DNA of 64,000 bases, from assembly GCF_028471905.1 (NCBI RefSeq), contig NZ_CP116902.1:3369001-3433000 (forward strand), given 5' to 3'. A program made the position numbers and the translations under genes. The first letter of the stretch is position 1; every line of letters begins with the position of its first letter. The stretch comes from Aneurinibacillus uraniidurans (lineage in GTDB: Bacteria > Bacillota > Bacilli > Aneurinibacillales > Aneurinibacillaceae). Below the pieces are notes generated by a model. That model was not told the DNA's origin. It worked only from the letters and a program-made list of their open reading frames with translations, and searched no databases. Shown one piece after another: positions 1 to 64,000 of this stretch.

Positions 1-2
1 AC

Positions 3-1103
3 CAGGCCGGAAATACAGAAAAACCGCAAACTGTCGAGGTAAAGATTGATAAAATGGCTCCTGTTACTACTTCTAATGCTCCTACAGCGTGGAGTAAGGA
101 CGATGTAACAGTTTCTCTAACCGCAACAGATACAGAGAGTGGTGTAGCCAAAACATTCTACTCGATTAATGGCTCTGAGTATAAGGAAGGGACATCCTTT
201 ACGGTAAGCGGAGATGGAACTAACAAAATCTCCTATTATTCAATAGACCAAACTGGAAATACGGAAAAACCGCAAACTATCGAGGTAAAGATTGATAAAA
301 CCGCTCCTGTTACTACTTCTGATGCTCCTACAACATGGAGTAAGGACAATGTAACAGTTTCTCTAACTGCAACAGATACACAGAGTGGTATATCTAAGAC
401 ATTCTACTCGATTAATGGCTCTGAATATAAGGAAGGGACATCCTTTACAGTAGATAAAGAAGGGATTACCCAAATTTCCTACTATTCAGTTGACCAGACT
501 GGAAACATTGAAAAGCCTCAAAATGCTGAGGTAAAAATTGACCGTACAGCTCCAATTGTCACAATGGATGTAAATAAGGAAATCAAGCTTGGCACTAGTC
601 TGTTACTAGAATACACAGCAAAAGATGACCAATCAGGTATTGCTTCTGAAAAGATGGTTGTCACCGATCCAACTGGGACATCTAGTACCGTAATGAACGG
701 TAGCTCTATTACGATTAATAAACAGGGTGTCTATAATGTTTCGGTAACGGTAACTAATGCTGCAGGCCTTAGCACTACAATTCAAAGAAAGTTTTCCGTA
801 TACATTCCTGCCACAATTGAAGTTACACCTAAAATTGTAAAAGGAAATAGTGGAGTGTTCACAGTCCGTGTTGATCTTCCTTCAGGCTATAGCACTCAAG
901 GCTTTGATTTAAATACAGCAGAACTTAATGGTGTGAAAGCATTATCTTCGAATAATGGATACTACAATCAGGCAAAACTTGGCCAGTTTAAGTTTGAACG
1001 TTCCGATTTTACCTGGTCTACACCTGAAGTTGCTGTTGAGTTCCGTGGTTATGTAAATGGAGCTTTAGTAGTTGGGCAAACCATGGTTAAAGTACAAAAG
1101 TAA
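3..1103 (+). CDS. Repeat-rich secreted/surface protein with OmpL47-like domains (5' end outside window)
   Basis: The reading frame is open to the left edge, so the N-terminus lies upstream; the ATG at 54 is only an internal methionine. What is visible is two and a half copies of an approximately 82-residue beta-rich module with signatures TFYSINGSEYKEG, ISYYS-DQTGN-EKPQ and V-IDRTAP. This pattern is known from OmpL47-type beta-barrel/Ig-like domains of Firmicute surface proteins. The modules repeat every 246 bp (54, 300, 546), and the first two are nearly identical in DNA. A more diverged Ig-like domain and a C-terminal beta domain follow, ending at a TAA just before a terminator. There is no LPXTG anchor or membrane segment at the C-terminus, so the protein is probably secreted or held to the wall by upstream domains. 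The substrate or role cannot be told from this fragment. Confidence 0.8.
   Translation, partial: QAGNTEKPQTVEVKIDKMAPVTTSNAPTAWSKDDVTVSLTATDTESGVAKTFYSINGSEYKEGTSFTVSGDGTNKISYYSIDQTGNTEKPQTIEVKIDKTAPVTTSDAPTTWSKDNVTVSLTATDTQSGISKTFYSINGSEYKEGTSFTVDKEGITQISYYSVDQTGNIEKPQNAEVKIDRTAPIVTMDVNKEIKLGTSLLLEYTAKDDQSGIASEKMVVTDPTGTSSTVMNGSSITINKQGVYNVSVTVTNAAGLSTTIQRKFSVYIPATIEVTPKIVKGNSGVFTVRVDLPSGYSTQGFDLNTAELNGVKALSSNNGYYNQAKLGQFKFERSDFTWSTPEVAVEFRGYVNGALVVGQTMVKVQK
54..545 (+). repeat. Tandem 246-bp coding repeat
   Basis: Two in-frame units, 54-299 and 300-545, encode successive OmpL47-like modules. They share long stretches of DNA sequence, especially their first 150 bases. A third, diverged module starts at 546. 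The near identity at DNA level indicates recent unequal duplication, so repeat number may vary between strains. Confidence 0.85.
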
Positions 1104-1130
1104 GATATAACCAAACATAAGTAAGTGCAA

Positions 1131-1168
1131 AAAGGCCATTGGAAAACTTCATTCCAATGGCCTTTTGT
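1131..1168 (+). terminator. Intrinsic terminator of the repeat-rich surface protein
   Basis: A perfect 14-bp stem (arms 1131-1144 and 1152-1165) with a 7-base loop is followed by a short T-rich stretch. It lies 27 bases after the stop codon. The A-run on the left arm would also allow weak termination on the other strand. Confidence 0.85.
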
Positions 1169-1206
1169 GTTCATTTCTAATGTACAAAACAGATAAACGA
1201 TTACAA

Positions 1207-1253
1207 CCAATCTGGCTTTTTTCGATTTTTTACTCTCATTTTTTCTGTCAGAA
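1207..1253. repeat. 47-bp direct repeat, copy 1
   Basis: This 47-bp pyrimidine-rich sequence recurs at 2207-2253 with only two C/T differences, exactly 1000 bp away. The two copies flank the small minus-strand ORF and the DUF2569 gene. The origin is unknown; it could mark the ends of a duplicated or inserted segment. Confidence 0.8.
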
Positions 1254-1270
1254 TATGGTCAGTGGTCAAA

Positions 1271-1296
1271 ACAAAAAGCCCGGTTAGCTCCGTGCT
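1271..1296 (-). terminator. Probable intrinsic terminator of the 32-aa minus-strand ORF
   Basis: On the minus strand, AGCACGG and CCGGGCT pair with one mismatch around a 6-base loop and are followed by TTTTTGTTTT. It lies about 75 bases after the stop of the microprotein at 1369-1467, which supports real minus-strand transcription there. Confidence 0.5.
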
Positions 1297-1368
1297 CTTC
1301 TTAATTCCTGTGTCATAAAGGTAAGCGTTACATCTAGATCCACAATCAAGTAATTAAAATGAATTATA

Positions 1369-1467
1369 TCATTTCCCGAAATATTCACTTGTTACAATAT
1401 ACGTAGCCATACCTACTATAACCATGACTATAATAGCGGAAATAATGCCTATTATTTTTTTTATCAT
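1369..1467 (-). CDS. Hypothetical 32-aa single-pass membrane microprotein
   Basis: A minus-strand ORF starts at an ATG (1467) just after a GGAGGG ribosome site (1471-1476; the 3-4 base spacing is short). It reads MIKKIIGIISAIIVMVIVG and ends ...TSEYFGK. The lysines at positions 3-4 followed by about 20 hydrophobic residues indicate one membrane helix, probably N-in. A terminator-like hairpin follows at 1271-1296. I recognise no family. It could be a small regulatory or toxin-like membrane peptide, but no antitoxin RNA is evident. It could also be a chance ORF in AT-rich DNA. Confidence 0.4.
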   Translation of the reverse strand: MIKKIIGIISAIIVMVIVGMATYIVTSEYFGK

Positions 1468-1520
1468 ATACCCTCCATTATTTGGTTTATTTTTTTACAA
1501 ATATATACTAAAATAGCGTT

Positions 1521-1571
1521 AAAGTCCATAAAATTACAAATTTAGTATATAAGTTTAATTTTATGGACTTT
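1521..1571. promoter_or_regulatory. 15-bp perfect inverted repeat upstream of the DUF2569 gene
   Basis: Arms 1521-1535 (AAAGTCCATAAAATT) and 1557-1571 are exact reverse complements separated by 21 bases. The right arm ends 37 bases before the ATG of the DUF2569 gene. It may be an operator or a leader hairpin controlling access to the ribosome site. There is no T-run after it, so it is not a standard terminator. Confidence 0.5.
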
Positions 1572-1608
1572 ATATACTGCAAACAAAATAAGGGAGGATT
1601 TTAGTATT

Positions 1609-2166
1609 ATGGAGCAGCAAACAGACAAAAACGCTAATATATCTGTAAGCAACTCTTTTATAAGTACAGAAAAGTATAAATCAATAGGTGGATGGTTAAT
1701 TTTATTTGTTACAAGCTTGATCATAACTTTTATCATAATGCTCTTTGTTATTATTAATGAGTTATTACCAGTATTTTTAGATAAGCAACGTTCTATTTTA
1801 ATAACTCCCGGTTCACAATTATATGATCCATTATTCACTCGCATAACATACATAGAATTATTTATGAGCATAATAATTTCCATATCTGCTATCATTCTAT
1901 TAGTCTTTTTGTTTCAAAAAAGAAAATTCGTTCCGAAAATCGCTATAATTTATATCGTATTCTCCTCAGCCTATGCAATCGTAGATTTAGCAATGTATAT
2001 TTCATTAATCAATCACTTCAAGGATATCGGTATTAACCTAAACCTGGATGCTAATGAAATAAGAGAGAAGGTATCAGGATCATTAATAAGCGCAATAGTA
2101 TACCCTGTGGTCTGGGTGCCGTATTTCTTAAAGTCCAAGAGAGTAAAACATACCTTTATTCGATAA
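1609..2166 (+). CDS. DUF2569 family membrane protein
   Basis: The protein has 185 residues and four predicted membrane helices (about 27-50, 86-107, 112-132 and 153-172). The diagnostic DUF2569 features are visible: the entry motif SIGGWLILF at the first helix and the C-terminal WVPYFLKSKRVKHTF. Members are small integral membrane proteins of unknown function, often next to surface or stress genes. The start is ATG 1609 with AGGGAGG at 1591-1597. A long inverted repeat sits immediately upstream. The gene is AT-richer than the housekeeping genes downstream and lies between two copies of a 47-bp direct repeat, which suggests an accessory segment. Confidence 0.8.
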   Translation: MEQQTDKNANISVSNSFISTEKYKSIGGWLILFVTSLIITFIIMLFVIINELLPVFLDKQRSILITPGSQLYDPLFTRITYIELFMSIIISISAIILLVFLFQKRKFVPKIAIIYIVFSSAYAIVDLAMYISLINHFKDIGINLNLDANEIREKVSGSLISAIVYPVVWVPYFLKSKRVKHTFIR

Positions 2167-2206
2167 AAATTCAAATTAATTTCGCCAAACAAAAAATCCC
2201 CACCAC

Positions 2207-2253
2207 CCAATCCGGCTTTTTTCGATTTTTTATTCTCATTTTTTCTGTCAGAA
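2207..2253. repeat. 47-bp direct repeat, copy 2
   Basis: It matches 1207-1253 at 45 of 47 positions, with an exact 1000-bp offset. It lies between the DUF2569 stop codon and the terminator of rlmD. Confidence 0.8.
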
Positions 2254-2281
2254 CTTTATTTTTTTCGTAATAATGTTTTGA

Positions 2282-2330
2282 TAAAAAACAGGGGAAAAGG
2301 CTTGATATGACTCGTTTTCGCCCTTTCCCC
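2282..2330 (-). terminator. Intrinsic terminator of rlmD
   Basis: Read on the minus strand, GGGGAAAGGGC (2330-2320) pairs with GCCTTTTCCCC (2301-2291) using one G-U pair, followed by TGTTTTTTAT. It lies 43 bases after the rlmD stop. On the plus strand the same stem has an A-C mismatch but is followed by a T-rich run, so it may also act weakly for the DUF2569 gene. Confidence 0.85.
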
Positions 2331-2372
2331 TCTTTCTTTTATCCTTGCCAAAAGCAGAACTTTATTTATTGG

Positions 2373-3785
2373 TTACACACATTTTATGAGTAGCGCGACA
2401 CTCTCGACGTGCACCGTATGCGGGAACATATCCACCGGCTGCACTTCAACCGTCTTATATCCGCCACCCTCCAGAAAACGAAGATCACGGGCCAGCGTCG
2501 ATGGATTACACGACACATACACCACACGGTCCGGCTTCATATCCAGAATCGTCTGCAACAACGCTTCATCACAGCCCTTGCGCGGCGGATCAACCACCAT
2601 CACATCCGCCCGGTTCCCTTCCTCATACCACGCAGGAATCACAACCTCCGCTTCACCAACCGCAAACGTCGCATTCTCAATTCCGTTCAACCGTGCATTC
2701 CGCTTTGCATCCTCAATCGCATCCGGCACAATCTCCACGCCGAACACCTGCTTCGCCTTCTGCGCCAAAAACAACGAGATCGTTCCGATGCCGCAGTACG
2801 CGTCAATCACATTCTCTTCTCCCGTCAGCGCCGCATACTCCAACGCCTTCCCATACAAACGCTCCGTCTGCACCGGATTCACCTGATAGAAAGAACGAGC
2901 CGAGATCGCAAATGTAATGTCCCCAATCGTATCGTAGATATATTCTTCACCCCATAAAACCCGGGTAACCTCACCAAAAATCACATTCGTCCGCTTCGTA
3001 TTCACATTCTGTACAATGCTTTTCACACCCGGCACCGCCTGCGCTAACTCTGCAACCAACGCATCCTGATTCAGAATCTTGTCCCCATTTGTGACCAATA
3101 CAATCATCACATCGCCAGTCGCAAAGCCAACTTTTGTGACGACATGGCGCAAAAGACCTGTGTGCGTTTCCTCCTGGTAAGCACGAACACCGTGCTTCCA
3201 GGCGATCTCCTTCACGCGAGCAATTACATCATCGCCAGTTTCATGTTGGATCAGACAGGCTTCCATATCGATGATTTCATGCGAACGAGCAGCGTAGAAA
3301 CCGCCAATTAAGCCGCCCGCTTCTTCACCAATAGGCACCTGAGCTTTATTTCGGTAGCGCCATGGGTTTTCCATCCCGATTGTCGGATGGACCGGTACAC
3401 CTTCGATTTTTCCGATACGACGCAGGTTGTCTTCCACAAGCTTGCGCTTGAATTCGAGCTGAGCCGTATACTCCATGTGCTGAATGCCGCAGCCACCGCA
3501 GCGAACGTACAACGGACAAGGCGGTTCCATACGAGCAGAAGACGGCTCGATAATCTCAAGTATGCGAGCGTAGCCGAACTGCTTTTTTAGCTTTGTAGCA
3601 CGAACGCGAACGCGTTCTCCTGCAAGTGCACCCGGCACGAACAACGTGTAGCCTTCGTAGCGGCCCACACCATTTCCTTCATGCGAGATGTCTTCAATCG
3701 TAATTTCTACTGTTTCATTTTTCGTAAGTGGCAGGCCGGATAGATCGGCTGTCGGCTGCCTGCGCTGTTTTTTTCTCAAAATCAT
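2373..3785 (-). CDS. rlmD: 23S rRNA (uracil-5-)-methyltransferase, RlmD/RlmCD type
   Basis: The enzyme uses SAM to methylate C5 of a uracil in 23S rRNA. A TRAM RNA-binding domain covers about residues 22-80. Four cysteines for a 4Fe-4S cluster are at C90, C96, C99 and C177. A C-terminal methyltransferase domain carries DPPRKGCD and the catalytic cysteine in [11 protein letters not shown] (C426). Its position next to dgkB matches B. subtilis yefA (rlmCD), whose enzyme modifies two uracils. The ATG at 3785 is only a few bases from AGGTGG, so the in-frame TTG at 3779, spaced 6 bases from that site, is the more likely true start (468 aa). Confidence 0.92.
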
Positions 3786-3806
3786 CCACCTATATTCTAT
3801 ACGTAA

Positions 3807-4685
3807 TTAACGAATAAGCTTGATATGTCGCGGCAGTGTTGTAAACGTACACGGAAGCGTGCCCCCGAACTCTCCATCGAGATTCAGCTTCACCTTCTCA
3901 TTAGAAATCGCGACAAGCTTCCGGGTCTGGAAATATTCAACCTTCGAATCATTCACATGCTCACCCTTTAACGCCAGCGTAGCGATGCGGATGAAATCCG
4001 GAAGCGATGTTTTCTTCAACACAATGCAGTCAAGCAGACCGTCGTCCATTTTTGCATTCGGGGCAATTTTTTCGAAGCCGCCGATTGAGTTACTGTTAGC
4101 AATGAGAAACAGCATAATCTCATCATCAATTACCCGATCATCTGCTTCTAAGCGGACGTGCATAGGAGAGAGAAAAGCCAGCTTCTCAATGCCCTTCATA
4201 TAATAAGCGAGTTGACCAAGCAGTGTTTTCAGCTTGCTAGGTACTTCGTATGTGAGCGTTGTCAACGCACCGCCGCCCGCAATATTAATGAAGTAACGAT
4301 TGTTAATTTTGCCAACGTCGATTGGAATCGGTGTTCCATTTGCAATGACTTCTACCGCCTTTGGAATGCTGCGCGGCAGGCCAAGCGCACGAGCAAAATC
4401 ATTCGTCGTTCCTGCCGGAATAATGCCAAGTGCCGGACGGTATTTCTGTTCCGCAATCCCGTTCACCACTTCATATACCGTTCCATCTCCTCCGGCTGCA
4501 ATCACAAGGTCAAAGCGCCGCTCGACCGCCATACGTGCCGCAAGCGTCGCATCGCCCGCCCCTTTCGTCGCATGACAAGAGGTTTCATAGCCGCTCTGCT
4601 CCAGTGTATCGAGTAATCTTGGAATCCACTTTTTCACTTCTTCCCGTCCGGAAGACGGATTATAAATTAAACGTGCACGTTTCAC
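3807..4685 (-). CDS. dgkB: Diacylglycerol kinase DgkB
   Basis: This soluble lipid kinase phosphorylates diacylglycerol from lipoteichoic acid synthesis so that it can re-enter phospholipid synthesis. The 292-residue protein carries the DAGK catalytic domain: NPSSGRE near the N-terminus, the nucleotide loop GGDGTVYEVVNG and GTTNDFARAL. The LDGE motif near the C-terminus fits the beta-sandwich domain of the DgkB/YegS fold. The start is GTG 4685, six bases after AGGGTGG. It is followed 21 bases later by rlmD, so the two are probably co-transcribed, as in B. subtilis (yerQ-yefA). An alternative is a related YegS-like lipid kinase, but synteny favours DgkB. Confidence 0.9.
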   Translation of the reverse strand: MKRARLIYNPSSGREEVKKWIPRLLDTLEQSGYETSCHATKGAGDATLAARMAVERRFDLVIAAGGDGTVYEVVNGIAEQKYRPALGIIPAGTTNDFARALGLPRSIPKAVEVIANGTPIPIDVGKINNRYFINIAGGGALTTLTYEVPSKLKTLLGQLAYYMKGIEKLAFLSPMHVRLEADDRVIDDEIMLFLIANSNSIGGFEKIAPNAKMDDGLLDCIVLKKTSLPDFIRIATLALKGEHVNDSKVEYFQTRKLVAISNEKVKLNLDGEFGGTLPCTFTTLPRHIKLIR

Positions 4686-4748
4686 ATCCAGCCACCCTAT
4701 TTCCCCATAAACTTAACTATTCCTTTACAAAGATTACCCTAATTCAAG

Positions 4749-4777
4749 GAAAAAAGAAAGCCGCCTGTTATGAGGCG
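4749..4777 (-). terminator. Intrinsic terminator of the glcDF operon
   Basis: On the minus strand CGCCT and AGGCG pair around a 6-base loop and are followed by GGCTTTCTTTTTT. The hairpin abuts the glcF stop codon. Confidence 0.7.
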
Positions 4778-4779
4778 AC

Positions 4780-6144
4780 TTACAAGGCACGATCAAGCAA
4801 ATCCATAATGTGAATCGCCTCCATCTCATTCTGCATGCCAGCTCGAATGATGCCTTGCTTCATCTGAAGCAGACAACCTGGATTGGACGTTACGATAAGG
4901 TGCGCTTTCGTTTGCTTGACATTTTTCATCTTGTCATCAAGAATACGCATCGACATATCGAAGTTTGTGATGTTATAGATCCCTGCCGAACCGCAGCAGC
5001 TATCAGCATTTATCATCTCGATGTATTCCACACCCGGAATACTGCGGATAAGCTGGCGTGGCTGATTGCGAACGCCTTGGCCGTGTGCTAAATGGCACGA
5101 ATCTTGATACGTTACGCGAACATCAAAGGAATTCTTGAATTCAATCTGCGGCAGTTCAGCCAGCAGTTCATTTGCATCGCGCGTTTTGGCGACAAATGCC
5201 AGCGCACGCTCTTTCCACTCCAGATCATCGTGGAACCAGTGATGATACTCCTTAAGTGCGGCTCCACAGCCACCAGCGTTGTTGACGATGAAGTCAACAT
5301 TTGCTTTCTCGAATGCCTCGATGTTACGTTTCGCAAGCTCAACTGCTCCGTCTTTTTCTCCGGAGTGCGCGTGCAGCGCCCCGCAGCATGCCTGATCCTC
5401 GACAAAGATCACTTCACAGCCGGCTTTCGCAAGCACACGGGAGGTCGCCTGATTCGTTTCATAAAACATCACGTCCATAATACAGCCTTTAAACATGCCG
5501 ATGCGGAGCTTAGCTGTTTGATCGGTCGGTTTTACGATTTTTTGACGCTTTTTGCGCTCAGCTGGGGACGCTACTTTTTCTACGGCTTTCTGCATTTCTG
5601 CCATTGGACGTGGCAATACATTCACAAGTCCGGTTTTATCTGCTAATGTTTGCAGGCCAGCTGCCTGTGCTGCCCAAAGTGCCGTACCAAGTGTATCAAT
5701 CCGCTTTGGATGCTTGAAGATCTTATTAAAAACAATGTCACGGATAAATGGCGATTTGCTTCGCTCTTTTTTGTTCGTTTCTACCACTTCACGTGCGGTT
5801 TCCACGAGGCTGCCGTATGGCACACCTGCTGGACAGGCCGTCTCACAGGCGCGGCAGCCGAGGCACAAATACATGTTGTTCTCAAACTCTTGATCGACCT
5901 GTAGCGCTTCCTGGGCTACGCCTTTCATGAGAGCGATTCGACCACGCGGGCTTGCCACCTCTTTACCTGTCTGCCGGTACGTCGGACAGGATGGAAGGCA
6001 GAAGCCGCACTGCATGCAGTTCATAATTTCGTTCGTGTCAAACTTGTTCAGCAGGGATACACTGGCAGTGGAGCAGTCTGGATTATTTGTCTGCTTGTTC
6101 ATTTCCATGCGCATGTTCTCTCGTTTGTCCACATCCACAGCCAT
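4780..6144 (-). CDS. glcF: Glycolate oxidase iron-sulfur subunit
   Basis: This electron-transfer partner of the FAD subunit GlcD takes part in oxidation of glycolate or a related 2-hydroxy acid at the membrane. Two 4Fe-4S ferredoxin motifs are visible (C43, C46, C49, C53 and C94, C97, C100, C104). Two CCG cysteine-rich domains follow, around the CCGALHAHSG and CCGSAGIYN motifs. The protein has 454 residues. The ATG at 6144 has AGGGTGG about 10 bases upstream inside glcD, giving a 62-bp overlap that points to translational coupling. Later methionines (residues 11, 13, 15) cannot be excluded as the start. The specific substrate (glycolate, lactate or another 2-hydroxy acid) cannot be decided from sequence. 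Confidence 0.88.
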   Translation of the reverse strand: MAVDVDKRENMRMEMNKQTNNPDCSTASVSLLNKFDTNEIMNCMQCGFCLPSCPTYRQTGKEVASPRGRIALMKGVAQEALQVDQEFENNMYLCLGCRACETACPAGVPYGSLVETAREVVETNKKERSKSPFIRDIVFNKIFKHPKRIDTLGTALWAAQAAGLQTLADKTGLVNVLPRPMAEMQKAVEKVASPAERKKRQKIVKPTDQTAKLRIGMFKGCIMDVMFYETNQATSRVLAKAGCEVIFVEDQACCGALHAHSGEKDGAVELAKRNIEAFEKANVDFIVNNAGGCGAALKEYHHWFHDDLEWKERALAFVAKTRDANELLAELPQIEFKNSFDVRVTYQDSCHLAHGQGVRNQPRQLIRSIPGVEYIEMINADSCCGSAGIYNITNFDMSMRILDDKMKNVKQTKAHLIVTSNPGCLLQMKQGIIRAGMQNEMEAIHIMDLLDRAL

Positions 6145-7549
6145 GATTCACGACCACCCTTCTTCTTGAGCTTTTCGCAAAAATTTTGCCAGGGTTCATA
6201 ATTCCGTACGGGTCAAACGCTTCTTTAATTCGTCGCATGATGTCCATGCCAACTGGACCAACTTTTAGATCAAGGTAATCGGCTTTTGCCATACCAACAC
6301 CGTGTTCGCCTGTAATGGTGCCGCCGAGCTTGATTGCTGCATGGAAAATCTCTTCGAATGCCTGCTCCACGCGGTGGATTTCTTCCTTATCCCGTTCATC
6401 TGTCAGGCAGGTCGGGTGCAGGTTGCCATCTCCTGCATGACCAAATGTACAAATCTGCAGGTCGTATTTTTTCGCTACCAGATTAACTTGCTCCACCATC
6501 GCCGCCAGGTTGGCACGCGGTACAGTAGCATCTTCCAGAATCGTCGTCGGTTTGACGCGGGCAAGTGCCGAGAGTGCCGAACGACGCGCTGCCATCAGAC
6601 TCGCTCCTTCTTCTGCCGTCTGTGCCATCCGTACTTCTGTTGCGCCTTCTGCCCGGCAAATATCTGCCATCCGCGCAATATCGTGCTCAACCTGAAGCGA
6701 GGTTCCATCCTGTTCGATAATGAGCATGGCCTTCATGTCTAACGGCAATCCAATATGTGCGAAGTCTTCCACTACGATCATCGTCTCTTGATCAAGGAAT
6801 TCCAGCGTCGCCGGAATAATCTTGGAAGCGATAATCCGCTGTACACTTCGGGCCGCATCCGTCAGGTCATTGTAGTACGCCACCATCGTTTGTTTGGTTT
6901 CTGGAAGCGGTAACAATTTTGCAGTGATCTCCGTAATAACTGCCAGCGTTCCCTCTGATCCAACGAGCAGCTTGGTGACATCGTATCCCGCTACATCTTT
7001 CGCATTCTTACCGCCTACCCGTAAAATATCTCCATTCGGTAGAACGGCTTCCAGTCCCATAATATAATCTTTTGTTACACCGTATTTTAGGCCGCGCATA
7101 CCGCCTGCACATTCCGCGACATTCCCACCCATGGTCGAAATCCGCATACTGCCTGGGTCCGGTGGGTAAAATAGCCCCACTGCCTCTACCGCTTTATGAA
7201 CATCTGCCGTAATTACACCCGGCTCAAATGTCGCAGTCAAATTATCCTGATCAATTTCTTTAAAAGCATTTAAGCGATTCATATTGAGTACAATTCCACC
7301 TTCGACCGGTACCGTCCCACCGCACAAGTTCGTGCCAGAACCACGGGATACAATCGGAATCCGATGCTGACTGGCGACCTTCATAATCGCTGCTATTTCC
7401 TCCACGCTAGATGGAATCACTACAGCATCCGGCATTGCCTGGTAAAGCGGGGTTGCATCATACGAATACACATACAACTCATTCGGTGTATCGAGAAAAT
7501 AATCGCGACCGACAATACTCCGCAATTCATTTTTAATATTTTGATTCAT
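6083..7549 (-). CDS. glcD: Glycolate oxidase FAD-binding subunit
   Basis: FAD-dependent 2-hydroxy-acid dehydrogenase of the VAO/PCMH fold. The FAD-binding stretch contains IPIVSRGSGTNLCGG and PPDPGS, with the C-terminal FAD-oxidase domain ending in TGEHGVGMAK and MNPGKIF. The 488-residue length is slightly above the usual 470. The extra residues form a Cys/His-containing tail (NHGCGCGQ) that overlaps the glcF start region. The ribosome site AGGAGG lies 7 bases before ATG 7549. It is transcribed divergently from a FadR-type regulator that probably controls it. D-lactate dehydrogenase activity is an alternative, because the family is hard to separate by sequence. Confidence 0.88.
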   Translation of the reverse strand: MNQNIKNELRSIVGRDYFLDTPNELYVYSYDATPLYQAMPDAVVIPSSVEEIAAIMKVASQHRIPIVSRGSGTNLCGGTVPVEGGIVLNMNRLNAFKEIDQDNLTATFEPGVITADVHKAVEAVGLFYPPDPGSMRISTMGGNVAECAGGMRGLKYGVTKDYIMGLEAVLPNGDILRVGGKNAKDVAGYDVTKLLVGSEGTLAVITEITAKLLPLPETKQTMVAYYNDLTDAARSVQRIIASKIIPATLEFLDQETMIVVEDFAHIGLPLDMKAMLIIEQDGTSLQVEHDIARMADICRAEGATEVRMAQTAEEGASLMAARRSALSALARVKPTTILEDATVPRANLAAMVEQVNLVAKKYDLQICTFGHAGDGNLHPTCLTDERDKEEIHRVEQAFEEIFHAAIKLGGTITGEHGVGMAKADYLDLKVGPVGMDIMRRIKEAFDPYGIMNPGKIFAKSSRRRVVVNHGCGCGQTREHAHGNEQADK

Positions 7550-7575
7550 TCGAATCCTCCTCTCCTATTCAGCAG

Positions 7576-7585
7576 GTCATCTGAC
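7576..7585. promoter_or_regulatory. Candidate operator between glcD and its regulator
   Basis: The palindrome GTCATCTGAC (GTCA-TC-TGAC) lies between the two divergent starts, about 27 bases upstream of glcD. FadR/GntR-family regulators bind short palindromes of this kind next to their own genes. This is a position-based inference. Confidence 0.35.
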
Positions 7586-7668
7586 GAATTTGATAATAAT
7601 TTTAGCATAACGCAGAAAAATTGTGTAGAATAAAAGAAAAGAATTTAATAGAAGGGTACGAAACATTT

Positions 7669-8361
7669 ATGTCACTTATTAAAAAAAGTTATGAAGTGAT
7701 CGCGGAACAAATAGAGAAACTGATCGAAGATGGAACGCTAGAACCCGGAACGCGGCTCCCCACCATTGATCGCCTCGCCGAACAGTACCATGTAGGAAAG
7801 TCTACCGTCCGGGAAGCACTTAGCCAGCTCAAGGCACGCGGCCTGATTGAATCACGTCAAGGCGAGGGTACCTTTGTGAAAAAAAGTGCAGCAGCGGCAT
7901 TAAAAGCCATTCCACCTATCATCGCCAGCAATCACGAAGAATTGGTGAAGCTGATGCAAGTACGCCAGATTGTGGAGTCCGGCTGTGCGGAACTTGCAGC
8001 GATGAACCGAGATGAAGAGGACATGCAGCGTCTTTCTACTATTATAAATAATATGGAAGCTGCACTAACGGATGAAGAGCTGAGTCGGTTATACGACATT
8101 GAATTTCACATTGCCATCGCATACGCCACAAAAAATCCGTATTTACAGAACATGATGGAAAGCATCGCGGAGGCACTCAACCTAACGATTCGGGATAGCC
8201 GTAACCTGTGGTTATATGAAAGCGAAGGCACAACCTCCCGTCTCTATCATGAGCACCGGGAAATATTTGAGGCCATTCAAAACCAGAACAGCAAAGAAGC
8301 ACGTAACCTGATTGAACAGCATCTTACCCGCGTACGTGAGGTACTCGAAACAGGTCGTTAA
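7669..8361 (+). CDS. FadR-family (GntR/FCD) transcriptional regulator
   Basis: An N-terminal winged helix (residues about 10-75, with LPTIDRLAEQYHVGKSTVRE as recognition region) is followed by an FCD ligand domain. The FCD metal/ligand residues are recognisable in LYDIEFHIAIAYAT and in the later HREIFEAI. These proteins usually repress oxidation genes for organic acids such as lactate or glycolate. Here it is divergent from glcD-glcF, so it is the likely local repressor, responding to a 2-hydroxy acid. I chose ATG 7669 (230 aa) because the upstream TTG at 7621 would add residues outside the domain. The ribosome site is weak (GAAGGG, 12 bases). Its stop codon shares bases with that of the convergent gene on the other strand. 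Confidence 0.85.
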   Translation: MSLIKKSYEVIAEQIEKLIEDGTLEPGTRLPTIDRLAEQYHVGKSTVREALSQLKARGLIESRQGEGTFVKKSAAAALKAIPPIIASNHEELVKLMQVRQIVESGCAELAAMNRDEEDMQRLSTIINNMEAALTDEELSRLYDIEFHIAIAYATKNPYLQNMMESIAEALNLTIRDSRNLWLYESEGTTSRLYHEHREIFEAIQNQNSKEARNLIEQHLTRVREVLETGR

Positions 8362-9107
8362 GATACGTACATCTGGATCGTACTCGCAAGCCATTTTGCC
8401 ACGTTTGGATCAGGGAGATAAGGGCGTCCGTCATAGCGCACCGAAATCCCGGCCAGACGCTGCGGAATGGCTTTTTCTGTGTAATAACCTGAACTAAGAA
8501 ACAGGGGGACAACGAGCGGCTTGTATCTGTCTGCTAGTCGGGACGCCTGCTGTCGAATGGTATCTGGATGAAATGTACTGTATGCAGCAGCACACAGCCC
8601 AACTTCATCACACAAACTCGCCGCAAGTTCCTGCAGCAGCCGCTCCCATCGTTCTTGATAACCAGTCTCCTCGCTCCCGTGTGCCACAAGCAGTAATGCT
8701 TCTTCTTCTGGGCGACTAGACAGCTCACATACTCGCGTCCGCAGCAAAGTACGGATGCATTGGTGTGTGTCCATCGGTGCAGCCCAGGTGATAGCGGTAC
8801 CAGGTTGCAACGAAATGCGTGCTAAATCCGTCGGCACGGCACAGCTATCCGCAAGACCAAGCGCATAACGAATTTCGGATAAATGGGTGCTGCCACTTGA
8901 CACGAATAGCGGGATTGCGATGATATGCTGAACCCCCTTCTCTTCCAACCTTCGGATTCCATTCACAATCGACTTTCCCTCGACCATACCAAGAAAAGCT
9001 ACCTCGATCTGCACATTGCTAGTAAGCTGTCTTGCTGTTTTTTCCACAAGCTCGTTCCACTCTGGCCGACGCGAACCATGTGCAATAATGATGACTCCTT
9101 GCTTCAT
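8358..9107 (-). CDS. CbiX/SirB-like sirohydrochlorin chelatase
   Basis: This 249-residue protein has two CbiX-like halves. The first has IIIAHGSRRPEWNE with H10 and LFVSSGSTHLSE with H75, the histidine pair that holds the metal in CbiX/SirB enzymes. The second half has LLLVAHGSEETG but lacks the second histidine. The family inserts Fe2+ or Co2+ into sirohydrochlorin for siroheme or cobalamin. No other siroheme gene is next to it, so the metal and pathway are inferred only from family. The start is ATG 9107, preceded by GGGAGGGG; the longer frame from 9122 would place the ribosome site inside the gene. It overlaps the convergent regulator gene by 4 bp. Confidence 0.82.
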   Translation of the reverse strand: MKQGVIIIAHGSRRPEWNELVEKTARQLTSNVQIEVAFLGMVEGKSIVNGIRRLEEKGVQHIIAIPLFVSSGSTHLSEIRYALGLADSCAVPTDLARISLQPGTAITWAAPMDTHQCIRTLLRTRVCELSSRPEEEALLLVAHGSEETGYQERWERLLQELAASLCDEVGLCAAAYSTFHPDTIRQQASRLADRYKPLVVPLFLSSGYYTEKAIPQRLAGISVRYDGRPYLPDPNVAKWLASTIQMYVS

Positions 9108-9184
9108 GCAATCCCCTCCCATTAAAACCGACTATTTTTCTGTGTATTGTAAACTTTATAGCACTTTTCCTCGTATTTGTACAC

Positions 9185-9244
9185 AAAAAAATCCTGATAT
9201 ACACCCTTCTCATAAGAACAAAGAAGGGGTATACCAGGATTTTT
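9185..9244 (-). terminator. Long hairpin terminator downstream of the guanylate-kinase-like gene
   Basis: Long complementary arms (about 9185-9210 and 9221-9244) with a few bulges are flanked by A-runs and T-runs, so it can terminate on either strand. On the minus strand it separates the guanylate-kinase-like gene from the chelatase-like gene. Confidence 0.85.
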
Positions 9245-9271
9245 ACCTCTTACGGTACCGGTTGTTTGCAA

Positions 9272-9856
9272 TTAGTCTTCCAGAAATTTAGCTTCTAAGT
9301 ACTTCTCCAGCAGCTTCGTAATTTCGAAAGCCGTATGCGATGAATCAAAGTTTTCAAATACATGCTCGCACGCATCTTTATAGGCGATCGTTTCGTTATA
9401 ATGTGCTAGGTGTCGTGCGATATCCTTGTCTGAATCGCCACGCTGCTTTTGGCGCTCGGCAACCGTATCACTGTCTGCATAAATAAAGAAGCGAATCACG
9501 TTATCTCCATACAGCTTTTTCACTTTCTCCGTTCCTTCCGCATTCAACACCATAATAATACTCTGGTGTTCGGTAAACAATGCGGCAATATCTCCTTCTT
9601 TGATGCCATAGTGATAGCCGTCCATCGCAACGCTTTCTAAAAACTCATTATTTGCTGCTGCCTGATGAAATTGCTCTTCAGTAATAAAATGATAGTCTTG
9701 CCCTTCCACTTCCATCGGTTTCTTCGGACGAGTTGTATAGGAAATAACCGGCGGAATATGAAGACTGCGAAAAATCATTTCCGCAATCGTTTTACGACCT
9801 GCTCCGTCGGGTCCTGTAAATACCAAGATATACTCTTTATCTTTTAAACTAAACAT
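9272..9856 (-). CDS. Guanylate kinase-like protein with altered P-loop
   Basis: The 194-residue protein has the guanylate kinase fold. A P-loop region is at residues 15-23 (GPDGAGRKT). The GMP-binding stretch SYTTRPKKPMEVEGQDYHFI and a lid-like segment RQKQRGDS are also present. Canonical Gmk reads GPSGVGKGT; here the lysine that contacts the phosphates is arginine and a lysine follows one position later. That may shift or weaken catalysis, so this may be a paralogue with a different nucleotide or a sensor role rather than the essential Gmk. The gene is monocistronic, with AGGAGG 9 bases before ATG 9856. Confidence 0.75.
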   Translation of the reverse strand: MFSLKDKEYILVFTGPDGAGRKTIAEMIFRSLHIPPVISYTTRPKKPMEVEGQDYHFITEEQFHQAAANNEFLESVAMDGYHYGIKEGDIAALFTEHQSIIMVLNAEGTEKVKKLYGDNVIRFFIYADSDTVAERQKQRGDSDKDIARHLAHYNETIAYKDACEHVFENFDSSHTAFEITKLLEKYLEAKFLED

Positions 9857-9992
9857 GGCATAAAACCTCCTTGGAATGAACGTCTAGATTGTCAATAGAA
9901 CGCACCAAATACACAGACCGATAGTGAAAAAGACCAGACTCTATTAGCTATATTCGATATTTGTAATAAAATCCCTTGTGTTCCACAGAATT

Positions 9993-10547
9993 TTATTCCT
10001 GTACCTTCGCTTTCACACTTTCGATAACCGTACGCCACACGGAAGGGTCGGACGTGATTCTTTCTTTAAATTGGCGATACATATTTTTTTGTTTCTCTTG
10101 AAAATCTGGTGAGTCTGCTGCGGGTAGTTCAGCTCGTAAGGCTGTAACCATCTCCTGCACCTCTGATGATCTTGGACCCCAGACCTTTTTTTCGTTACCA
10201 TCTTGATCGATAAAAATGAAAATTGGAATGGAGCGCGATGTTCCATTCGTTAAGTATTGATCCATAAGCTCCAGATTCTCATCACGAATCAAAAAGCGTA
10301 ATTCTATCTTGCTTGCCTCTGCGATTCGCTGCAGGACTGGAACACATAAAGCCGCATCTCCACACCAATCCGCAGTAAGGACAATTCCTCTCCAGTTACG
10401 CTCGGCAGCATCGTTCCATGTATTTTGATCCTCTTCCGAGAAAACTACTTGTTCGTAGACCCGTGTTAGTTCCTGTTGATTGACTTGCATGTTCATACGA
10501 TACTGTTCAAACGTCATTCCTTTTTCATACCAGAGTTCGAGTGTCAT
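9993..10547 (-). CDS. Thioredoxin-fold family protein
   Basis: This 184-residue cytosolic protein has a thioredoxin-like core (about 50-135): LTADWCGDAALCVPVL, RFLIRDENLELMDQYL and the cis-proline region SRSIPIFIFIDQDG. The usual CxxC is replaced by a WCGD motif (C62) with the next cysteine at C68. This pattern is known in a Bacillales thioredoxin-family group of unclear function. It may act as a one-cysteine reductase, chaperone or bacillithiol-linked protein. I chose ATG 10547 because AAAGGGG lies 8 bases upstream; the first possible start at 10565 lies at the ribosome site itself. There is no co-directional partner nearby. Confidence 0.75.
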   Translation of the reverse strand: MTLELWYEKGMTFEQYRMNMQVNQQELTRVYEQVVFSEEDQNTWNDAAERNWRGIVLTADWCGDAALCVPVLQRIAEASKIELRFLIRDENLELMDQYLTNGTSRSIPIFIFIDQDGNEKKVWGPRSSEVQEMVTALRAELPAADSPDFQEKQKNMYRQFKERITSDPSVWRTVIESVKAKVQE

Positions 10548-10717
10548 AGCTATGACCCCTTTCACGTTTATAATATTGTTCCCCTATATAATATCTATTC
10601 GACAAAACAAGCCAACTATCTTCCATGGTAGAGAAATTCCTCTGGAATAAAGTCGAAATTTTGTTACAATAATTTTACCGATAACTTTATATGCATACGA
10701 AAAAAGGAGGGGAGTTC

Positions 10718-11602
10718 GTGGTTTCCGGATATCTTCTTGTGCTATTATCGGCGGTCGGATTCGGTTTGCTGCCGATCTTTGCGCTGTTTGCCTATGACAG
10801 TGGCGTAAGTGTAACGACGCTGTTATTTTTACGTTTTGCCATTGCAGCGGTTATTTTCTTTGGCTGTGTGTTCTTGTACTCACGCACCTGGAACGTATCA
10901 CGGCGTCAGCTGATATCACTTTTGCTGCTCGGCAGCGTATTTTACACTTTGCAGTCGTCGGCGTATTTTTTAGCTGTAAAGTACATTCCAGCCTCACTAG
11001 CCACGCTTTTATTTTATTTGTACCCTGTATTCGTTGCAATTCTATCGTTCTTCTTTAATAAAGAAACGCTATCAAAGCAGCTGGTCCTATCTGTTCTTAT
11101 CTCGCTTGGCGGCATGGGGCTCGTGCTTGGAACGCCAAATGGAGACATTAACACACTCGGCGTGCTATTCGCGCTCGGCGCGGGGGCTGTGTATTCGCTG
11201 TACATTATTATCGGCAATCGGGTAACATCATCCGTACCTCCAATTGTCACAAGTGCGTATATCGCCCTGTTTGCCTCGACATCGTTTTTTGTATGGGGAA
11301 TCTTCACTGACTCCCTGCATTTTTCATTTAGCAAAACCGGATGGATGGCGATTATCGGTGTCGCACTCTTCTCGACCGTTGTGTCGATGCTCACATTTTT
11401 TGTTGGCATGAACAAAACCGGGCCAACACGTGCTTCTATTGTGAGTATGGTGGAACCGATTGTGACGATCCTGTTCTCTTTTGCCCTGCTGCATGAACAG
11501 ATGGCGGCGCTACAAATGCTCGGTGGAGGGATTGTCCTCACAGGAGCGGTGCTTGTCATTATGGCAAAAGAAAAACAACATGAAAACAGCCAGCTCTCCT
11601 GA
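10718..11602 (+). CDS. EamA/DMT-family transporter
   Basis: A ten-helix membrane protein of the drug/metabolite transporter superfamily with two EamA repeats. The halves meet near residue 145, and the second half contains the characteristic MNKTGPTRASIVSMVEPIVT segment. Members export amino acids, metabolites or toxic compounds; the substrate cannot be inferred here. GTG 10718 is chosen because AGGAGGGG lies directly upstream (10705-10712). The ATG at 10691 precedes that site. It is a single-gene unit ending in its own terminator. Confidence 0.85.
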   Translation: MVSGYLLVLLSAVGFGLLPIFALFAYDSGVSVTTLLFLRFAIAAVIFFGCVFLYSRTWNVSRRQLISLLLLGSVFYTLQSSAYFLAVKYIPASLATLLFYLYPVFVAILSFFFNKETLSKQLVLSVLISLGGMGLVLGTPNGDINTLGVLFALGAGAVYSLYIIIGNRVTSSVPPIVTSAYIALFASTSFFVWGIFTDSLHFSFSKTGWMAIIGVALFSTVVSMLTFFVGMNKTGPTRASIVSMVEPIVTILFSFALLHEQMAALQMLGGGIVLTGAVLVIMAKEKQHENSQLS

Positions 11603-11628
11603 TGGAAGAGCTGGCTGTTCGTCTTTTA
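11584..11628 (+). terminator. Intrinsic terminator of the EamA transporter gene
   Basis: The stem ACAGCCAGCTCT / AGAGCTGGCTGT overlaps the stop codon and is followed by TCGTCTTTT. It also faces the convergent iseA-like gene, whose stop is 8 bases further on. Confidence 0.8.
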
Positions 11629-11635
11629 TCCTGCT

Positions 11636-12229
11636 TTAAAAAAGCTTCTCCGGCGGTGTTGCAATCCGCCAGACTCCCTTTTCTTTTTGTACGGTCACAA
11701 TTTGCACTTCAGGCTTCATCCCGACGTCAGCAGGATACGGAATGATCAATTGATAGTCTCGTACATTTCCCGAACTTCGCAAAAGCTTCGCAGTTGCTTT
11801 ATCGAACTGCAGCAAGTTTCCCCCATCTGCATTTAGCTGTGCTGTTCTGCCTTGATACGTAATGAATCGCTCTTTGATATATGTCTCACTTGCCTGCTTG
11901 GTGAATACTTGTGTCAAGTAAGCACTCAGCTTTTTCGGCGTACCTATATCAGCAGACAGGAACCTGTACTCTTGCGCATTCGGGTCGTTTTTAATTTTGA
12001 AACTTTCGATCTTACCCGTACCTTTGCCGCCACTGCTTGTATAAACATAATGCTTCTGTGCCGCTACAATAAGCGAGATAATATTCTTCTCATTTATGTT
12101 TTTGATTTGTGTCGGATGTACCGTTTGCTTGCTCGCAGCTGCCAAAACCGATTCCGTTCCAAAAGGCGTAACCACCGTCGCAAAGCTGCATGATAAAGCC
12201 AAGCACCCGATTATCATATACTTTTTCAT
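11636..12229 (-). CDS. Secreted protein resembling DL-endopeptidase inhibitor IseA
   Basis: The protein has 197 residues. A signal peptide (MKKYMIIGCLALSC, then a cleavage region around VLAAA, residues 30-33) is followed by a mature domain of about 165 residues. It contains YVYTSSGGKG, YRFLSADIGTPKKLSAYLTQ, ADGGNLLQFDKATAKLL and a C-terminal GVWRI. The order and spacing of these blocks resemble the IseA/YoeB family, which binds and inhibits cell-wall DL-endopeptidases to limit autolysis. The assignment is from memory of the family pattern and is moderate. The start at ATG 12229 has AGGAGGG six bases upstream. It is monocistronic, next to gatB. Confidence 0.55.
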   Translation of the reverse strand: MKKYMIIGCLALSCSFATVVTPFGTESVLAAASKQTVHPTQIKNINEKNIISLIVAAQKHYVYTSSGGKGTGKIESFKIKNDPNAQEYRFLSADIGTPKKLSAYLTQVFTKQASETYIKERFITYQGRTAQLNADGGNLLQFDKATAKLLRSSGNVRDYQLIIPYPADVGMKPEVQIVTVQKEKGVWRIATPPEKLF

Positions 12230-12299
12230 ATTTCACCCTCCTCGCCCTTCAGACGATCCAGGGGAGGAAAATGTTTCTAAAAAATTCCTTTGTAGAAAC

Positions 12300-13733
12300 C
12301 TACAATTTTGCCAGCGCATCACGGAGCAGCTGATTAACTACACCCGGATTTGCTTTTCCTTTGGATGCTTTCATGATCTGACCCACAAGCGCACCCATTG
12401 CTTTTTCCTTACCGGCTTTGAAATCTTCAATCGCCTGCGGATTTGCAGCGAGCACTTCGTCTACCATCTGCTTCAGTGCCCCTTCATCGCTAATCTGCAC
12501 CAGACCTTGTTCTTCGACGATTTTTTCCGGCGACTTGCCTGATTCCATCATCTCTTTGAACACTTTCTTGGCGATCTTGTTGCTGATGGTGCCTTTTTCG
12601 ATCAGCTGTACGAGCGCACCAAGATTATCCGGTGTCAGGCTGATCTGTTTGAATTCCAGGTTATTGGCGTTCAAATATCCGATCGTCTCTCCCATGAGCC
12701 AGTTGGAAACTGCTTTGGCATCCGCACCAGTCTGCACAGTCGCATCAAAGAAGTCAGACATGTCCTTCGACATCGTCAGTACACCCGCATCGTATTCCGG
12801 CAAGCTGTACTGTTCCACATAACGAACTTTACGTGCATCTGGCAGTTCCGGGATCAAGGCACGAATCTCTTCAATCCAGGCCGGATCGATTTTCATCTTG
12901 ATCAGATCTGGGTCCGGGAAGTAGCGATAGTCATGCGCCTCTTCTTTGCTTCGCATGGAGAAGGTACGGCCTGTGTTATCATCCCAGCGGCGTGTTTCTT
13001 GTACAACTTCTTCTCCGTCACGCAGCAATTCTGCCTGACGAATTTCTTCATATTCAAGTCCACGCTGTACGTTGCGGAGTGAGTTCACGTTTTTCAGCTC
13101 GGCCCGTTTACCGAATTGTTCCTGACCTACTGGACGCAGACTGATGTTAGCGTCACAACGGAATGAACCTTCCTCCATTTTCACATCGGAGATTTCACAA
13201 TACTGGACAATTGATTTGAGCTTCTCCAAATACAAGCGTGCTTCTTCCGGTGAACGGAGGTCCGGCTCGGAGACAATCTCGATGAGCGGCGTTCCCACAC
13301 GGTTAAAGTCAACGAGCGATGCGTATCCACTGTCTGCGTGTGTCAGTTTGCCCGCATCTTCTTCTAGCTGGAGACGGGTAATACCGATACGCTTCGGCTT
13401 ACCGTCTACTTCGATTTCAATCCAGCCGTTTACTGCAATTGCTTGATCCAGCTGGGAAATCTGATATGCTTTCGGTGAATCTGGATAGAAGTAGTTTTTA
13501 CGCTCGAAAATACTTTCATCCGCAATCTCACAATTGAGTGCGAGTCCAGCTTTAATTGCGAATTCTACTGCGCGCTTGTTCAGTACCGGCAAAACACCCG
13601 GATGTCCGAGGCAGACCGGGCATGTATGCGTGTTTGGCGGTGCGCCGAATTCTGTTGAACAACCACAGAAAATTTTTGTATTCGTGGACAATTCCACGTG
13701 AACTTCAAGTCCAATGACCGTTTCGAATTCCAT
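12300..13733 (-). CDS. gatB: Asp-tRNA(Asn)/Glu-tRNA(Gln) amidotransferase subunit B
   Basis: The kinase/tRNA-binding subunit of GatCAB activates the mischarged Glu or Asp on tRNA for amidation. The 477 residues begin with the GatB signature [15 protein letters not shown]. The zinc cysteines of the cradle domain are in FCGCSTEFG and [11 protein letters not shown], and [12 protein letters not shown] is present. The C-terminal YqeY-like tail domain ends in [16 protein letters not shown]. Its length is typical. AGGAGG lies 11 bases before ATG 13733. It is the last gene of gatC-gatA-gatB, 18 bp after gatA. Confidence 0.97.
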
Positions 13734-13751
13734 CGTCTGTCTAACCTCCTT

Positions 13752-15212
13752 TTACAGCTCTGGACGAGCTTTGTGATGTTCGGTATTTTGTTCAAACGCG
13801 TGTGCAACGCGGAGTACAGTTGCTTCATCGAATGATTTACCTGCGATTTGCATACCGATTGGCATCCCATTGCTTGCGAATCCGCATGGAACGCTGATTG
13901 CCGGAATACCTGCAAGGTTAACTGGAATTGTACAAATATCTTCCAGATACATCGTCAGCGGATCATTCACTTTCTCGCCAATCTTAAATGCTGTTGTCGG
14001 CGCAGTTGGTCCGATAATCACATCATATTTCGCAAATACCTGGTCAAAGTCGCGCTTAATGAGCGTACGCACTTGCTGAGCTTTCCGGTAGTATGCATCA
14101 TAATAACCTGAGCTTAATGCATACGTACCAAGCATGATGCGACGCTTCACTTCCGGGCCAAGTCCCTGGCTGCGCGTCTCATGGTACATATCAATCAAGT
14201 TCTCGGCACTATCCGCACGTACGCCATAGCGTACGCCGTCATAGCGTGCCAGGTTGGATGACGCTTCTGATGGTGCAAGAATGTAATACGTCGGTACCGC
14301 ATATTCTGTATGCGGCAGTGTTACTTCTTCTACCGTTGCACCCAGGCTCTCCAGCACTTTTAACGCTGCGTTAATTTTCTCGCGCACTTCCGGGTCGATC
14401 CCTTCGCCCATCATTTCTTTCGGTACACCAACACGTAAGCCTTTGATGTCACCTGTCAGTGCCGAGATGTAATCCGGGATTTCTACATCCGCTGATGTGG
14501 AATCAACCGGATCATGTGTAGCAATCGCCTGTAGCACATAAGCCGAGTCTTCAACGTTTTTCGTAATTGGGCCGATCTGATCAAGCGAAGATGCGAACGC
14601 CACCAGACCGTAGCGAGATACGAGACCGTATGTCGGCTTCAGGCCAACTACGCCGCAGTACGCCGCTGGCTGGCGAATGGAACCACCTGTATCCGAGCCA
14701 AGCGAGAAGTATACTTGTCCAGCCGCAACCGATGCAGCCGAACCACCGCTCGAACCACCTGGTACATACGCAAGGTTCCATGGATTGTATGTGTTATGGA
14801 AGCTAGAGTTCTCAGTCGAGCCACCCATCGCGAATTCATCCATGTTCAACTTCCCGATCATGACAGCTTCGGATGCATGCAAACGATCCATCGCAGTAGC
14901 GTTATGAACCGGCTTATAGTTAGCCAGTAATTTACTCGCACATGTAGTGATTACATTTTTTGTTACAATGTTATCTTTAATCCCCGCTGGCAAACCAAAA
15001 AGCAATCCCTGTTCTTCTCCACGGGATTGCTGCTCGTCCAACTGTTTTGCGCGAGCACGCGCATTCTCCTCATCGAGGGAAATAAACGCCTTTACTTTAT
15101 CTTCAGTCTGAGCGATGCGCTCAAACGAAGCGTTTACGAGATCGGAGACAGTAAGTTCTCCTTTTTCCAGTTCGGTATGTATATCTTGCAACCGTTTTTC
15201 AAACAAAGACAC
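13752..15212 (-). CDS. gatA: Asp-tRNA(Asn)/Glu-tRNA(Gln) amidotransferase subunit A
   Basis: The glutamine-hydrolysing subunit of GatCAB provides ammonia to GatB. It is an amidase-signature enzyme of 486 residues. The catalytic Lys is in PAGIKDNIV, and the two serines are in [14 protein letters not shown] and [15 protein letters not shown], followed by GLKPTYG. The start is GTG 15212 with GGGGG about 9 bases upstream. It sits 18 bp after gatC. Confidence 0.97.
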
Positions 15213-15230
15213 GCAGGTTGTCCCCCTTTC

Positions 15231-15521
15231 CTATTCGATAACAGCCGGTACTTTGAATTGTCCATCCTCTTCATCCGGCGCATTGCGCAGAGCGTCTTCA
15301 TGACTCAAAGACGGAACGACGATATCATCGCGCATAACGTTATACACATTAAGCACATGACTAGTTGGCGGTACATCCGCTGTATCGAGTTCGTTTAATT
15401 TTCCTGCAAACTCAAGAATGCTGTTCAGTTGTTCAGTATATTTCACGGCTTCTTCTTCCGTCAGATTCAGACGGGCAAGCTTGGCTACATATTCGACTTC
15501 ATTGCGTGTAATCGCACTCAT
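15231..15521 (-). CDS. gatC: Asp-tRNA(Asn)/Glu-tRNA(Gln) amidotransferase subunit C
   Basis: This 96-residue stabilising subunit wraps around GatA in GatCAB. The signature VEYVAKLARLNLTEEE and the C-terminal LRNAPDEEDGQFKVPAV are clear. ATG 15521 is chosen because AGGAGG lies just upstream; the ATG at 15539 precedes that site. It heads the gatCAB operon, which supplies Gln-tRNA(Gln) and possibly Asn-tRNA(Asn). Confidence 0.96.
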   Translation of the reverse strand: MSAITRNEVEYVAKLARLNLTEEEAVKYTEQLNSILEFAGKLNELDTADVPPTSHVLNVYNVMRDDIVVPSLSHEDALRNAPDEEDGQFKVPAVIE

Positions 15522-15620
15522 GTTTTCCACCTCCTGCATATGATTCTGGCGCTGCTCTCCTCATACGCCAGCATGACTAAATCTACGTAAAATCATACCA
15601 GAGAAGAGTACGCCACGCAA

Positions 15621-15690
15621 TAAAGGAGGGGGAAGAGCGAAAGGGGAAAACATAATGGCGCCTACGTTTCCCCCCTCCTCTTTCTTCCCC
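15621..15690 (-). terminator. Purine/pyrimidine hairpin after the diguanylate cyclase gene
   Basis: GGGGAAAAC (15643-15651) pairs with the opposite arm at 15666-15674, and outer G-rich and C-rich arms extend the stem. On the minus strand it ends with a modest TTTATT. It probably terminates the diguanylate cyclase transcript before gatC. The T-run is weak, so it could also be a leader structure. Confidence 0.45.
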
Positions 15691-15697
15691 TATTTTC

Positions 15698-16789
15698 TTA
15701 CTCACCAAGGACCTTTACACCATTCCGTCCATTGTTTTTTACTTCATACAAACTTTTGTCTGCATATAAAATCGTCTGTTGTACATGATCTATAGAAGAC
15801 AATTCTGCGCATCCAATCGAGATCGTAACAGGTGGAATACGCGTTCCATCTTCCGCCTGGAATTTCGCCGAAGCGACCGCTTGGCGAATCTGCTCAAGAC
15901 AGGATTCCAAATACTCTACAGATGTACAAGATACATAGAGAATAAACTCTTCTCCTCCATACCTTGCCACAAAAGCCCTGTGCCCTTCGCTATTTATTGT
16001 TCTACACACCTGCAAAAATACTTGTGCTATTTTTTGCAGCACACGGTCTCCCGTTAAATGGCCATACGTGTCGTTAATTTTTTTAAAATAATCAATATCA
16101 ACCAAAGCAACATAATTGACAGGCTGCTTCCCTTTATATTCAACGTTCAGTAAATCAAAAAACTTACGCAGATTGTACAACTCTGTTAACGGATCATGCT
16201 CAGCAAAAAACTGCAGCTTACGTTGCAGTTCCATCTGTCGCATTGACCAGATCTCAAAAAGATAAAGAATAATCGCAGAACCTGTTATCGATATGTATCG
16301 AAGCGGCGCAATCATCATAAAAACTTCCCATCCATTTGGAAACCATATAATAATAGGGAGGTCAGAAATCAGCCACATCATACTAAATAACGCCCAAATT
16401 TTAAACGGTTGGATCTTTGTCTTATTCCTGATGTAAAAAAACAACACAAAAAGAGTCGGCAAAACCAATCCAAAGACAATGCCCGGTACAGCACCGGCCC
16501 CACCCATTCCCCATCTCCACATACAAACAATGGCCAGAGCAGGCCAGGTGTCTTCCCATCCTCTAAACAATGCCGCAAATCCAAGTGGAATGATTCGCAA
16601 ATCAAACCAGTATTCCTCATACGTAATCGGCAGATAAAACAAGGAAATAGAAGTAGCAGAAATAATCGCCACGATTAAAAAGCGAAATACCCCTTGTGAA
16701 ACTTTGCCTTTTACGCTCATAATCATAAAATTCAGGGCTGCGTGCATCATTAAAATGACTGCTATATTTGATAAAACAGACTGAATCAT
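15698..16789 (-). CDS. Membrane-anchored GGDEF diguanylate cyclase (5TMR-LYT sensor)
   Basis: The enzyme should make the second messenger c-di-GMP from two GTP. The N-terminal half has about six membrane helices and resembles the 5TM-5TMR_LYT sensory domain (WFDLRIIPLGFAALF, GWEDTWPALAIVCMWRWGMGGAG). The C-terminal GGDEF domain (about 195-363) includes DPLTELYNLRKFFDLL and the active-site loop GGEEF (278-282). The RxxD product-inhibition site usually just before this loop is not present (GHRA there), so feedback inhibition is probably absent. The ribosome site GGGG lies 8 bases before ATG 16789. The signal sensed is unknown. Confidence 0.87.
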   Translation of the reverse strand: MIQSVLSNIAVILMMHAALNFMIMSVKGKVSQGVFRFLIVAIISATSISLFYLPITYEEYWFDLRIIPLGFAALFRGWEDTWPALAIVCMWRWGMGGAGAVPGIVFGLVLPTLFVLFFYIRNKTKIQPFKIWALFSMMWLISDLPIIIWFPNGWEVFMMIAPLRYISITGSAIILYLFEIWSMRQMELQRKLQFFAEHDPLTELYNLRKFFDLLNVEYKGKQPVNYVALVDIDYFKKINDTYGHLTGDRVLQKIAQVFLQVCRTINSEGHRAFVARYGGEEFILYVSCTSVEYLESCLEQIRQAVASAKFQAEDGTRIPPVTISIGCAELSSIDHVQQTILYADKSLYEVKNNGRNGVKVLGE

Positions 16790-16847
16790 CGTTCATTCCC
16801 CATATCTCATTACCGGAATCACTATATAACCTACATTTTATCATACA

Positions 16848-16874
16848 AACTGCCTGCACGATGTGCAGGCAGTT
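16848..16874 (-). terminator. Intrinsic terminator of the XRE-cupin regulator gene
   Basis: A perfect 12-bp stem (16848-16859 with 16863-16874) with a 3-base loop is followed on the minus strand by TTTGTATGATAAAA. It is placed 7 bases after the stop. Confidence 0.7.
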
Positions 16875-16881
16875 CCCATCC

Positions 16882-17433
16882 CTATATCATATCGTCTGAA
16901 TGTGCCGCATAAACCGAGATCAGCATTTTGCCCATCGTGTCGCCAATGTTGACAACCCGATGTGGAATACATGCTTTCCAATAGAAGCTATCCCCCGGAC
17001 CGACTACGAACTCATCTTCTCCCTGCTGAATAAGAAACGTTCCCTCTAGTACTAGGTGTGCTTCTTCCCCTTTATGAGCATGCGGTTCATCTCCAGTACC
17101 TACACCAGGTGGCGTATACGTAATCATCATACGAAGCCCATCCCGATTTTGTGGGGTAAGTAATTCTACGCGAATCCCATTCTTGCCAAACTCATGAACG
17201 ACTCTCTCTTCCCTTCGCACAACCTTAACCGCCTGACTTGGCTCTAGCAACAAATAAGCAAGGGGTACATGAAGAAAATCAGCAATCGTTTGCAGTGTCG
17301 CAATTGAGGGTGATGTTTTTCCGTTCTCGACCTGACTGACGAATCCTTTAGACAATCCGGTTCCTTCACACATTTCTGCAATCGTAATCCGCTTGCGATT
17401 ACGCAGGCTGCGAATATTTTCACCTATATTCAT
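16882..17433 (-). CDS. XRE-family regulator with C-terminal cupin domain
   Basis: The protein has 183 residues. An N-terminal helix-turn-helix (1-65, with GLSKGFVSQVENGKTSPSI) is followed by a double-stranded beta-helix cupin (about 105-175, with PHAHKGEEAHLVLEGTF). Regulators of this MerR-free XRE-cupin type usually sense small molecules and repress or activate an adjacent metabolic gene. Here it is divergent from the extradiol dioxygenase-DoxX operon, so that operon is the probable target. AGGTG precedes ATG 17433. Palindromes in the shared intergenic region are candidate operators. Confidence 0.87.
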   Translation of the reverse strand: MNIGENIRSLRNRKRITIAEMCEGTGLSKGFVSQVENGKTSPSIATLQTIADFLHVPLAYLLLEPSQAVKVVRREERVVHEFGKNGIRVELLTPQNRDGLRMMITYTPPGVGTGDEPHAHKGEEAHLVLEGTFLIQQGEDEFVVGPGDSFYWKACIPHRVVNIGDTMGKMLISVYAAHSDDMI

Positions 17434-17513
17434 ATTTTTTTCACCTCATACTTGACATATTACCACCATCGTGATAGTTTTTAAATATAAAACATAGTTC
17501 ACTTTTACAAAAC

Positions 17514-17567
17514 CCGGATACAAAGAGATGATCCTTCCTCTCTTAACTATATACCGGATTTTCTTTT
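17514..17567 (+). promoter_or_regulatory. Terminator-like hairpin in the dioxygenase leader
   Basis: CCGGATA (17514-17520) pairs with TATACCGG (17550-17557) with one bulge. An inner AGAGA/TCTCT stem is present and ATTTTCTTTT follows. If transcription starts upstream, this could be an attenuator 65 bases before the dioxygenase start. No known riboswitch aptamer is recognised. Confidence 0.3.
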
Positions 17568-17575
17568 CCTTCTAT

Positions 17576-17592
17576 GTTTTGTAATACAAAAC
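17576..17592. promoter_or_regulatory. Palindromic candidate operator upstream of the dioxygenase
   Basis: GTTTTGTA-A-TACAAAAC is a perfect 8-bp inverted repeat with a one-base centre. The half-site TACAAAAC occurs again at 17506-17513. An outer inverted pair AAAACATAG (17489-17497) and CTATGTTTT (17572-17580) is also present. The divergent XRE-cupin regulator is the natural candidate binder; this is inference. Confidence 0.5.
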
Positions 17593-17631
17593 TTTAATTC
17601 ATAAAATAAAACCTAAAAGGAGGTTATACGT

Positions 17632-18402
17632 ATGATGCCAGCTTTTTTTCTTGCACACGGAGCACCTTCACTTGTGATCGAGGAAAATTCCTATACAGAG
17701 TTTCTGAGCAAGCTCGTTGCTGAGCTTCCACGTCCTAAAGCGATTGTCGTTTTCACTGCACACTGGGAATCGGATGTGCAGCTCATCAGCAGTGCCCAAA
17801 CACACCGCACGCTGTATGATTTCTCAGGATTTCCTGCTGAGATGTATGAGATGACATATCCGGCACCAGGTGACCCTGAACTTGCTGGAAGCATCACAAA
17901 GCTGTTAGCCAACGAGGGAATTCCATCCCGGCAGGATGATACGCGACCACTTGATCACGGTGTATGGGCACTGCTTAAGCTGATGTATCCAAATGCCGAT
18001 ATCCCGGTTGTCGCAATGTCAGTGAATCCATTCCTGCCTCCTGCTGAACAGTATCGCATCGGGCAGGCACTTGCGCCGCTTCGTGATGAAGATGTTCTTA
18101 TTATTGGCAGCGGCGGCACCGTTCACAACTTACGGCGTCTCCAATGGGGTGGCGGGCAGCCTGAGCCATGGGCGATGGAGTTTGATCAGTGGGTTAATGA
18201 AAAGCTCGTCACATGGAATACAGAGGACATGTTCCGCTATGACGAACTCGCTCCACATGTGCGGGAAGCTGTTCCACGCAATGAGCATTTCATCCCGCTC
18301 CTCCCGATCATGGGAGCAGGCGATCGTACACGTCAGGCAGCACTGCTGCACCAAGTATATCAATACGGTTCACTTAGCTTAAGTGCTTGGAAATTTGAGT
18401 AA
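17632..18402 (+). CDS. Extradiol ring-cleavage dioxygenase, 4,5-DOPA dioxygenase (LigB) type
   Basis: This 256-residue LigB-superfamily enzyme is of the YgiD/DODA kind, which opens catechol-type rings using Zn2+ or Fe2+. Conserved histidines are H9 (FLAHGAPS), H44 (FTAHWES), H109 (RPLDHGVW), H165 (GSGGTVHNL) and H219 (RNEHFIPL). These match the metal and acid/base positions of the family. The start is ATG 17632 with AAAGGAGG 8 bases before. It is followed by doxX 36 bp later and then by a CDGSH-like microprotein, probably one operon. The natural substrate is unknown; a role in detoxifying catechols or quinones is plausible given the neighbours. Confidence 0.87.
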   Translation: MMPAFFLAHGAPSLVIEENSYTEFLSKLVAELPRPKAIVVFTAHWESDVQLISSAQTHRTLYDFSGFPAEMYEMTYPAPGDPELAGSITKLLANEGIPSRQDDTRPLDHGVWALLKLMYPNADIPVVAMSVNPFLPPAEQYRIGQALAPLRDEDVLIIGSGGTVHNLRRLQWGGGQPEPWAMEFDQWVNEKLVTWNTEDMFRYDELAPHVREAVPRNEHFIPLLPIMGAGDRTRQAALLHQVYQYGSLSLSAWKFE

Positions 18403-18438
18403 TATGTATGTACTTATACAAAAGGGGAGATTTTCAAC

Positions 18439-18846
18439 ATGAATAACAAAGAAAAAGCATTATTTCTCGTACAGCTCATTCTCGGATTTATTTTCTTCAT
18501 GCACGGTCTCGGCAAATTCCAGGGAGGAATTAGCAACATCGCAGGCTGGTTCGCAAGCATTGGTCTTCCAGCCGGACTCGCTTATGTCGTAGCGACTATT
18601 GAATTAGTTGGTGGCTTGCTTATGATCGCAGGTCTTGGCACTCGCGTAGTTGCGGCACTATTCGCCGCTGTAATGGTAGGAGCGATTGCTACCGTCAAAG
18701 GTGCTGCCGGACTGATGGGCGATGGAACACATCCAGGTTATGAATTTGAGCTTGTACTACTTGTGCTTTCCGTATTCTTCGTACTGGCCGGTCCTTCGGC
18801 AATCTCGCTTGATCGTAAGCTCTTCAAACGTGGAGAACAACAATAA
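18439..18846 (+). CDS. DoxX family membrane protein
   Basis: This 135-residue protein has four membrane helices, with the DoxX signature FFMHGLGKFQGGISNIAGWF in the first loop and ELVGGLLMIAGLGTR in the second helix. DoxX proteins are associated with redox or thiol stress, thiosulfate:quinone metabolism and catechol/quinone resistance (for example the CatD/MhqP group of B. subtilis). AGGGGAG precedes the ATG at 18439. The preceding dioxygenase and following CDGSH-like peptide suggest a shared redox task. Confidence 0.88.
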   Translation: MNNKEKALFLVQLILGFIFFMHGLGKFQGGISNIAGWFASIGLPAGLAYVVATIELVGGLLMIAGLGTRVVAALFAAVMVGAIATVKGAAGLMGDGTHPGYEFELVLLVLSVFFVLAGPSAISLDRKLFKRGEQQ

Positions 18847-18875
18847 AAAATGCGTATTGAAGGGAGGTGATCCGG

Positions 18876-18962
18876 ATGGCTGCTTGTGGTTGTGGACAAA
18901 CTCAGAACCCGCAGGGACAATGCGATGGTTCACATGCAAATAAAAAAGAAGAAACAAAATAA
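18876..18962 (+). CDS. 28-aa CDGSH-like iron-sulfur microprotein
   Basis: This short ORF reads MAACGCGQTQNPQGQ followed by CDGSHANKKEETK. It starts 9 bases after a near-perfect ribosome site, GGGAGGTGATCC (18862-18873). The CxC...CDGSH arrangement is the ligand set of CDGSH (mitoNEET-type) 2Fe-2S domains, three Cys and one His. The spacing between the Thr and the third Cys is one residue longer than the usual CxCxx(S/T)xxxPxCDGxH. The whole protein is little more than the cluster loop, much shorter than known CDGSH proteins of 60 residues or more. It follows doxX by 29 bp and precedes the operon terminator, so it is very probably translated as the third gene of the dioxygenase operon. It may bind 2Fe-2S as an oligomer, bind zinc, or be a remnant. 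Confidence 0.75.
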   Translation: MAACGCGQTQNPQGQCDGSHANKKEETK

Positions 18963-18985
18963 GGTGAAAACCTATTATTCAAACG

Positions 18986-19020
18986 AAATGGCAGTGAGCT
19001 ACGCTCACTGCCATTTTTCT
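18986..19020 (+). terminator. Intrinsic terminator of the dioxygenase-doxX-CDGSH operon
   Basis: A perfect 14-bp stem (18986-18999 with 19003-19016), a 3-base loop and a T-run are present, 24 bases after the microprotein stop. Confidence 0.92.
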
Positions 19021-19142
19021 TATGTATAAATCTACCAGAAAGAAAAAAACAAAAGCAAAAAGTAGAGAGAATAAAGGCATATGCCGTTTCACATCTAGCA
19101 AAAATTCATATACTTTATTATCAATTAAAAGGAGGAAACAGA

Positions 19143-19976
19143 ATGTCTTTTCCTAACATCCCAGATGTTACCGCAAAGATTTCGGTAACAGTGGGGCAAA
19201 CAATCCCTCTGCTTCTTGCGTCGATTGCCTTTGAAGAATTAGCCTTAGCTCATATTATGAATGCAGAAGCGGAGAAAATCCAGTTTGTTTTGGGAACACT
19301 AGAACCAAGTAGACCACTCGCTTCCACTTCCGATACTCCTACAGTTACCATCTCGAATATCCTGGATATTAACCGAAGCGTGAATCAAACTCTTCAAACT
19401 GTCATTAAGAAAGAAATGCTGCTGCAATTCAAACTGGAAAATATTCTTGAAAATATATCTGTACTCGTGCCAACTACTCCACCTACTCCGCCGTCCGAAA
19501 CTTGCCAATGTTCAGTATCCTTCAACGTTCCAGCCAACTCACCATTTACTGAAACACTTGACGGCAACCCATCTGTGTCCGGAACCGGACAGCTTGGGAA
19601 AAATCCTGGTTCAAGTGCAAGAGTAATGATCTGCCAACAATGTGACCCAACAGAAGCGGATCTATTCTTCTTTGAATTTACACCAAACTCAGGTGCCGCC
19701 CCTATCAACTTCGAGGCAACTTCCTTTACTCCAACAGCTGCAGGCACGTTAGGCACATGTTGTTCAGACAACGGTGTGCTCCGTTTCACGATTTCAGGTA
19801 CGGGATTGAGAACAGAGAATGGAATTGAAACAGCTGTGGGCTTTACGCTTGTTCTAGAGGGTAAGAGCGTAACACTTACATTAAATGGAAACGAAGTGTT
19901 TGCGGGCACTGTACCAGGACAGGGCAACATACACATCAATTCTTGCGGGGGATTCAATCCTCCTTCATGCAGCTAG
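19143..19976 (+). CDS. Probable spore-surface protein: paralogous helical domain plus Cys-rich beta domain
   Basis: The protein has 277 residues. The first 105 or so residues are a helical domain containing LLLASIAFEELALAHIMNAE, AEKIQFVLGTL and VIKKEMLLQFKLENILE. Two more genes in this locus carry it (20098-20421 and 21016-21342). A proline-rich linker (VPTTPPTPPSE) leads to a 160-residue beta-rich domain with eight cysteines in pairs (CQC, CQQC, CC). I recall this helical domain in front of collagen-like or beta domains in exosporium and spore-surface proteins of Bacillales, but its function is not established. There is no signal peptide, as expected for a protein made in the mother cell. 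AGGAGG lies 6 bases before ATG 19143. Adjacent glycosyltransferases may glycosylate it. Confidence 0.6.
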   Translation: MSFPNIPDVTAKISVTVGQTIPLLLASIAFEELALAHIMNAEAEKIQFVLGTLEPSRPLASTSDTPTVTISNILDINRSVNQTLQTVIKKEMLLQFKLENILENISVLVPTTPPTPPSETCQCSVSFNVPANSPFTETLDGNPSVSGTGQLGKNPGSSARVMICQQCDPTEADLFFFEFTPNSGAAPINFEATSFTPTAAGTLGTCCSDNGVLRFTISGTGLRTENGIETAVGFTLVLEGKSVTLTLNGNEVFAGTVPGQGNIHINSCGGFNPPSCS

Positions 19977-20001
19977 TAGTTAGCTAACTCTCACCAGCTT
20001 C

Positions 20002-20039
20002 AGCCCTTTTCCATGATTTTTATGGAAAAGGGCTTTTTG
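20002..20039 (+). terminator. Intrinsic terminator after the 277-aa spore-surface-like gene
   Basis: A perfect 13-bp stem (20002-20014 with 20022-20034) is followed by TTTTTGT. It separates this gene from the next two. Confidence 0.9.
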
Positions 20040-20040
20040 T

Positions 20041-20068
20041 AACACCTAAAAATGCGGGGCATATATTA
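20041..20068 (+). promoter_or_regulatory. Sigma-K-like promoter for the 107-aa gene
   Basis: The -10 element GCATATATTA (20059-20068) fits gCATAnnnTA exactly, and AACA (20041-20044) lies 16 bases upstream as the -35. Predicted transcription starts about 20076, ahead of the ribosome site AGGAAGGTGA and the ATG at 20098. This suggests late mother-cell expression. Confidence 0.55.
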
Positions 20069-20097
20069 GCCATATATAATAGGAAGGTGAAGCCCGC

Positions 20098-20421
20098 ATG
20101 AGTATGCCTCATATACCTGAAGGAAAATTCAGACCTTCAGGCAAGGAAGTCGTCATTGATCTATTAGAGTCGATTGCTCTTGAAGAAATTGCCCTGTCCC
20201 ATCTGATGAATGCAGAAGCAGAAAAAATACAGGCTTTTGTCGGGAAACATCTTAACTTCCCAACCTGTCCATCTACCAGGGATATTATTAAATTCAATCA
20301 AAACGTTACGCTTCTATTGGAGACGATTGTGATGAAGGAATGGCTGCTGTTACGAAAGCTAGAAAACATACTGGAGTTAAAGGATCATCAAGTAGAATGC
20401 TTCATTGAATTTGAGGAATAA
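20098..20421 (+). CDS. Stand-alone paralogue of the spore-surface helical domain
   Basis: This 107-residue protein consists only of the helical domain (LLESIALEEIALSHLMNAEA, EKIQAF, ETIVMKEWLLLRKLENILE) shared with the genes at 19143 and 21016. The N-terminus differs (MSMPHIPEGKFRPSG). It is the most diverged of the three copies. It is preceded by a good sigma-K-like promoter and followed 21 bp later by a 177-aa gene, probably co-transcribed. The role may be structural in the spore coat or exosporium; this is inference from promoter and context. Confidence 0.6.
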   Translation: MSMPHIPEGKFRPSGKEVVIDLLESIALEEIALSHLMNAEAEKIQAFVGKHLNFPTCPSTRDIIKFNQNVTLLLETIVMKEWLLLRKLENILELKDHQVECFIEFEE

Positions 20422-20442
20422 CATCTTACAGGGAGAATAAAG

Positions 20443-20976
20443 ATGAATAATTTGTCATTTAGCCAGGCTCTCTCGCTATCAGAAGATACTTTACGCAAAA
20501 TGCTGGAATCAGCCACATTACTGCTTAAAGGATTACGGAAAAGAAGCATTGACTCTCCCGCGTTAGAAAAAACAGAGGAATACCAATCGCGCTATTCGAT
20601 TTTTTTATTTATCAGGAACCTGATTGATCTACAGCGGATCTTGCTGCGTAAGAAAGTGTTATACTCAAATTATTTACAAAATCACAATATCGATCCGGCT
20701 CTTCATATGGATAGCCAGACCAATTTTCGACACGAGACCGAACAACTCGCCACTCTCATTCAGTCCGACTGCTTTTTTATGGCACACGTAAGAGAAAGTG
20801 CTCACTTGCTCCTGTACGATTTAAAAAATTACTATAAGGAAAAAGTGTTTTTATCAAGCCTAACGATGAAGTCCGCTCCTTCAGTGCCCCCATGGCTTGG
20901 TGAAAAAAACAAAAGCAGCAGCTTCCGCCAGCGAAAAAAGAAAATCATAAAACGAGAGGAAAGAAGTGAACGGTAG
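20443..20976 (+). CDS. Hypothetical 177-aa protein in the spore-surface locus
   Basis: I recognise no family. It is mostly helical, without signal peptide or membrane helix. The N-terminal half is mixed (SFSQALSLSEDTLRKMLESA). The C-terminal tail is very basic, from about residue 155, with clusters such as RQRKKKIIKREE. It sits 21 bp after the 107-aa helical-domain gene with GGGAG upstream of ATG 20443, so it belongs to the same sigma-K-like transcription unit. A basic tail is common in coat proteins that bind acidic polymers. The stop codon lies within the bidirectional terminator. Confidence 0.6.
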   Translation: MNNLSFSQALSLSEDTLRKMLESATLLLKGLRKRSIDSPALEKTEEYQSRYSIFLFIRNLIDLQRILLRKKVLYSNYLQNHNIDPALHMDSQTNFRHETEQLATLIQSDCFFMAHVRESAHLLLYDLKNYYKEKVFLSSLTMKSAPSVPPWLGEKNKSSSFRQRKKKIIKREERSER

Positions 20977-20999
20977 CTACGCTACTATTCACTTCTTTT
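20963..20999 (+). terminator. Bidirectional terminator between convergent spore-locus genes
   Basis: GAAGTGAA-GGTAGC and its complement form a long hairpin with one mismatch, followed on the plus strand by TTTTGCT. The convergent gene at 21016-21342 ends 17 bases beyond it and can use the same hairpin. Confidence 0.8.
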
Positions 21000-21015
21000 G
21001 CTATGAAAAATACTC

Positions 21016-21342
21016 TTAACACTTATGACGCGAGCGAATCAGCTCCAGTACGTTTTCAAACTTGAATTGCAGAAGCATTTCCTTTTTAATGACATCTTGA
21101 AGGGTCTGGCGTACACTTTTATTGACCTCTAATAAATCACGCAAAGTAATAACAGAAGAATGAAGCGTTGTCTTACATGGTGTTAACGTTCCTAAAACAA
21201 ACTGGATTTTCTCTGCTTCCGCATTAATAATATGAGCTAAGGCTAATTCCTCAAAAGCAATCGATGCAAGAAGCAGTGAAACAGTCTCACCCGGTGTTAC
21301 GGAGATCACGGGAGTAACATTCGGGATATTAGGAAAAGACAT
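21016..21342 (-). CDS. Second stand-alone paralogue of the spore-surface helical domain
   Basis: The 108-residue protein is nearly identical over its first 55 residues to the gene at 19143 (shared MSFPNIP, LLLASIAFEELALAHI, NAEAEKIQFVLGTL). It also shares the second block KKEMLLQFK-ENVLE. It lacks the linker and the Cys-rich beta domain. AGGAGG precedes ATG 21342. The close similarity in opposite orientation suggests a recent inverted duplication. It may form mixed assemblies with the longer paralogue. Confidence 0.6.
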   Translation of the reverse strand: MSFPNIPNVTPVISVTPGETVSLLLASIAFEELALAHIINAEAEKIQFVLGTLTPCKTTLHSSVITLRDLLEVNKSVRQTLQDVIKKEMLLQFKFENVLELIRSRHKC

Positions 21343-21409
21343 TGCATTTCCTCCTTTGGGTTAATAGTAAATGATATTGATCATGGACCATATCGGGAAC
21401 GGCGCATAC

Positions 21410-22603
21410 CTAACTTTGCGATTGAATAGCTTGAATAAGCGTATTCACATCAATATCCTCAGGAACTACATCCTGAAGCGAAATCTTTTCTCCTTGAAGG
21501 AGATCCGCTAGCGATTCAATAGCCGGAGTATATTCGGGTGAGAGCTGAAATGAACGAATATAGGAAAGAGCAGCTTCCTTCGTTTGACCAAGCTTTTCAT
21601 AACAGTGACCTTTGCAATGCCAGGCCTGGAAACTTCCAAGCCCTTTCATGATTAGATAATTGAAATTGTCCTCTCCTAAATCAATACATCGTGCAAACGC
21701 CTCAAGCGCTTCTTCGTACATTTCTTTCCCGTACAAAATCACACCCTGATAAAATTGTAAATCTACATAATCGGGATACAGTATTAACGCCCGCTTGATT
21801 CCCTCCAATGCGCCATCCCAGCTTCCTAGCGTAAGTAAAATAGAATATTTTAGTTTGTAAAGTAGAGAAGGCGGCGTAAACCCGGCCATCAAAAAGTCAA
21901 CGACTGCTAGATTCACATGTTCAAATGCCTTTTCATACTGCTTGGCGCGATGGTATTCTGCTGCAATGTGATAATGAATCCACGGGCTTCTTTCTTCCTC
22001 TTCCAACTCTTTTTTAAGCATTTCTAGATTGCGCGTGAACTTGTTCTTGTTTTCTACGACATCATCGAGATATCCGTAGTGATGAAATTTTATCGGTAAC
22101 GAGCCAATCCTTTTTTGATCTTCCGGAGAAGACAATACTTTGTCAATGTTGAGCCATTCATGAATTTTGTTGACGAATGCAAACCCTTTGTTATTTCGGA
22201 AGAGCCGGAAATGCCCGATGCTTAATGCTTTATCTTCGTCCACCTTGTTACCGACATAATTAATCAACTGAATCTGCAGCACATCATACTCGTGAAAATA
22301 CCGGGAATCCCGCAGTTTGTCCCGGTCATTTGCATCCACTTCTTCATCAGCATCCAGCCAGAGAATCCAATCTCCTGTCGCACGAGCTAACCCATAATTT
22401 CGTGCGTCTGCAAAGCTCTCATTCCAAGCAAATGAATGTACGTGTGCACCAAACGATTGGCAGATTTCTACTGTTCGATCCGTTGAGCCTGTATCGACAA
22501 TAATGATTTCATCTACAATCCCCTTAACACTCGATAGACAACGGCCTATAGAAGCTTCCTCATCTTTGACAATCATACATAAGGACAGCCGCAAATCATT
22601 CAT
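21410..22603 (-). CDS. GT2 glycosyltransferase with TPR region
   Basis: The protein has 397 residues. The N-terminal GT-A domain has LSLCMIVKDEEASIGRCL, the nucleotide-binding DEIIIVDTGSTD and the metal-binding LDADEEVD. The C-terminal half (about 200-380) carries TPR-like helical repeats (HYHIAAEYHRAKQYEKAFEH, YGKEMYEEALEAFARCIDLG). Such GT2-TPR proteins transfer sugars to protein or glycan substrates at the cell or spore surface. ATG 22603 is chosen because AAGGAGG lies upstream (13 bases, long) and the GT domain begins directly after it. The first ATG at 22645 has only a weak site and lies at or before the predicted transcription start. It is divergent from the large glycosyltransferase. 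Confidence 0.82.
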   Translation of the reverse strand: MNDLRLSLCMIVKDEEASIGRCLSSVKGIVDEIIIVDTGSTDRTVEICQSFGAHVHSFAWNESFADARNYGLARATGDWILWLDADEEVDANDRDKLRDSRYFHEYDVLQIQLINYVGNKVDEDKALSIGHFRLFRNNKGFAFVNKIHEWLNIDKVLSSPEDQKRIGSLPIKFHHYGYLDDVVENKNKFTRNLEMLKKELEEEERSPWIHYHIAAEYHRAKQYEKAFEHVNLAVVDFLMAGFTPPSLLYKLKYSILLTLGSWDGALEGIKRALILYPDYVDLQFYQGVILYGKEMYEEALEAFARCIDLGEDNFNYLIMKGLGSFQAWHCKGHCYEKLGQTKEAALSYIRSFQLSPEYTPAIESLADLLQGEKISLQDVVPEDIDVNTLIQAIQSQS

Positions 22604-22649
22604 GGGATCATGAACACCTCCTTGAATACGTAACGCATTTCCCATGCTT

Positions 22650-22679
22650 TATCCTATTAAGGCGGGTAGGAAGAGGTGT
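22650..22679 (-). promoter_or_regulatory. Sigma-K-like promoter for the GT2-TPR gene
   Basis: On the minus strand AATAGGATA (22658-22650) matches CATAnnnTA with one change, with AC at 22677-22676 exactly 17 bases upstream. Its predicted start point is about 22642, which would exclude the first ATG of the long frame. Confidence 0.4.
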
Positions 22680-22692
22680 TATGAAAAACAGG

Positions 22693-22721
22693 CACGATTT
22701 ACGCTGCCATGCCATAAGATA
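22693..22721 (+). promoter_or_regulatory. Sigma-K-like promoter for the tandem glycosyltransferase gene
   Basis: CATAAGATA (22713-22721) matches CATAnnnTA, with AC at 22694-22695 exactly 17 bases upstream. The start point is expected about 22728-22730, so the ATG at 22732 would be essentially leaderless, and the TTG at 22771 has the proper ribosome site. Confidence 0.45.
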
Positions 22722-22770
22722 ACGAGGAAATATGGATGGAGATAAACTGCTTACCAAAGAGGTGTTCGAT

Positions 22771-25284
22771 TTGAAAACACAACACAGCATCATTTGGGAA
22801 GGACCCTGGGATACTGGCAGCAGCTTTGCACTTGTCAATCAAAACATATACAAGCATCTTTCTACCAATCAACAATTTAAGCTGCATGTTCGCTCTCCTA
22901 CTGAATTACTAGAAACATGTCCTCCTGTAGCTGATATTACTGTTCGCCATCAATGGCCGCCTGATTTCACGCCACCATCAAGCGAAAAATGGGTTTGTAT
23001 GCAGCCCTGGGAGTACGGTGCTCTTCCACTAGACTGGTATATTCCAATGAAATATTGGGTAGATGAAATCTGGGTGAATAGCACGTACACCAAGGAGTGT
23101 TATGTCCGATCTGGGCTTCCGAAAAGTAAAGTGAAGGTCATTCCGCTCGGTGTAGATGATCGTACCTTTCACTATGATGTTGATACAATGAACCTAGAAG
23201 GAAAAAAATCTTTTGCTTTTCTATTTGTTGGAGGAACCATTGCCCGTAAAGGAATTGATCTCCTGTTACATGCTTACCTTGAGGAGTTTACGGCACATGA
23301 AGATGTTTGTCTGGTGATTAAAGATGTGGGGAACGATTCTTTCTACAAAGGGATGACTTTAGAGGAGACAATTGAAGACGTACGGCGCAATCCCCATCAT
23401 CCACATATTTTGTATATAAAAGAGCACTTAACTAGCAATGAGCTGGCCAGTCTGTACAAAACATGTGATTGTCTTGTGCACCCGTATCACGGAGAAGGCT
23501 TTGGCCTTCCTATGATTGAGGCGATGGCCTGCGGAACCCCCATCATCGCACCATGTCTTGGACCAAGCAGTGATTTTAGTGATGAGAACACCGCCTTTCT
23601 CTTGCCGTGCCAGGAAGAAAAGCTGTCCCCAAAAAAGATAGGGCATTTAGAAACCGTTGATTTTCCGTGGTGGTTTACGATGGATGAAACGGACGTAAGA
23701 AAAGCAATGAGATTTGCTTACGAAAATCGGGCACTCGTGAAAGAAAAAGGACGCAACGCCAGTCGTAAAATTTTATCTTCTTTTACCTGGAAACAAACCG
23801 AAGCGATGGTTTCACATCATCTGCACCAATTATGTATCACCCCTTCTTCACAGAAAGCAACCCATGAGGAAATTGTGGAACAGGAACTGAACCAGGGGAT
23901 GACTTTGTTCCATAAGGAGCTGTATGCAGAGGCCCTGGTAAAATTTCTGGGCATTCTTGCTGTATATCCTAACTCCATCGAGGCACGATATAATGCCGGA
24001 ATCATCCTTGTCAAACAAAAAGAGTTCGCCTTTGCACTCCAGCATTTCCTGTACCTATCTGGCATAATGGCGGAACTGGAACCTGATTTTCAATCTACTG
24101 TACAGAATGTCATCAAAACGTGTTATCTGCATATAAGAAACTCCCCACAAACCGTTACCAAACCGTATAAAATTCTCTGGCAAACTCCTTTATTCAATGC
24201 CAGTGGTTATGCCGAAGAACAGAGACATTTTTTAGATGGGCTGCGACCGTTTCCATTAAAAATTAAGCTTTTTCCACTTGATGCTCCAAACGAAGCCAAT
24301 CATTCATCGTCTGAACTGGATCATTACTTCTCTACGCTTCAGAAACAAACCGTTGGAAAACCATTGATTCATTATCAAGCGTCACCTGCTAATTTTTTCA
24401 CGACACCCCTTGCGCCTATCGCGATCGGCCGAACAATGTTTGAAACGGATTCGGTACCTGGAGATTGGATTCCTATGTTGAAGGAAATGACGGAAATCTG
24501 GGTTCCTTCTGTGTTTAATTATGAAACTTTTTGCGCCGCTGGCATTCCAAGTGAAAAAATTTTCATTCTCCCTGAACCGTTAGATGATAACTTGTATACA
24601 CCAACAGACGTACGGCCCTATCCGTTACCAGATTGTAAAACGTTTAAATTCCTCTCCGTTTTTGATTGGAGTATCCGAAAGGGATGGGATCTTCTGCTTG
24701 AAGCTTATTTTACGGAATTCAGCGCACAGGACGATGTTTCTCTTATCTTAAAGGTGTCCAAAATCAACGAACCAAACGCGACTCCTTTTACTAAAATCGC
24801 GGAAGTAGCCAAAAGACTCGGGGTTAGCAAACTACCACATATTCATGTGATTGAATCTCGTCTGACTGAAAAAGAAATGATTCAATTATACGGATCAGTG
24901 GATGCATTTGTGTTGCCTTCTCGGGGAGAAGGATGGGGACGCCCCTACATGGAAGCTATGGCTATGAATTTACCGACAATCGGAACGAGATGGAGCGGGC
25001 AGCTAGACTTCATGAATGATGAAAACAGCTATTTAATTGATGTGGAACGGCTCACTTCTATTGAAAAGGATAGCATGCCCCCTCATTTCCACGGTCATCA
25101 ATGGGCACTTCCAAGTGTCGAGCATTTACGGCACTTACTGCGCTTTATCTATGAGAATCCGCAGCAAGCAAAACAGAAGGGAATAAAAGCGAGGCAGACG
25201 TTGTTTCCTCAGTTTTCAAAACAAGCAATTGCCACCAAAATCTATGAAAGAATTGATCAACTGGTTACACGTTACAATCAATAA
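22771..25284 (+). CDS. Tandem GT4-TPR-GT4 glycosyltransferase
   Basis: The 837-residue cytosolic enzyme has two complete GT-B (GT4-like) glycosyltransferase modules. The first (about 1-350) has HGEGFGLPMIEAMACG near residue 243. A linker (about 370-430) has TPR-like repeats (GMTLFHKELYAEALVKFLGI, YNAGIILVKQKEFAFALQHF). The second module (about 465-837) has SRGEGWGRPYMEAMAM near residue 718. Both keep the E-x7-E donor-binding motif, so both are probably active and could add two sugars in succession. I prefer TTG 22771, six bases after AGAGGTG. The ATG at 22732 (850 aa) has poor spacing. Neighbours suggest spore-surface glycosylation. Confidence 0.82.
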   Translation: MKTQHSIIWEGPWDTGSSFALVNQNIYKHLSTNQQFKLHVRSPTELLETCPPVADITVRHQWPPDFTPPSSEKWVCMQPWEYGALPLDWYIPMKYWVDEIWVNSTYTKECYVRSGLPKSKVKVIPLGVDDRTFHYDVDTMNLEGKKSFAFLFVGGTIARKGIDLLLHAYLEEFTAHEDVCLVIKDVGNDSFYKGMTLEETIEDVRRNPHHPHILYIKEHLTSNELASLYKTCDCLVHPYHGEGFGLPMIEAMACGTPIIAPCLGPSSDFSDENTAFLLPCQEEKLSPKKIGHLETVDFPWWFTMDETDVRKAMRFAYENRALVKEKGRNASRKILSSFTWKQTEAMVSHHLHQLCITPSSQKATHEEIVEQELNQGMTLFHKELYAEALVKFLGILAVYPNSIEARYNAGIILVKQKEFAFALQHFLYLSGIMAELEPDFQSTVQNVIKTCYLHIRNSPQTVTKPYKILWQTPLFNASGYAEEQRHFLDGLRPFPLKIKLFPLDAPNEANHSSSELDHYFSTLQKQTVGKPLIHYQASPANFFTTPLAPIAIGRTMFETDSVPGDWIPMLKEMTEIWVPSVFNYETFCAAGIPSEKIFILPEPLDDNLYTPTDVRPYPLPDCKTFKFLSVFDWSIRKGWDLLLEAYFTEFSAQDDVSLILKVSKINEPNATPFTKIAEVAKRLGVSKLPHIHVIESRLTEKEMIQLYGSVDAFVLPSRGEGWGRPYMEAMAMNLPTIGTRWSGQLDFMNDENSYLIDVERLTSIEKDSMPPHFHGHQWALPSVEHLRHLLRFIYENPQQAKQKGIKARQTLFPQFSKQAIATKIYERIDQLVTRYNQ

Positions 25285-25293
25285 TTAAAAATA

Positions 25294-25331
25294 GGTGTGG
25301 GAAACCATTGGTCTCTCCACACCCTTTTTTT
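25294..25331 (+). terminator. Intrinsic terminator of the tandem glycosyltransferase gene
   Basis: GGTGTGG pairs with CCACACC, with an inner GAAACC/GGTCTC pairing, followed by seven T residues. It starts 10 bases after the stop codon. Confidence 0.85.
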
Positions 25332-25372
25332 ATCCTGCCATCTCCACTTTAAAGACCGCTACCTCTATCTCG

Positions 25373-29672
<4,300 letters not shown>

Positions 29673-29716
29673 GGTTAAAAACCCCTTTCACTCTCCATCA
29701 ATATCCTTTGATTATA

Positions 29717-30406
29717 TCATTTTTGACGCTTTACAGCCTCTACTGTTGCGAGCGCACGTTCGATATTTTCATATACTACATTACCAATGACTACAGTATC
29801 CGCCCATTGTGCCATCTCCTGTGCCTGCTCTGGCGTTTGAATACCGCCCCCGTAAAAAATCTGGCTGTTCTGCACAACTTTACGAGCTGCTTTCACCATC
29901 TCAGGATTCCCGTATGTACCACTGTATTCAATATAGAGTACAGGCAGGCGGAGCATCTGATCTGCCAGGCGAGCATATGCTTTCATCGTATCCTCATCGA
30001 TCTCCGTACGGCTTTCTGTTAACTGTGCTACCGTAGAGTCTGGATTGCAGACAACATAGCCTTCTACCGCTACTTCTTCCCATCTAATAAACGGGCCATG
30101 TTCCTTCAAGCCTTGCACATGTGCACCCAGAATCCAGTCTGGATTTTGCGCATTCAGGACAAGCGGTACAAAATAAAAGTCAAAGCCCGGTACAATTGAA
30201 TCCATATTAGACACTTCGAGTGCGCACGGCAGGGCATAGCGTCGAATACGACTTAACAGATCAATCGTGTTGTCAAACGTTACATTCGTCGTTCCGCCCA
30301 CGATAATCGCATCTGTCCCGGACTCACATACCGCTTCTAACGCATCGTCGCTAATCTCCTTGTCCGGGTCTAGTTTAAATACGTGCTGCCAGGTGTACAT
30401 CTCCAC
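29717..30406 (-). CDS. pcrB: Heptaprenylglyceryl phosphate synthase PcrB
   Basis: The enzyme joins heptaprenyl diphosphate to sn-glycerol-1-phosphate, the first step of an archaeal-type ether lipid of Bacillales. It is a TIM barrel of 229 residues with WQHVFKLDPDKE, ESGTDAIIVGGTTNVT, EYSGTYGNPE and FYGGGIQTPEQAQEMA, all closely like B. subtilis PcrB. GTG 30406 is chosen, nine bases after AGGAGG; the in-frame extension to 30442 has no ribosome site. It heads pcrB-pcrA-ligA, as in B. subtilis. Confidence 0.95.
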   Translation of the reverse strand: MEMYTWQHVFKLDPDKEISDDALEAVCESGTDAIIVGGTTNVTFDNTIDLLSRIRRYALPCALEVSNMDSIVPGFDFYFVPLVLNAQNPDWILGAHVQGLKEHGPFIRWEEVAVEGYVVCNPDSTVAQLTESRTEIDEDTMKAYARLADQMLRLPVLYIEYSGTYGNPEMVKAARKVVQNSQIFYGGGIQTPEQAQEMAQWADTVVIGNVVYENIERALATVEAVKRQK

Positions 30407-30481
30407 GTTTGTTGTCCTCCTCAATTCATGTCTGCTCTCCATTATACTCGAACCACAGTACGGTAAAAAAGAAGTGGAAAC

Positions 30482-30508
30482 AAGAAAAGCCAGTCACTAT
30501 GACCGGCT
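30482..30508 (-). terminator. Intrinsic terminator of the ger operon
   Basis: On the minus strand AGCCGGTCA and TGACTGGCT pair with one G-U pair and a 3-base loop, followed by TTTTCTTG. It is 14 bases after the gerC stop. Confidence 0.8.
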
Positions 30509-30521
30509 GACTTTTATGTTA

Positions 30522-31670
30522 TTACTGAATCGTAGGCCTAAGTCGCTGCTTTCCAACGTGCCTAATCTTGACTTGTGCTTGAACAGAAATCGAGTCTTTG
30601 CGTAACGGTATCACGCCATTTTTCGCGACTTTTTTCCAAGCGTCCACATTTTTTTTGTACAGGGTATTCGACAAGCGATATACATCCGCATCAAGCTCCA
30701 GACCCTTGAGGTACGTTTGTTGTACCTCTTTTTCGATCACTTTCTCTGCTTCCCGACACAAAAATTCTTCACTTATTTTCTGGTCGATTTCATTGACGTA
30801 ACCGGAAACCTTGATCTTGATCGTAAAATACACATCCTGATTTTTTACTTCTGGCTGAATGGTAACACTAGGGCTAAGCAGAAGAACATAAGCTGCTCGC
30901 CTCCCCTTTTTTTTCAGCAGAAGTCCATTCCGCTTCGATTCTTCTGTCATCCACCGCAGTCCCTTTACATCATTACTCGAAATGAAACCTTGCAGCTTAC
31001 GAGGTGTAATGATCGCTACACCGTCTGCCTGAATGGCAGCTCGTTTCTTTTCGTTAGATTGCCAAGTATTCTTCGCTATACTGACAGTTGGTATGACCGC
31101 GTTATACCCTGGTTCATCCAGCTGCATGATTAATTCCCTCATATTCATCGGCTTAAGAATAGAGCTCTGGTCGTAACTACCTCTAGGCTCTGCAACTCTG
31201 GTAAGGGCTGTGGAGATGCCAAGCATTGGAGACGAAAGTAACAACTGTTTGACATCTCCTTTCGTACTGAACATCCAGATCCGATACCGTGTTTCCCGAT
31301 AACGATCAAACAGATCAATCGTATCGTTTAGCGCCTTATTTTTAAGCGCTTCTTCTGTAAACACAATAAAACTCAAATGTCCCCAGAATACCTTTCGTTG
31401 TATAGATTTGTATAAAGCAAACAAGGCCTCGTCCATACTTTTGCCAGAAGCACGGCCCACTTCCATTTGCATTTTCTCCCCCCCGCCTACTTCGGACTTT
31501 GCTAACTTTCCCAAGTTAACCATTTGTAAGTAAATGATATAGCGACCCTTTTTATAATCCACTCCTAAACCATGTATATAAACCATCTGCTCCGGTTCAT
31601 TCGAATCCAGGCATCCAGCTAATAAAGGAAAAAGAATAACGATAATGGCCATAAACTTCCAATGTCTCAT
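30522..31670 (-). CDS. Ger(x)C family spore germination lipoprotein
   Basis: The C subunit of a nutrient germinant receptor is lipid-anchored on the outer face of the spore inner membrane. The lipobox LLAGC puts the lipidated cysteine at C20. The family pattern continues with EPEQMVYIHGLGVDY, a long mid-domain and a C-terminal FLCREAEKVIEKEVQQTYLKG. It has 382 residues, normal for the family. Its ATG overlaps the gerA stop by one base, so it is translationally coupled. Confidence 0.92.
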   Translation of the reverse strand: MRHWKFMAIIVILFPLLAGCLDSNEPEQMVYIHGLGVDYKKGRYIIYLQMVNLGKLAKSEVGGGEKMQMEVGRASGKSMDEALFALYKSIQRKVFWGHLSFIVFTEEALKNKALNDTIDLFDRYRETRYRIWMFSTKGDVKQLLLSSPMLGISTALTRVAEPRGSYDQSSILKPMNMRELIMQLDEPGYNAVIPTVSIAKNTWQSNEKKRAAIQADGVAIITPRKLQGFISSNDVKGLRWMTEESKRNGLLLKKKGRRAAYVLLLSPSVTIQPEVKNQDVYFTIKIKVSGYVNEIDQKISEEFLCREAEKVIEKEVQQTYLKGLELDADVYRLSNTLYKKNVDAWKKVAKNGVIPLRKDSISVQAQVKIRHVGKQRLRPTIQ

Positions 31671-33103
31671 TATGACTTTCTCCTTCTCATTCGGGTCGGA
31701 TCTCGTGGATCGAGTGTACGCGGACGACTAAAAAACTTTTGTGCAGGCAAGCGAAAAATTGCTTTTAGGATATTCATTGTATTCAAACGAGTGGCAAGTT
31801 CAAGATACGGCACACCAAATGTTCGAATGTTCGCTACATAAAGAAAGATAAAGTAAACGGAAAGGAAATAACCGAAAAAGCCTAATGCGGCAGCAAAGGA
31901 AAGCACAAAAAATCGTAATAACGTGATCGTTCCAACGAGCGATTGGTTGGCAAGAGTAAAAGTGGCGACTGTAGAGGCACCGATAATGACCAGCATCGCA
32001 GGACTGGTAAGCCCGGCGCGAATCGCAGCATCTCCAATAATAAGTCCACCCACTACGCTCAACGTCTGACCGATAGCAAGCGGAAGTCTCATCCCAGCCT
32101 CCCTGAATAACTCAAACAAAATAAGCATCAGAACTGCCTCTAATCCACTAGGAAGCGGAACTCCTCTTCGTGCTTCCACAACGGTCGCCAGTAAAGTAAA
32201 CGGAAGCTGATTTTGATGAAAAGCGGTCAGTGCGACCCAAAATCCAGGTAAAAACGTGGCCGCTGCCAAACCAGCGATCCTCATAATTCTTTCAAATGAA
32301 TTGTAAGCAAACGTGTACTCCGTATCCTCCCCTGTTTTAAGCAGCAGAAACAGATTCGTCGGTATAATCATTACATATGACACACCATCCACCAATAAAA
32401 GAAAGCGGCCGCTAAGCAGCGATTGAACAGCGAAATCAGGACGCCCCGTATACTGATATTTCGGAAAAAAAGGATACGGATTTTCGGTAATTAATTCGTG
32501 TAATTGATTGCCGCTATAGATGCCATCAATGTCGATCGCATGAAGCTTGTCCTGAATTTGCTGCAAGATTTCTTTGCTGGCAATGTCGTCCATATATAGA
32601 ATGCCGACTTTTGTTCTTGTACGCCTGCCAATTTCAACCTGTTCATAACAGAGTGTATCCGTACGTAAGCGCTTACGAATTAAAGCTACATTTATTGCAA
32701 TATCCTCAATGAAGTCATCCCGCGGTCCTTTAATGGAGACTTCTGTCTTCGTCTCCTCAGGATTCCTTTGCGGAACATGTGAAATATCTGTAGAAAATAC
32801 CCATTTTTCTCGTTTAAATACAAGCAATAACTTTCCGGAGAACACATCAGCTGTTGCCTGGTCCTTGTTGTTAATCGATTGCAGGTCCGGTACATGTAGC
32901 TCCTTTTGCACAATGTCTGCTGTAAGCTCTTGATTTTGTCTGAAAAACACGTCCAATCGTTCGAAAATCAAGGTATTGAGTATCTCGCCATTGATCATTG
33001 CCGGACAGTACACAAGGAGAACGGGATTATCCAGGAAGAATACATCTCGAAGTTGAACATCGTAGCATTTGGCAAATAAGCCCCGAATTTCTTGCTCATC
33101 CAT
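31670..33103 (-). CDS. GerA-family spore germination protein (A subunit)
   Basis: The 477-residue membrane subunit probably forms an ion channel. The N-terminal soluble domain has TEVSIKGPRDDFIEDI and NVALIRKRLR. Four or more membrane helices follow, with LPLAIGQTLSVVGGLIIGDA and GVPYLELATRLN. The protein responds with the B and C subunits to nutrients, triggering germination. It overlaps gerB by 8 bp and gerC by 1 bp. The start is ATG 33103 with GGAGGG upstream. Confidence 0.93.
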   Translation of the reverse strand: MDEQEIRGLFAKCYDVQLRDVFFLDNPVLLVYCPAMINGEILNTLIFERLDVFFRQNQELTADIVQKELHVPDLQSINNKDQATADVFSGKLLLVFKREKWVFSTDISHVPQRNPEETKTEVSIKGPRDDFIEDIAINVALIRKRLRTDTLCYEQVEIGRRTRTKVGILYMDDIASKEILQQIQDKLHAIDIDGIYSGNQLHELITENPYPFFPKYQYTGRPDFAVQSLLSGRFLLLVDGVSYVMIIPTNLFLLLKTGEDTEYTFAYNSFERIMRIAGLAAATFLPGFWVALTAFHQNQLPFTLLATVVEARRGVPLPSGLEAVLMLILFELFREAGMRLPLAIGQTLSVVGGLIIGDAAIRAGLTSPAMLVIIGASTVATFTLANQSLVGTITLLRFFVLSFAAALGFFGYFLSVYFIFLYVANIRTFGVPYLELATRLNTMNILKAIFRLPAQKFFSRPRTLDPRDPTRMRRRKS

Positions 33104-34193
33104 TTGGTTGTCTCCCTCCTTTATTCCGGGTCATAATCACAATACCTCCAAGCAAAACAGACAAGCCAACGACAAAAAGCAAAAGGGATGGCAACAAAAT
33201 GGATTTCAAAAATTCATAAGACTGCATATCACTAACTGGAAATAATGTCAGTCCCATAAGAACAGCAAAAACGGGAAGAAGAATCCACCATACTTTTCTT
33301 TTATCTTTTAGATTCAGGATCTCAAGCATGATAAATAGAAATAACGAAACCCGAATAAATGCACCTGACATCCACTGGTAAATGGATAGATAATCAACAT
33401 GTTCGACGAAACGTCCAAGTTGGACAAGCCCCCATTCTTCATAAGCAGGATATCGCTGTCTGGACGCTTCTACTGGACCGAATTCGGCAATCGCCCCAAT
33501 CAATGGACCTATCGTTAATCCGGTTAGGAGCAGTGCATTCACAAGAAAGTGGCGGTAGCGAATCGGTGCATCAATTTTTTGCTGGAGAAATAAAAACATA
33601 ATAAGTTCAATCATTCCTGATGCAGCATATATAGACGCTTTGAAAACAGGAGAATATCCTTTTTCTAATAGCGGCAAAATCAACGAGTAGTCTTTGAATT
33701 GAAGATTGGCCGTTGCCACAAAAAAGCCAAGAATAATGATGAAAAATAAAAGAAATACATTAATAATCGACACCGTTCGCAGTCCTGATGCTGCCGTGAG
33801 TACACAAAGCAAGATAAACAGAAAAGCTAAAACCCATACAGGGGTAGCTGGTAAAAAAACAATGTTTGCCCATATAATCGTTTCTCGTAACGTAGAAGCT
33901 GCGAGAATGACTACATACAAACAAATGCTGATGACGATCACAATCGAGAAAAACTTCCCGATATGCTGCTGTAACCAGAGGAATAGATGCTGCTGCCTCG
34001 TTTTTTTATGTATATAAACGAACAAAAAGCCCCAAAGTAGCATGAAGCCAAATGAAATCAGGACCGACATCCATGAGTCTCTTCCTGCAGCTTGGATTAA
34101 CGGCGGAATGACAATGACATGATTGTTAAAACCAACTGCCGTCATTCCTAATAATGTGAGCTGAAATACTGTGATGGATTCGGAATTCTTCAT
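33096..34193 (-). CDS. GerB-family spore germination permease (B subunit)
   Basis: The 365-residue, about ten-helix protein of the APC-like spore germination permease family is the subunit that binds the nutrient. The N-terminal segment SITVFQLTLLGMTAVGFNN and the central region fit the family. ATG 34193 is chosen because AAGGAGGAGGG lies just upstream; the ATG at 34238 precedes that site. It is the first gene here, so the operon order is B-A-C rather than the commoner A-B-C. Confidence 0.9.
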   Translation of the reverse strand: MKNSESITVFQLTLLGMTAVGFNNHVIVIPPLIQAAGRDSWMSVLISFGFMLLWGFLFVYIHKKTRQQHLFLWLQQHIGKFFSIVIVISICLYVVILAASTLRETIIWANIVFLPATPVWVLAFLFILLCVLTAASGLRTVSIINVFLLFFIIILGFFVATANLQFKDYSLILPLLEKGYSPVFKASIYAASGMIELIMFLFLQQKIDAPIRYRHFLVNALLLTGLTIGPLIGAIAEFGPVEASRQRYPAYEEWGLVQLGRFVEHVDYLSIYQWMSGAFIRVSLFLFIMLEILNLKDKRKVWWILLPVFAVLMGLTLFPVSDMQSYEFLKSILLPSLLLFVVGLSVLLGGIVIMTRNKGGRQPNG

Positions 34194-34276
34194 AATCCCT
34201 CCTCCTTCTGACAATGATGTAGTTGTATTATTTCCCATTACATTTTTTTTATGTTTCGGTTACTTCCCCCATTAAA

Positions 34277-34306
34277 AGAAAAAACCTCCCGTTACTTTGG
34301 GAGGTT
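34277..34306 (-). terminator. Intrinsic terminator of yerC
   Basis: AACCTCCC (34283-34290) pairs with GGGAGGTT (34299-34306), followed on the minus strand by TTTTTTC. It separates yerC from the ger operon. Confidence 0.9.
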
Positions 34307-34314
34307 GTTGTTCG

Positions 34315-34614
34315 TTACTTTTGTTTCGGAATTAGTCGCTCCAGCGCCGCTAGATAGCCGCCGTTTCCATAGTTTAGACAGCGTTTCACACGCGAAATCG
34401 TTGCCGTGCTCGCGCCAGTCTCTTCTTCAATCTGGCTATACGTCTGTTTCTCTCGCAGCATGCGTGCGACTTCCAGGCGCTGTGCCATTGATTTCATCTC
34501 ATTAACGGTACACAAATCATCAAAAAACAGGTAGCAATCTTCCATCGTCTCCAGTGCAAGAACCGCTTCAAATAATTGCTCCAGTTCTCGTCCCCTGATT
34601 TTATCCAATTGCAC
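34315..34614 (-). CDS. yerC: YerC/YecD family TrpR-related protein
   Basis: This 99-residue protein has a TrpR-like DNA-binding fold. The C-terminal helix-turn-helix is in RLEVARMLREKQTYSQIEEE, with TGASTATISRVKRCLNYG as recognition helix. The family is conserved in Bacillales but its target and ligand are not established. It is close to yerB, as in B. subtilis. The start is GTG 34614 with GGAGGGG 6 bases upstream. Confidence 0.9.
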   Translation of the reverse strand: MQLDKIRGRELEQLFEAVLALETMEDCYLFFDDLCTVNEMKSMAQRLEVARMLREKQTYSQIEEETGASTATISRVKRCLNYGNGGYLAALERLIPKQK

Positions 34615-34754
34615 GGGTGACCCCTCCGTTCCCTTGCCATTTCACACTTTAACTTGGCAACACTTTACATAAGTTAAGAAGTAAAGCAGCCGTTATGTCT
34701 ATAATAAGAAATTCCCTGCTTTTTGACAAGGAAAACGTTTTCTGTAAGCCATTC

Positions 34755-35798
34755 TTACTTAAAGCTAAGATGCGCTTTTAGAGACGGCGTGTCCGGTACA
34801 ACGTTCACCCAGGTTGTACCCGGATATAATTTGACTTCCACACCATTCTGGTAGGCACGGATTGCCCCATCAGCCCGGCGTTCCCATGTAACCGGAAGAA
34901 CTTTGCCACGCTGGAACATGTAACCCTGCCCCGGCCCGGTAGTATCAATCTCAAGTCGTCCTTCTCGATCGAGTGTCCGATGATGCGCAGCAATTACAAG
35001 TACATTGGTCGCTGTCAGTTGTTTGCCGGTTTCTTTATCCAGATGCGGTTTGCCTGCGGTCAGACGCTTATATTGCTTCGTCGCAGCATCGTATTCATAT
35101 CCGGCATTGTTGCGCTTCGAATACGTAACGGTAATGGTGGTCGCTACCTTCCCGTTCATTGGTTCATCCGTTGTGTGAAAGGAAAAGGTCGGAGTCGTAC
35201 CGCCGAGATTGTAGCCTTTCGCTTCCGCCCCTGCTCGCAGCTTGGCGATGCTCGTGTATAAGTTGTGCGGCGCACGGCGGGATTTGTCGCGCCAGTATGC
35301 CTTACTGTAAGCATAAATCTCATCTAAGTCGGCATACTGCCCGCTTTTAAGCATGGAGAGAGCGGCAACACTGCCGCCTGCATGCGACATAATCGCATCG
35401 AATCCCTGACCAAGCTCGACATTATAGGGGCGAATGCTGCGCACTGGACCGACTATTTTGGGAGAATGACTCTGATAGAATGCCATGAAGCGAGTAATCA
35501 GTCCTTCTTCTAGCATTTCGTACACCATATCCGCCTGATCCAGCCCGGATTGCGGCCGTGCCTTGCCGTGATTGTTAATCATGACCATGACAACCCGATC
35601 CTTTATTTCGTGATCAACCGGCAGGCCAGTCAAGGGAGCAAGGTAGCTGGCATTGTTCTGCCCGGACACAGGCTCGGCCTGCTGTTCCGTGGACTGTGCT
35701 GGAGAAGGAGACGTTTTCTCTGTTAGATTGCCGCAGCCCGCTGCTGTTAGAGCCAGCACAGTCGTCAGACCAAGTGAAAGCCAGTGATATCGTGCCAT
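34755..35798 (-). CDS. yerB: DUF3048 family lipoprotein YerB
   Basis: A secreted lipoprotein of 347 residues. The signal peptide ends in the lipobox LTAAGC (C22). A Ser/Pro/Gln-rich spacer and a DUF3048 domain follow, with NNHGKARPQSGLDQADMVYE, SHAGGSVAALSMLK and the C-terminal half YEYDAATKQYKRL...GKQLTATNVLVIAAHHR. The function is unknown. ATG 35798 is chosen at the signal peptide; the open frame upstream lies in another gene. It is 16 bp after the ABC permease gene, so it may be read through from that operon. Confidence 0.88.
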   Translation of the reverse strand: MARYHWLSLGLTTVLALTAAGCGNLTEKTSPSPAQSTEQQAEPVSGQNNASYLAPLTGLPVDHEIKDRVVMVMINNHGKARPQSGLDQADMVYEMLEEGLITRFMAFYQSHSPKIVGPVRSIRPYNVELGQGFDAIMSHAGGSVAALSMLKSGQYADLDEIYAYSKAYWRDKSRRAPHNLYTSIAKLRAGAEAKGYNLGGTTPTFSFHTTDEPMNGKVATTITVTYSKRNNAGYEYDAATKQYKRLTAGKPHLDKETGKQLTATNVLVIAAHHRTLDREGRLEIDTTGPGQGYMFQRGKVLPVTWERRADGAIRAYQNGVEVKLYPGTTWVNVVPDTPSLKAHLSFK

Positions 35799-35814
35799 TT
35801 GCCCACGTCCTTTC

Positions 35815-37008
35815 TTATTCGTATCGAAGCGCTTCAATTGGATGTAGTTTTGCTGCCTTATTTGCTGGATACAAGCCGAAGAACACCCCAATTGAGCTGG
35901 ATACAGAAAACGCAATGATGACCGCTTCCCATGACAGTAGGAACGGCATATCTGCATACAAGAATACAGCAGCGGAAGCACCAACTCCAAGCAGTACTCC
36001 GATTGCGCCACCGATGAGCGACAGAATAAGTGATTCGAGTAAGAATTGAAGTAGAATGTGTTGTCGGCGTGCCCCGAGTGCCTTACGAATGCCGATCTCC
36101 CGCGTTCGCTCCGTCACCGATACAAGCATAATATTCATGACGCCGATTCCACCTACAACCAATGAAATACCCGCTACAATACTGAATACAAGCGTAATCA
36201 CGTCTGTTACTTTTGTAAAAGAAGCAATCTGATCTTCCAAGCTTACAGTCTGGTAATAATCTTTATGATTATGTTTTCGGTTCAAAAAATTTTTTACCTG
36301 CTGCATTGCTGGAGTAACCGCTTCTTTGCCTGTTGCTTTTACCTCCAGATTTGACACACTTTTCGTTCCATATACGTCCTGCAAAAAACGAATCGGTACG
36401 TACGCATTCTGTACTTGCGAATTATCAAACCGGAATTTCTCCTCCCGAACAAGTCCAATAACGGTGACATTCACCTTCTCGAACCGCACCCGCTGTCCGA
36501 TCGGATTCTGCGAGCCAAACAAGTCACGAGCGAGCTTCTCATCCAGTACAATAACCGCGCGGCGGCTCTTATCATCTTCCTCTGTAAAAAATCGCCCCTG
36601 CACGACGCGGGTGGTTGATTTAACATCCAGAAGCGTAGCCGTCACTGCACTTACACGCGCCGCCTTTTTCTTCCCATCCTGGTTGTACAAAGTTGTGCGG
36701 CCCATCTCCATATACGCAGCAATCGATGAGATATACGGACTGATCTGCGGCAAGTATTCCGCATCCTCGACAAGGAGCGCATTCGAGTCCGCTTCCTCCT
36801 GTGTATCATATGTGGTCCACACATCAAAATTACTAATTCCGAATTTGCTCACCTCACCGATAATCGCTGCCTGTCCACTGCGTCCCAATGTCATAATTGC
36901 GATAACTGACGCAATACCAATAATGATGCCAAGCATCGTCAAAAACGATCGGAGCTTATTCGCTCTGATCCCATCAAGTGCGACAAACAGACTCTCCCGA
37001 ATGCTCAT
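35815..37008 (-). CDS. MacB-type ABC transporter permease
   Basis: The 397-residue MacB/FtsX-like membrane protein has an N-terminal helix ([20 protein letters not shown]), a large extracytoplasmic MacB_PCD domain (about 45-240), and three C-terminal helices containing the FtsX core [21 protein letters not shown]. It transmits ATP-driven movement rather than forming a classical channel, and typically exports antimicrobial peptides, antibiotics or lipids. The ATG overlaps the ATPase stop by 4 bp. Confidence 0.92.
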
Positions 37009-37727
37009 GCCTGCACCTCCCCGGCCTGCTGTGCAGCAGCATACAGGCGCTCTGTCACCGGATCATCCGCTATAATCATCCCGTCCCGGAACCGAATCAG
37101 GCGCTTTGCGTACATGGCGATGTCATGCTCATGTGTAACTAAAATAATGGTCGTGCCTTGGTCATTCAATTCCTGAAAAATCCCCATAATCTCCACGCTT
37201 GTCCGCGAATCGAGTGCTCCTGTCGGTTCATCCGCCAATATAATAGAGGGGCGGTTTACAAGCGCACGGGCAATTGCCACTCGCTGTCGCTGCCCCCCTG
37301 ACAGCTCATTTGGCTTATGCTGCATTCGCTCCGCTAATCCAACCCGGGCAAGGGCTTCTTCTGCTCGCTTCCTGCGTTCTTTTCGATTTACTCCAGCATA
37401 TAGAAGCGGAAGTTCAACATTCGCCAGCGCTGTAGAGCGCGGCAGTAAATGAAACGTCTGAAATACAAAGCCAATTTTTTCATTGCGTACCCGCGCCAAT
37501 TCTTTCTCTGACAGGTTGGTTACTTCGATGCCGTCTAGAAAATAACGCCCATCTGTTGGCTGATCCAGGCAGCCGACCATATTCATAAACGTTGATTTCC
37601 CAGAACCGGACGGACCCATCACTGCGACGAATTCTCCTTCGGTAATCGCGGTACTCACACACTTCATCGCATAAATTTCCTCCTGTCCAGTCCGGTACAC
37701 CTTCGACATATCTGCAATTTCCACCAT
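37005..37727 (-). CDS. ABC transporter ATPase, MacB/LolD type
   Basis: The 240-residue ATPase has Walker [10 protein letters not shown], the Q-loop, the signature [15 protein letters not shown], and Walker [14 protein letters not shown]. It belongs to the MacB/LolD group that pairs with FtsX-like permeases. ATG 37727 is chosen because AAGGA lies 8 bases upstream; the ATG at 37736 directly follows the same site. It lies between adaptor and permease and overlaps the permease by 4 bp. Confidence 0.94.
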
Positions 37728-37738
37728 GGCTGTCATCC

Positions 37739-39106
37739 TTACTTCAACCCCGGACTTTCTGGAACAGATTCGATGATCGGTTCCTGCTCTTTAAGTTGTG
37801 GTCCTGGATTGGTGATAATCTGATCACCGGCACGTAATCCTTGTTTGACTTCCGCAAACAGCTCATTTTCCATCCCTGTCACAACCACTTTTTTCTTCGC
37901 TCGTCCGTTTTCATTTACCCAAACGAAAGATTTGCTGTCGTTATCTGATTTCTGGATTGCTTCGATCGGCACCTGTACCGCCTGCTTCCTGCTTTCATAC
38001 ACGATCGTTACATCGACACGAAATCCAGCCCGTAGTGCCGGAACTGGTTCGATCAATTCCAGCTTGGCAGTAAGCTTTGCTTTTTCCTCCTGCTGACCCT
38101 GTGATTTTTCCTGTGTCGTTACAGCCACTGGAGAAACAGATGTGATTCTGGCGTTTACTTTCTTTTTACCGAGTGCATTTCCCTCGATGATAGCAGCTTG
38201 TCCGATGTTGATTTTTGAACTGTCTGCTTCATTAATATCTGCTTCTATGTACAGCGCACCTGCGGAACCTATCGTAAACAGTTCGCCACCTTTGGTTGCT
38301 TGTTCCCCCTGCTTTGCTTTCCGAGTAATAATCGTTCCATCCATCGGTGCCGTAATGACTGTTTGCGCTTTTTGGGCTTCCAGATTCGTCCGCTTTCTTT
38401 CGACGCTACCTTTTTTAGCAATGGCATTCTGTTTTTTCACTTGCAGAGCAGAAAGCTCTGTATAAGCTGTATTTACATCTTCCGGCTTCGGCCCCTTCTG
38501 CTTGAGCTGAAGTTCATAACGTGCGGTTTGAACCTTGAGTCGACTCTCATCCAGCCGATCTGTGGCCTTATCAAGTTCCTGCTTTTTTTCTACTCCCTGT
38601 TCCACCAGCAGTTTTATACGTTCATACTCACGTTTAGCTCCGGCATAATCCTGTTCTGTTTGCTTGACTACAACTGAAGCTTTGGAAATCTCCAGCGGCT
38701 CTGTGTTCGCTTTCAATTTTGCAATCTCAGCTTGTTTTTGCTTAATCTGCGCATCGATTTCCACAATTTGTCCAGCTGCATCCAGCAGCTGGCTATCCAT
38801 ATCAAGAAGCTGGTTTTCTATGTCCTGTGTATCGATCATACCGACAACCTGACCTTTTTTCACTACAGTTCCTTCTTCAACGGCAAGCGATGTAATACGT
38901 CCTGACGCACCTGCATATACGGTCATTTCCTGCTTCATTTTTACGCGTCCGGTCGTCATGATTTTGTTTTCCATATCTTTTTGGACAACAGCGCCAAGTG
39001 TAACCGGTACCCCTTTCGGCTGCTTATTTCCTAACGCCGCATACCCAGCTACCCCACCAGCACCCAGCACGAGTACAATGGTGCCGATTATTATTTTTTT
39101 CCGCAA
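37739..39106 (-). CDS. HlyD/MacA-type efflux adaptor subunit
   Basis: The 455-residue adaptor protein has an N-terminal membrane anchor ([20 protein letters not shown]) and a barrel-sandwich (lipoyl-like) domain. A long coiled-coil hairpin rich in Gln/Lys/Glu (about 115-240) and a beta-barrel region with [19 protein letters not shown] follow. In Gram-positive bacteria such MacA-like proteins assist an ABC exporter. The start is TTG 39106 with AGGGGAG upstream. It is first in the adaptor-ATPase-permease operon. Confidence 0.9.
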
Positions 39107-39213
39107 TTCTCTTCTCCCCTTCTGTATATCATATCAGTCACGAAGAATTATACGGAATTTTTGTAAGAAAGTTCCTTGTTATATTCTTAATTTTTTCTTA
39201 ATATTTTTCGAAC

Positions 39214-39249
39214 TAAAAAATGTGGAGCAGGTTGATCCCACTCCACATT
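39214..39249 (-). terminator. Intrinsic terminator of the glutathione-peroxidase-type gene
   Basis: AATGTGGAG (39219-39227) pairs with CTCCACATT (39241-39249), followed on the minus strand by TTTTAG. Confidence 0.85.
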
Positions 39250-39263
39250 CGTTCCGATTTCTT

Positions 39264-39737
39264 CTATAATATAGCCTCAATATCCCCCGCGATCGCTTCC
39301 GGGGCTGTTGTCGGTGCATAGCGCTTGATTACCTCTCCATTGCGACCGACAAGAACTTTCGTGAAATTCCACTTCACAGCTTCTGACAAAATGCCCGGTG
39401 CCTGTTTCGTCAAATAAGCAAACAGTGGATGCGCATTTACTCCCTTTACATCAACCTTCGCAAACATCGGGAAGGTCACACCATAATTCAACTCACAGAA
39501 CTGTTGAATATCCGCCTCCGTTCCTGGCTCCTGCTTCATGAACTGGTTGCACGGAAATCCAAGCACTTCGAAGTTTTGCTTGTGATATTTCTCATACAAC
39601 GCCTGCAATCCTTTATACTGCGGAGTAAATCCACATTTGCTCGCTGTATTTACAATAAGTAGAACGCTGCCTTTATAGTCGGCAAGTGACTTCTCTTCTC
39701 CAGTAATCGTTTTGGCTGAAAAATCATAAATACTCAT
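39264..39737 (-). CDS. Glutathione-peroxidase-type thiol peroxidase
   Basis: This 157-residue thiol peroxidase reduces peroxides, in Firmicutes usually with thioredoxin or bacillithiol rather than glutathione. The peroxidatic Cys is C35 in NTASKCGFTPQY. The supporting residues Q (LGFPCNQF) and W/N (VKWNFTKVLVG) are present, so the catalytic tetrad is complete; the resolving Cys is in FPCNQF. It resembles B. subtilis BsaA/GpxA. AGGAGG precedes ATG 39737. It is monocistronic and divergent from an MFS gene. Confidence 0.9.
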   Translation of the reverse strand: MSIYDFSAKTITGEEKSLADYKGSVLLIVNTASKCGFTPQYKGLQALYEKYHKQNFEVLGFPCNQFMKQEPGTEADIQQFCELNYGVTFPMFAKVDVKGVNAHPLFAYLTKQAPGILSEAVKWNFTKVLVGRNGEVIKRYAPTTAPEAIAGDIEAIL

Positions 39738-39802
39738 GCAAACCCCTCCTCGTATTAGTTGTATAATAAAACGAAATACATGTATATAAAAGGAGACTCC
39801 CT

Positions 39803-41059
39803 ATGCCTTCTTCCGTATCTGCTTCCGTACAGAAGACGATTCCGCAGCCGAAGAATCAAGCTCGTATGCTTTGGTTTCTCGTGTCCTTTGCGTATCTGCT
39901 TATTGTCAGTCAGCGGACAGCACCCGGCATCATTAGTGATCAACTTCTGGCTGAATTCCATATATCTGCTTCTACATTAGGTCTTATGAGTACGTTTCAA
40001 TTTGTCATGTATGCAGGCCTGCAAATTCCGATCGGGCTGTGGGCTGCTCGTCTCGGCCCGGCCCGTCTGCTACTCGTAGGTATTCTGGCAAGTGGTATCG
40101 GAACAATTCTCTACAGTATAGCAGACAGTCTGCCGCTTTTATTTGCAACCCGTGCATTGATTGGATTTGGTGATGCGTTCATCTGGGTAAATTGTGTACT
40201 GATTCTCGGAAAAGCGTTTGAGCCTCTTTCATTCTCGACAATGATTGGCATGACGGGAGCGATGGGCAGCCTTGGCAATATGCTGACGACCATGCCACTT
40301 GCCTGGTGGGTTACCGCTTCCGGCTGGCGACTGCCGTTCACCTGCATGGGCATCATCCTGCTTGTACATGCGCTAATCATGTACCGGGGATTTAACCGCC
40401 GAGATATGCTGTTTCCTACTGATGCTGCGAACTTGCATCCAGCAGTCACACTGCGAGAATTCGCCACACTGATCCGGAAGCGGACTGCATGGGGACCATT
40501 TCTGTGCCACTTCGGAATCATAGGTACATATGTTGGATTTACCAGTGTGTGGGCCGTTCCATATTTGCTTGATATGTATGGAATCAGTCGCGCAGAAGCC
40601 GCGTCTATTCTTGGCCTGGCACTCATTAGCGCAGTCGCAGGTGGTCCATTGTCCGGTTGGATGGCCGCCCGAGCTGGCAATTGTCGAGCACCTTATATCT
40701 GGCTACAAGTACTGAACGTTACCGTATGGAGTATGTTCCTTCTCACCAAAGCGCACCCGCCGCTTGCACTTGTATATGTCCTGTTTATTGCGCTTGGTTT
40801 TGGAATCGGCACCAGCACCCTTACGTTCGCCTCGATTCGAGAGAATTTCCCTGTAGCGCAGGTCGGTGCGCTAACCGGGCTCGCCAATACAGGTGGATTT
40901 TTCAGCGCCGTGCTGCTTCCCCCTATTATGGGGCTTGTGTTTGACCGAATCGGACTTCACAGTCAGCAGGCATATGCTGTAGCCTTTATTATTCCAGCCC
41001 TGTTTGCTTCTATCGGCATTGTAGGGGCCCTTATGTTATCCAAACAGAAAGCTATATAA
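39803..41059 (+). CDS. MFS transporter
   Basis: This 418-residue protein has about twelve membrane helices and a typical MFS loop region (GLWAARLGPARLLLVG). Sequence such as GFGDAFIWVNCVLI suggests the CynX/NimT or OFA-like broad group, but the substrate is not determined. AAAAGGAG precedes ATG 39803. It is a single gene ended by its own terminator and faces a DHA2 transporter gene. Confidence 0.85.
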   Translation: MPSSVSASVQKTIPQPKNQARMLWFLVSFAYLLIVSQRTAPGIISDQLLAEFHISASTLGLMSTFQFVMYAGLQIPIGLWAARLGPARLLLVGILASGIGTILYSIADSLPLLFATRALIGFGDAFIWVNCVLILGKAFEPLSFSTMIGMTGAMGSLGNMLTTMPLAWWVTASGWRLPFTCMGIILLVHALIMYRGFNRRDMLFPTDAANLHPAVTLREFATLIRKRTAWGPFLCHFGIIGTYVGFTSVWAVPYLLDMYGISRAEAASILGLALISAVAGGPLSGWMAARAGNCRAPYIWLQVLNVTVWSMFLLTKAHPPLALVYVLFIALGFGIGTSTLTFASIRENFPVAQVGALTGLANTGGFFSAVLLPPIMGLVFDRIGLHSQQAYAVAFIIPALFASIGIVGALMLSKQKAI

Positions 41060-41067
41060 GTATAAAA

Positions 41068-41097
41068 AAATCGCCAGTAGAATCGCTGGCGGTTTTT
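41068..41097 (+). terminator. Intrinsic terminator of the MFS gene
   Basis: AAATCGCCAG pairs with CTGGCGGTTT (one G-U pair) around an 8-base loop, with a T-run. Located 8 bases after the stop. Confidence 0.85.
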
Positions 41098-41126
41098 CCT
41101 ATTATCCCATATGTTTACCTATCCCA

Positions 41127-42554
41127 TCACCTAACAGGCTTCCCCCTTCGCGCCGATACAAAAGCACCAAACAAGCAAATCACAGCGGCTGCCCCAAATA
41201 CACTATGAAGTGCCGCAATAAAGGTGGCGCTATATGCCTCCCCTTGTATCATAAAACGCTCACCGCTGCCTGCCAGACGATGAAACTGAAAAGAAAATAA
41301 CGAAACTGAAAAAGTTGTCCCAAGCACCATCCCCAGATTCCGTACCAGCGCATTCAATCCCCCTGCCCTACCTAATTGGATAGGCGGTACAGCCCCAAGT
41401 ACGCTCGCGTTATTCGGTGACTGAAACATCCCCGTCCCAAGCCCAAACAAAGCTAGATGCAGCGCGATTTGCCACGGTAATTCCTTTGCACCTAACGTGG
41501 TTAGCATGGCAAATGACACCGCATTTAACAAAAGTCCACCCGTTGTAAGGAAAAACGGCCCTATCCGATCAGACAGCCAGCCTGAGAGCGGCGCAACGAG
41601 CGCCATAACCAACGGGTTTGCCATCATCACATATCCAACAATATGCGGAGAATAGCCCAGCACATTTTGCATATAAAAAGGCATCATAACGGTAATACAA
41701 AACAAGGAAATAAACGATAGCAATGCCGCCAGACTCCCCACCCGAAACGTCCGAATTCGATACAAAGAAAAATCGAGCATCGGAAACGAAATTGAAGTTT
41801 CTCGTTTATAAAATCCAATAAGAAGTCCAACCGCGCCCACAAGTCCGGCAATTGTCCAAATAGAGCTCCATCCCCATACTTGCACATTTGATAACACATA
41901 AAGAAACACTACAATCCCAACCATATACAACATTGACCCTGTATAATCAAACGGCTCGCTTACTTGTTCCAGCTTCTCCTTCGGTAAAATCCATATCCCG
42001 GCCAAAAAAGCCAGCAATCCAATGGGAACATTCACCCAGAAAATCGATTCCCAGCCAAGCGAACCTACAAGCATCCCACCGACAGCAGGACCCGTTAAAG
42101 AACCCAAGGAAACAACAGTTCCTGTAATTCCAAGCGACCTCCCTCTCTCTGCTTTCGAAAAGGTAGACGCTACAATGGCCTGGCTGTTTCCCATTAACAA
42201 CGCTGCACCGGCCGCTTGAATAATCCGTCCAACAATTAACATCCAGATTGAACCCGATAGTCCGCAAAAAATCGATCCCCCAACAAAAGTCAGAAACCCT
42301 ACCTGATAAAGCCGACCTCGTCCTAGAGAATCGGATAACTTCCCAACGATCGGCAGAAGTGCCGCAATCGTAAGCAAATAGGCCGTAATCACCCATTGGA
42401 CAAGATTCAAGGAAACTGCAAGTGCGTGTGAAATACTCGGCAGCGCCACATTTGTAATGCTCCCGTCAAGCGTCGCCATAAAGGTGCCGAGCGAAACGTT
42501 AGCCAGGATCAACCATTTCCTATACTCTTTTTGCTTCGCAACTACAGTGCTCAT
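41127..42554 (-). CDS. DHA2 family MFS drug transporter (14 helices)
   Basis: The 475-residue protein has fourteen membrane helices. The DHA2/EmrB-QacA motifs are present: TFMATLDGSITNVALPSI (motif D1), GKLSDSLGRGRLYQVGF (motif A) and GITGTVVSLGSLTGPAVGGM (motif C). This group exports drugs and dyes with a proton gradient. CGGAGG lies 4 bases before ATG 42554. It is probably a single gene; no regulator is adjacent, so the drug range is not inferable. Confidence 0.9.
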   Translation of the reverse strand: MSTVVAKQKEYRKWLILANVSLGTFMATLDGSITNVALPSISHALAVSLNLVQWVITAYLLTIAALLPIVGKLSDSLGRGRLYQVGFLTFVGGSIFCGLSGSIWMLIVGRIIQAAGAALLMGNSQAIVASTFSKAERGRSLGITGTVVSLGSLTGPAVGGMLVGSLGWESIFWVNVPIGLLAFLAGIWILPKEKLEQVSEPFDYTGSMLYMVGIVVFLYVLSNVQVWGWSSIWTIAGLVGAVGLLIGFYKRETSISFPMLDFSLYRIRTFRVGSLAALLSFISLFCITVMMPFYMQNVLGYSPHIVGYVMMANPLVMALVAPLSGWLSDRIGPFFLTTGGLLLNAVSFAMLTTLGAKELPWQIALHLALFGLGTGMFQSPNNASVLGAVPPIQLGRAGGLNALVRNLGMVLGTTFSVSLFSFQFHRLAGSGERFMIQGEAYSATFIAALHSVFGAAAVICLFGAFVSARRGKPVR

Positions 42555-42616
42555 GATGCCTCCGTGTCATCGTTCTCGTGAACTCCTTAGCATATGTTTT
42601 CCGCATTAGGCTTCTG

Positions 42617-43891
42617 TTAGTCATGATTTTGATTGCTACGAGACCAAACAACAACTGGGATAAGCAGTAATGAAAGAACGGCTCCGGCAAGTGAAAGTGT
42701 TGTATAACTGGAATGAGCTACAACCATTCCAGATAGCGCTCCACCCGATGCCCCCGACAAAGCGATCAAGACATCAACAGATCCTTGTGTCTTTGCCCGA
42801 GTGGACGGGTGAGTTGCATCTATAATAAGCGCTGTACCGCTAATCAAACCAAAATTCCAACCAAGCCCAAGTAAAGCGAGGGCAATCGTGAGTGCGAGCA
42901 TAGAATCAGCAGGCGCAACAGCAGCCAAAACACCAGCGGCAAGTAACGTGGCACCAGAGGCGACTGCCATTGCAGTACGTCCAATCTTATCTACGAGAAT
43001 ACCCGTCATGAGAGATGGGAGATACATTGCACCGATATGGAAGCCGATTACCATTCCTACCTCTTGCAAGCCGTGTCCATGATGCCTCATATGTACAGGT
43101 GTCATCGTCATAAGTGCAACCATGACAATTTGAGTTAGGACCATTACCGTAGCTCCGACAACTACTCCTCGTTTGTTACTAGCTCGTGCTGTAGAATGGT
43201 TGTCTGAGCGTTTACGATCGTCCGCTTTCTCCACATCTGCAATTGCTTTGGCAACAATAAAAGGATCAGGACGAAGTAAAGCTAGGAGTACCAAACCAGC
43301 AAGAATGTAGGCTGCGGCAGCTAAAATGAACGGACCAGATAGAGCACGGACACCGATTGACATAGCAAATTGGCCCATTACATCAACCAGATTGGGACCC
43401 GTAACAGCGCCGAATGTAGTGGATACCATGGCGATACTAATTGCAGTTGCTCGCTGTGTAGAGCTTGCCAGGTCTGTACCTGCATAGCGTGCTTGTAAGT
43501 TTGTAGCAGTCCCAGCCCCATAGACTAGTAGTGATACAAAAAGAAGTAGAATACTGTTGATTGCTGCGGAAATGACTACCCCAATTGCACCAACACCACC
43601 AGCCAAAAATCCGGTTGCCAATCCAAAACGGCGGCCAAAACGTTGAGAGAGTCGCCCGACAAGTAGTGCTGCCCCAGCAGAACCCAACGTGAACAGCGCA
43701 GCTGGAACTCCTGCAAAGCTATCTGTACCTAGCATGTCTTGTGCAAGAAGTGCCCCGACAGTTATACCTGCCGCAAGTCCTGCACCACCAAAAATTTGTG
43801 AAATGACAACGATGATCAACGTCCGTCGGTATAATTGTCGTTGCTTTTCCGGAGAATCAATGTAGCTTGATAACCAGGTACTATTCGACAT
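42617..43891 (-). CDS. MFS transporter coupled to FabH-like synthase
   Basis: The 424-residue protein has about twelve membrane helices, with an MFS motif A-like loop VGRLSQRFGRRFGLATGF and a second equivalent at GILVDKIGRTAMAVASG. The ATG shares one base with the stop codon of the FabH-like gene, so the two are translationally coupled. The pair suggests export of the product of the condensing enzyme or of a resistance compound, but this is only inferred from position. Confidence 0.85.
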   Translation of the reverse strand: MSNSTWLSSYIDSPEKQRQLYRRTLIIVVISQIFGGAGLAAGITVGALLAQDMLGTDSFAGVPAALFTLGSAGAALLVGRLSQRFGRRFGLATGFLAGGVGAIGVVISAAINSILLLFVSLLVYGAGTATNLQARYAGTDLASSTQRATAISIAMVSTTFGAVTGPNLVDVMGQFAMSIGVRALSGPFILAAAAYILAGLVLLALLRPDPFIVAKAIADVEKADDRKRSDNHSTARASNKRGVVVGATVMVLTQIVMVALMTMTPVHMRHHGHGLQEVGMVIGFHIGAMYLPSLMTGILVDKIGRTAMAVASGATLLAAGVLAAVAPADSMLALTIALALLGLGWNFGLISGTALIIDATHPSTRAKTQGSVDVLIALSGASGGALSGMVVAHSSYTTLSLAGAVLSLLLIPVVVWSRSNQNHD

Positions 43892-44889
43892 TACTCACAC
43901 ACCATCCACTCTAGCAAAATTCCTGCTTGCACCAATCCACCGCCAAAACCATACAACAAAACACGATCGCCTGCTTTCACTTTTCCTTCTATTATTCCTT
44001 TATTCAGCGCGAGTGGAATGGATGCTGCTGACGTATTGCCGAAATGCTCCAGACTCCATAACGTTTTCTCTAATGGAAATCCGCTACGCTCACAAATTGA
44101 CTCAATCATCCGTAAATTCGCGCTATGCGGCACAAACCAATCCACTGCCTCAAGCACGAACCCACTCTTCTCCATAACTTTCTCCATCCCGCAAGGCACG
44201 GTCGTAACTGCCCATTTATACACTTCTCTGCCGTTTTGGACAATATAACCACTGTTTTGTAATTTCTGTCCGTTCATTTGATTCGAAAGTCCAGTACGGT
44301 ATAAATGAGTTCCCCCTTCCCCTTTAGCCGTCATATGGACAGATAGGAAGCTCCCTTGTTCCTCTGTATACTCGACAAGCATTGCTCCTGCTCCATCTCC
44401 AAACAGGATACATGTTGTACGATCATTAAAGTCTGTCGTTTTCGACATCGTTTCCGCCCCAATAACCAACACTTTTTTATTCATACCTGATGTGATAGCA
44501 CTGTTCGCCATCTGCAAAGCATACACAAACCCGGCACAGGTCGCATTCATATCCAGTGCACCTGCATCTTTAATTCCTAATCGTGCTTGCACCTGACTCG
44601 CCACACTTGGAAATGCGTAATCAGGCGTGCTAGTTGCAACAAGAATGAGATCAACATCGTCTACTGCCTTGTCATACCTTTTCATTAAATCCTGCACCGC
44701 CGCTACACATAAATCTGTTGTGAATTCCCCTTCAGCTGCAATTCGCCGTTCTCGAATCCCGGTCCGACTAAAAATCCACTCATCACTTGTATCCACCATT
44801 TCTTCCAGGTCAAAATTGCTTAACACACGTTCCGGTACATACGTGCCAATCGCTGTAATTTTCGCTTTTGATAAAAAAGAGTTTCCCAT
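43891..44889 (-). CDS. 3-oxoacyl-ACP synthase III (FabH) paralogue
   Basis: The 332-residue condensing enzyme of the FabH type uses acyl-CoA and malonyl-ACP. The catalytic triad is complete: C118 (DMNATCAGF), H255 (PHSANLRM) and N285 (HFGNTSAASIP). It lies away from any fab cluster and is coupled to an MFS exporter gene. It may be the second FabH (FabHB-like) or make a secondary metabolite starter. AGGAGGGG precedes ATG 44889. The MFS gene probably belongs to the same operon. Confidence 0.88.
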   Translation of the reverse strand: MGNSFLSKAKITAIGTYVPERVLSNFDLEEMVDTSDEWIFSRTGIRERRIAAEGEFTTDLCVAAVQDLMKRYDKAVDDVDLILVATSTPDYAFPSVASQVQARLGIKDAGALDMNATCAGFVYALQMANSAITSGMNKKVLVIGAETMSKTTDFNDRTTCILFGDGAGAMLVEYTEEQGSFLSVHMTAKGEGGTHLYRTGLSNQMNGQKLQNSGYIVQNGREVYKWAVTTVPCGMEKVMEKSGFVLEAVDWFVPHSANLRMIESICERSGFPLEKTLWSLEHFGNTSAASIPLALNKGIIEGKVKAGDRVLLYGFGGGLVQAGILLEWMVCE

Positions 44890-44980
44890 ATTGCCCCTCC
44901 TGTTTCATTTTACAGTCATTATATCACCAGATATTATGACCAGGTACTAATTTTTTATGAATATTCATAGCCTGCCAATA

Positions 44981-45020
44981 AAAAAATCTCCTGTTCATAT
45001 ATGTAGAACAGGAGATTTTT
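44981..45020 (-). terminator. Intrinsic terminator of the liv operon
   Basis: A perfect 15-bp stem (44982-44996 with 45006-45020) with a 9-base loop is followed on the minus strand by a T-run. It lies 13 bases after the livF stop. Confidence 0.93.
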
Positions 45021-45032
45021 GCTATCCATATT

Positions 45033-45740
45033 TTAGTGACCGCCTAAATAAGCCATCTTAATCTGATCGCTCGCATTCAACTCTTCCGCTGTGCCAGACA
45101 ACACAACCCGTCCCGTCTCGATTACGTATGCCCGATCAGCAATTGACAGTGCCATATTAGCATTCTGTTCTACCAACAGAACCGTAGTGCCTGTCTGATT
45201 AATCTCTTCGATAATGTGGAATATCGTCTTCACCAGTAAGGGAGCAAGACCCATGGATGGCTCATCGAGCAACAGCAGTTTCGGGCGTGCCATCAACGCT
45301 CGACCCATCGCAAGCATTTGCTGCTCCCCACCGGATAATGTACCGGACAACTGTTTTTTCCGTTCGAGTAAGCGTGGAAACAGTTCGTACACTTTCGCGA
45401 AATCCTGCCGGATGCCATCTTTGTCCTTACGTAAGAAGGCACCTAGCTCCAGATTTTCTTCCACTGTCATGTTTGCAAATACACGCCGACCTTCCGGAAC
45501 ATGCGAGATTCCTTCTTTCACAATTGCCTGGGCTGCCCGGCCTGAGATTGATGTACCTTCATATACAATATCGCCCTGCTTCGGCTTCAAGAGACCGGAA
45601 ATCGCTTTGAGCAGCGTGCTTTTACCTGCACCATTTGCTCCGATCAGCGTTACAATCTCACCCTGGTTAATCTCAAGTGATACACCGTGAAGCGCCTGGA
45701 TGTTGCCGTAGAATACATCGATGTTGTTTACTTTTAACAT
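45033..45740 (-). CDS. livF: Branched-chain amino acid ABC transporter ATPase LivF
   Basis: The 235-residue ATPase of the Liv importer has Walker A GANGAGKST, the signature LSGGEQQMLAMGRALMARP and Walker B LLLLDEPSMGLAP. It pairs with LivG on the LivHM permease. The start is ATG 45740 with GAGGAGG upstream. It is last in the operon livK-livH-livM-livG-livF, one base after livG. Confidence 0.96.
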   Translation of the reverse strand: MLKVNNIDVFYGNIQALHGVSLEINQGEIVTLIGANGAGKSTLLKAISGLLKPKQGDIVYEGTSISGRAAQAIVKEGISHVPEGRRVFANMTVEENLELGAFLRKDKDGIRQDFAKVYELFPRLLERKKQLSGTLSGGEQQMLAMGRALMARPKLLLLDEPSMGLAPLLVKTIFHIIEEINQTGTTVLLVEQNANMALSIADRAYVIETGRVVLSGTAEELNASDQIKMAYLGGH

Positions 45741-45741
45741 A

Positions 45742-46521
45742 TCAGGAAACCTCCTCGCCGAGATACGCTTCGATTACTTTCGGATTGTTCCGCACTTCTT
45801 CCGGCGTACCTTGCGCAATCAACTGACCGTGATCAAGCACATAAATACGTTCACACACGCCCATTACAAGCGGCATATCGTGCTCGATTAATAAAATAGT
45901 CAGGTTGAACTCTTTGCGAATAAACGCAATCAACTCCATGAGCTGCTTCGTTTCCTGCGGGTTCATCCCGGCTGCTGGTTCATCCAGCAACAGAATTTTC
46001 GGATTGGCGGCCAACGCACGCGCAATCTCTAAGCGGCGCTGCTGACCGTACGGCAGATTTTTTGCCTGCTCGTCTTTTAGACGGTCCAAATCAAAAATCT
46101 TCAGAAAGCTAATTGCTTTCTCTTCCATTTCCTTCTCACCGGAAAAGTGTGCCGGCAGACGCAAAATGGAACTAAGTATGGAATGCTTAGATTGTGAATG
46201 ATACGCAACTTTTACGTTATCTAATACAGACAGTTCACCGAACAGACGAATGTTCTGGAATGTCCGACTGATACCTTTACGTGTAATCTGATACGGTGCA
46301 TTCCCGTTTAATTTCTCCCCGTTTAGCGAGATCGTTCCTTCTGTCGGCACATATACACCTGTCAATAAGTTAAAGAATGTTGTTTTTCCGGCACCGTTCG
46401 GACCGATCAAGCCAACAAGTTCGCCTTGGTTTAAATACGCATGAACGCTCGATACAGCTTTTAAGCCGCCGAACTGGATGCCGACGCCGTCAACGTTAAG
46501 CAGCGGTGTTTTTGTTGCCAT
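45742..46521 (-). CDS. livG: Branched-chain amino acid ABC transporter ATPase LivG
   Basis: The 259-residue ATPase has Walker A GPNGAGKTTFFNLLTG, the LivG-type signature YGQQRRLEIARALAANP and Walker B LLLDEPAAGMNP. It is the partner of LivF. ATG 46521 has AGGAGGG upstream. It overlaps the end of livM by 26 bp, which points to coupled translation. Confidence 0.96.
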   Translation of the reverse strand: MATKTPLLNVDGVGIQFGGLKAVSSVHAYLNQGELVGLIGPNGAGKTTFFNLLTGVYVPTEGTISLNGEKLNGNAPYQITRKGISRTFQNIRLFGELSVLDNVKVAYHSQSKHSILSSILRLPAHFSGEKEMEEKAISFLKIFDLDRLKDEQAKNLPYGQQRRLEIARALAANPKILLLDEPAAGMNPQETKQLMELIAFIRKEFNLTILLIEHDMPLVMGVCERIYVLDHGQLIAQGTPEEVRNNPKVIEAYLGEEVS

Positions 46522-47458
46522 CGGACTTCCCTCCTACTGTCGCGTGCTTTTTGAATAGCTGCGTCAATTCTTTCGTACCAAGCAATCCCTGCGGACGATA
46601 AATCATCATAATAATGAGCACAAGGCTATAAATAATCATACGTGTCTCCGGGTAATCCTGCAGGAACGTTGAGACAATCGTCAACAACACGGCGGCAATA
46701 ACCGCACCAGACATACTGCCAAGTCCACCAAGTACAACAAAAATCAAAATATCAAATGACTTCAAGAAACCGAAGTTAGACGGCTGAATGATGTAGAAGT
46801 TATGTGCATACAACCCACCCGCGATACCCGCGAAGAACGCACCAAGCGCAAATGCTGCTACCTTGTAGTAGGTCGTATTAATTCCCATCGCATCCGCTGC
46901 GATCTCGTTCTCACGAATGGAAATGCATGCACGTCCATGTGTGGAATTCGTAAAGTTCGCAATGACGACAAGCGTAATAATCAGGCATGCGGTCGCTGTC
47001 GTCCAGTCCGTCATGCTGTTGACCATCATCCCGCTCGCACCGCCAACATACTCAATGTTCAGCATGACGATCCGCACAATCTCACCAAACCCAAGCGTGG
47101 CAATTGCCAGGTAGTCACCGCGCAGACGCAAGCTTGGAATTCCGATGATCAATCCGGCAATCGCTGCGGCAATCCCGCCAATCGGCAGGGCTGCTAAGAA
47201 CGGAATGTTAAAGTTCATAGTTGCAATCGCTGACGCATACGCCCCGACCGCGAGAAAGCCAGCATGTCCAATCGAGAACTGGCCCGTAATGCCAATGATC
47301 AAATGCAGACTTACTGCAAGAATGATATTAATCACAATCGTGATCAGCATATTCTGATAAAAATCGTTGAGCACTCCACTCGTAATCAAAAACTGGATCA
47401 CTGCGTACAGGGCGAGCGCACCAACTATTGAAAGCCAAAATCCTTTTGTTCGCTTCAT
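46496..47458 (-). CDS. livM: Branched-chain amino acid ABC transporter permease LivM
   Basis: The 320-residue permease has about eight to ten membrane helices and the LivM core IGIPSLRLRGDYLAIATLGFGEI, with GRACISIRENEIAADAMGI as the ATPase contact loop. It pairs with LivH to form the pore for leucine, isoleucine and valine. AGGGAGGCG precedes ATG 47458, and livH ends 17 bp upstream. Confidence 0.95.
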   Translation of the reverse strand: MKRTKGFWLSIVGALALYAVIQFLITSGVLNDFYQNMLITIVINIILAVSLHLIIGITGQFSIGHAGFLAVGAYASAIATMNFNIPFLAALPIGGIAAAIAGLIIGIPSLRLRGDYLAIATLGFGEIVRIVMLNIEYVGGASGMMVNSMTDWTTATACLIITLVVIANFTNSTHGRACISIRENEIAADAMGINTTYYKVAAFALGAFFAGIAGGLYAHNFYIIQPSNFGFLKSFDILIFVVLGGLGSMSGAVIAAVLLTIVSTFLQDYPETRMIIYSLVLIIMMIYRPQGLLGTKELTQLFKKHATVGGKSDGNKNTAA

Positions 47459-47475
47459 CGTTGTATTTCGCCTCC

Positions 47476-48354
47476 CTATACTTTCTCTCTCATGTTTTTA
47501 CCGAACAGGCCCGACGGTCTAAAGATGAGGATCAGAATAAGTACGACAAATGCCACACCATCCCGCCAGAGCGAGTAGCCAAGTGCACTAACCATCGCTT
47601 CAATCACGCCAAGCAACAGCCCGCCAACCATCGCACCTGGGATAATGCCAATCCCGCCGAGAACAGCTGCAACGAATGCTTTTAAACCAGGAATAATCCC
47701 CATCAAAGGTTCAATCTTTATATAATAAATCCCAAAGATAACACCTGCTGCCCCGGCAAGCGCTGAACCGATCGCAAAGGTCGCAGAGATCGTATTGTCA
47801 ACATTAATCCCCATCAAGCGAGCTGCTTCTGTATCATACGATACCGCCCGCATCGCTTTGCCAATTTTCGTTTTGTGAACAATGAACTGAAGGAGAATCA
47901 TTAACCCAAGCGATACACCAAGAATTAATAGTGACTGACTATTAATTGTAGCCCCGAGAAACTTAAACTCTGTAGACGGAAGCACTGTACTCGGATATGC
48001 TTCCGGTTGAGCTCCCCGCACATAAATCGTTCCGTATTCAATCAGCAATGACACACCGATTGCGGTAATAAGGGCCGCAATACGCGTCGCATTCCGAAGC
48101 GGCTTATAGGCGATCCGCTCAATCGTCACACCAAATAATGCGCATGCCGTCATTGAGATCAACAGCGCTGGAAAAAAGCTAAGTTTTAGCACGGTAATGG
48201 CGTAAAAACCAATAAACGCACCAATCATGAATATATCACCATGAGCAAAGTTAATAAGTTTAATAATGCCGTATACCATCGTGTAGCCAAGCGCGATCAG
48301 CGCATAAATACTGCCGAGCGATATACCGTTCACAAGCTGCTGAATAAATTCCAT
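47476..48354 (-). CDS. livH: Branched-chain amino acid ABC transporter permease LivH
   Basis: The 292-residue permease has about eight membrane helices, with QQLVNGISLGSIYALIALGY at the N-terminus and a coupling loop at GKAMRAVSYDTEAARLMGIN. ATG 48354 is chosen, eight bases after AAAGGGAG; the frame upstream to 48378 lacks a site. It is separated from livK by a hairpin that may reduce expression of the membrane genes relative to the binding protein. Confidence 0.95.
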   Translation of the reverse strand: MEFIQQLVNGISLGSIYALIALGYTMVYGIIKLINFAHGDIFMIGAFIGFYAITVLKLSFFPALLISMTACALFGVTIERIAYKPLRNATRIAALITAIGVSLLIEYGTIYVRGAQPEAYPSTVLPSTEFKFLGATINSQSLLILGVSLGLMILLQFIVHKTKIGKAMRAVSYDTEAARLMGINVDNTISATFAIGSALAGAAGVIFGIYYIKIEPLMGIIPGLKAFVAAVLGGIGIIPGAMVGGLLLGVIEAMVSALGYSLWRDGVAFVVLILILIFRPSGLFGKNMREKV

Positions 48355-48411
48355 ATGGCCACTCCCTTTGACAAGCACTTTACTACTATAACGCGATGAT
48401 GCCCCTTATAA

Positions 48412-48448
48412 AGATGGAATGGCGGGACAGATGTCCCACCATTCATCT
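48412..48448 (-). terminator. Hairpin between livK and livH
   Basis: AGATG-AATGGTGGGAC and its complement form a long stem with two mismatches, with a weak T-run (CTTTATAA) on the minus strand. It may work as a leaky terminator or mRNA-stabilising hairpin that raises binding protein over permease. Such hairpins are known behind other solute-binding-protein genes. Confidence 0.5.
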
Positions 48449-48471
48449 TGCCTATTTTGTTACATAATCTG

Positions 48472-49671
48472 TTACGGATTTACTTTCATTTTGAAGCCTT
48501 GCTTGCCATCTTTGTACTCAAGGATAGCGGCAGATTTAACCGGATTGTGTTGTGCATCAATGGTGATTTTACCGGATACGAGTTGAAGGTCTTTCGTGCT
48601 TGCGAGTGCATCTTTAATCTTCACTGGATCTGCATCGCCCGCACGCTTGATGGCATCAGCGAGAAGGTATCCAGTGTCATAGCCGAGCGCTGCGAAGCCA
48701 TCTGGAGTTTTATCTTTGTATTTCGCTTTAAATGCACTTACGAATTTTTGTACTTTCGGGTCGCTATCTTCTACAGAGTAGTGATTCGTGATGTATGTAT
48801 TGTTCAGTGCTTTTGCACCGGCAATCTCAATGAGCTTTGGAGAATCCCAGCCATCGCCACCCATGAATGGAACATTCAGACCAATCTCACGTGCCTGCTT
48901 CACAATAAGACCTACTTCTTCATAATAGCCCGGCAAAAATACGAAATCTGGATTCGCTGCCTTAATGCGTGTCAGCGTTGCACGGAAATCGGTATCCCCT
49001 TTTACATACGCTTCTTCTGCTGCTACCTTGCCACCGTTTTTGGCGTATGACTCTTTAAACGCTTTTGCTAAACCCTTCGAATAATCGCTTGATGTTTCAG
49101 TAAAGACAGCCGCATTTTTCGATTTTAATTCGTTGGATGCAAAGTTTGCTGCTACCGTACCTTGGAACGGGTCAATGAAGCATGTACGGAATACGAAATC
49201 ATTCACTTTACCAGCTTTGGACGTAATATCCGGGTTTGTTCCAGTTGGTGTTATGAGCGGAATTTTATTTTTCTCTGCGATTTGCACTTGAGATAGTGTA
49301 CTTGTACTTGTAGCTGCTCCAACAAGTGTTACAACTTTGTTCTGGCTAACCAGCTTGAGTGCGCCAGCTGTTGCTTCTGCCGGGTCAGACTTGTTGTCCA
49401 CTTTTACAACTTCAATTTTCTTGCCGTTAACGCCTTCTTTATTGATTTCTTCAAGTGCAAGATCAAGCCCTTCGCTCAGTGATTGCCCATATGACGCTAC
49501 CCCACCAGAAAGTTCAAGGTTTGCCCCAATCTTAATCGTATCGCCACTGCCGCCTGCCGCTTTTTTGTCTCCGCCAGCCGTCTCCTTTGCTCCGCCGCCG
49601 CAACCTGCTACTACGCCTGCTGAAAGCATAAGTGACATGGCAATTCCGAGTGCTTTTCGTTTGTCCATCAT
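48472..49671 (-). CDS. livK: Branched-chain amino acid-binding lipoprotein LivK
   Basis: The 399-residue substrate-binding lipoprotein has a signal peptide with lipobox VVAGC (C24) followed by a Gly/Lys-rich spacer. A type I periplasmic-binding fold follows, with IKIGANLELSGGVASYGQS, LITPTGTNPDIT and FVFLPGYYEEVGLIVKQAREIG. It is the first gene of the liv operon. The GGGGGG run lies just upstream of the tandem ATG pair. Substrate range (Leu/Ile/Val or another hydrophobic amino acid) is inferred from the complete KHMGF set. Confidence 0.94.
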   Translation of the reverse strand: MMDKRKALGIAMSLMLSAGVVAGCGGGAKETAGGDKKAAGGSGDTIKIGANLELSGGVASYGQSLSEGLDLALEEINKEGVNGKKIEVVKVDNKSDPAEATAGALKLVSQNKVVTLVGAATSTSTLSQVQIAEKNKIPLITPTGTNPDITSKAGKVNDFVFRTCFIDPFQGTVAANFASNELKSKNAAVFTETSSDYSKGLAKAFKESYAKNGGKVAAEEAYVKGDTDFRATLTRIKAANPDFVFLPGYYEEVGLIVKQAREIGLNVPFMGGDGWDSPKLIEIAGAKALNNTYITNHYSVEDSDPKVQKFVSAFKAKYKDKTPDGFAALGYDTGYLLADAIKRAGDADPVKIKDALASTKDLQLVSGKITIDAQHNPVKSAAILEYKDGKQGFKMKVNP

Positions 49672-49786
49672 TATTACCCCCCTAAAAATTTGTAAAAATT
49701 ATTTTGTGATGAAATAGTTTGTTTTGCTGCTAAAGTATTGTTCTATACATGATTTTATTACCAGCAAAACAATTAGGAACACATAT

Positions 49787-49801
49787 ATTATTCTGAAAAC
49801 A
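49787..49801. promoter_or_regulatory. CodY-box-like sequence upstream of livK
   Basis: ATTATTCTGAAAACA matches the CodY consensus AATTTTCWGAAAATT at 11 of 15 positions. A second, weaker TTATTCTGAA occurs at 49812-49821. CodY controls branched-chain amino acid transport in Bacillales, which makes the site plausible. The region is AT-rich, so chance matches are possible. Confidence 0.35.
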
Positions 49802-49953
49802 TTTTATATTATTATTCTGAATTCGTCTAGAGTACTGCGCTACAGTAGTAAATTATTAATGTAATAATTCAGACGACATGTAATATTTCCCTCTATGTAT
49901 CAAGCATATTCCGGTTCATTTGCTGCATCATAAAAACGAAGGAGGGAGTCTAC

Positions 49954-50208
49954 ATGAAGAAAAATATAGGTACCTTTGATGCACTCGTTCGGATCACAAT
50001 CGGGATGGCTGGACTCGCATACAGCACTTCTAAAATGATTCGTCATCCACACCGCACAGCTCCCCTGCTTCTGGCAGCCGTATTCGGAATGAAGGTTGCA
50101 GAAGGGATTACCCGTTATTGTCCTCTCATGGATATGATGGACAAGAGTACATGCACGGATGAAACAGACTCGTACAATACGCGAAAACATATGCGACGGA
50201 TGCGCTAA
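49954..50208 (+). CDS. DUF2892 (YgaP-like membrane) family protein
   Basis: The 84-residue membrane protein has two helices and the DUF2892 pattern NIGTFDALVRITIGMAGLAY, then LLAAVFGMKVAEGITRYCPLMDMM. The family resembles the membrane part of the rhodanese YgaP. The function is unknown, though sulfur or metal stress has been proposed from context. The Cys in RYCPLMD is conserved in the family. AAGGAGG precedes ATG 49954. A 43-residue membrane peptide follows 12 bp later. Confidence 0.85.
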   Translation: MKKNIGTFDALVRITIGMAGLAYSTSKMIRHPHRTAPLLLAAVFGMKVAEGITRYCPLMDMMDKSTCTDETDSYNTRKHMRRMR

Positions 50209-50220
50209 GGAGCGAATTTC

Positions 50221-50352
50221 ATGGATCGATTAACATGGGAAGTATTTAGTGACAATGCATATGTAATCATAACCGTTGTCGCCTCAATTGCGGTTGTTGC
50301 CTATGCCTGGGCAAAATTCAACAGCAAAGCAAGAAGCCGCTACAAGTCGTAG
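50221..50352 (+). CDS. Hypothetical 43-aa single-pass membrane microprotein
   Basis: A short ORF starts at ATG 50221, eight bases after AAGGAG (50208-50213), and ends within a terminator. It reads MDRLTWEVFSDNAY followed by a helix of about 18 hydrophobic residues (VIITVVASIAVVAYAWAKF) and a basic tail (SKARSRYKS). It probably has one membrane helix with the basic end inside. I recognise no family. It is co-directional with the DUF2892 gene and shares its terminator, so it looks like a real second gene of a small operon. Confidence 0.65.
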   Translation: MDRLTWEVFSDNAYVIITVVASIAVVAYAWAKFNSKARSRYKS

Positions 50353-50368
50353 CGGCTTCTTTTTGTAT
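50333..50368 (+). terminator. Intrinsic terminator of the DUF2892 / 43-aa operon
   Basis: A perfect 11-bp stem GAAGCCGCTAC / GTAGCGGCTTC with a 5-base loop and a TTTTT run overlaps the stop codon of the 43-aa gene. It also lies just beyond the end of convergent purD. Confidence 0.93.
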
Positions 50369-50375
50369 CACACGA

Positions 50376-51659
50376 TTATGAACGGCTCTCTGCACGGCGC
50401 AGTGCTTTCGCTGCAATATCGGTACGATAATGCGCACCTGCAAATGAGATGCCTTTAATGGTTTCATAGGCTTTACGTTTCGCTTCATGCAAGTCAGATC
50501 CGAGCGCAGTGATGCCCAGCACACGGCCACCATTCGTCACGATCTGGCCGTCTTTTTCCGCTGTTCCTGCATGGAATACAATCACGTCTTGTGTCGGTTC
50601 CGACAGTCCCGTAATTACACATCCTTTTGGATACGAACCAGGGTAACCTTCTGATGCCATGATGACACATACGGCTGCATCATCTTTCCATTTTACCTCT
50701 TCCATCTCTGCGAGACGTCCTTCTGCGACAGCGAGGAAAATCTCCGCCAGATCACTTGCAAGACGAGGCAGAACAACCTGGGTTTCCGGGTCTCCAAAGC
50801 GTGCATTGTACTCAATAACCTTCGGACCTTGCTCGGTCATCATCAAGCCAGTGTACAAAATACCACGGAATGAAATACCTTCCTGCACCATTGCTTTAGC
50901 GGTTGGAAGAACAATCGTGTCAATCGCCTGCTGCACGATTGCAGCGTCCATATGCGGCACAGGAGAATATGTACCCATTCCGCCTGTGTTCGGCCCTTTA
51001 TCATCGTCAAACACTGGTTTATGATCTTGTGACGGCACCATCGGAATCACCGTCTCGCCATCTACAAACGACAGAATCGTCATCTCTTCGCCAGTCAAAT
51101 ATTCTTCAACTACAACACGCGCACCCGCACCAGCAAATGTATCTTCAACCATCATCGAGTGAAGTGCCTCTTCTGCTTCTTCCAGTGTCATCGCTACGAC
51201 AACACCTTTACCTGCTGCAAGTCCGTCCGCTTTAATGACGATCGGCGCTCCCTGCTCCCGTACGTAAGCACGTGCCTGTTCATAGTCCGTAAATGACTGG
51301 TAGCCACCTGTCGGAATCCCGTATTTCAACATTAAGTCTTTGGCGAATTTTTTACTGCCTTCCATCATCGCCGCCAGACGGTTCGGACCAAATACTTTTA
51401 ATCCAGCTTCTTCGAACGCATCCACGATGCCCGCAAGCAGCGGATCTTCTGGACCGATCACAGTCAGCTCAATGTTTTCTTGTTTCGCAAACGCAATCAG
51501 TGCCGCAAAATCATTTACATCAATTGGCACACACTCTGCCATCTGTGCAATACCTGCGTTCCCCGGCGCACAGTACACTTTCTCTACGCTCGGGCTTTGT
51601 TGAAGCTTCCAGACAAGCGCATGCTCCCGGCCGCCGCTTCCTACAACGAGTACCTTCAT
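50376..51659 (-). CDS. purD: Phosphoribosylamine-glycine ligase
   Basis: Step 2 of purine synthesis: phosphoribosylamine plus glycine and ATP give GAR. The 427-residue ATP-grasp enzyme has MKVLVVGSGGREHALVWKL at the start, the ATP-binding PIVIKADGLAAGKGVVVA and the C-terminal GDPETQVVLPRL. It is the last gene of the pur operon, 21 bp after purH. Confidence 0.96.
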   Translation of the reverse strand: MKVLVVGSGGREHALVWKLQQSPSVEKVYCAPGNAGIAQMAECVPIDVNDFAALIAFAKQENIELTVIGPEDPLLAGIVDAFEEAGLKVFGPNRLAAMMEGSKKFAKDLMLKYGIPTGGYQSFTDYEQARAYVREQGAPIVIKADGLAAGKGVVVAMTLEEAEEALHSMMVEDTFAGAGARVVVEEYLTGEEMTILSFVDGETVIPMVPSQDHKPVFDDDKGPNTGGMGTYSPVPHMDAAIVQQAIDTIVLPTAKAMVQEGISFRGILYTGLMMTEQGPKVIEYNARFGDPETQVVLPRLASDLAEIFLAVAEGRLAEMEEVKWKDDAAVCVIMASEGYPGSYPKGCVITGLSEPTQDVIVFHAGTAEKDGQIVTNGGRVLGITALGSDLHEAKRKAYETIKGISFAGAHYRTDIAAKALRRAESRS

Positions 51660-51680
51660 ATACAGGCTTCCTCCCTGGAA

Positions 51681-53222
51681 TTAGTGTTTAAAATGACGTA
51701 CTTTCGTGAATACCATTGCAATGCCGTGTTCATTCGCTGCTTTGATTGAGTCTTCATCGCGAATCGAGCCACCTGGCTGGATAATCGCTGTGATGCCAGC
51801 TTTTGCTGCTTCTTCGAGTGTATCCGGCATTGGGAAGAATGCATCAGACGCCAGGATACTGCCTTTCGCCTTCTCGCCTGCTTGCTCAATCGCAATACGT
51901 GCAGAACCAACACGATTCATCTGGCCTGCGCCAACTCCAACGGTCGAGCTATCTTTTACGAGCACGATTGCATTTGATTTAACATGCTTCACAACATTCC
52001 AACCAAACAGCATTTGTTCAACTTCTGCGTCAGTTGGTTTGCGGTCTGTTACAACTTCAAGGTCCGCTGCTGTGATGCGTTTTGTATCTTCAGTTTGAAT
52101 GAGAACGCCACCTTCGACACTTGCCAGCTTCCAGTCGCCTTTCTCTTTGCGAACCACTTCACCAAGCTCAAGGAGACGTAAGTTTTTCTTTTCTTTCAAT
52201 ATTTCAAGCGCTTCATCCGTAAACGATGGAGCCATAATAATTTCTAAGAAGATTTCTTTCAGTTCCAGAGCTGTTTGTTTATCGATCGGACGATTAGCCG
52301 CAATGATACCACCAAAGATCGAAACTGGATCGGATTCATACGCTTTGCGGAATGCAGCATAGATCGTTTCACCGATACCTACGCCGCATGGATTTGTATG
52401 TTTCACGGCTACAACCGCTGGCTGATCGAATTCTTTTACGATATTCAGTGCCGCATTGCCGTCGTTGATGTTGTTGTAAGAAAGCTCTTTACCATGCAAT
52501 TGTTTTGCTGTTGCGATATTGCCTGTACCTGCAAGCGGCTCACGGTAGAATGCAGCTGCTTGATGCGGATTTTCACCGTAGCGGAGATCTTGTACTTTTT
52601 CAAATGTAACTGTGTATGTTTCCGCCAGCTCTTCGCCCACTTGAGCTGTAAGATATTGAGAGATCAGTGCATCGTATGCAGCTGTATGACGGAAGACTTT
52701 AGCTGCAAGCTTGCGTTTTGTCTCAGCAGACAGCTCGCCGCCTTCTTTCAGCTCAGCTACAACTTTGCCATAATCCGCTGCATCAACAACTACGCCGACA
52801 AACTTGTGGTTTTTCGCTGCGGAACGAAGCATTGTTGGGCCACCGATGTCGATGTTTTCGATTGCTTCTGCAAATTCTACATCCGGCTTGCTGATTGTTT
52901 CTTTGAACGGATACAGATTTACAACAACGAGATCGATCGGTGTAATGTTGTGCTCACCAATTTGCTGCATGTGCTTTTCATCGTCACGCACTGCAAGCAG
53001 ACCGCCGTGGATATGCGGATCGAGTGTTTTCAGACGACCATCGAGAATTTCCGGGAATCCTGTTACTTCAGAAATACCGATTACGTCTACGCCTTCTTTT
53101 TGCAGCATGGTTGCTGTGCCGCCTGTAGAGATGATTTCTACACCAAGCTTGGACAATTCTTTTGCGAATTCTACAATTCCTGTTTTATCGGATACGCTGA
53201 TTAATGCGCGTTTTACGCTCAC
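51681..53222 (-). CDS. purH: Bifunctional AICAR transformylase / IMP cyclohydrolase
   Basis: The last two steps to IMP: formylation of AICAR with 10-formyl-THF, then ring closure. The 513-residue protein has the N-terminal MGS-like IMP cyclohydrolase ([36 protein letters not shown]). The C-terminal AICAR transformylase has AVKHTNPCG and [12 protein letters not shown]. It lies between purN and purD. Confidence 0.97.
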
Positions 53223-53251
53223 TCTCGTTCACTCCTCATTATCATTAAAAG

Positions 53252-53857
53252 TTAGGCGATAATTTCAACCCGACGTCCATCTAATTTCACGCGATTGTTG
53301 ACAAGCAGCTGTACCACTTCTGGTAAAAGTAAATGCTCCTCTGCGTGAATACGTACCGCTAGTGTTTCTTCTGTATCCCCTTGTTGTACCTCTACCGTCC
53401 GCTGGGCAATAATCGGTCCTGTGTCCATTCCTTCATCAACGAAATGAACTGTAATTCCGGTCACTTTAACCCCATAACGAAATGCCTGTCCAATTGCATC
53501 TTTACCTGAAAAAGACGGCAGAAGGGACGGATGCAGATTAATCATCCGTCCGCCGTATGCCCGAAGCAACGTCTCACCAATCAAGCGCATGTAGCCAGCA
53601 AGAATGATATGCTCTACACCTGCTTCTTCAAGACGACGCAAAATTTCTGTTTCAAATGCAACCTTATCGGGATATTCCTTCGCCTGAAAGACGAAGGTTG
53701 GAATGCCATACTGTGCTGCACGCTCGAGCACATACGCCCCTGGTTTATCGCAAACAAGCAGGACAATGTCCGCACCTGTGATTGTTCCATTCTCAATCGC
53801 TTCCATAATGGCTCCAAAGTTAGAGCCACTACCGGATGCAAATACTGCAAGCTTCAT
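53252..53857 (-). CDS. purN: Phosphoribosylglycinamide formyltransferase
   Basis: Step 3 of the pathway: transfers formyl from 10-formyl-THF to GAR. The 201-residue enzyme has LAVFASGSGSNFGAIMEAI, the active-site ILAGYMRLIGETLL, NLHPSLLPSFSGKDAI and GITVHFVDEGMDTGPII with the catalytic N-H-D residues. Its ATG shares one base with the purM stop. Confidence 0.96.
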   Translation of the reverse strand: MKLAVFASGSGSNFGAIMEAIENGTITGADIVLLVCDKPGAYVLERAAQYGIPTFVFQAKEYPDKVAFETEILRRLEEAGVEHIILAGYMRLIGETLLRAYGGRMINLHPSLLPSFSGKDAIGQAFRYGVKVTGITVHFVDEGMDTGPIIAQRTVEVQQGDTEETLAVRIHAEEHLLLPEVVQLLVNNRVKLDGRRVEIIA

Positions 53858-54897
53858 TACCAGTTCACCCCGCCAAATTGAACGTCCTGATTGCCAGAGA
53901 TAATACGGCCAATTTGGAAAGCTTGCTCACCTGCTTCTGCCAACACACGCATCGCTTCCGCAGCGTCTTCCTCTTTCACAACGGCAATCATACCGATGCC
54001 CATGTTAAACGTACGGAACATATCCGGCTTCGATACGCTACCTTTTTGCTCGATCAAATCAAAGATAGGCAGAATCGGCCATGAACCGTAAGCAATCTCT
54101 GCAGATGTTCCTTCTGGAAGCACGCGCGGAATGTTGTCATAAAAACCGCCGCCTGTAATGTGGACAAATCCTTTTACGTCTACACGATCCATCAAAGACA
54201 AGCAAGACTTCACATACAGTCGTGTCGGAGTCAGCAATGTATCCCCCAGCTTACCGCCGAGTTCTGCGACTTCATCCTGCAAAGAAAGACCTGCTTTTTC
54301 AAGCAGTACATTGCGCACAAGTGAGAACCCATTGCTATGCACACCGCTTGATGCCATACCAATGATTACATCACCTGGTGCAATGCGTTTGCCGTCAATA
54401 ATCCGATCTGCATCGACGACACCTACACTAAAGCCAGCAATGTCATACTCGGATTCTTCATACATGCCTGGCATCTCAGCCGTTTCGCCACCAATGAGCG
54501 CACAGCCGGATTGCTCACAACCATCGGCGATGCCTTTTACAATTGCTTCGATTCGCTCTGGCACAACTTTGCCACATGCGAGGTAATCAAGGAAAAACAG
54601 CGGCTCCGCTCCTTGTACCACAATGTCATTAACACACATTGCCACTGCATCGATACCGATTGTATCGTGGCGATCCATACCGAACGCAATTTTTAATTTC
54701 GTGCCCACACCGTCTGTTCCAGAGACGAGAACCGGCTTCTTATATTTGGCCGTATCGAGGCCAAACAAGGCACCGAATCCGCCCAAGTCTGTTAGAACTT
54801 CCGGGCGGAATGTGCGCTTCACGTGTTTTTTCATCCGTTCAACCGCTTCGTTGCCAGCGTCAATATCTACACCAGCCTGTTTGTATGCCTCACTCAT
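53857..54897 (-). CDS. purM: Phosphoribosylformylglycinamidine cyclo-ligase (AIR synthetase)
   Basis: Step 5: ATP-dependent ring closure of FGAM to AIR. The 346-residue enzyme of the PurM/PurL superfamily has [46 protein letters not shown] and [13 protein letters not shown]. It sits between purF and purN. Confidence 0.97.
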
Positions 54898-54909
54898 GTT
54901 CTCTCTCCC

Positions 54910-56346
54910 TCACTTGTGCACGCAGTTTTTCGTATCTTCATAAATCTCAGTCGGGTACTGACCGGTAAAGCAAGCTAGGCAATGGCCGCGATTCGGTGCG
55001 CTATCTTCTTGTCCAATCGCATCAATCATGCCTTCTGGTGACAGGAAGTAAAGAGAATCGGCTCCGATCATCTCGCGGATTTCCTCGAGGGATTTTGTCG
55101 CCGCAATTAACTCTTCCCGACTGGATGTATCAATTCCATAGAAGCATGGATTTTTTACCGGCGGAGAACTAATGCGCACATGTACTTCTTTCGCGCCAGC
55201 TTCCCTGAGCATAGAGACAATTCGTCCACTTGTCGTCCCGCGTACGATGGAGTCATCAATCATCACTACACGCTTGCCTTCGACAACTTTACGAACCGCA
55301 CTTAGCTTCATACGCACGCCACGTGCCCGCATTTCTTGCGTTGGCTGAATAAACGTACGACCTACATAACGATTTTTGATCAGACCAAGCTCATACGGCA
55401 GACCCGCTGCTTCCGCATAACCAATCGCCGCCGATGTGCTTGAATCCGGTACACCTGTTACGATGTCCGCTTCCACAACCGGGGCTTCGCGGAACAACTG
55501 GCGACCCAGTTCTTTTCGTGCCAGATGGACGTTAATTCCGCCAATGTCGCTATCTGGACGAGCAAAATAAATGTATTCAAACGAACAAGTCGCACGCTGT
55601 GCCTGTCCAGCAAATCGCTCAGAACGCAGACCGTTCTCATCAATAATAATCATCTCACCCGGCTCTACATCGCGGATGACTTCCGCGCCTACCGTGTCAA
55701 ATGCGCACGTTTCAGATGAAACAACATAGCCACCATCTCCCATGCGACCCAGTACAAGTGGACGCAAACCATTCGGGTCAAGTGCCACGATCAGTTTCTT
55801 CTCCGTCATGACAAGCAGCGCATACGCCCCTTTAATCATGCCGAGAGCATGGCGTACTGCCTCTTCAATTTCATAGCCAGAACGGGCGATCAGATGGGCA
55901 ATAACCTCTGTATCGCTCGTTGTTTGGAAAATAGAACCCTGACGTTCCAATTGATGACGTACTTGATCCGCATTAACGAGATTCCCGTTATGAGCAAGTG
56001 CAAGATTGCCATCTGTATATTTAAATACGAGCGGTTGAGCATTCTCGATTTTGCTTTCGCCTGCCGTTGTATAACGAACATGACCGATTGCCATTTTTCC
56101 GTGAATCTCTTCTAACTGACCGCCGTTAAACGCTTCCGTTACAAGCCCCATCCCACGGTGATACGAGAACACCTCGCCATTCGATGCACAGATGCCCGCG
56201 CTTTCCTGACCACGGTGCTGCAGGGCATGAATGCCGTAGTACGTAATTTGTGGAGCATCAGGGTGGTTGTACACCCCGAAAACTCCGCACTCTTCGTTTA
56301 ATTTATCCCACAGGTCGTCGTGTTCGAACTTCATGCCATCAGACAT
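54910..56346 (-). CDS. purF: Amidophosphoribosyltransferase
   Basis: First committed step: PRPP plus glutamine give phosphoribosylamine. The 478-residue precursor begins with a propeptide to be cleaved before the N-terminal nucleophile in [12 protein letters not shown] (C20). The glutaminase domain, the PRPP loop [14 protein letters not shown] and cysteines for a 4Fe-4S cluster (including HCLACFTG near the C-terminus) are present, as in the oxygen-labile B. subtilis type. The ATG lies 16 bp inside the end of purL, with GAAGGA nine bases before it. Confidence 0.96.
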
Positions 56347-58559
56347 CCGATCGCATCCTTCCAGGCCGCTTTCAATTCAGCGAGCGGCGTATTGATCACT
56401 TCTCGACCGTTTACTTTTATATTCACTGCATCAGTTCCAACGGTTCCGATGACGGCAAACGGTGTGCCATTAGCTTCTGCGACTGCTTTCACTGCATCTA
56501 CATTTTCTTTCTTCACACTAAGCAAAACACGGGATTGCGATTCGCTGAACAGCGCTACGTCTGCACGCAGATCGCTTGTCCAGTCTACCTGTACACCAAG
56601 TCCTGGAGCAGCCGATTCCACAAGCGCTACTGCCAGACCGCCTTCAGCAAGGTCATGCGCAGATGATACGAGTCCGTTACGAATTGCATCAAGCACTGTA
56701 TCTTGCAGCTTTTTCTCAACAGCCAGATCAATCACTGGCGGACGGCCACTAATGTTGCCATTCATTTGTTTCTGGTATTCCGAACCGCCCAGTTCTGCTT
56801 TCGTTTCACCCAACAGAACGATTACATCGCCTTCGTTCTTGAATGCTTGAGTTGTAATATGATCAACATCACGGATCAGACCAACCAGACCGACTACCGG
56901 AGTCGGATAGACAGCTTCTCCGTTTGTTTCGTTGTACAGACTTACGTTCCCGCCGATAACTGGCGAATTCAGCACGCGGCATGCTTCTGCCATGCCATCC
57001 ACTGCTTTTTCGAACTGCCAGAAAATATCCGGCTTCTCTGGATTCCCGAAGTTAAGGCAATCCGTTACCCCAAGTGGTTCAGCACCGGAGCATACAACGT
57101 TGCGTGCTGCTTCTGCTACCGCAATCGCACCGCCCACTTCTGGGTCGAGGTATACGTAACGTCCGTTACAGTCGATGCTCATTGCCAATGCTTTGCGTGT
57201 GCCGCGAATCGCTACGACTGCCGCATCAGAGCCCGGTACGACTGCTGTATTCGTCCGTACCATGTAATCGTACTGATTGTATACCCATTCCTTGCTTGCA
57301 ACAGTTGGCGCACCAAGCACTTGTTTGAGTGCCGCTGTATAATCAGCTGGTTCAGCCAATGCTGTTGTATCTACATCTGCATTTGCCGCATAGTATGCCG
57401 GCTCTGCAGATGGTTTATGATAAACCGGTGCGTCTTCTGCCAGACTATCTACCGGTACTTCTGCTGCTACTTCCCCTTTGTGGAGGAGACGAAGTTTGCC
57501 ATCATCCGTTACACGACCGATCACAACGGAATGCAGACCCCATTTTTCAAAAATCTTTTCAACTTCTGCTTCGCGTCCTTCATGCACAACGACAAGCATA
57601 CGTTCTTGCGATTCAGACAGCATCATCTCGTATGGTGTCATGTCTTTCTCGCGCTGTGGTACAAGGTCAAGATTCAGCTCAATGCCGTTGCCTGCTTTAC
57701 TTGCCATCTCCGCACTTGAAGAAGTAAGACCAGCCGCACCCATATCCTGAATACCTGCTACCGCGCCTGTCTGAATCAGTTCCAGACATGCTTCAAGCAA
57801 TAGTTTTTCCATGAACGGGTCGCCAACTTGTACTGCCGGACGTTTTGCTTCGGAATCTTCGCTTAACTCCTCGGATGCGAACGTTGCACCGTGAATTCCA
57901 TCACGTCCAGTTGCAGCTCCCACGTACATAACCGGGTTGCCTACACCTTTCGCGACACCTTTTTGAATCTGGTCGTGGTCGATTAAACCGACACACATTG
58001 CATTTACGAGCGGATTGCCATCATAGCACGGATCAAAGACAACTTCCCCGCCCACTGTCGGAATCCCCATACAGTTACCGTAGCCTGCAATACCAGCTAC
58101 TACGTTTTCAAACAAGTATTTCATGCGCGGTGTTTCCAGTTCACCAAAACGCAGTGAGTTGAGCATCGCGATTGGACGCGCACCCATTGAGAAAACATCA
58201 CGGATAATACCGCCTACACCTGTTGCCGCACCTTGATATGGCTCAATCGCAGATGGGTGGTTGTGGCTTTCTACTTTAAATACAACCGCCTGATTATCGC
58301 CAATGTCGATAATACCTGCACCCTCGCCCGGACCTTGTAGAACGTGCGGGCCAGATGTTGGGAAGCGGCGAAGAACTGGCTTCGAGTTCTTATAGCTGCA
58401 GTGCTCCGACCACATAACACTGAACAGACCCGTTTCGGTATAATTCGGCTGTCTTCCAATTATTTTGACAACTTGAGCAAATTCCTCATCTGTCAAACCC
58501 ATTTCACGGTAGATTTTTTCATCAGCAATCTGTTGCGGATTAGGCTCTTTGTGTGACAC
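56331..58559 (-). CDS. purL: Phosphoribosylformylglycinamidine synthase subunit II
   Basis: Large subunit of FGAM synthase (step 4), acting with PurQ and PurS. The 742 residues (small PurL form) contain [42 protein letters not shown] with the catalytic His, and two PurM-like halves. GTG 58559 is chosen, nine bases after GGAGGG, which gives 742 residues, the typical length. The upstream ORF extension lies inside purQ. It overlaps purQ by 20 bp and purF by 16 bp. Confidence 0.96.
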
Positions 58560-59232
58560 CGTTTTTGTCCCTCCAGCTCTGTAAGATCGAAGTAAACATG
58601 CGTTTTCCGTCTGCGGAACCGAGCCATTCATGAACAGCACGTTCCGGGTGCGGCATCATGCCAAGCACGTTGCCTTCTTTGTTGATAATACCTGCAATAT
58701 TGTCGATCGATCCGTTCGGGTTTGTACCCGCATAACGGAATACGATTTGATTGTTTTTCTCCATGTCTGCAAGTGTTGCCTCGTCACAGTAGTAATTACC
58801 GTCACCGTGCGCGATTGGAATCTGAATGATCTCGCCTGCTGCATACTCAGATGTAAACACCGTATCATTGTTTTCTACGCGAAGGTCAACCATCTCACAA
58901 CGGAATTTCAGACTCTGATTGCGGCGCAGTGCACCTGGTAGAAGACCTGCTTCTGTTAACACCTGGAATCCATTGCATACGCCCATAACAAGCTTGCCTT
59001 TAGCTGCTGCTTCTTTCACGCTGGTCATCACACGCGCCATACTTGCCATCGCACCTGGACGCAAGTAGTCGCCATACGAGAATCCACCCGGCAGAAGAAT
59101 GCAGTCAAACTCATCAAGGTTGCTCTCTGCATGCCATACGTATTCGACCGGCTCACCGAGGCAATCTTCTACTGCTTTGTACATATCAATGTCACAGTTC
59201 GAACCCGGAAATACAAGGACTGCACATTTCAT
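58540..59232 (-). CDS. purQ: Phosphoribosylformylglycinamidine synthase subunit I (glutaminase)
   Basis: Class I glutaminase subunit of FGAM synthase. The 230 residues contain [18 protein letters not shown], the [16 protein letters not shown] oxyanion strand, the nucleophile in [20 protein letters not shown] and the PHPERAV histidine region. It is separated from purS by three bases and overlaps purL. Confidence 0.97.
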
Positions 59233-59235
59233 CGT

Positions 59236-59484
59236 TTATGCCTCCACCATCTCGAAGCGATAGTCTTCGATCACTGTATTCGCCAAAAGTTTCTCACACA
59301 TCTCAGTGAGACGCTCTTCTGCTGCCTGACGGCTATCAACGTTTAATTCCACTTCCATGTATTTACCGATGCGAACATCGCGTACTTCATCGAAGCCAAG
59401 GGAATGAAGTGAACCTTTTACCGCGCTGCCTTGCGGATCGAGAACTGATTCTTTGAGCGTGACATATACAGTAGCTTTAAACAT
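59236..59484 (-). CDS. purS: Phosphoribosylformylglycinamidine synthase subunit PurS
   Basis: This 82-residue small subunit links PurQ and PurL. Its signature is [20 protein letters not shown] and [17 protein letters not shown] 59484 is chosen after GGGGGAG; the longer frame from 59499 runs into purC. It overlaps purC by 8 bp. Confidence 0.95.
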
Positions 59485-60196
59485 GCGTTTCTCCCCCAAT
59501 ACGTTTTAAAATTTCCTTGTAAGCATCTTCTACATTGCCGAGGTCACGGCGGAAACGGTCTTTATCAAGCTTCTCGTTTGTATCAGCATCCCAGAAGCGG
59601 CATGTGTCTGGGGAAATCTCATCCGCCAGCAGCAATGTTCCATCTTCGAGACGTCCGAATTCCAGCTTGAAATCAACGAGTGTAACTTTGCGTTCTTTCA
59701 TATAAGAAACGAGCACTTCGTTCACGGCAAGTGCCATCTCACGAAGACGAGCACGTTCTTCTTTGCTTGCAATGCCAAGTACGTCAATGTGTGAATCATT
59801 CACAAGTGGATCGCCGAGTGCATCATCTTTGTAATAAAATTCAACAACTGGTTGTGGAAGAACGGTTCCTTCTTCCATACCGAGGCGCTTAGCAAGTGAG
59901 CCAGCTGCTACATTGCGTGTTACAACTTCAAGCGGTACGATTTCTACTTTCTTCACTAATTGCTCTGTCGGTGACAGTTCCTTAATGAAGTGATTTTCAA
60001 TGCCTTTTTCTTTTAGCATGCGGAAAAAAATCGACGTAATTCGGTTATTCAGCTCGCCTTTGCCCATAATGGTCGCACGCTTTTCTCCGTTAAACGCAGT
60101 TGCGTCATCTTTGTACGCCACCCAGAACACACCAGGCTCATCTGTAGCATAAATGCGCTTTGCTTTTCCTTCATACAGCATTTCGAGCTTTTCCAT
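59477..60196 (-). CDS. purC: SAICAR synthase
   Basis: Step 7: joins CAIR with aspartate, using ATP. The 239 residues contain [16 protein letters not shown], the nucleotide region [17 protein letters not shown] and [20 protein letters not shown] with CRFWD. An 81-bp gap with a strong hairpin separates it from purB. Confidence 0.97.
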
Positions 60197-60239
60197 CGTA
60201 TCTCGCTTCCTTTCGAGTAGTAAAACCGAAATAAAGAAG

Positions 60240-60268
60240 GGAGAGGGAGAAATATCTTTCTTCTCTCC
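60240..60268 (-). other. Intercistronic hairpin between purB and purC
   Basis: GGAGAGAAGAAA and TTTCTCCCTCTCC (minus strand) pair with bulges around a 4-base loop, followed by CTTCTTTATTTC. It lies in the only long gap inside the operon. It could be a leaky terminator or an RNA processing/stability element. Confidence 0.5.
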
Positions 60269-60277
60269 TCTGCTCTC

Positions 60278-61573
60278 TTACAAACCTAGACGTTCAAAAA
60301 TCGTATCGACATTTTTCAAATGCCAGTTATAGTCGAAGCAATCTGCAATATCTTCTGCAGTAAGCAGACCCTTTACTTTTTCATCCGATTCGATGATCTC
60401 ACGGAAGGAACGTTGTTCTTCCCACGATTGCATCGCACGACGCTGTACAGTATCGTATGCTTCTTCACGGCTTAAGCCTTTATCGATCAGTTTAAGCAGT
60501 ACACGTTGTGAGTAAATCAAACCAAATGTGCGCTCCATGTTGCGTTTCATGTTTTCTGGGAACACAGTCAGGTTTTTCACGATGTTACCGAAACGGTTCA
60601 GCATATAGTTAATGAGTTGTGTTGCATCTGGCAGAATGATTCGTTCTGCAGATGAGTGTGAAATATCACGTTCATGCCAGAGCGGCACATTCTCATAGGA
60701 CGTCAGCATGTGTCCGCGAATGACGCGAGCTAAGCCAGCCATGTTCTCGCTGCCGATCGGATTGCGTTTATGCGGCATAGCGGATGAACCTTTTTGACCT
60801 TTAGCGAATGCTTCTTCCACTTCACGTGTTTCACTTTTTTGCAGACCGCGAATCTCAACAGCGAACTTCTCAATTGATGTTGCGATAAGTGCGAGTGTGC
60901 CCATGTATTCAGCATGACGATCACGCTGCAATGTTTGTGTGGAGATTGGAGCAGCTTGCAGGCCTAGCTTTTCGCACACATATTTTTCAACGAATGGATC
61001 AATATTTGCATACGTACCAACTGCGCCGGAGATTTTACCGAAAGCAATTGTTTGTTTCGCCTTGCGGAAGCGCTCCAGGTTACGTTTCATCTCTTCATAC
61101 CAGAGCGCCATTTTTAAGCCGAATGTTGTTGGCTCAGCATGTACACCGTGTGTACGGCCCATCATAACGGTATATTTATGTTCTTGCGCTTTTTCTTTCA
61201 GGATGTCTACAAATCGAACAAGGTCCTGCTCGATGATTTCATTCGCTTGACGCAGCAAGTATGAAAGTGCAGTATCAACTACGTCTGTTGATGTCAATCC
61301 GTAGTGCACCCATTTTTTCTCATCGCCTTCGATTGTCTCAGAGACAGCACGCGTGAATGCAACAACATCGTGGCGTGTCTCCTGCTCGATTTCGTAAATG
61401 CGCTCAACATTGAAGCTGGCGTTTTTCCACAGTTTTTCGACATCTTCCTTTGGAATTACACCAAGCTCTGACCATGCTTCACAAGCGAGGATTTCTACCT
61501 CAAGCCAGGCTTTAAATTTGTTTTCTTCTGTCCAGATAGCCGCCATTTCCGGGCGGGTATAGCGTTCGATCAT
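60278..61573 (-). CDS. purB: Adenylosuccinate lyase
   Basis: Cleaves fumarate from SAICAR (step 8) and from adenylosuccinate in AMP synthesis. The 431-residue fumarase/aspartase-superfamily enzyme has [36 protein letters not shown] and the mobile loop signature [17 protein letters not shown] with the catalytic Ser. It is 17 bp after purK. Confidence 0.97.
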
Positions 61574-61590
61574 GTATACTCCTCCTTTTT

Positions 61591-62730
61591 TTACTCCCAG
61601 ATTTTCATATCCTCAATTATGGTAAGTGCTTCCGCTACTGAACCAGCCAGCACATTTATATGTCCCATCTTCCGTTTCGGCTTACTTTCCTGTTTGCCAT
61701 ATAAATGAAGTTTCGCTGTAGCTGGAAACGTATCTATTTTATCAAGAATAGGCGCTAGATGCTCGCCTAGAATGTTCACCATGACAACCGGTGTGAGCAG
61801 TTTTGTTTCACCGAGTGGCAGATCGCAAATCGCACGAATGTGCTGCTCGAACTGAGATGTTACACATGCATCCATTGTATAGTGACCGGAGTTGTGTGGA
61901 CGTGGGGCTAATTCATTGACGATAATGCCCCCGTCTGCTGTTACGAACATCTCAACCGCGATCAACCCTCGCACATCTAGTTTCTCCGCAATCGTGCGAG
62001 CTACCCTTTCTGCTTTCTGTGCTGTCTCATCGCTTATACGAGCTGGTACAATGGAGAGGTGAAGAATGTTCTCTCGATGGATATTCTCACTCACCGGAAA
62101 CGTTGCTACTTCTCCCGATACACTGCGTGCTGCAATAACAGACACTTCTTTCACAAACGGAACGAACTGTTCAATGATAATGTCAGCTCCGCTCTTCTGA
62201 AGTTCGTTATAGGCTTGCGCCGCCTCGCCTGCTTTTCGAATGACTGCCTGTCCTTTGCCATCATAACCACCTGTGGCCGTTTTCATCACAGCCGGCAATC
62301 CGAGTTGTTCAATCGCACGCTCTGCTTCGTCTGCGCTGGCGATGATGCGGAACGGCGCTACCGGAATATCGAATGATTCGAGTGTCAGCTTCTCATCGAT
62401 CCGATTCTGCGTAATGCGCAAAAGCTGACTGCCCTGCGGCACATACGACTGTTCTTCTAGAATAGCCGCTACTTGTGCATCAACATTTTCGAATTCGTAC
62501 GTAATCACGTCACTCGCCTGTGCCAGATCCATCGCACCATCTACATTGTCATATCCGGTAAGAATTTGCCTGTCACACACCTGACCACATGGTGAATCTT
62601 CTGTTGGATCAAGCGTGATAAATCGATAACCAGCGGCGCGTCCTGCAAGCGCCAGCATCCGGCCAAGCTGCCCACCGCCCAGCACGCCAATCGTAGCGCC
62701 CGGTCGGATTACATTCCGCTCCGCACTCAC
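61591..62730 (-). CDS. purK: N5-carboxyaminoimidazole ribonucleotide synthase
   Basis: ATP-dependent carboxylation of AIR using bicarbonate (step 6a). The 379-residue ATP-grasp protein has [35 protein letters not shown] and the C-terminal [16 protein letters not shown]. Its ATG overlaps the purE stop by 4 bp. Confidence 0.97.
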
Positions 62731-63212
62731 AGGTCACTCGCCTCCAGTACGGTTTGCTTCACACGTTCCCGACGCTCCATGAATGCCTCGCGAATCGCCG
62801 GATATTTATTTCCAAGCATTTGTGCGGCTAACAGTCCCGCATTGATCGCACCAGCTTTGCCGATTGCGACTGTCGCAACTGGAACGCCACCCGGCATCTG
62901 TACAATCGACAGAAGCGAGTCCAAACCATTCAACATTGAAGATTTAACCGGAACGCCGATAACCGGCAGTGCAGTTTTCGATGCAACCATCCCTGGCAGA
63001 TGAGCTGCGCCGCCTGCGCCGGCAATGATGACTTCCAGACCACGTTCTACAGCCTGTTCTGCATACGAAAACATAAGGTCAGGTGTACGATGTGCAGATA
63101 CAACTTTTTTTTCAAATGGAACGCCAAGTTCCTCTAAAATGTCGCACGCTTCCTTCATCGTCTCCCAATCGGATGTGCTTCCCATAATGACACCCACAAG
63201 CGGTTGAGCCAT
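62727..63212 (-). CDS. purE: N5-carboxyaminoimidazole ribonucleotide mutase
   Basis: Step 6b: moves the carboxyl group to give CAIR. The 161-residue class I PurE has [14 protein letters not shown], the active-site SAHRTPD and [17 protein letters not shown] 63212 is chosen because GGAGGG lies 10 bases upstream; the ATG at 63230 precedes the site. It is the first gene of the operon, 30 bases after the leader terminator. Confidence 0.97.
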
Positions 63213-63242
63213 AGCGCTGTTTCCCTCCAAAAAATATAAAAT

Positions 63243-63302
63243 AAAAAAGCCCAGACGGTAGATTTCCCCTATGGTGGCGAGAAACCTACCGCCTGGGCTT
63301 TT
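63243..63302 (-). terminator. Leader terminator of the pur operon (riboswitch expression platform)
   Basis: On the minus strand AAAAGCCCAGGCGGTAG (63302-63286) pairs with CTACCGTCTGGGCTTTT (63261-63245, one G-U pair), continuing into a T-run. The 5' arm is part of the aptamer core (GGGATAAAAGCCC), so aptamer folding and termination exclude each other. This is the expected layout of a ligand-activated (ON) switch. Confidence 0.92.
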
Positions 63303-63387
63303 ATCCCTACGGTGTAGCGCACGCCGCGTGCGCCTGAATCGCTCGGACCGTACAGCTTACCGCCACGGAACCCTAGATTCACTTTCT
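63280..63387 (-). promoter_or_regulatory. ykkC-family riboswitch, probably PRPP-sensing, in the pur leader
   Basis: The minus-strand RNA has the ykkC core motifs in order: TCTAGGGTTCCG, a P2 hairpin CCGT...ACGG, GGTCCGAG (63349-63342), a GC-rich stem GCGCACG/CGTGCGC, ACACCG, and GGGATAAAAGCCC (63307-63295). A P1 stem is formed by AGAAA (63387-63383) with TTTCT (63284-63280). Class 1 ykkC binds guanidine; class 2 members bind ppGpp or PRPP. The PRPP subtype is known upstream of purine genes in Firmicutes, and this copy stands directly before purE with a terminator overlapping its 3' part. Subtype is inferred from context, not measured. Confidence 0.88.
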
Positions 63388-63400
63388 ACTGGTCGCTTTT

Positions 63401-63429
63401 AGTTTAACAAGGCCGCCTGTGGAAGTCAA
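63401..63429 (-). promoter_or_regulatory. Sigma-A promoter of the pur operon
   Basis: On the minus strand TTGACT (63429-63424) and TAAACT (63406-63401) are separated by exactly 17 bases, with an extended -10 TG. The predicted start about 63394 places the aptamer at the very beginning of the leader. Confidence 0.85.
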
Positions 63430-63433
63430 CCTT

Positions 63434-63477
63434 ATTTCCGAACATTATGAGGTTATTATTTTCTAACATTCGATTAT
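63434..63477. promoter_or_regulatory. PurR-type operator (paired PurBoxes)
   Basis: The plus-strand box ATTTCCGAACATT (63434-63446) fits the PurBox consensus AWWWCCGAACWWT completely. An inverted, weaker box lies at 63465-63477 (10 of 13). The CGAA and TTCG cores are offset by 30 bases. The pair sits just upstream of the -35, as expected for PurR repression relieved by PRPP. Confidence 0.8.
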
Positions 63478-63527
63478 AGAGCTCTTTCTTTTATTTTGCT
63501 TGATCGTTAAGATAATTATACAGGAAA

Positions 63528-63565
63528 AAACCAGAGAACCAGCTAATAAGCTGGTTCTCTGGTTT
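63528..63565 (-). terminator. Intrinsic terminator after the YjcZ genes
   Basis: A nearly perfect long stem AAACCAGAGAACCAGCT / AGCTGGTTCTCTGGTTT has a very short loop and a T-run on the minus strand. It isolates the YjcZ genes from the pur control region. Confidence 0.93.
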
Positions 63566-63582
63566 GTGGGGGTACCGTTTAC

Positions 63583-63669
63583 TTAATCGCAAGCGCATGC
63601 AATGATTACAAGCAGGATGAAAAGTACGAGAATTACACCCAGTGTATCGTTATTATTGAAGAAGCTCAT
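63583..63669 (-). CDS. YjcZ-family sporulation microprotein, copy 1
   Basis: 28 residues: MSFFNNNDTLGV followed by the family's hydrophobic block ILVLFILLVIIACACD. YjcZ-type peptides are small membrane-associated proteins of Bacillales made during sporulation, of unknown function. GGAGGGG lies about 6 bases before ATG 63669. It is probably co-transcribed with the next copy and ends 18 bases before a strong terminator. Confidence 0.85.
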   Translation of the reverse strand: MSFFNNNDTLGVILVLFILLVIIACACD

Positions 63670-63713
63670 GCAGTCCCCTCCTTTCTGTGTGAAGCACATA
63701 GACTGATGCCAAA

Positions 63714-63800
63714 TCAGTCACATGCGCATGCAATGATTACGAGAAGGATGAACAGCACAAGAATTACGCCGATCTCGCCATTTCCACCAAAAAAGCTCAT
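63714..63800 (-). CDS. YjcZ-family sporulation microprotein, copy 2
   Basis: 28 residues: MSFFGGNGEIGV followed by ILVLFILLVIIACACD, the last 16 residues identical to copy 1. AAAGGAG lies 8 bases before ATG 63800. A sigma-K-like promoter at 63862-63890 lies upstream, consistent with mother-cell expression. Only the glycine/asparagine-rich N-terminus differs, which suggests recent tandem duplication. Confidence 0.87.
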   Translation of the reverse strand: MSFFGGNGEIGVILVLFILLVIIACACD

Positions 63801-63861
63801 GGATGTCACTCCTTTCTCCCGGGGGAGTATAAAGTGTTGACACACGCCAGCACTCGTCTAT

Positions 63862-63890
63862 TACGTTATGCAGAGTATATTAGATTGGTT
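63862..63890 (-). promoter_or_regulatory. Sigma-K-like promoter for the YjcZ genes
   Basis: On the minus strand GCATAACGTA (63871-63862) fits gCATAnnnTA exactly, with AC of AAACC at 63889-63888 exactly 17 bases upstream. It is the best-formed of the four sigma-K-like sites in the window. Confidence 0.55.
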
Positions 63891-63904
63891 TGGGCTATTT
63901 GCGC

Positions 63905-64000
63905 CTAACACTCGCAAGCGCATGCAATGATTACAAGTAGAATGAACAGCACCAGAATCATACCAATTTCTCCGCTAAAACATCCTCCAGATCCACAACT
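63905..64000 (-). CDS. YjcZ-family microprotein, copy 3 (start beyond window)
   Basis: The frame is open to the right edge and ends at TAG 63905-63907. The visible part reads SCGSGGCFSGEIGM followed by ILVLFILLVIIACACEC. It carries two extra cysteines in the N-terminal part and ends ECys rather than Asp, so it is the most diverged of the three. The start codon lies outside the window. Confidence 0.8.
   Translation of the reverse strand, partial: SCGSGGCFSGEIGMILVLFILLVIIACACEC

Follow-up and report, generated by a model that had tools for sequence, protein, structure and literature searches.

The 64,000-nt stretch of Aneurinibacillus uraniidurans DNA analyzed in this study (the window) contains a locus that is an A-type endospore-appendage (A-ENA) locus, because the domain shared by three of its proteins matches a solved structure titled "Ex vivo spore-silk A-ENA fibers" (PDB 9ihh). 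Table 1 lists the features of this locus. We consider it probable that the locus specifies A-ENA fibers that are made during sporulation, include a subunit with a beta domain and have dedicated glycosylation enzymes of their own; the observed basis of this explanation is homology, gene linkage, co-occurrence with spoIVA and promoter-motif enrichment. An earlier note on this DNA had described spore-surface proteins encoded with their glycosylation enzymes, a description supported by the A-ENA homology, occurrence solely with SpoIVA in the class sample, promoter motifs and linkage of the GT2-TPR enzyme. Its 'scaffold' label is refined by homology from a generic scaffold to fiber subunits. For these particular proteins, we infer a location on the spore and glycosylation.

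Table 1. Features of the A-ENA locus, with coordinates in the window.
Feature	Coordinates	Strand	Evidence
A-ENA domain (residues 1-107) + Cys-rich beta domain, 277 aa	19143..19976	+	9ihh match (E 5.2e-18), AlphaFold2
Hairpin + T-run, likely terminator of 277-aa gene	20002..20038	+	sequence
CATATATTA, exact sigma-E/K-type -10, 38 nt before 107-aa gene	20060..20068	+	
107-aa 'type-b' A-ENA paralogue (MSMPxIP..RPS, KEWLL)	20098..20421	+	9ihh match (E 8.8e-12)
177-aa probable divergent A-ENA relative, operon partner of 107-aa gene	20443..20976	+	HMM, hhalign, helical model
108-aa single-domain A-ENA subunit	21016..21342	-	9ihh match (E 5.1e-19)
GT2-TPR, putative protein glycosyltransferase	21410..22603	-	PF00535, TPR, DXD, GmaR match, genomic linkage
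CATAAGATA, exact match to sigma-E/K-type -10, 58 nt ahead of the GT4-GT4 start proposed at TTG	22713..22721	+	
Tandem GT4-GT4 glycosyltransferase	22771..25284	+	PF13692/PF00534 in two stretches, EX7E

The A-ENA domain and its paralogues

Three ORFs (277, 107 and 108 aa) share the domain, in which S-IA-EE-AL-H--NAEAEKIQ is invariant. As reported in the earlier note they are paralogues, with the 277- and 107-aa copies being 69% and 44% identical to the 108-aa copy, and they were the only matches (E < 0.01) when the 108-aa protein was searched against the complete genome, a single contig of 3.85 Mb. A profile of the domain, which had previously been described as helical, matched 9ihh at E 2.2e-24 over positions 1-107, and this is the sole clear solved relative of the domain. 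No family naming the domain was found in Pfam, NCBIfam or PHROGs, where the 108- and 277-aa proteins gave no more than weak, sub-threshold rows. The N-terminal arm motif occurs in 171 of 236 distinct A-ENA family proteins, and in the AlphaFold2 model of the 277-aa protein the arm (residues 1-16, unstructured) is followed by a two-helix hairpin (helices 17-50 and 70-107).

At least 220 such A-ENA genes were found. The 77 related loci counted here (L034-L110, from the best 80 of 220 stretches, with L111-L119 outside the counts) are non-independent, since some overlap on one contig and four are near-identical; 66 of them contain two or more A-ENA genes and 55 contain a tailed copy. Tails across these loci include stretches that are collagen-like or Ser/Thr-rich, and Cys-rich domains resembling that of the window, with GXY-type tails in 34 of 233 distinct A-ENA proteins, a regex count that includes a few Gly-Ser repeats. 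GXY repeats are absent from the sequences of the three A-ENA proteins in the window. The tail of the 277-aa protein is the beta domain (about residues 122-277), joined to the A-ENA domain by a Pro/Thr linker. The fusion to a Cys-rich beta domain had been noticed before and is borne out, as all eight cysteines lie in the C-terminal domain, which is predicted to be all-beta (strands 124-266, pLDDT mostly above 80 in AlphaFold2). Other genomes encode homologous beta domains in the same fusion arrangement, and homologues were detected by blastp in 6 of the 77 loci, with a few others more distant. The 277-aa model was built with 10 homologues, of which that from L046 is a cut copy of that from L037, and that from L039 has a degenerate helical part. 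Matches of the 277-aa model to beta-barrel and helical-hairpin structures were only middling (best Foldseek E 8e-3; best VIA-align Z 7.8); therefore, the beta domain is given no fold name. Structure 9ihh was missing among the matches listed for the 277- and 177-aa models, which is evidence neither way.

The 177-aa gene, overlooked in the earlier note, is probably a divergent fourth paralogue. Its protein has no N-terminal arm in its sequence and is helical in the predicted model. A four-sequence HMM for this protein detected both the 107-aa gene of the same locus (E 4e-4) and an A-ENA protein (E 8.8e-8), and hhalign gave a weak match (E 0.0023, probability 12.5; shuffled controls E 0.5-0.9). 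The type-b regex identified 13 genes over 13 loci (window counted), one per locus; a same-strand ORF adjoins the type-b gene in nine of these, six of which, including that of the window, match or belong to the 177-aa HMM. This assignment uses the non-iterated HMM, and iterated jackhmmer was set aside because its later rounds can drift (bulk entry of targets occurred only in the last rounds). When the 177-aa model was submitted to Foldseek, the matches were helical bundles of a generic kind, and 9ihh was not among the 50 listed.

We propose that the 108-aa protein is the main fiber subunit and the 277-aa protein a decorated or tip subunit. During sporulation, the mother cell would make several alpha-helical-hairpin subunits, which would polymerize on the surface of the spore into 'spore-silk'-type fibers. 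The bulk of the fiber would consist of the 108-aa protein, the 277-aa protein would co-assemble and show its Cys-rich beta domain along the fiber or at its tip, and the 107/177-aa pair would form a minor complex at the fiber's base or cap.

Glycosyltransferases and their candidate substrates

The architecture of the GT2-TPR enzyme is as the earlier note had described it (PF00535, 2e-24; TPR_2, 1.4e-15), with a DXD at residue 98 (LDADEE). Its nearest solved relative is GmaR (PDB 22ao, E 1.3e-37), with SunS in the next group at 7e-16; the closest characterized relatives among solved proteins are thus protein glycosyltransferases. In the other enzyme, which had been read as GT4-TPR-GT4, the two GT4 domains stand, each with an EX7E (at 255 and 733), and the TPR proposed for the middle did not reach significance (TPR_1 E 0.21), this part being weakly TPR-like; the earlier description is thus confirmed in part. 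The GT2-TPR ORF is open to 22645 and translation probably starts downstream, at M15 (22603); the GT4-GT4 ORF is open from 22732, with the TTG at codon 14 (22771) being the more likely start. These starts are favored because of ribosome-binding sites and homologue alignments, and homologues of the first half of GT4-GT4 begin to align at residue 15-22.

Close GT2-TPR copies (E<=1e-80) were found in 23 of the 299 genomes of the class sample, all of them A-ENA-positive, and in none of the 255 A-ENA-negative genomes (p 1e-22, with kinship ignored). GT2-TPR lies no more than 3.1 kb from an A-ENA gene in 25 of 26 copies, and is present in 45 of the 77 related loci; GT4-GT4 is A-ENA-linked in 5 of 44 genomes. 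Genome overlaps (A-ENA with SpoIVA and with GT2-TPR) and gene distances were compiled by hand from match lists. GT2-TPR is a linked partner of A-ENA, and enzymes of this type are known to glycosylate proteins of spores and flagella. Close copies are missing in 21 of the 44 A-ENA genomes; therefore, glycosylation by GT2-TPR is not obligatory. Both enzymes of the window probably attach sugars to the A-ENA fibers. GT2-TPR would act in the mother-cell cytosol, where its TPR part would recognize the subunits, and would add the first sugar (probably GlcNAc) to Ser/Thr, after which GT4-GT4 would extend the glycan. The subunits of the window contain no long Ser/Thr or collagen stalk, which counts against this explanation.

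A potential alternative, unlikely but deserving some weight, is that the locus does encode A-ENA spore fibers and the glycosyltransferases modify other targets, such as exosporium/crust polysaccharide or collagen-like proteins encoded elsewhere. The missing stalks and the A-ENA genomes lacking close GT2-TPR would fit other targets, as would the collagen-like stretches elsewhere in the same genome (C1:1830719-1831009 and two short ones); however, the restriction of close GT2-TPR to A-ENA genomes (23 of 23 in the class sample) and its proximity to A-ENA genes argue for A-ENA substrates, and GmaR and SgtA are protein glycosyltransferases. It is highly improbable that GT2-TPR is instead a SunS-type S-glycosyltransferase acting on the beta-domain cysteines: SunS is its best NCBIfam match (9.8e-22) and is among its next solved relatives after GmaR, and the 277-aa protein offers eight cysteines, but the score of 77.4 bits is far under the SunS cut-off of 350, GmaR is much closer, and the Cys domain is lacking (by blastp) in most GT2-TPR loci.

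Co-occurrence with SpoIVA and upstream motifs

In the class sample, A-ENA was found in 44 genomes, all of which contain spoIVA, and in 0 of 91 spoIVA-negative genomes (p 2e-8, Fisher test, which ignores kinship); occurrence of the domain in non-spore-formers, which the earlier note had named as contrary evidence, was not observed in this sample. The genome containing the window also has SpoIVA. In the phylum sample, 32 of 34 A-ENA genomes had SpoIVA, which was not significant (p 0.099, same test, likewise ignoring kinship), and the two without a match (G130 and G331) are both drafts. Two A-ENA loci are from Oscillibacter, a genus the species of which have been described as sporulating rarely or not at all.

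Sigma-K-like promoters had been placed ahead of the 107-aa gene and in the gap separating the glycosyltransferase genes, and the exact motif CATANNNTA is present at both sites. This motif occurs 24 times on both strands of the 64 kb (0.019 per 100 nt per strand). The remaining genes of the locus have one-mismatch versions only (in the 100 nt upstream), and a 'sigma-K promoter' ahead of every gene was rejected, there being just two exact -10 matches. Among A-ENA genes generally, CATANNNTA was found in 57 of 235 upstream regions, an approximately threefold enrichment: the opposite strand had it in 18 of 235, 20 shuffles gave a mean of 18 (highest 29), and other ORFs had it in 66 of 957 cases (p 9e-13). 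The upstream motifs cluster 20-70 nt from the start. For GT2-TPR itself, enrichment was weak (10/50 versus 5/50).

There is very little to recommend the possibility that these are vegetative or biofilm surface fibers occurring in spore-formers by chance, which would fit the non-universal presence of A-ENA among spore-formers (44 of 208 SpoIVA-positive genomes in the class sample) and the phylum-level result, but is opposed by the absence of A-ENA from spoIVA-negative class genomes, the depositors' name for the solved fiber ('ex vivo spore-silk'), the enrichment of mother-cell-type -10 motifs upstream of A-ENA, and the lack of any apparent signal peptide, by eye.

Wider significance and comparison with known systems

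Naming this an A-ENA locus connects, in a testable form, a spore fiber with its decorated subunits and with one particular family of glycosyltransferases. None of the models in the searched profile libraries matches the window copies, so A-ENA genes (at least 220) presumably carry annotations such as hypothetical or collagen-like. The proposed glycosylated A-ENA fiber bears on ENA function (adhesion, clustering) and would help account for the sticking of spores to surfaces and to other spores; the locus also provides a linked candidate enzyme-substrate pair for producing glycosylated protein fibers. More tentatively, and with slightly less than even confidence, the A-ENA domain may be a general self-assembling 'plug' across spore-forming Bacillota by which a single type of spore fiber is fitted with varied outer parts, among them stalks that are collagen-like or Ser/Thr-rich, beta domains and beta-propeller-like repeats, with some copies moving between genera on prophage-like elements. 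In the large branch with its own GmaR/SgtA-like GT2-TPR, an endospore appendage would then for the first time have a protein glycosyltransferase that is dedicated to it and genetically linked (a literature search of limited coverage found no earlier one).

The 9ihh subunit (101 aa) is homologous to the A-ENA proteins of the window along almost the entire domain, with the MxxPxIP N-terminal arm and the IKKEMLLQFKLE helix included; the window differs in having three or four paralogues, of which one has a C-terminal beta domain, and two adjoining glycosyltransferases. PMC11952670 describes F-ENA spore fibers as small subunits with a dedicated F-Anchor, which carries the subunit domain, and F-BclA, with a putative glycosyltransferase gene near F-BclA. 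The locus of the window would resemble this arrangement of small subunits with accessory proteins; however, F-ENA subunits are DUF4183, whereas the window domain is alpha-helical and its accessory domain is not collagen. No match to DUF4183 (PF13799) was found among the window proteins or in their genome, in a genome search whose control recovered one genome, below the cut-off. S-ENA (Ena1A/B/C, PF13157) is likewise a spore appendage; the window proteins did not match PF13157, and their genome gave no match in a search whose control gave none either.

The window GT2-TPR has a GT2 domain with DXD followed by TPRs, as in GmaR/SgtA-like enzymes. In PMC7157674, C. difficile SgtA is a GT + TPR enzyme encoded beside bclA3 that O-GlcNAcylates peptides of BclA3, on Thr. 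By this description, both systems place a GT + TPR enzyme next to a spore-surface protein gene, and they differ in that SgtA acts on an exosporium protein of collagen-like type. The flagellin GlcNAc transferase GmaR (PMC9638930) shares the order of GT then TPR, is the closest solved GT2 relative and acts on filament subunits; it differs in its extra anti-repressor part and flagellin substrate. By analogy with these enzymes, we infer that GT2-TPR may transfer GlcNAc to Ser/Thr of the neighboring surface protein.

Identity of the shared domain and its neighbor

The earlier note described three genes sharing a helical domain beside two glycosyltransferase genes, and all of these open reading frames (ORFs) were found where it had placed them, with only the likely starts of the two enzymes moved. 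The domain common to the 277-, 107- and 108-aa proteins covers approximately 105 residues, with 37 columns invariant across all three. Pfam, NCBIfam and PHROGs held no named family for this domain; in the PDB sequence set it had one distinct clear match, 9ihh_A ("Ex vivo spore-silk A-ENA fibers", 101 aa), to which the profile aligns from residue 1 through the second helix. At the level of sequence homology, this match over nearly the whole domain settles the family as A-ENA, the subunit of the A-type endospore appendage.

Features of the window discussed in this section
Feature	Position (nt)	Strand	Remarks
Low-G+C segment	1-2372		Ig-like repeat protein runs past left edge
Methyltransferase-like gene	2373-3785	-	
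28-codon ORF	18876-18959	+	Good ribosome-binding site; MAACGCGQTQNPQGQCDGSHANKKEETK
277-aa A-ENA-domain protein	19143-19976	+	
107-aa A-ENA-domain protein	20098-20421	+	
177-aa protein	20443-20976	+	
108-aa A-ENA-domain protein	21016-21342	-	
GT2-TPR	21410-22603	-	
GT4-GT4	22771-25284	+	
Germinant receptor operon	30525-34238	-	GerA, permease, GerAC

In the AlphaFold2 model of the 277-aa protein (10 homologues), residues 1-16 are an unstructured arm that leads into a hairpin of two helices, and the beta domain scores above 80 in pLDDT over most of its length; no solved fold specifically like this beta domain was among the structure-comparison matches listed. Homologues with the same fusion of A-ENA and beta domain are found in Neobacillus, Hazenella, Bacillus sp., Mesobacillus and Shimazuella loci. 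Since no signal peptide was seen by eye in any subunit, and since the 108- and 277-aa proteins are most hydrophobic from residue 21 on, in the first helix, which holds the conserved EE and H, we infer that the subunits are made in the mother-cell cytosol.

The 177-aa gene, a fourth at the locus and additional to the earlier description, starts 22 nt after the 107-aa gene. A non-iterated HMM from four homologues of its product picked up the 107-aa gene of the window itself at E 4e-4 and an A-ENA protein at E 8.8e-8. Profile-profile comparison gave E 0.0023 at a probability of only 12.5, compared to E 0.5-0.9 for five column-shuffled controls. The AlphaFold2 model has a helical hairpin (4-37, 43-81) and then further helices. 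Of 13 genes of the 107-aa type, nine are directly next to an ORF of 100-260 aa on the same strand; counting that of the window, six of these nine ORFs are members of the 177-aa HMM or match it. The 177-aa protein is probably a divergent A-ENA relative.

Distribution of A-ENA and its link to sporulation

Scanning 84,980 species genomes yielded 220 relatives, the best 80 of which were kept and represent 77 distinct loci, all from Bacillota by their record titles. Within this best-80 set, at least two A-ENA genes were present in 66 of the 77 loci, and a copy with a tail of at least 45 residues in 55. The 233 distinct proteins comprised 143 single-domain proteins, 34 with GXY (collagen-like) tails, 24 with Ser/Thr-rich tails and 32 with other tails. 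Judging from these varied tails, A-ENA is a module heading many surface proteins. Some tails resemble beta-propeller repeats by eye. With kinship ignored, collagen-like tails were commoner in loci with GT2-TPR (18/44) than in those without (4/33), and Ser/Thr-rich tails were rarer (5/44 versus 12/33).

Across the class sample of 299 genomes, A-ENA was found in 44 and SpoIVA, the marker used for spore-formers, in 208; all 44 were SpoIVA-positive (Fisher p 2.4e-8, ignoring kinship). The phylum sample (398 genomes) contained 34 genomes with A-ENA, 340 with SpoIVA and 32 with both (p 0.099), and the A-ENA genomes lacking a SpoIVA match (G130, G331) are both drafts. A-ENA was also observed in two loci of Oscillibacter (L069, L091), a genus with species described as sporulating rarely or not at all.

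The -10 motif CATANNNTA is common to sigma-E and sigma-K promoters. Of 235 A-ENA genes, 57 have an exact copy in the 150 nt upstream, clustering at 20-70 nt, compared to 18/235 for the opposite strand, 18.05 on average (highest 29) over 20 dinucleotide shuffles, and 66/957 upstream of other ORFs (p 9.5e-13 for the excess over the latter). Within the window, the exact motif is present only before the 107-aa and GT4-GT4 genes. A GerA-type germinant receptor operon lies approximately 5 kb from the locus.

Genomic setting and possible mobility

The G+C content of the locus is 0.423 versus 0.466 for the rest of the window, near that of the lowest 6-kb stretch (0.420). Only two of seven genomes of the window's genus, its own and G005, contain A-ENA, which suggests that the locus was gained or lost as a unit. 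Four loci from Robertmurraya (two species), Ureibacillus and Bacillus sp. (L105, L108, L109, L110; about 1-15615) share approximately 15.6 kb at 96-99.8% identity, and G015 (L020, L029) is 100% identical to this stretch over 3.3 kb. The stretch contains phage replication genes (HNH, SNF2 helicase, VapE, antirepressor), two A-ENA genes and a gene for an 810-aa ice-binding-like adhesive protein, and the identity breaks off within a uracil-5-methyltransferase gene (PF05958), in its 3' part. It represents either a mobile element with spore-fibre genes or mixed assemblies; near-identity across genera and the adjoining phage genes make transfer of A-ENA genes by prophage-like elements plausible at loci other than the window's. 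Seven predicted viral contigs in IMG/VR (L124-L130) encode A-ENA proteins, and one A-ENA protein (L109) queried against INPHARED phage records had no match. The window's 108-aa protein matched one Bacillus velezensis plasmid record, in which the gene is annotated as collagen-like.

The low-G+C segment at the left end of the window (0.348 over 1-2000) adjoins the 3' end of a gene that by eye resembles one for a 23S rRNA uracil methyltransferase; the 15.6-kb element may end in a gene of this same kind. The 28-codon ORF, MAACGCGQTQNPQGQCDGSHANKKEETK, resembles a bare CDGSH iron-sulphur motif and had no Pfam match at E 0.01. Elsewhere in the same genome, locus L120 (G000:C1:1830719-1831009 region) encodes a 329-aa collagen-like protein close to an extended array (L120:2535-3158) that reads as repeats of Val-Cys-Val-Ser.

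Glycosyltransferases and proposed working of the fibre

The GT2-TPR start is most likely M15 (22603), because many homologues begin there and AAGGAGGTG lies upstream; that of GT4-GT4 is most likely the TTG at codon 14 (22771), with AAAGAGGTG upstream, because homologues of the first half align from residues 15-22. The solved protein closest to GT2-TPR is GmaR (E 1.3e-37), followed by SunS and one similar enzyme (approximately 6e-16 to 9e-16). GmaR is described as adding GlcNAc to flagellin (PMC9638930). Clostridioides difficile SgtA is described as a glycosyltransferase with four TPRs, encoded immediately upstream of bclA3, that puts beta-O-GlcNAc on Thr of BclA3 collagen-repeat peptides (PMC7157674).

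Searching the 299 class genomes for GT2-TPR independently of A-ENA identified 23 with close relatives (E<=1e-80); these 23 are all among the 44 A-ENA-positive genomes, and the 255 others have none (p 1.4e-22). At E<=1e-90 there are 26 copies: 25 have an A-ENA gene within 3.1 kb, and for the remaining one (G673) the distance is 9.9 kb. Seven weaker copies (E 1e-75 to 6e-51) all lack an A-ENA gene within 10 kb on the same contig. Among the 77 loci from the best 80 of 220 relatives, 44 contain a GT2-TPR copy at a threshold of 40% identity over 300 residues. Taken with the window, these loci have 53 GT2-TPR genes, which lie a median of 140 nt from A-ENA, 35 of them within 300 nt and 40 within 1 kb. 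GT4-GT4 matches occur in 5 of the 44 A-ENA genomes, positioned at their A-ENA loci, and in G377 the two halves are separate genes. However, 21 of the 44 A-ENA genomes have no close GT2-TPR, and the motif upstream of GT2-TPR genes themselves was found in 10/50 cases versus 5/50 on the opposite strand, just twofold; both results count against the glycosylation link.

In the most likely working, based on homology and the logic of the fusion, the 108-aa subunit would form the bulk of the fibre, and the 277-aa protein would be mixed into it, displaying its beta domain. Gene linkage and analogy to GmaR and SgtA similarly point, as the most likely working, to GT2-TPR adding a first sugar that GT4-GT4 would then extend. 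As a guess by analogy, the 107/177 pair may form a minor end complex, like the anchors and tips described for F-ENA, another type of spore fibre (PMC11952670).
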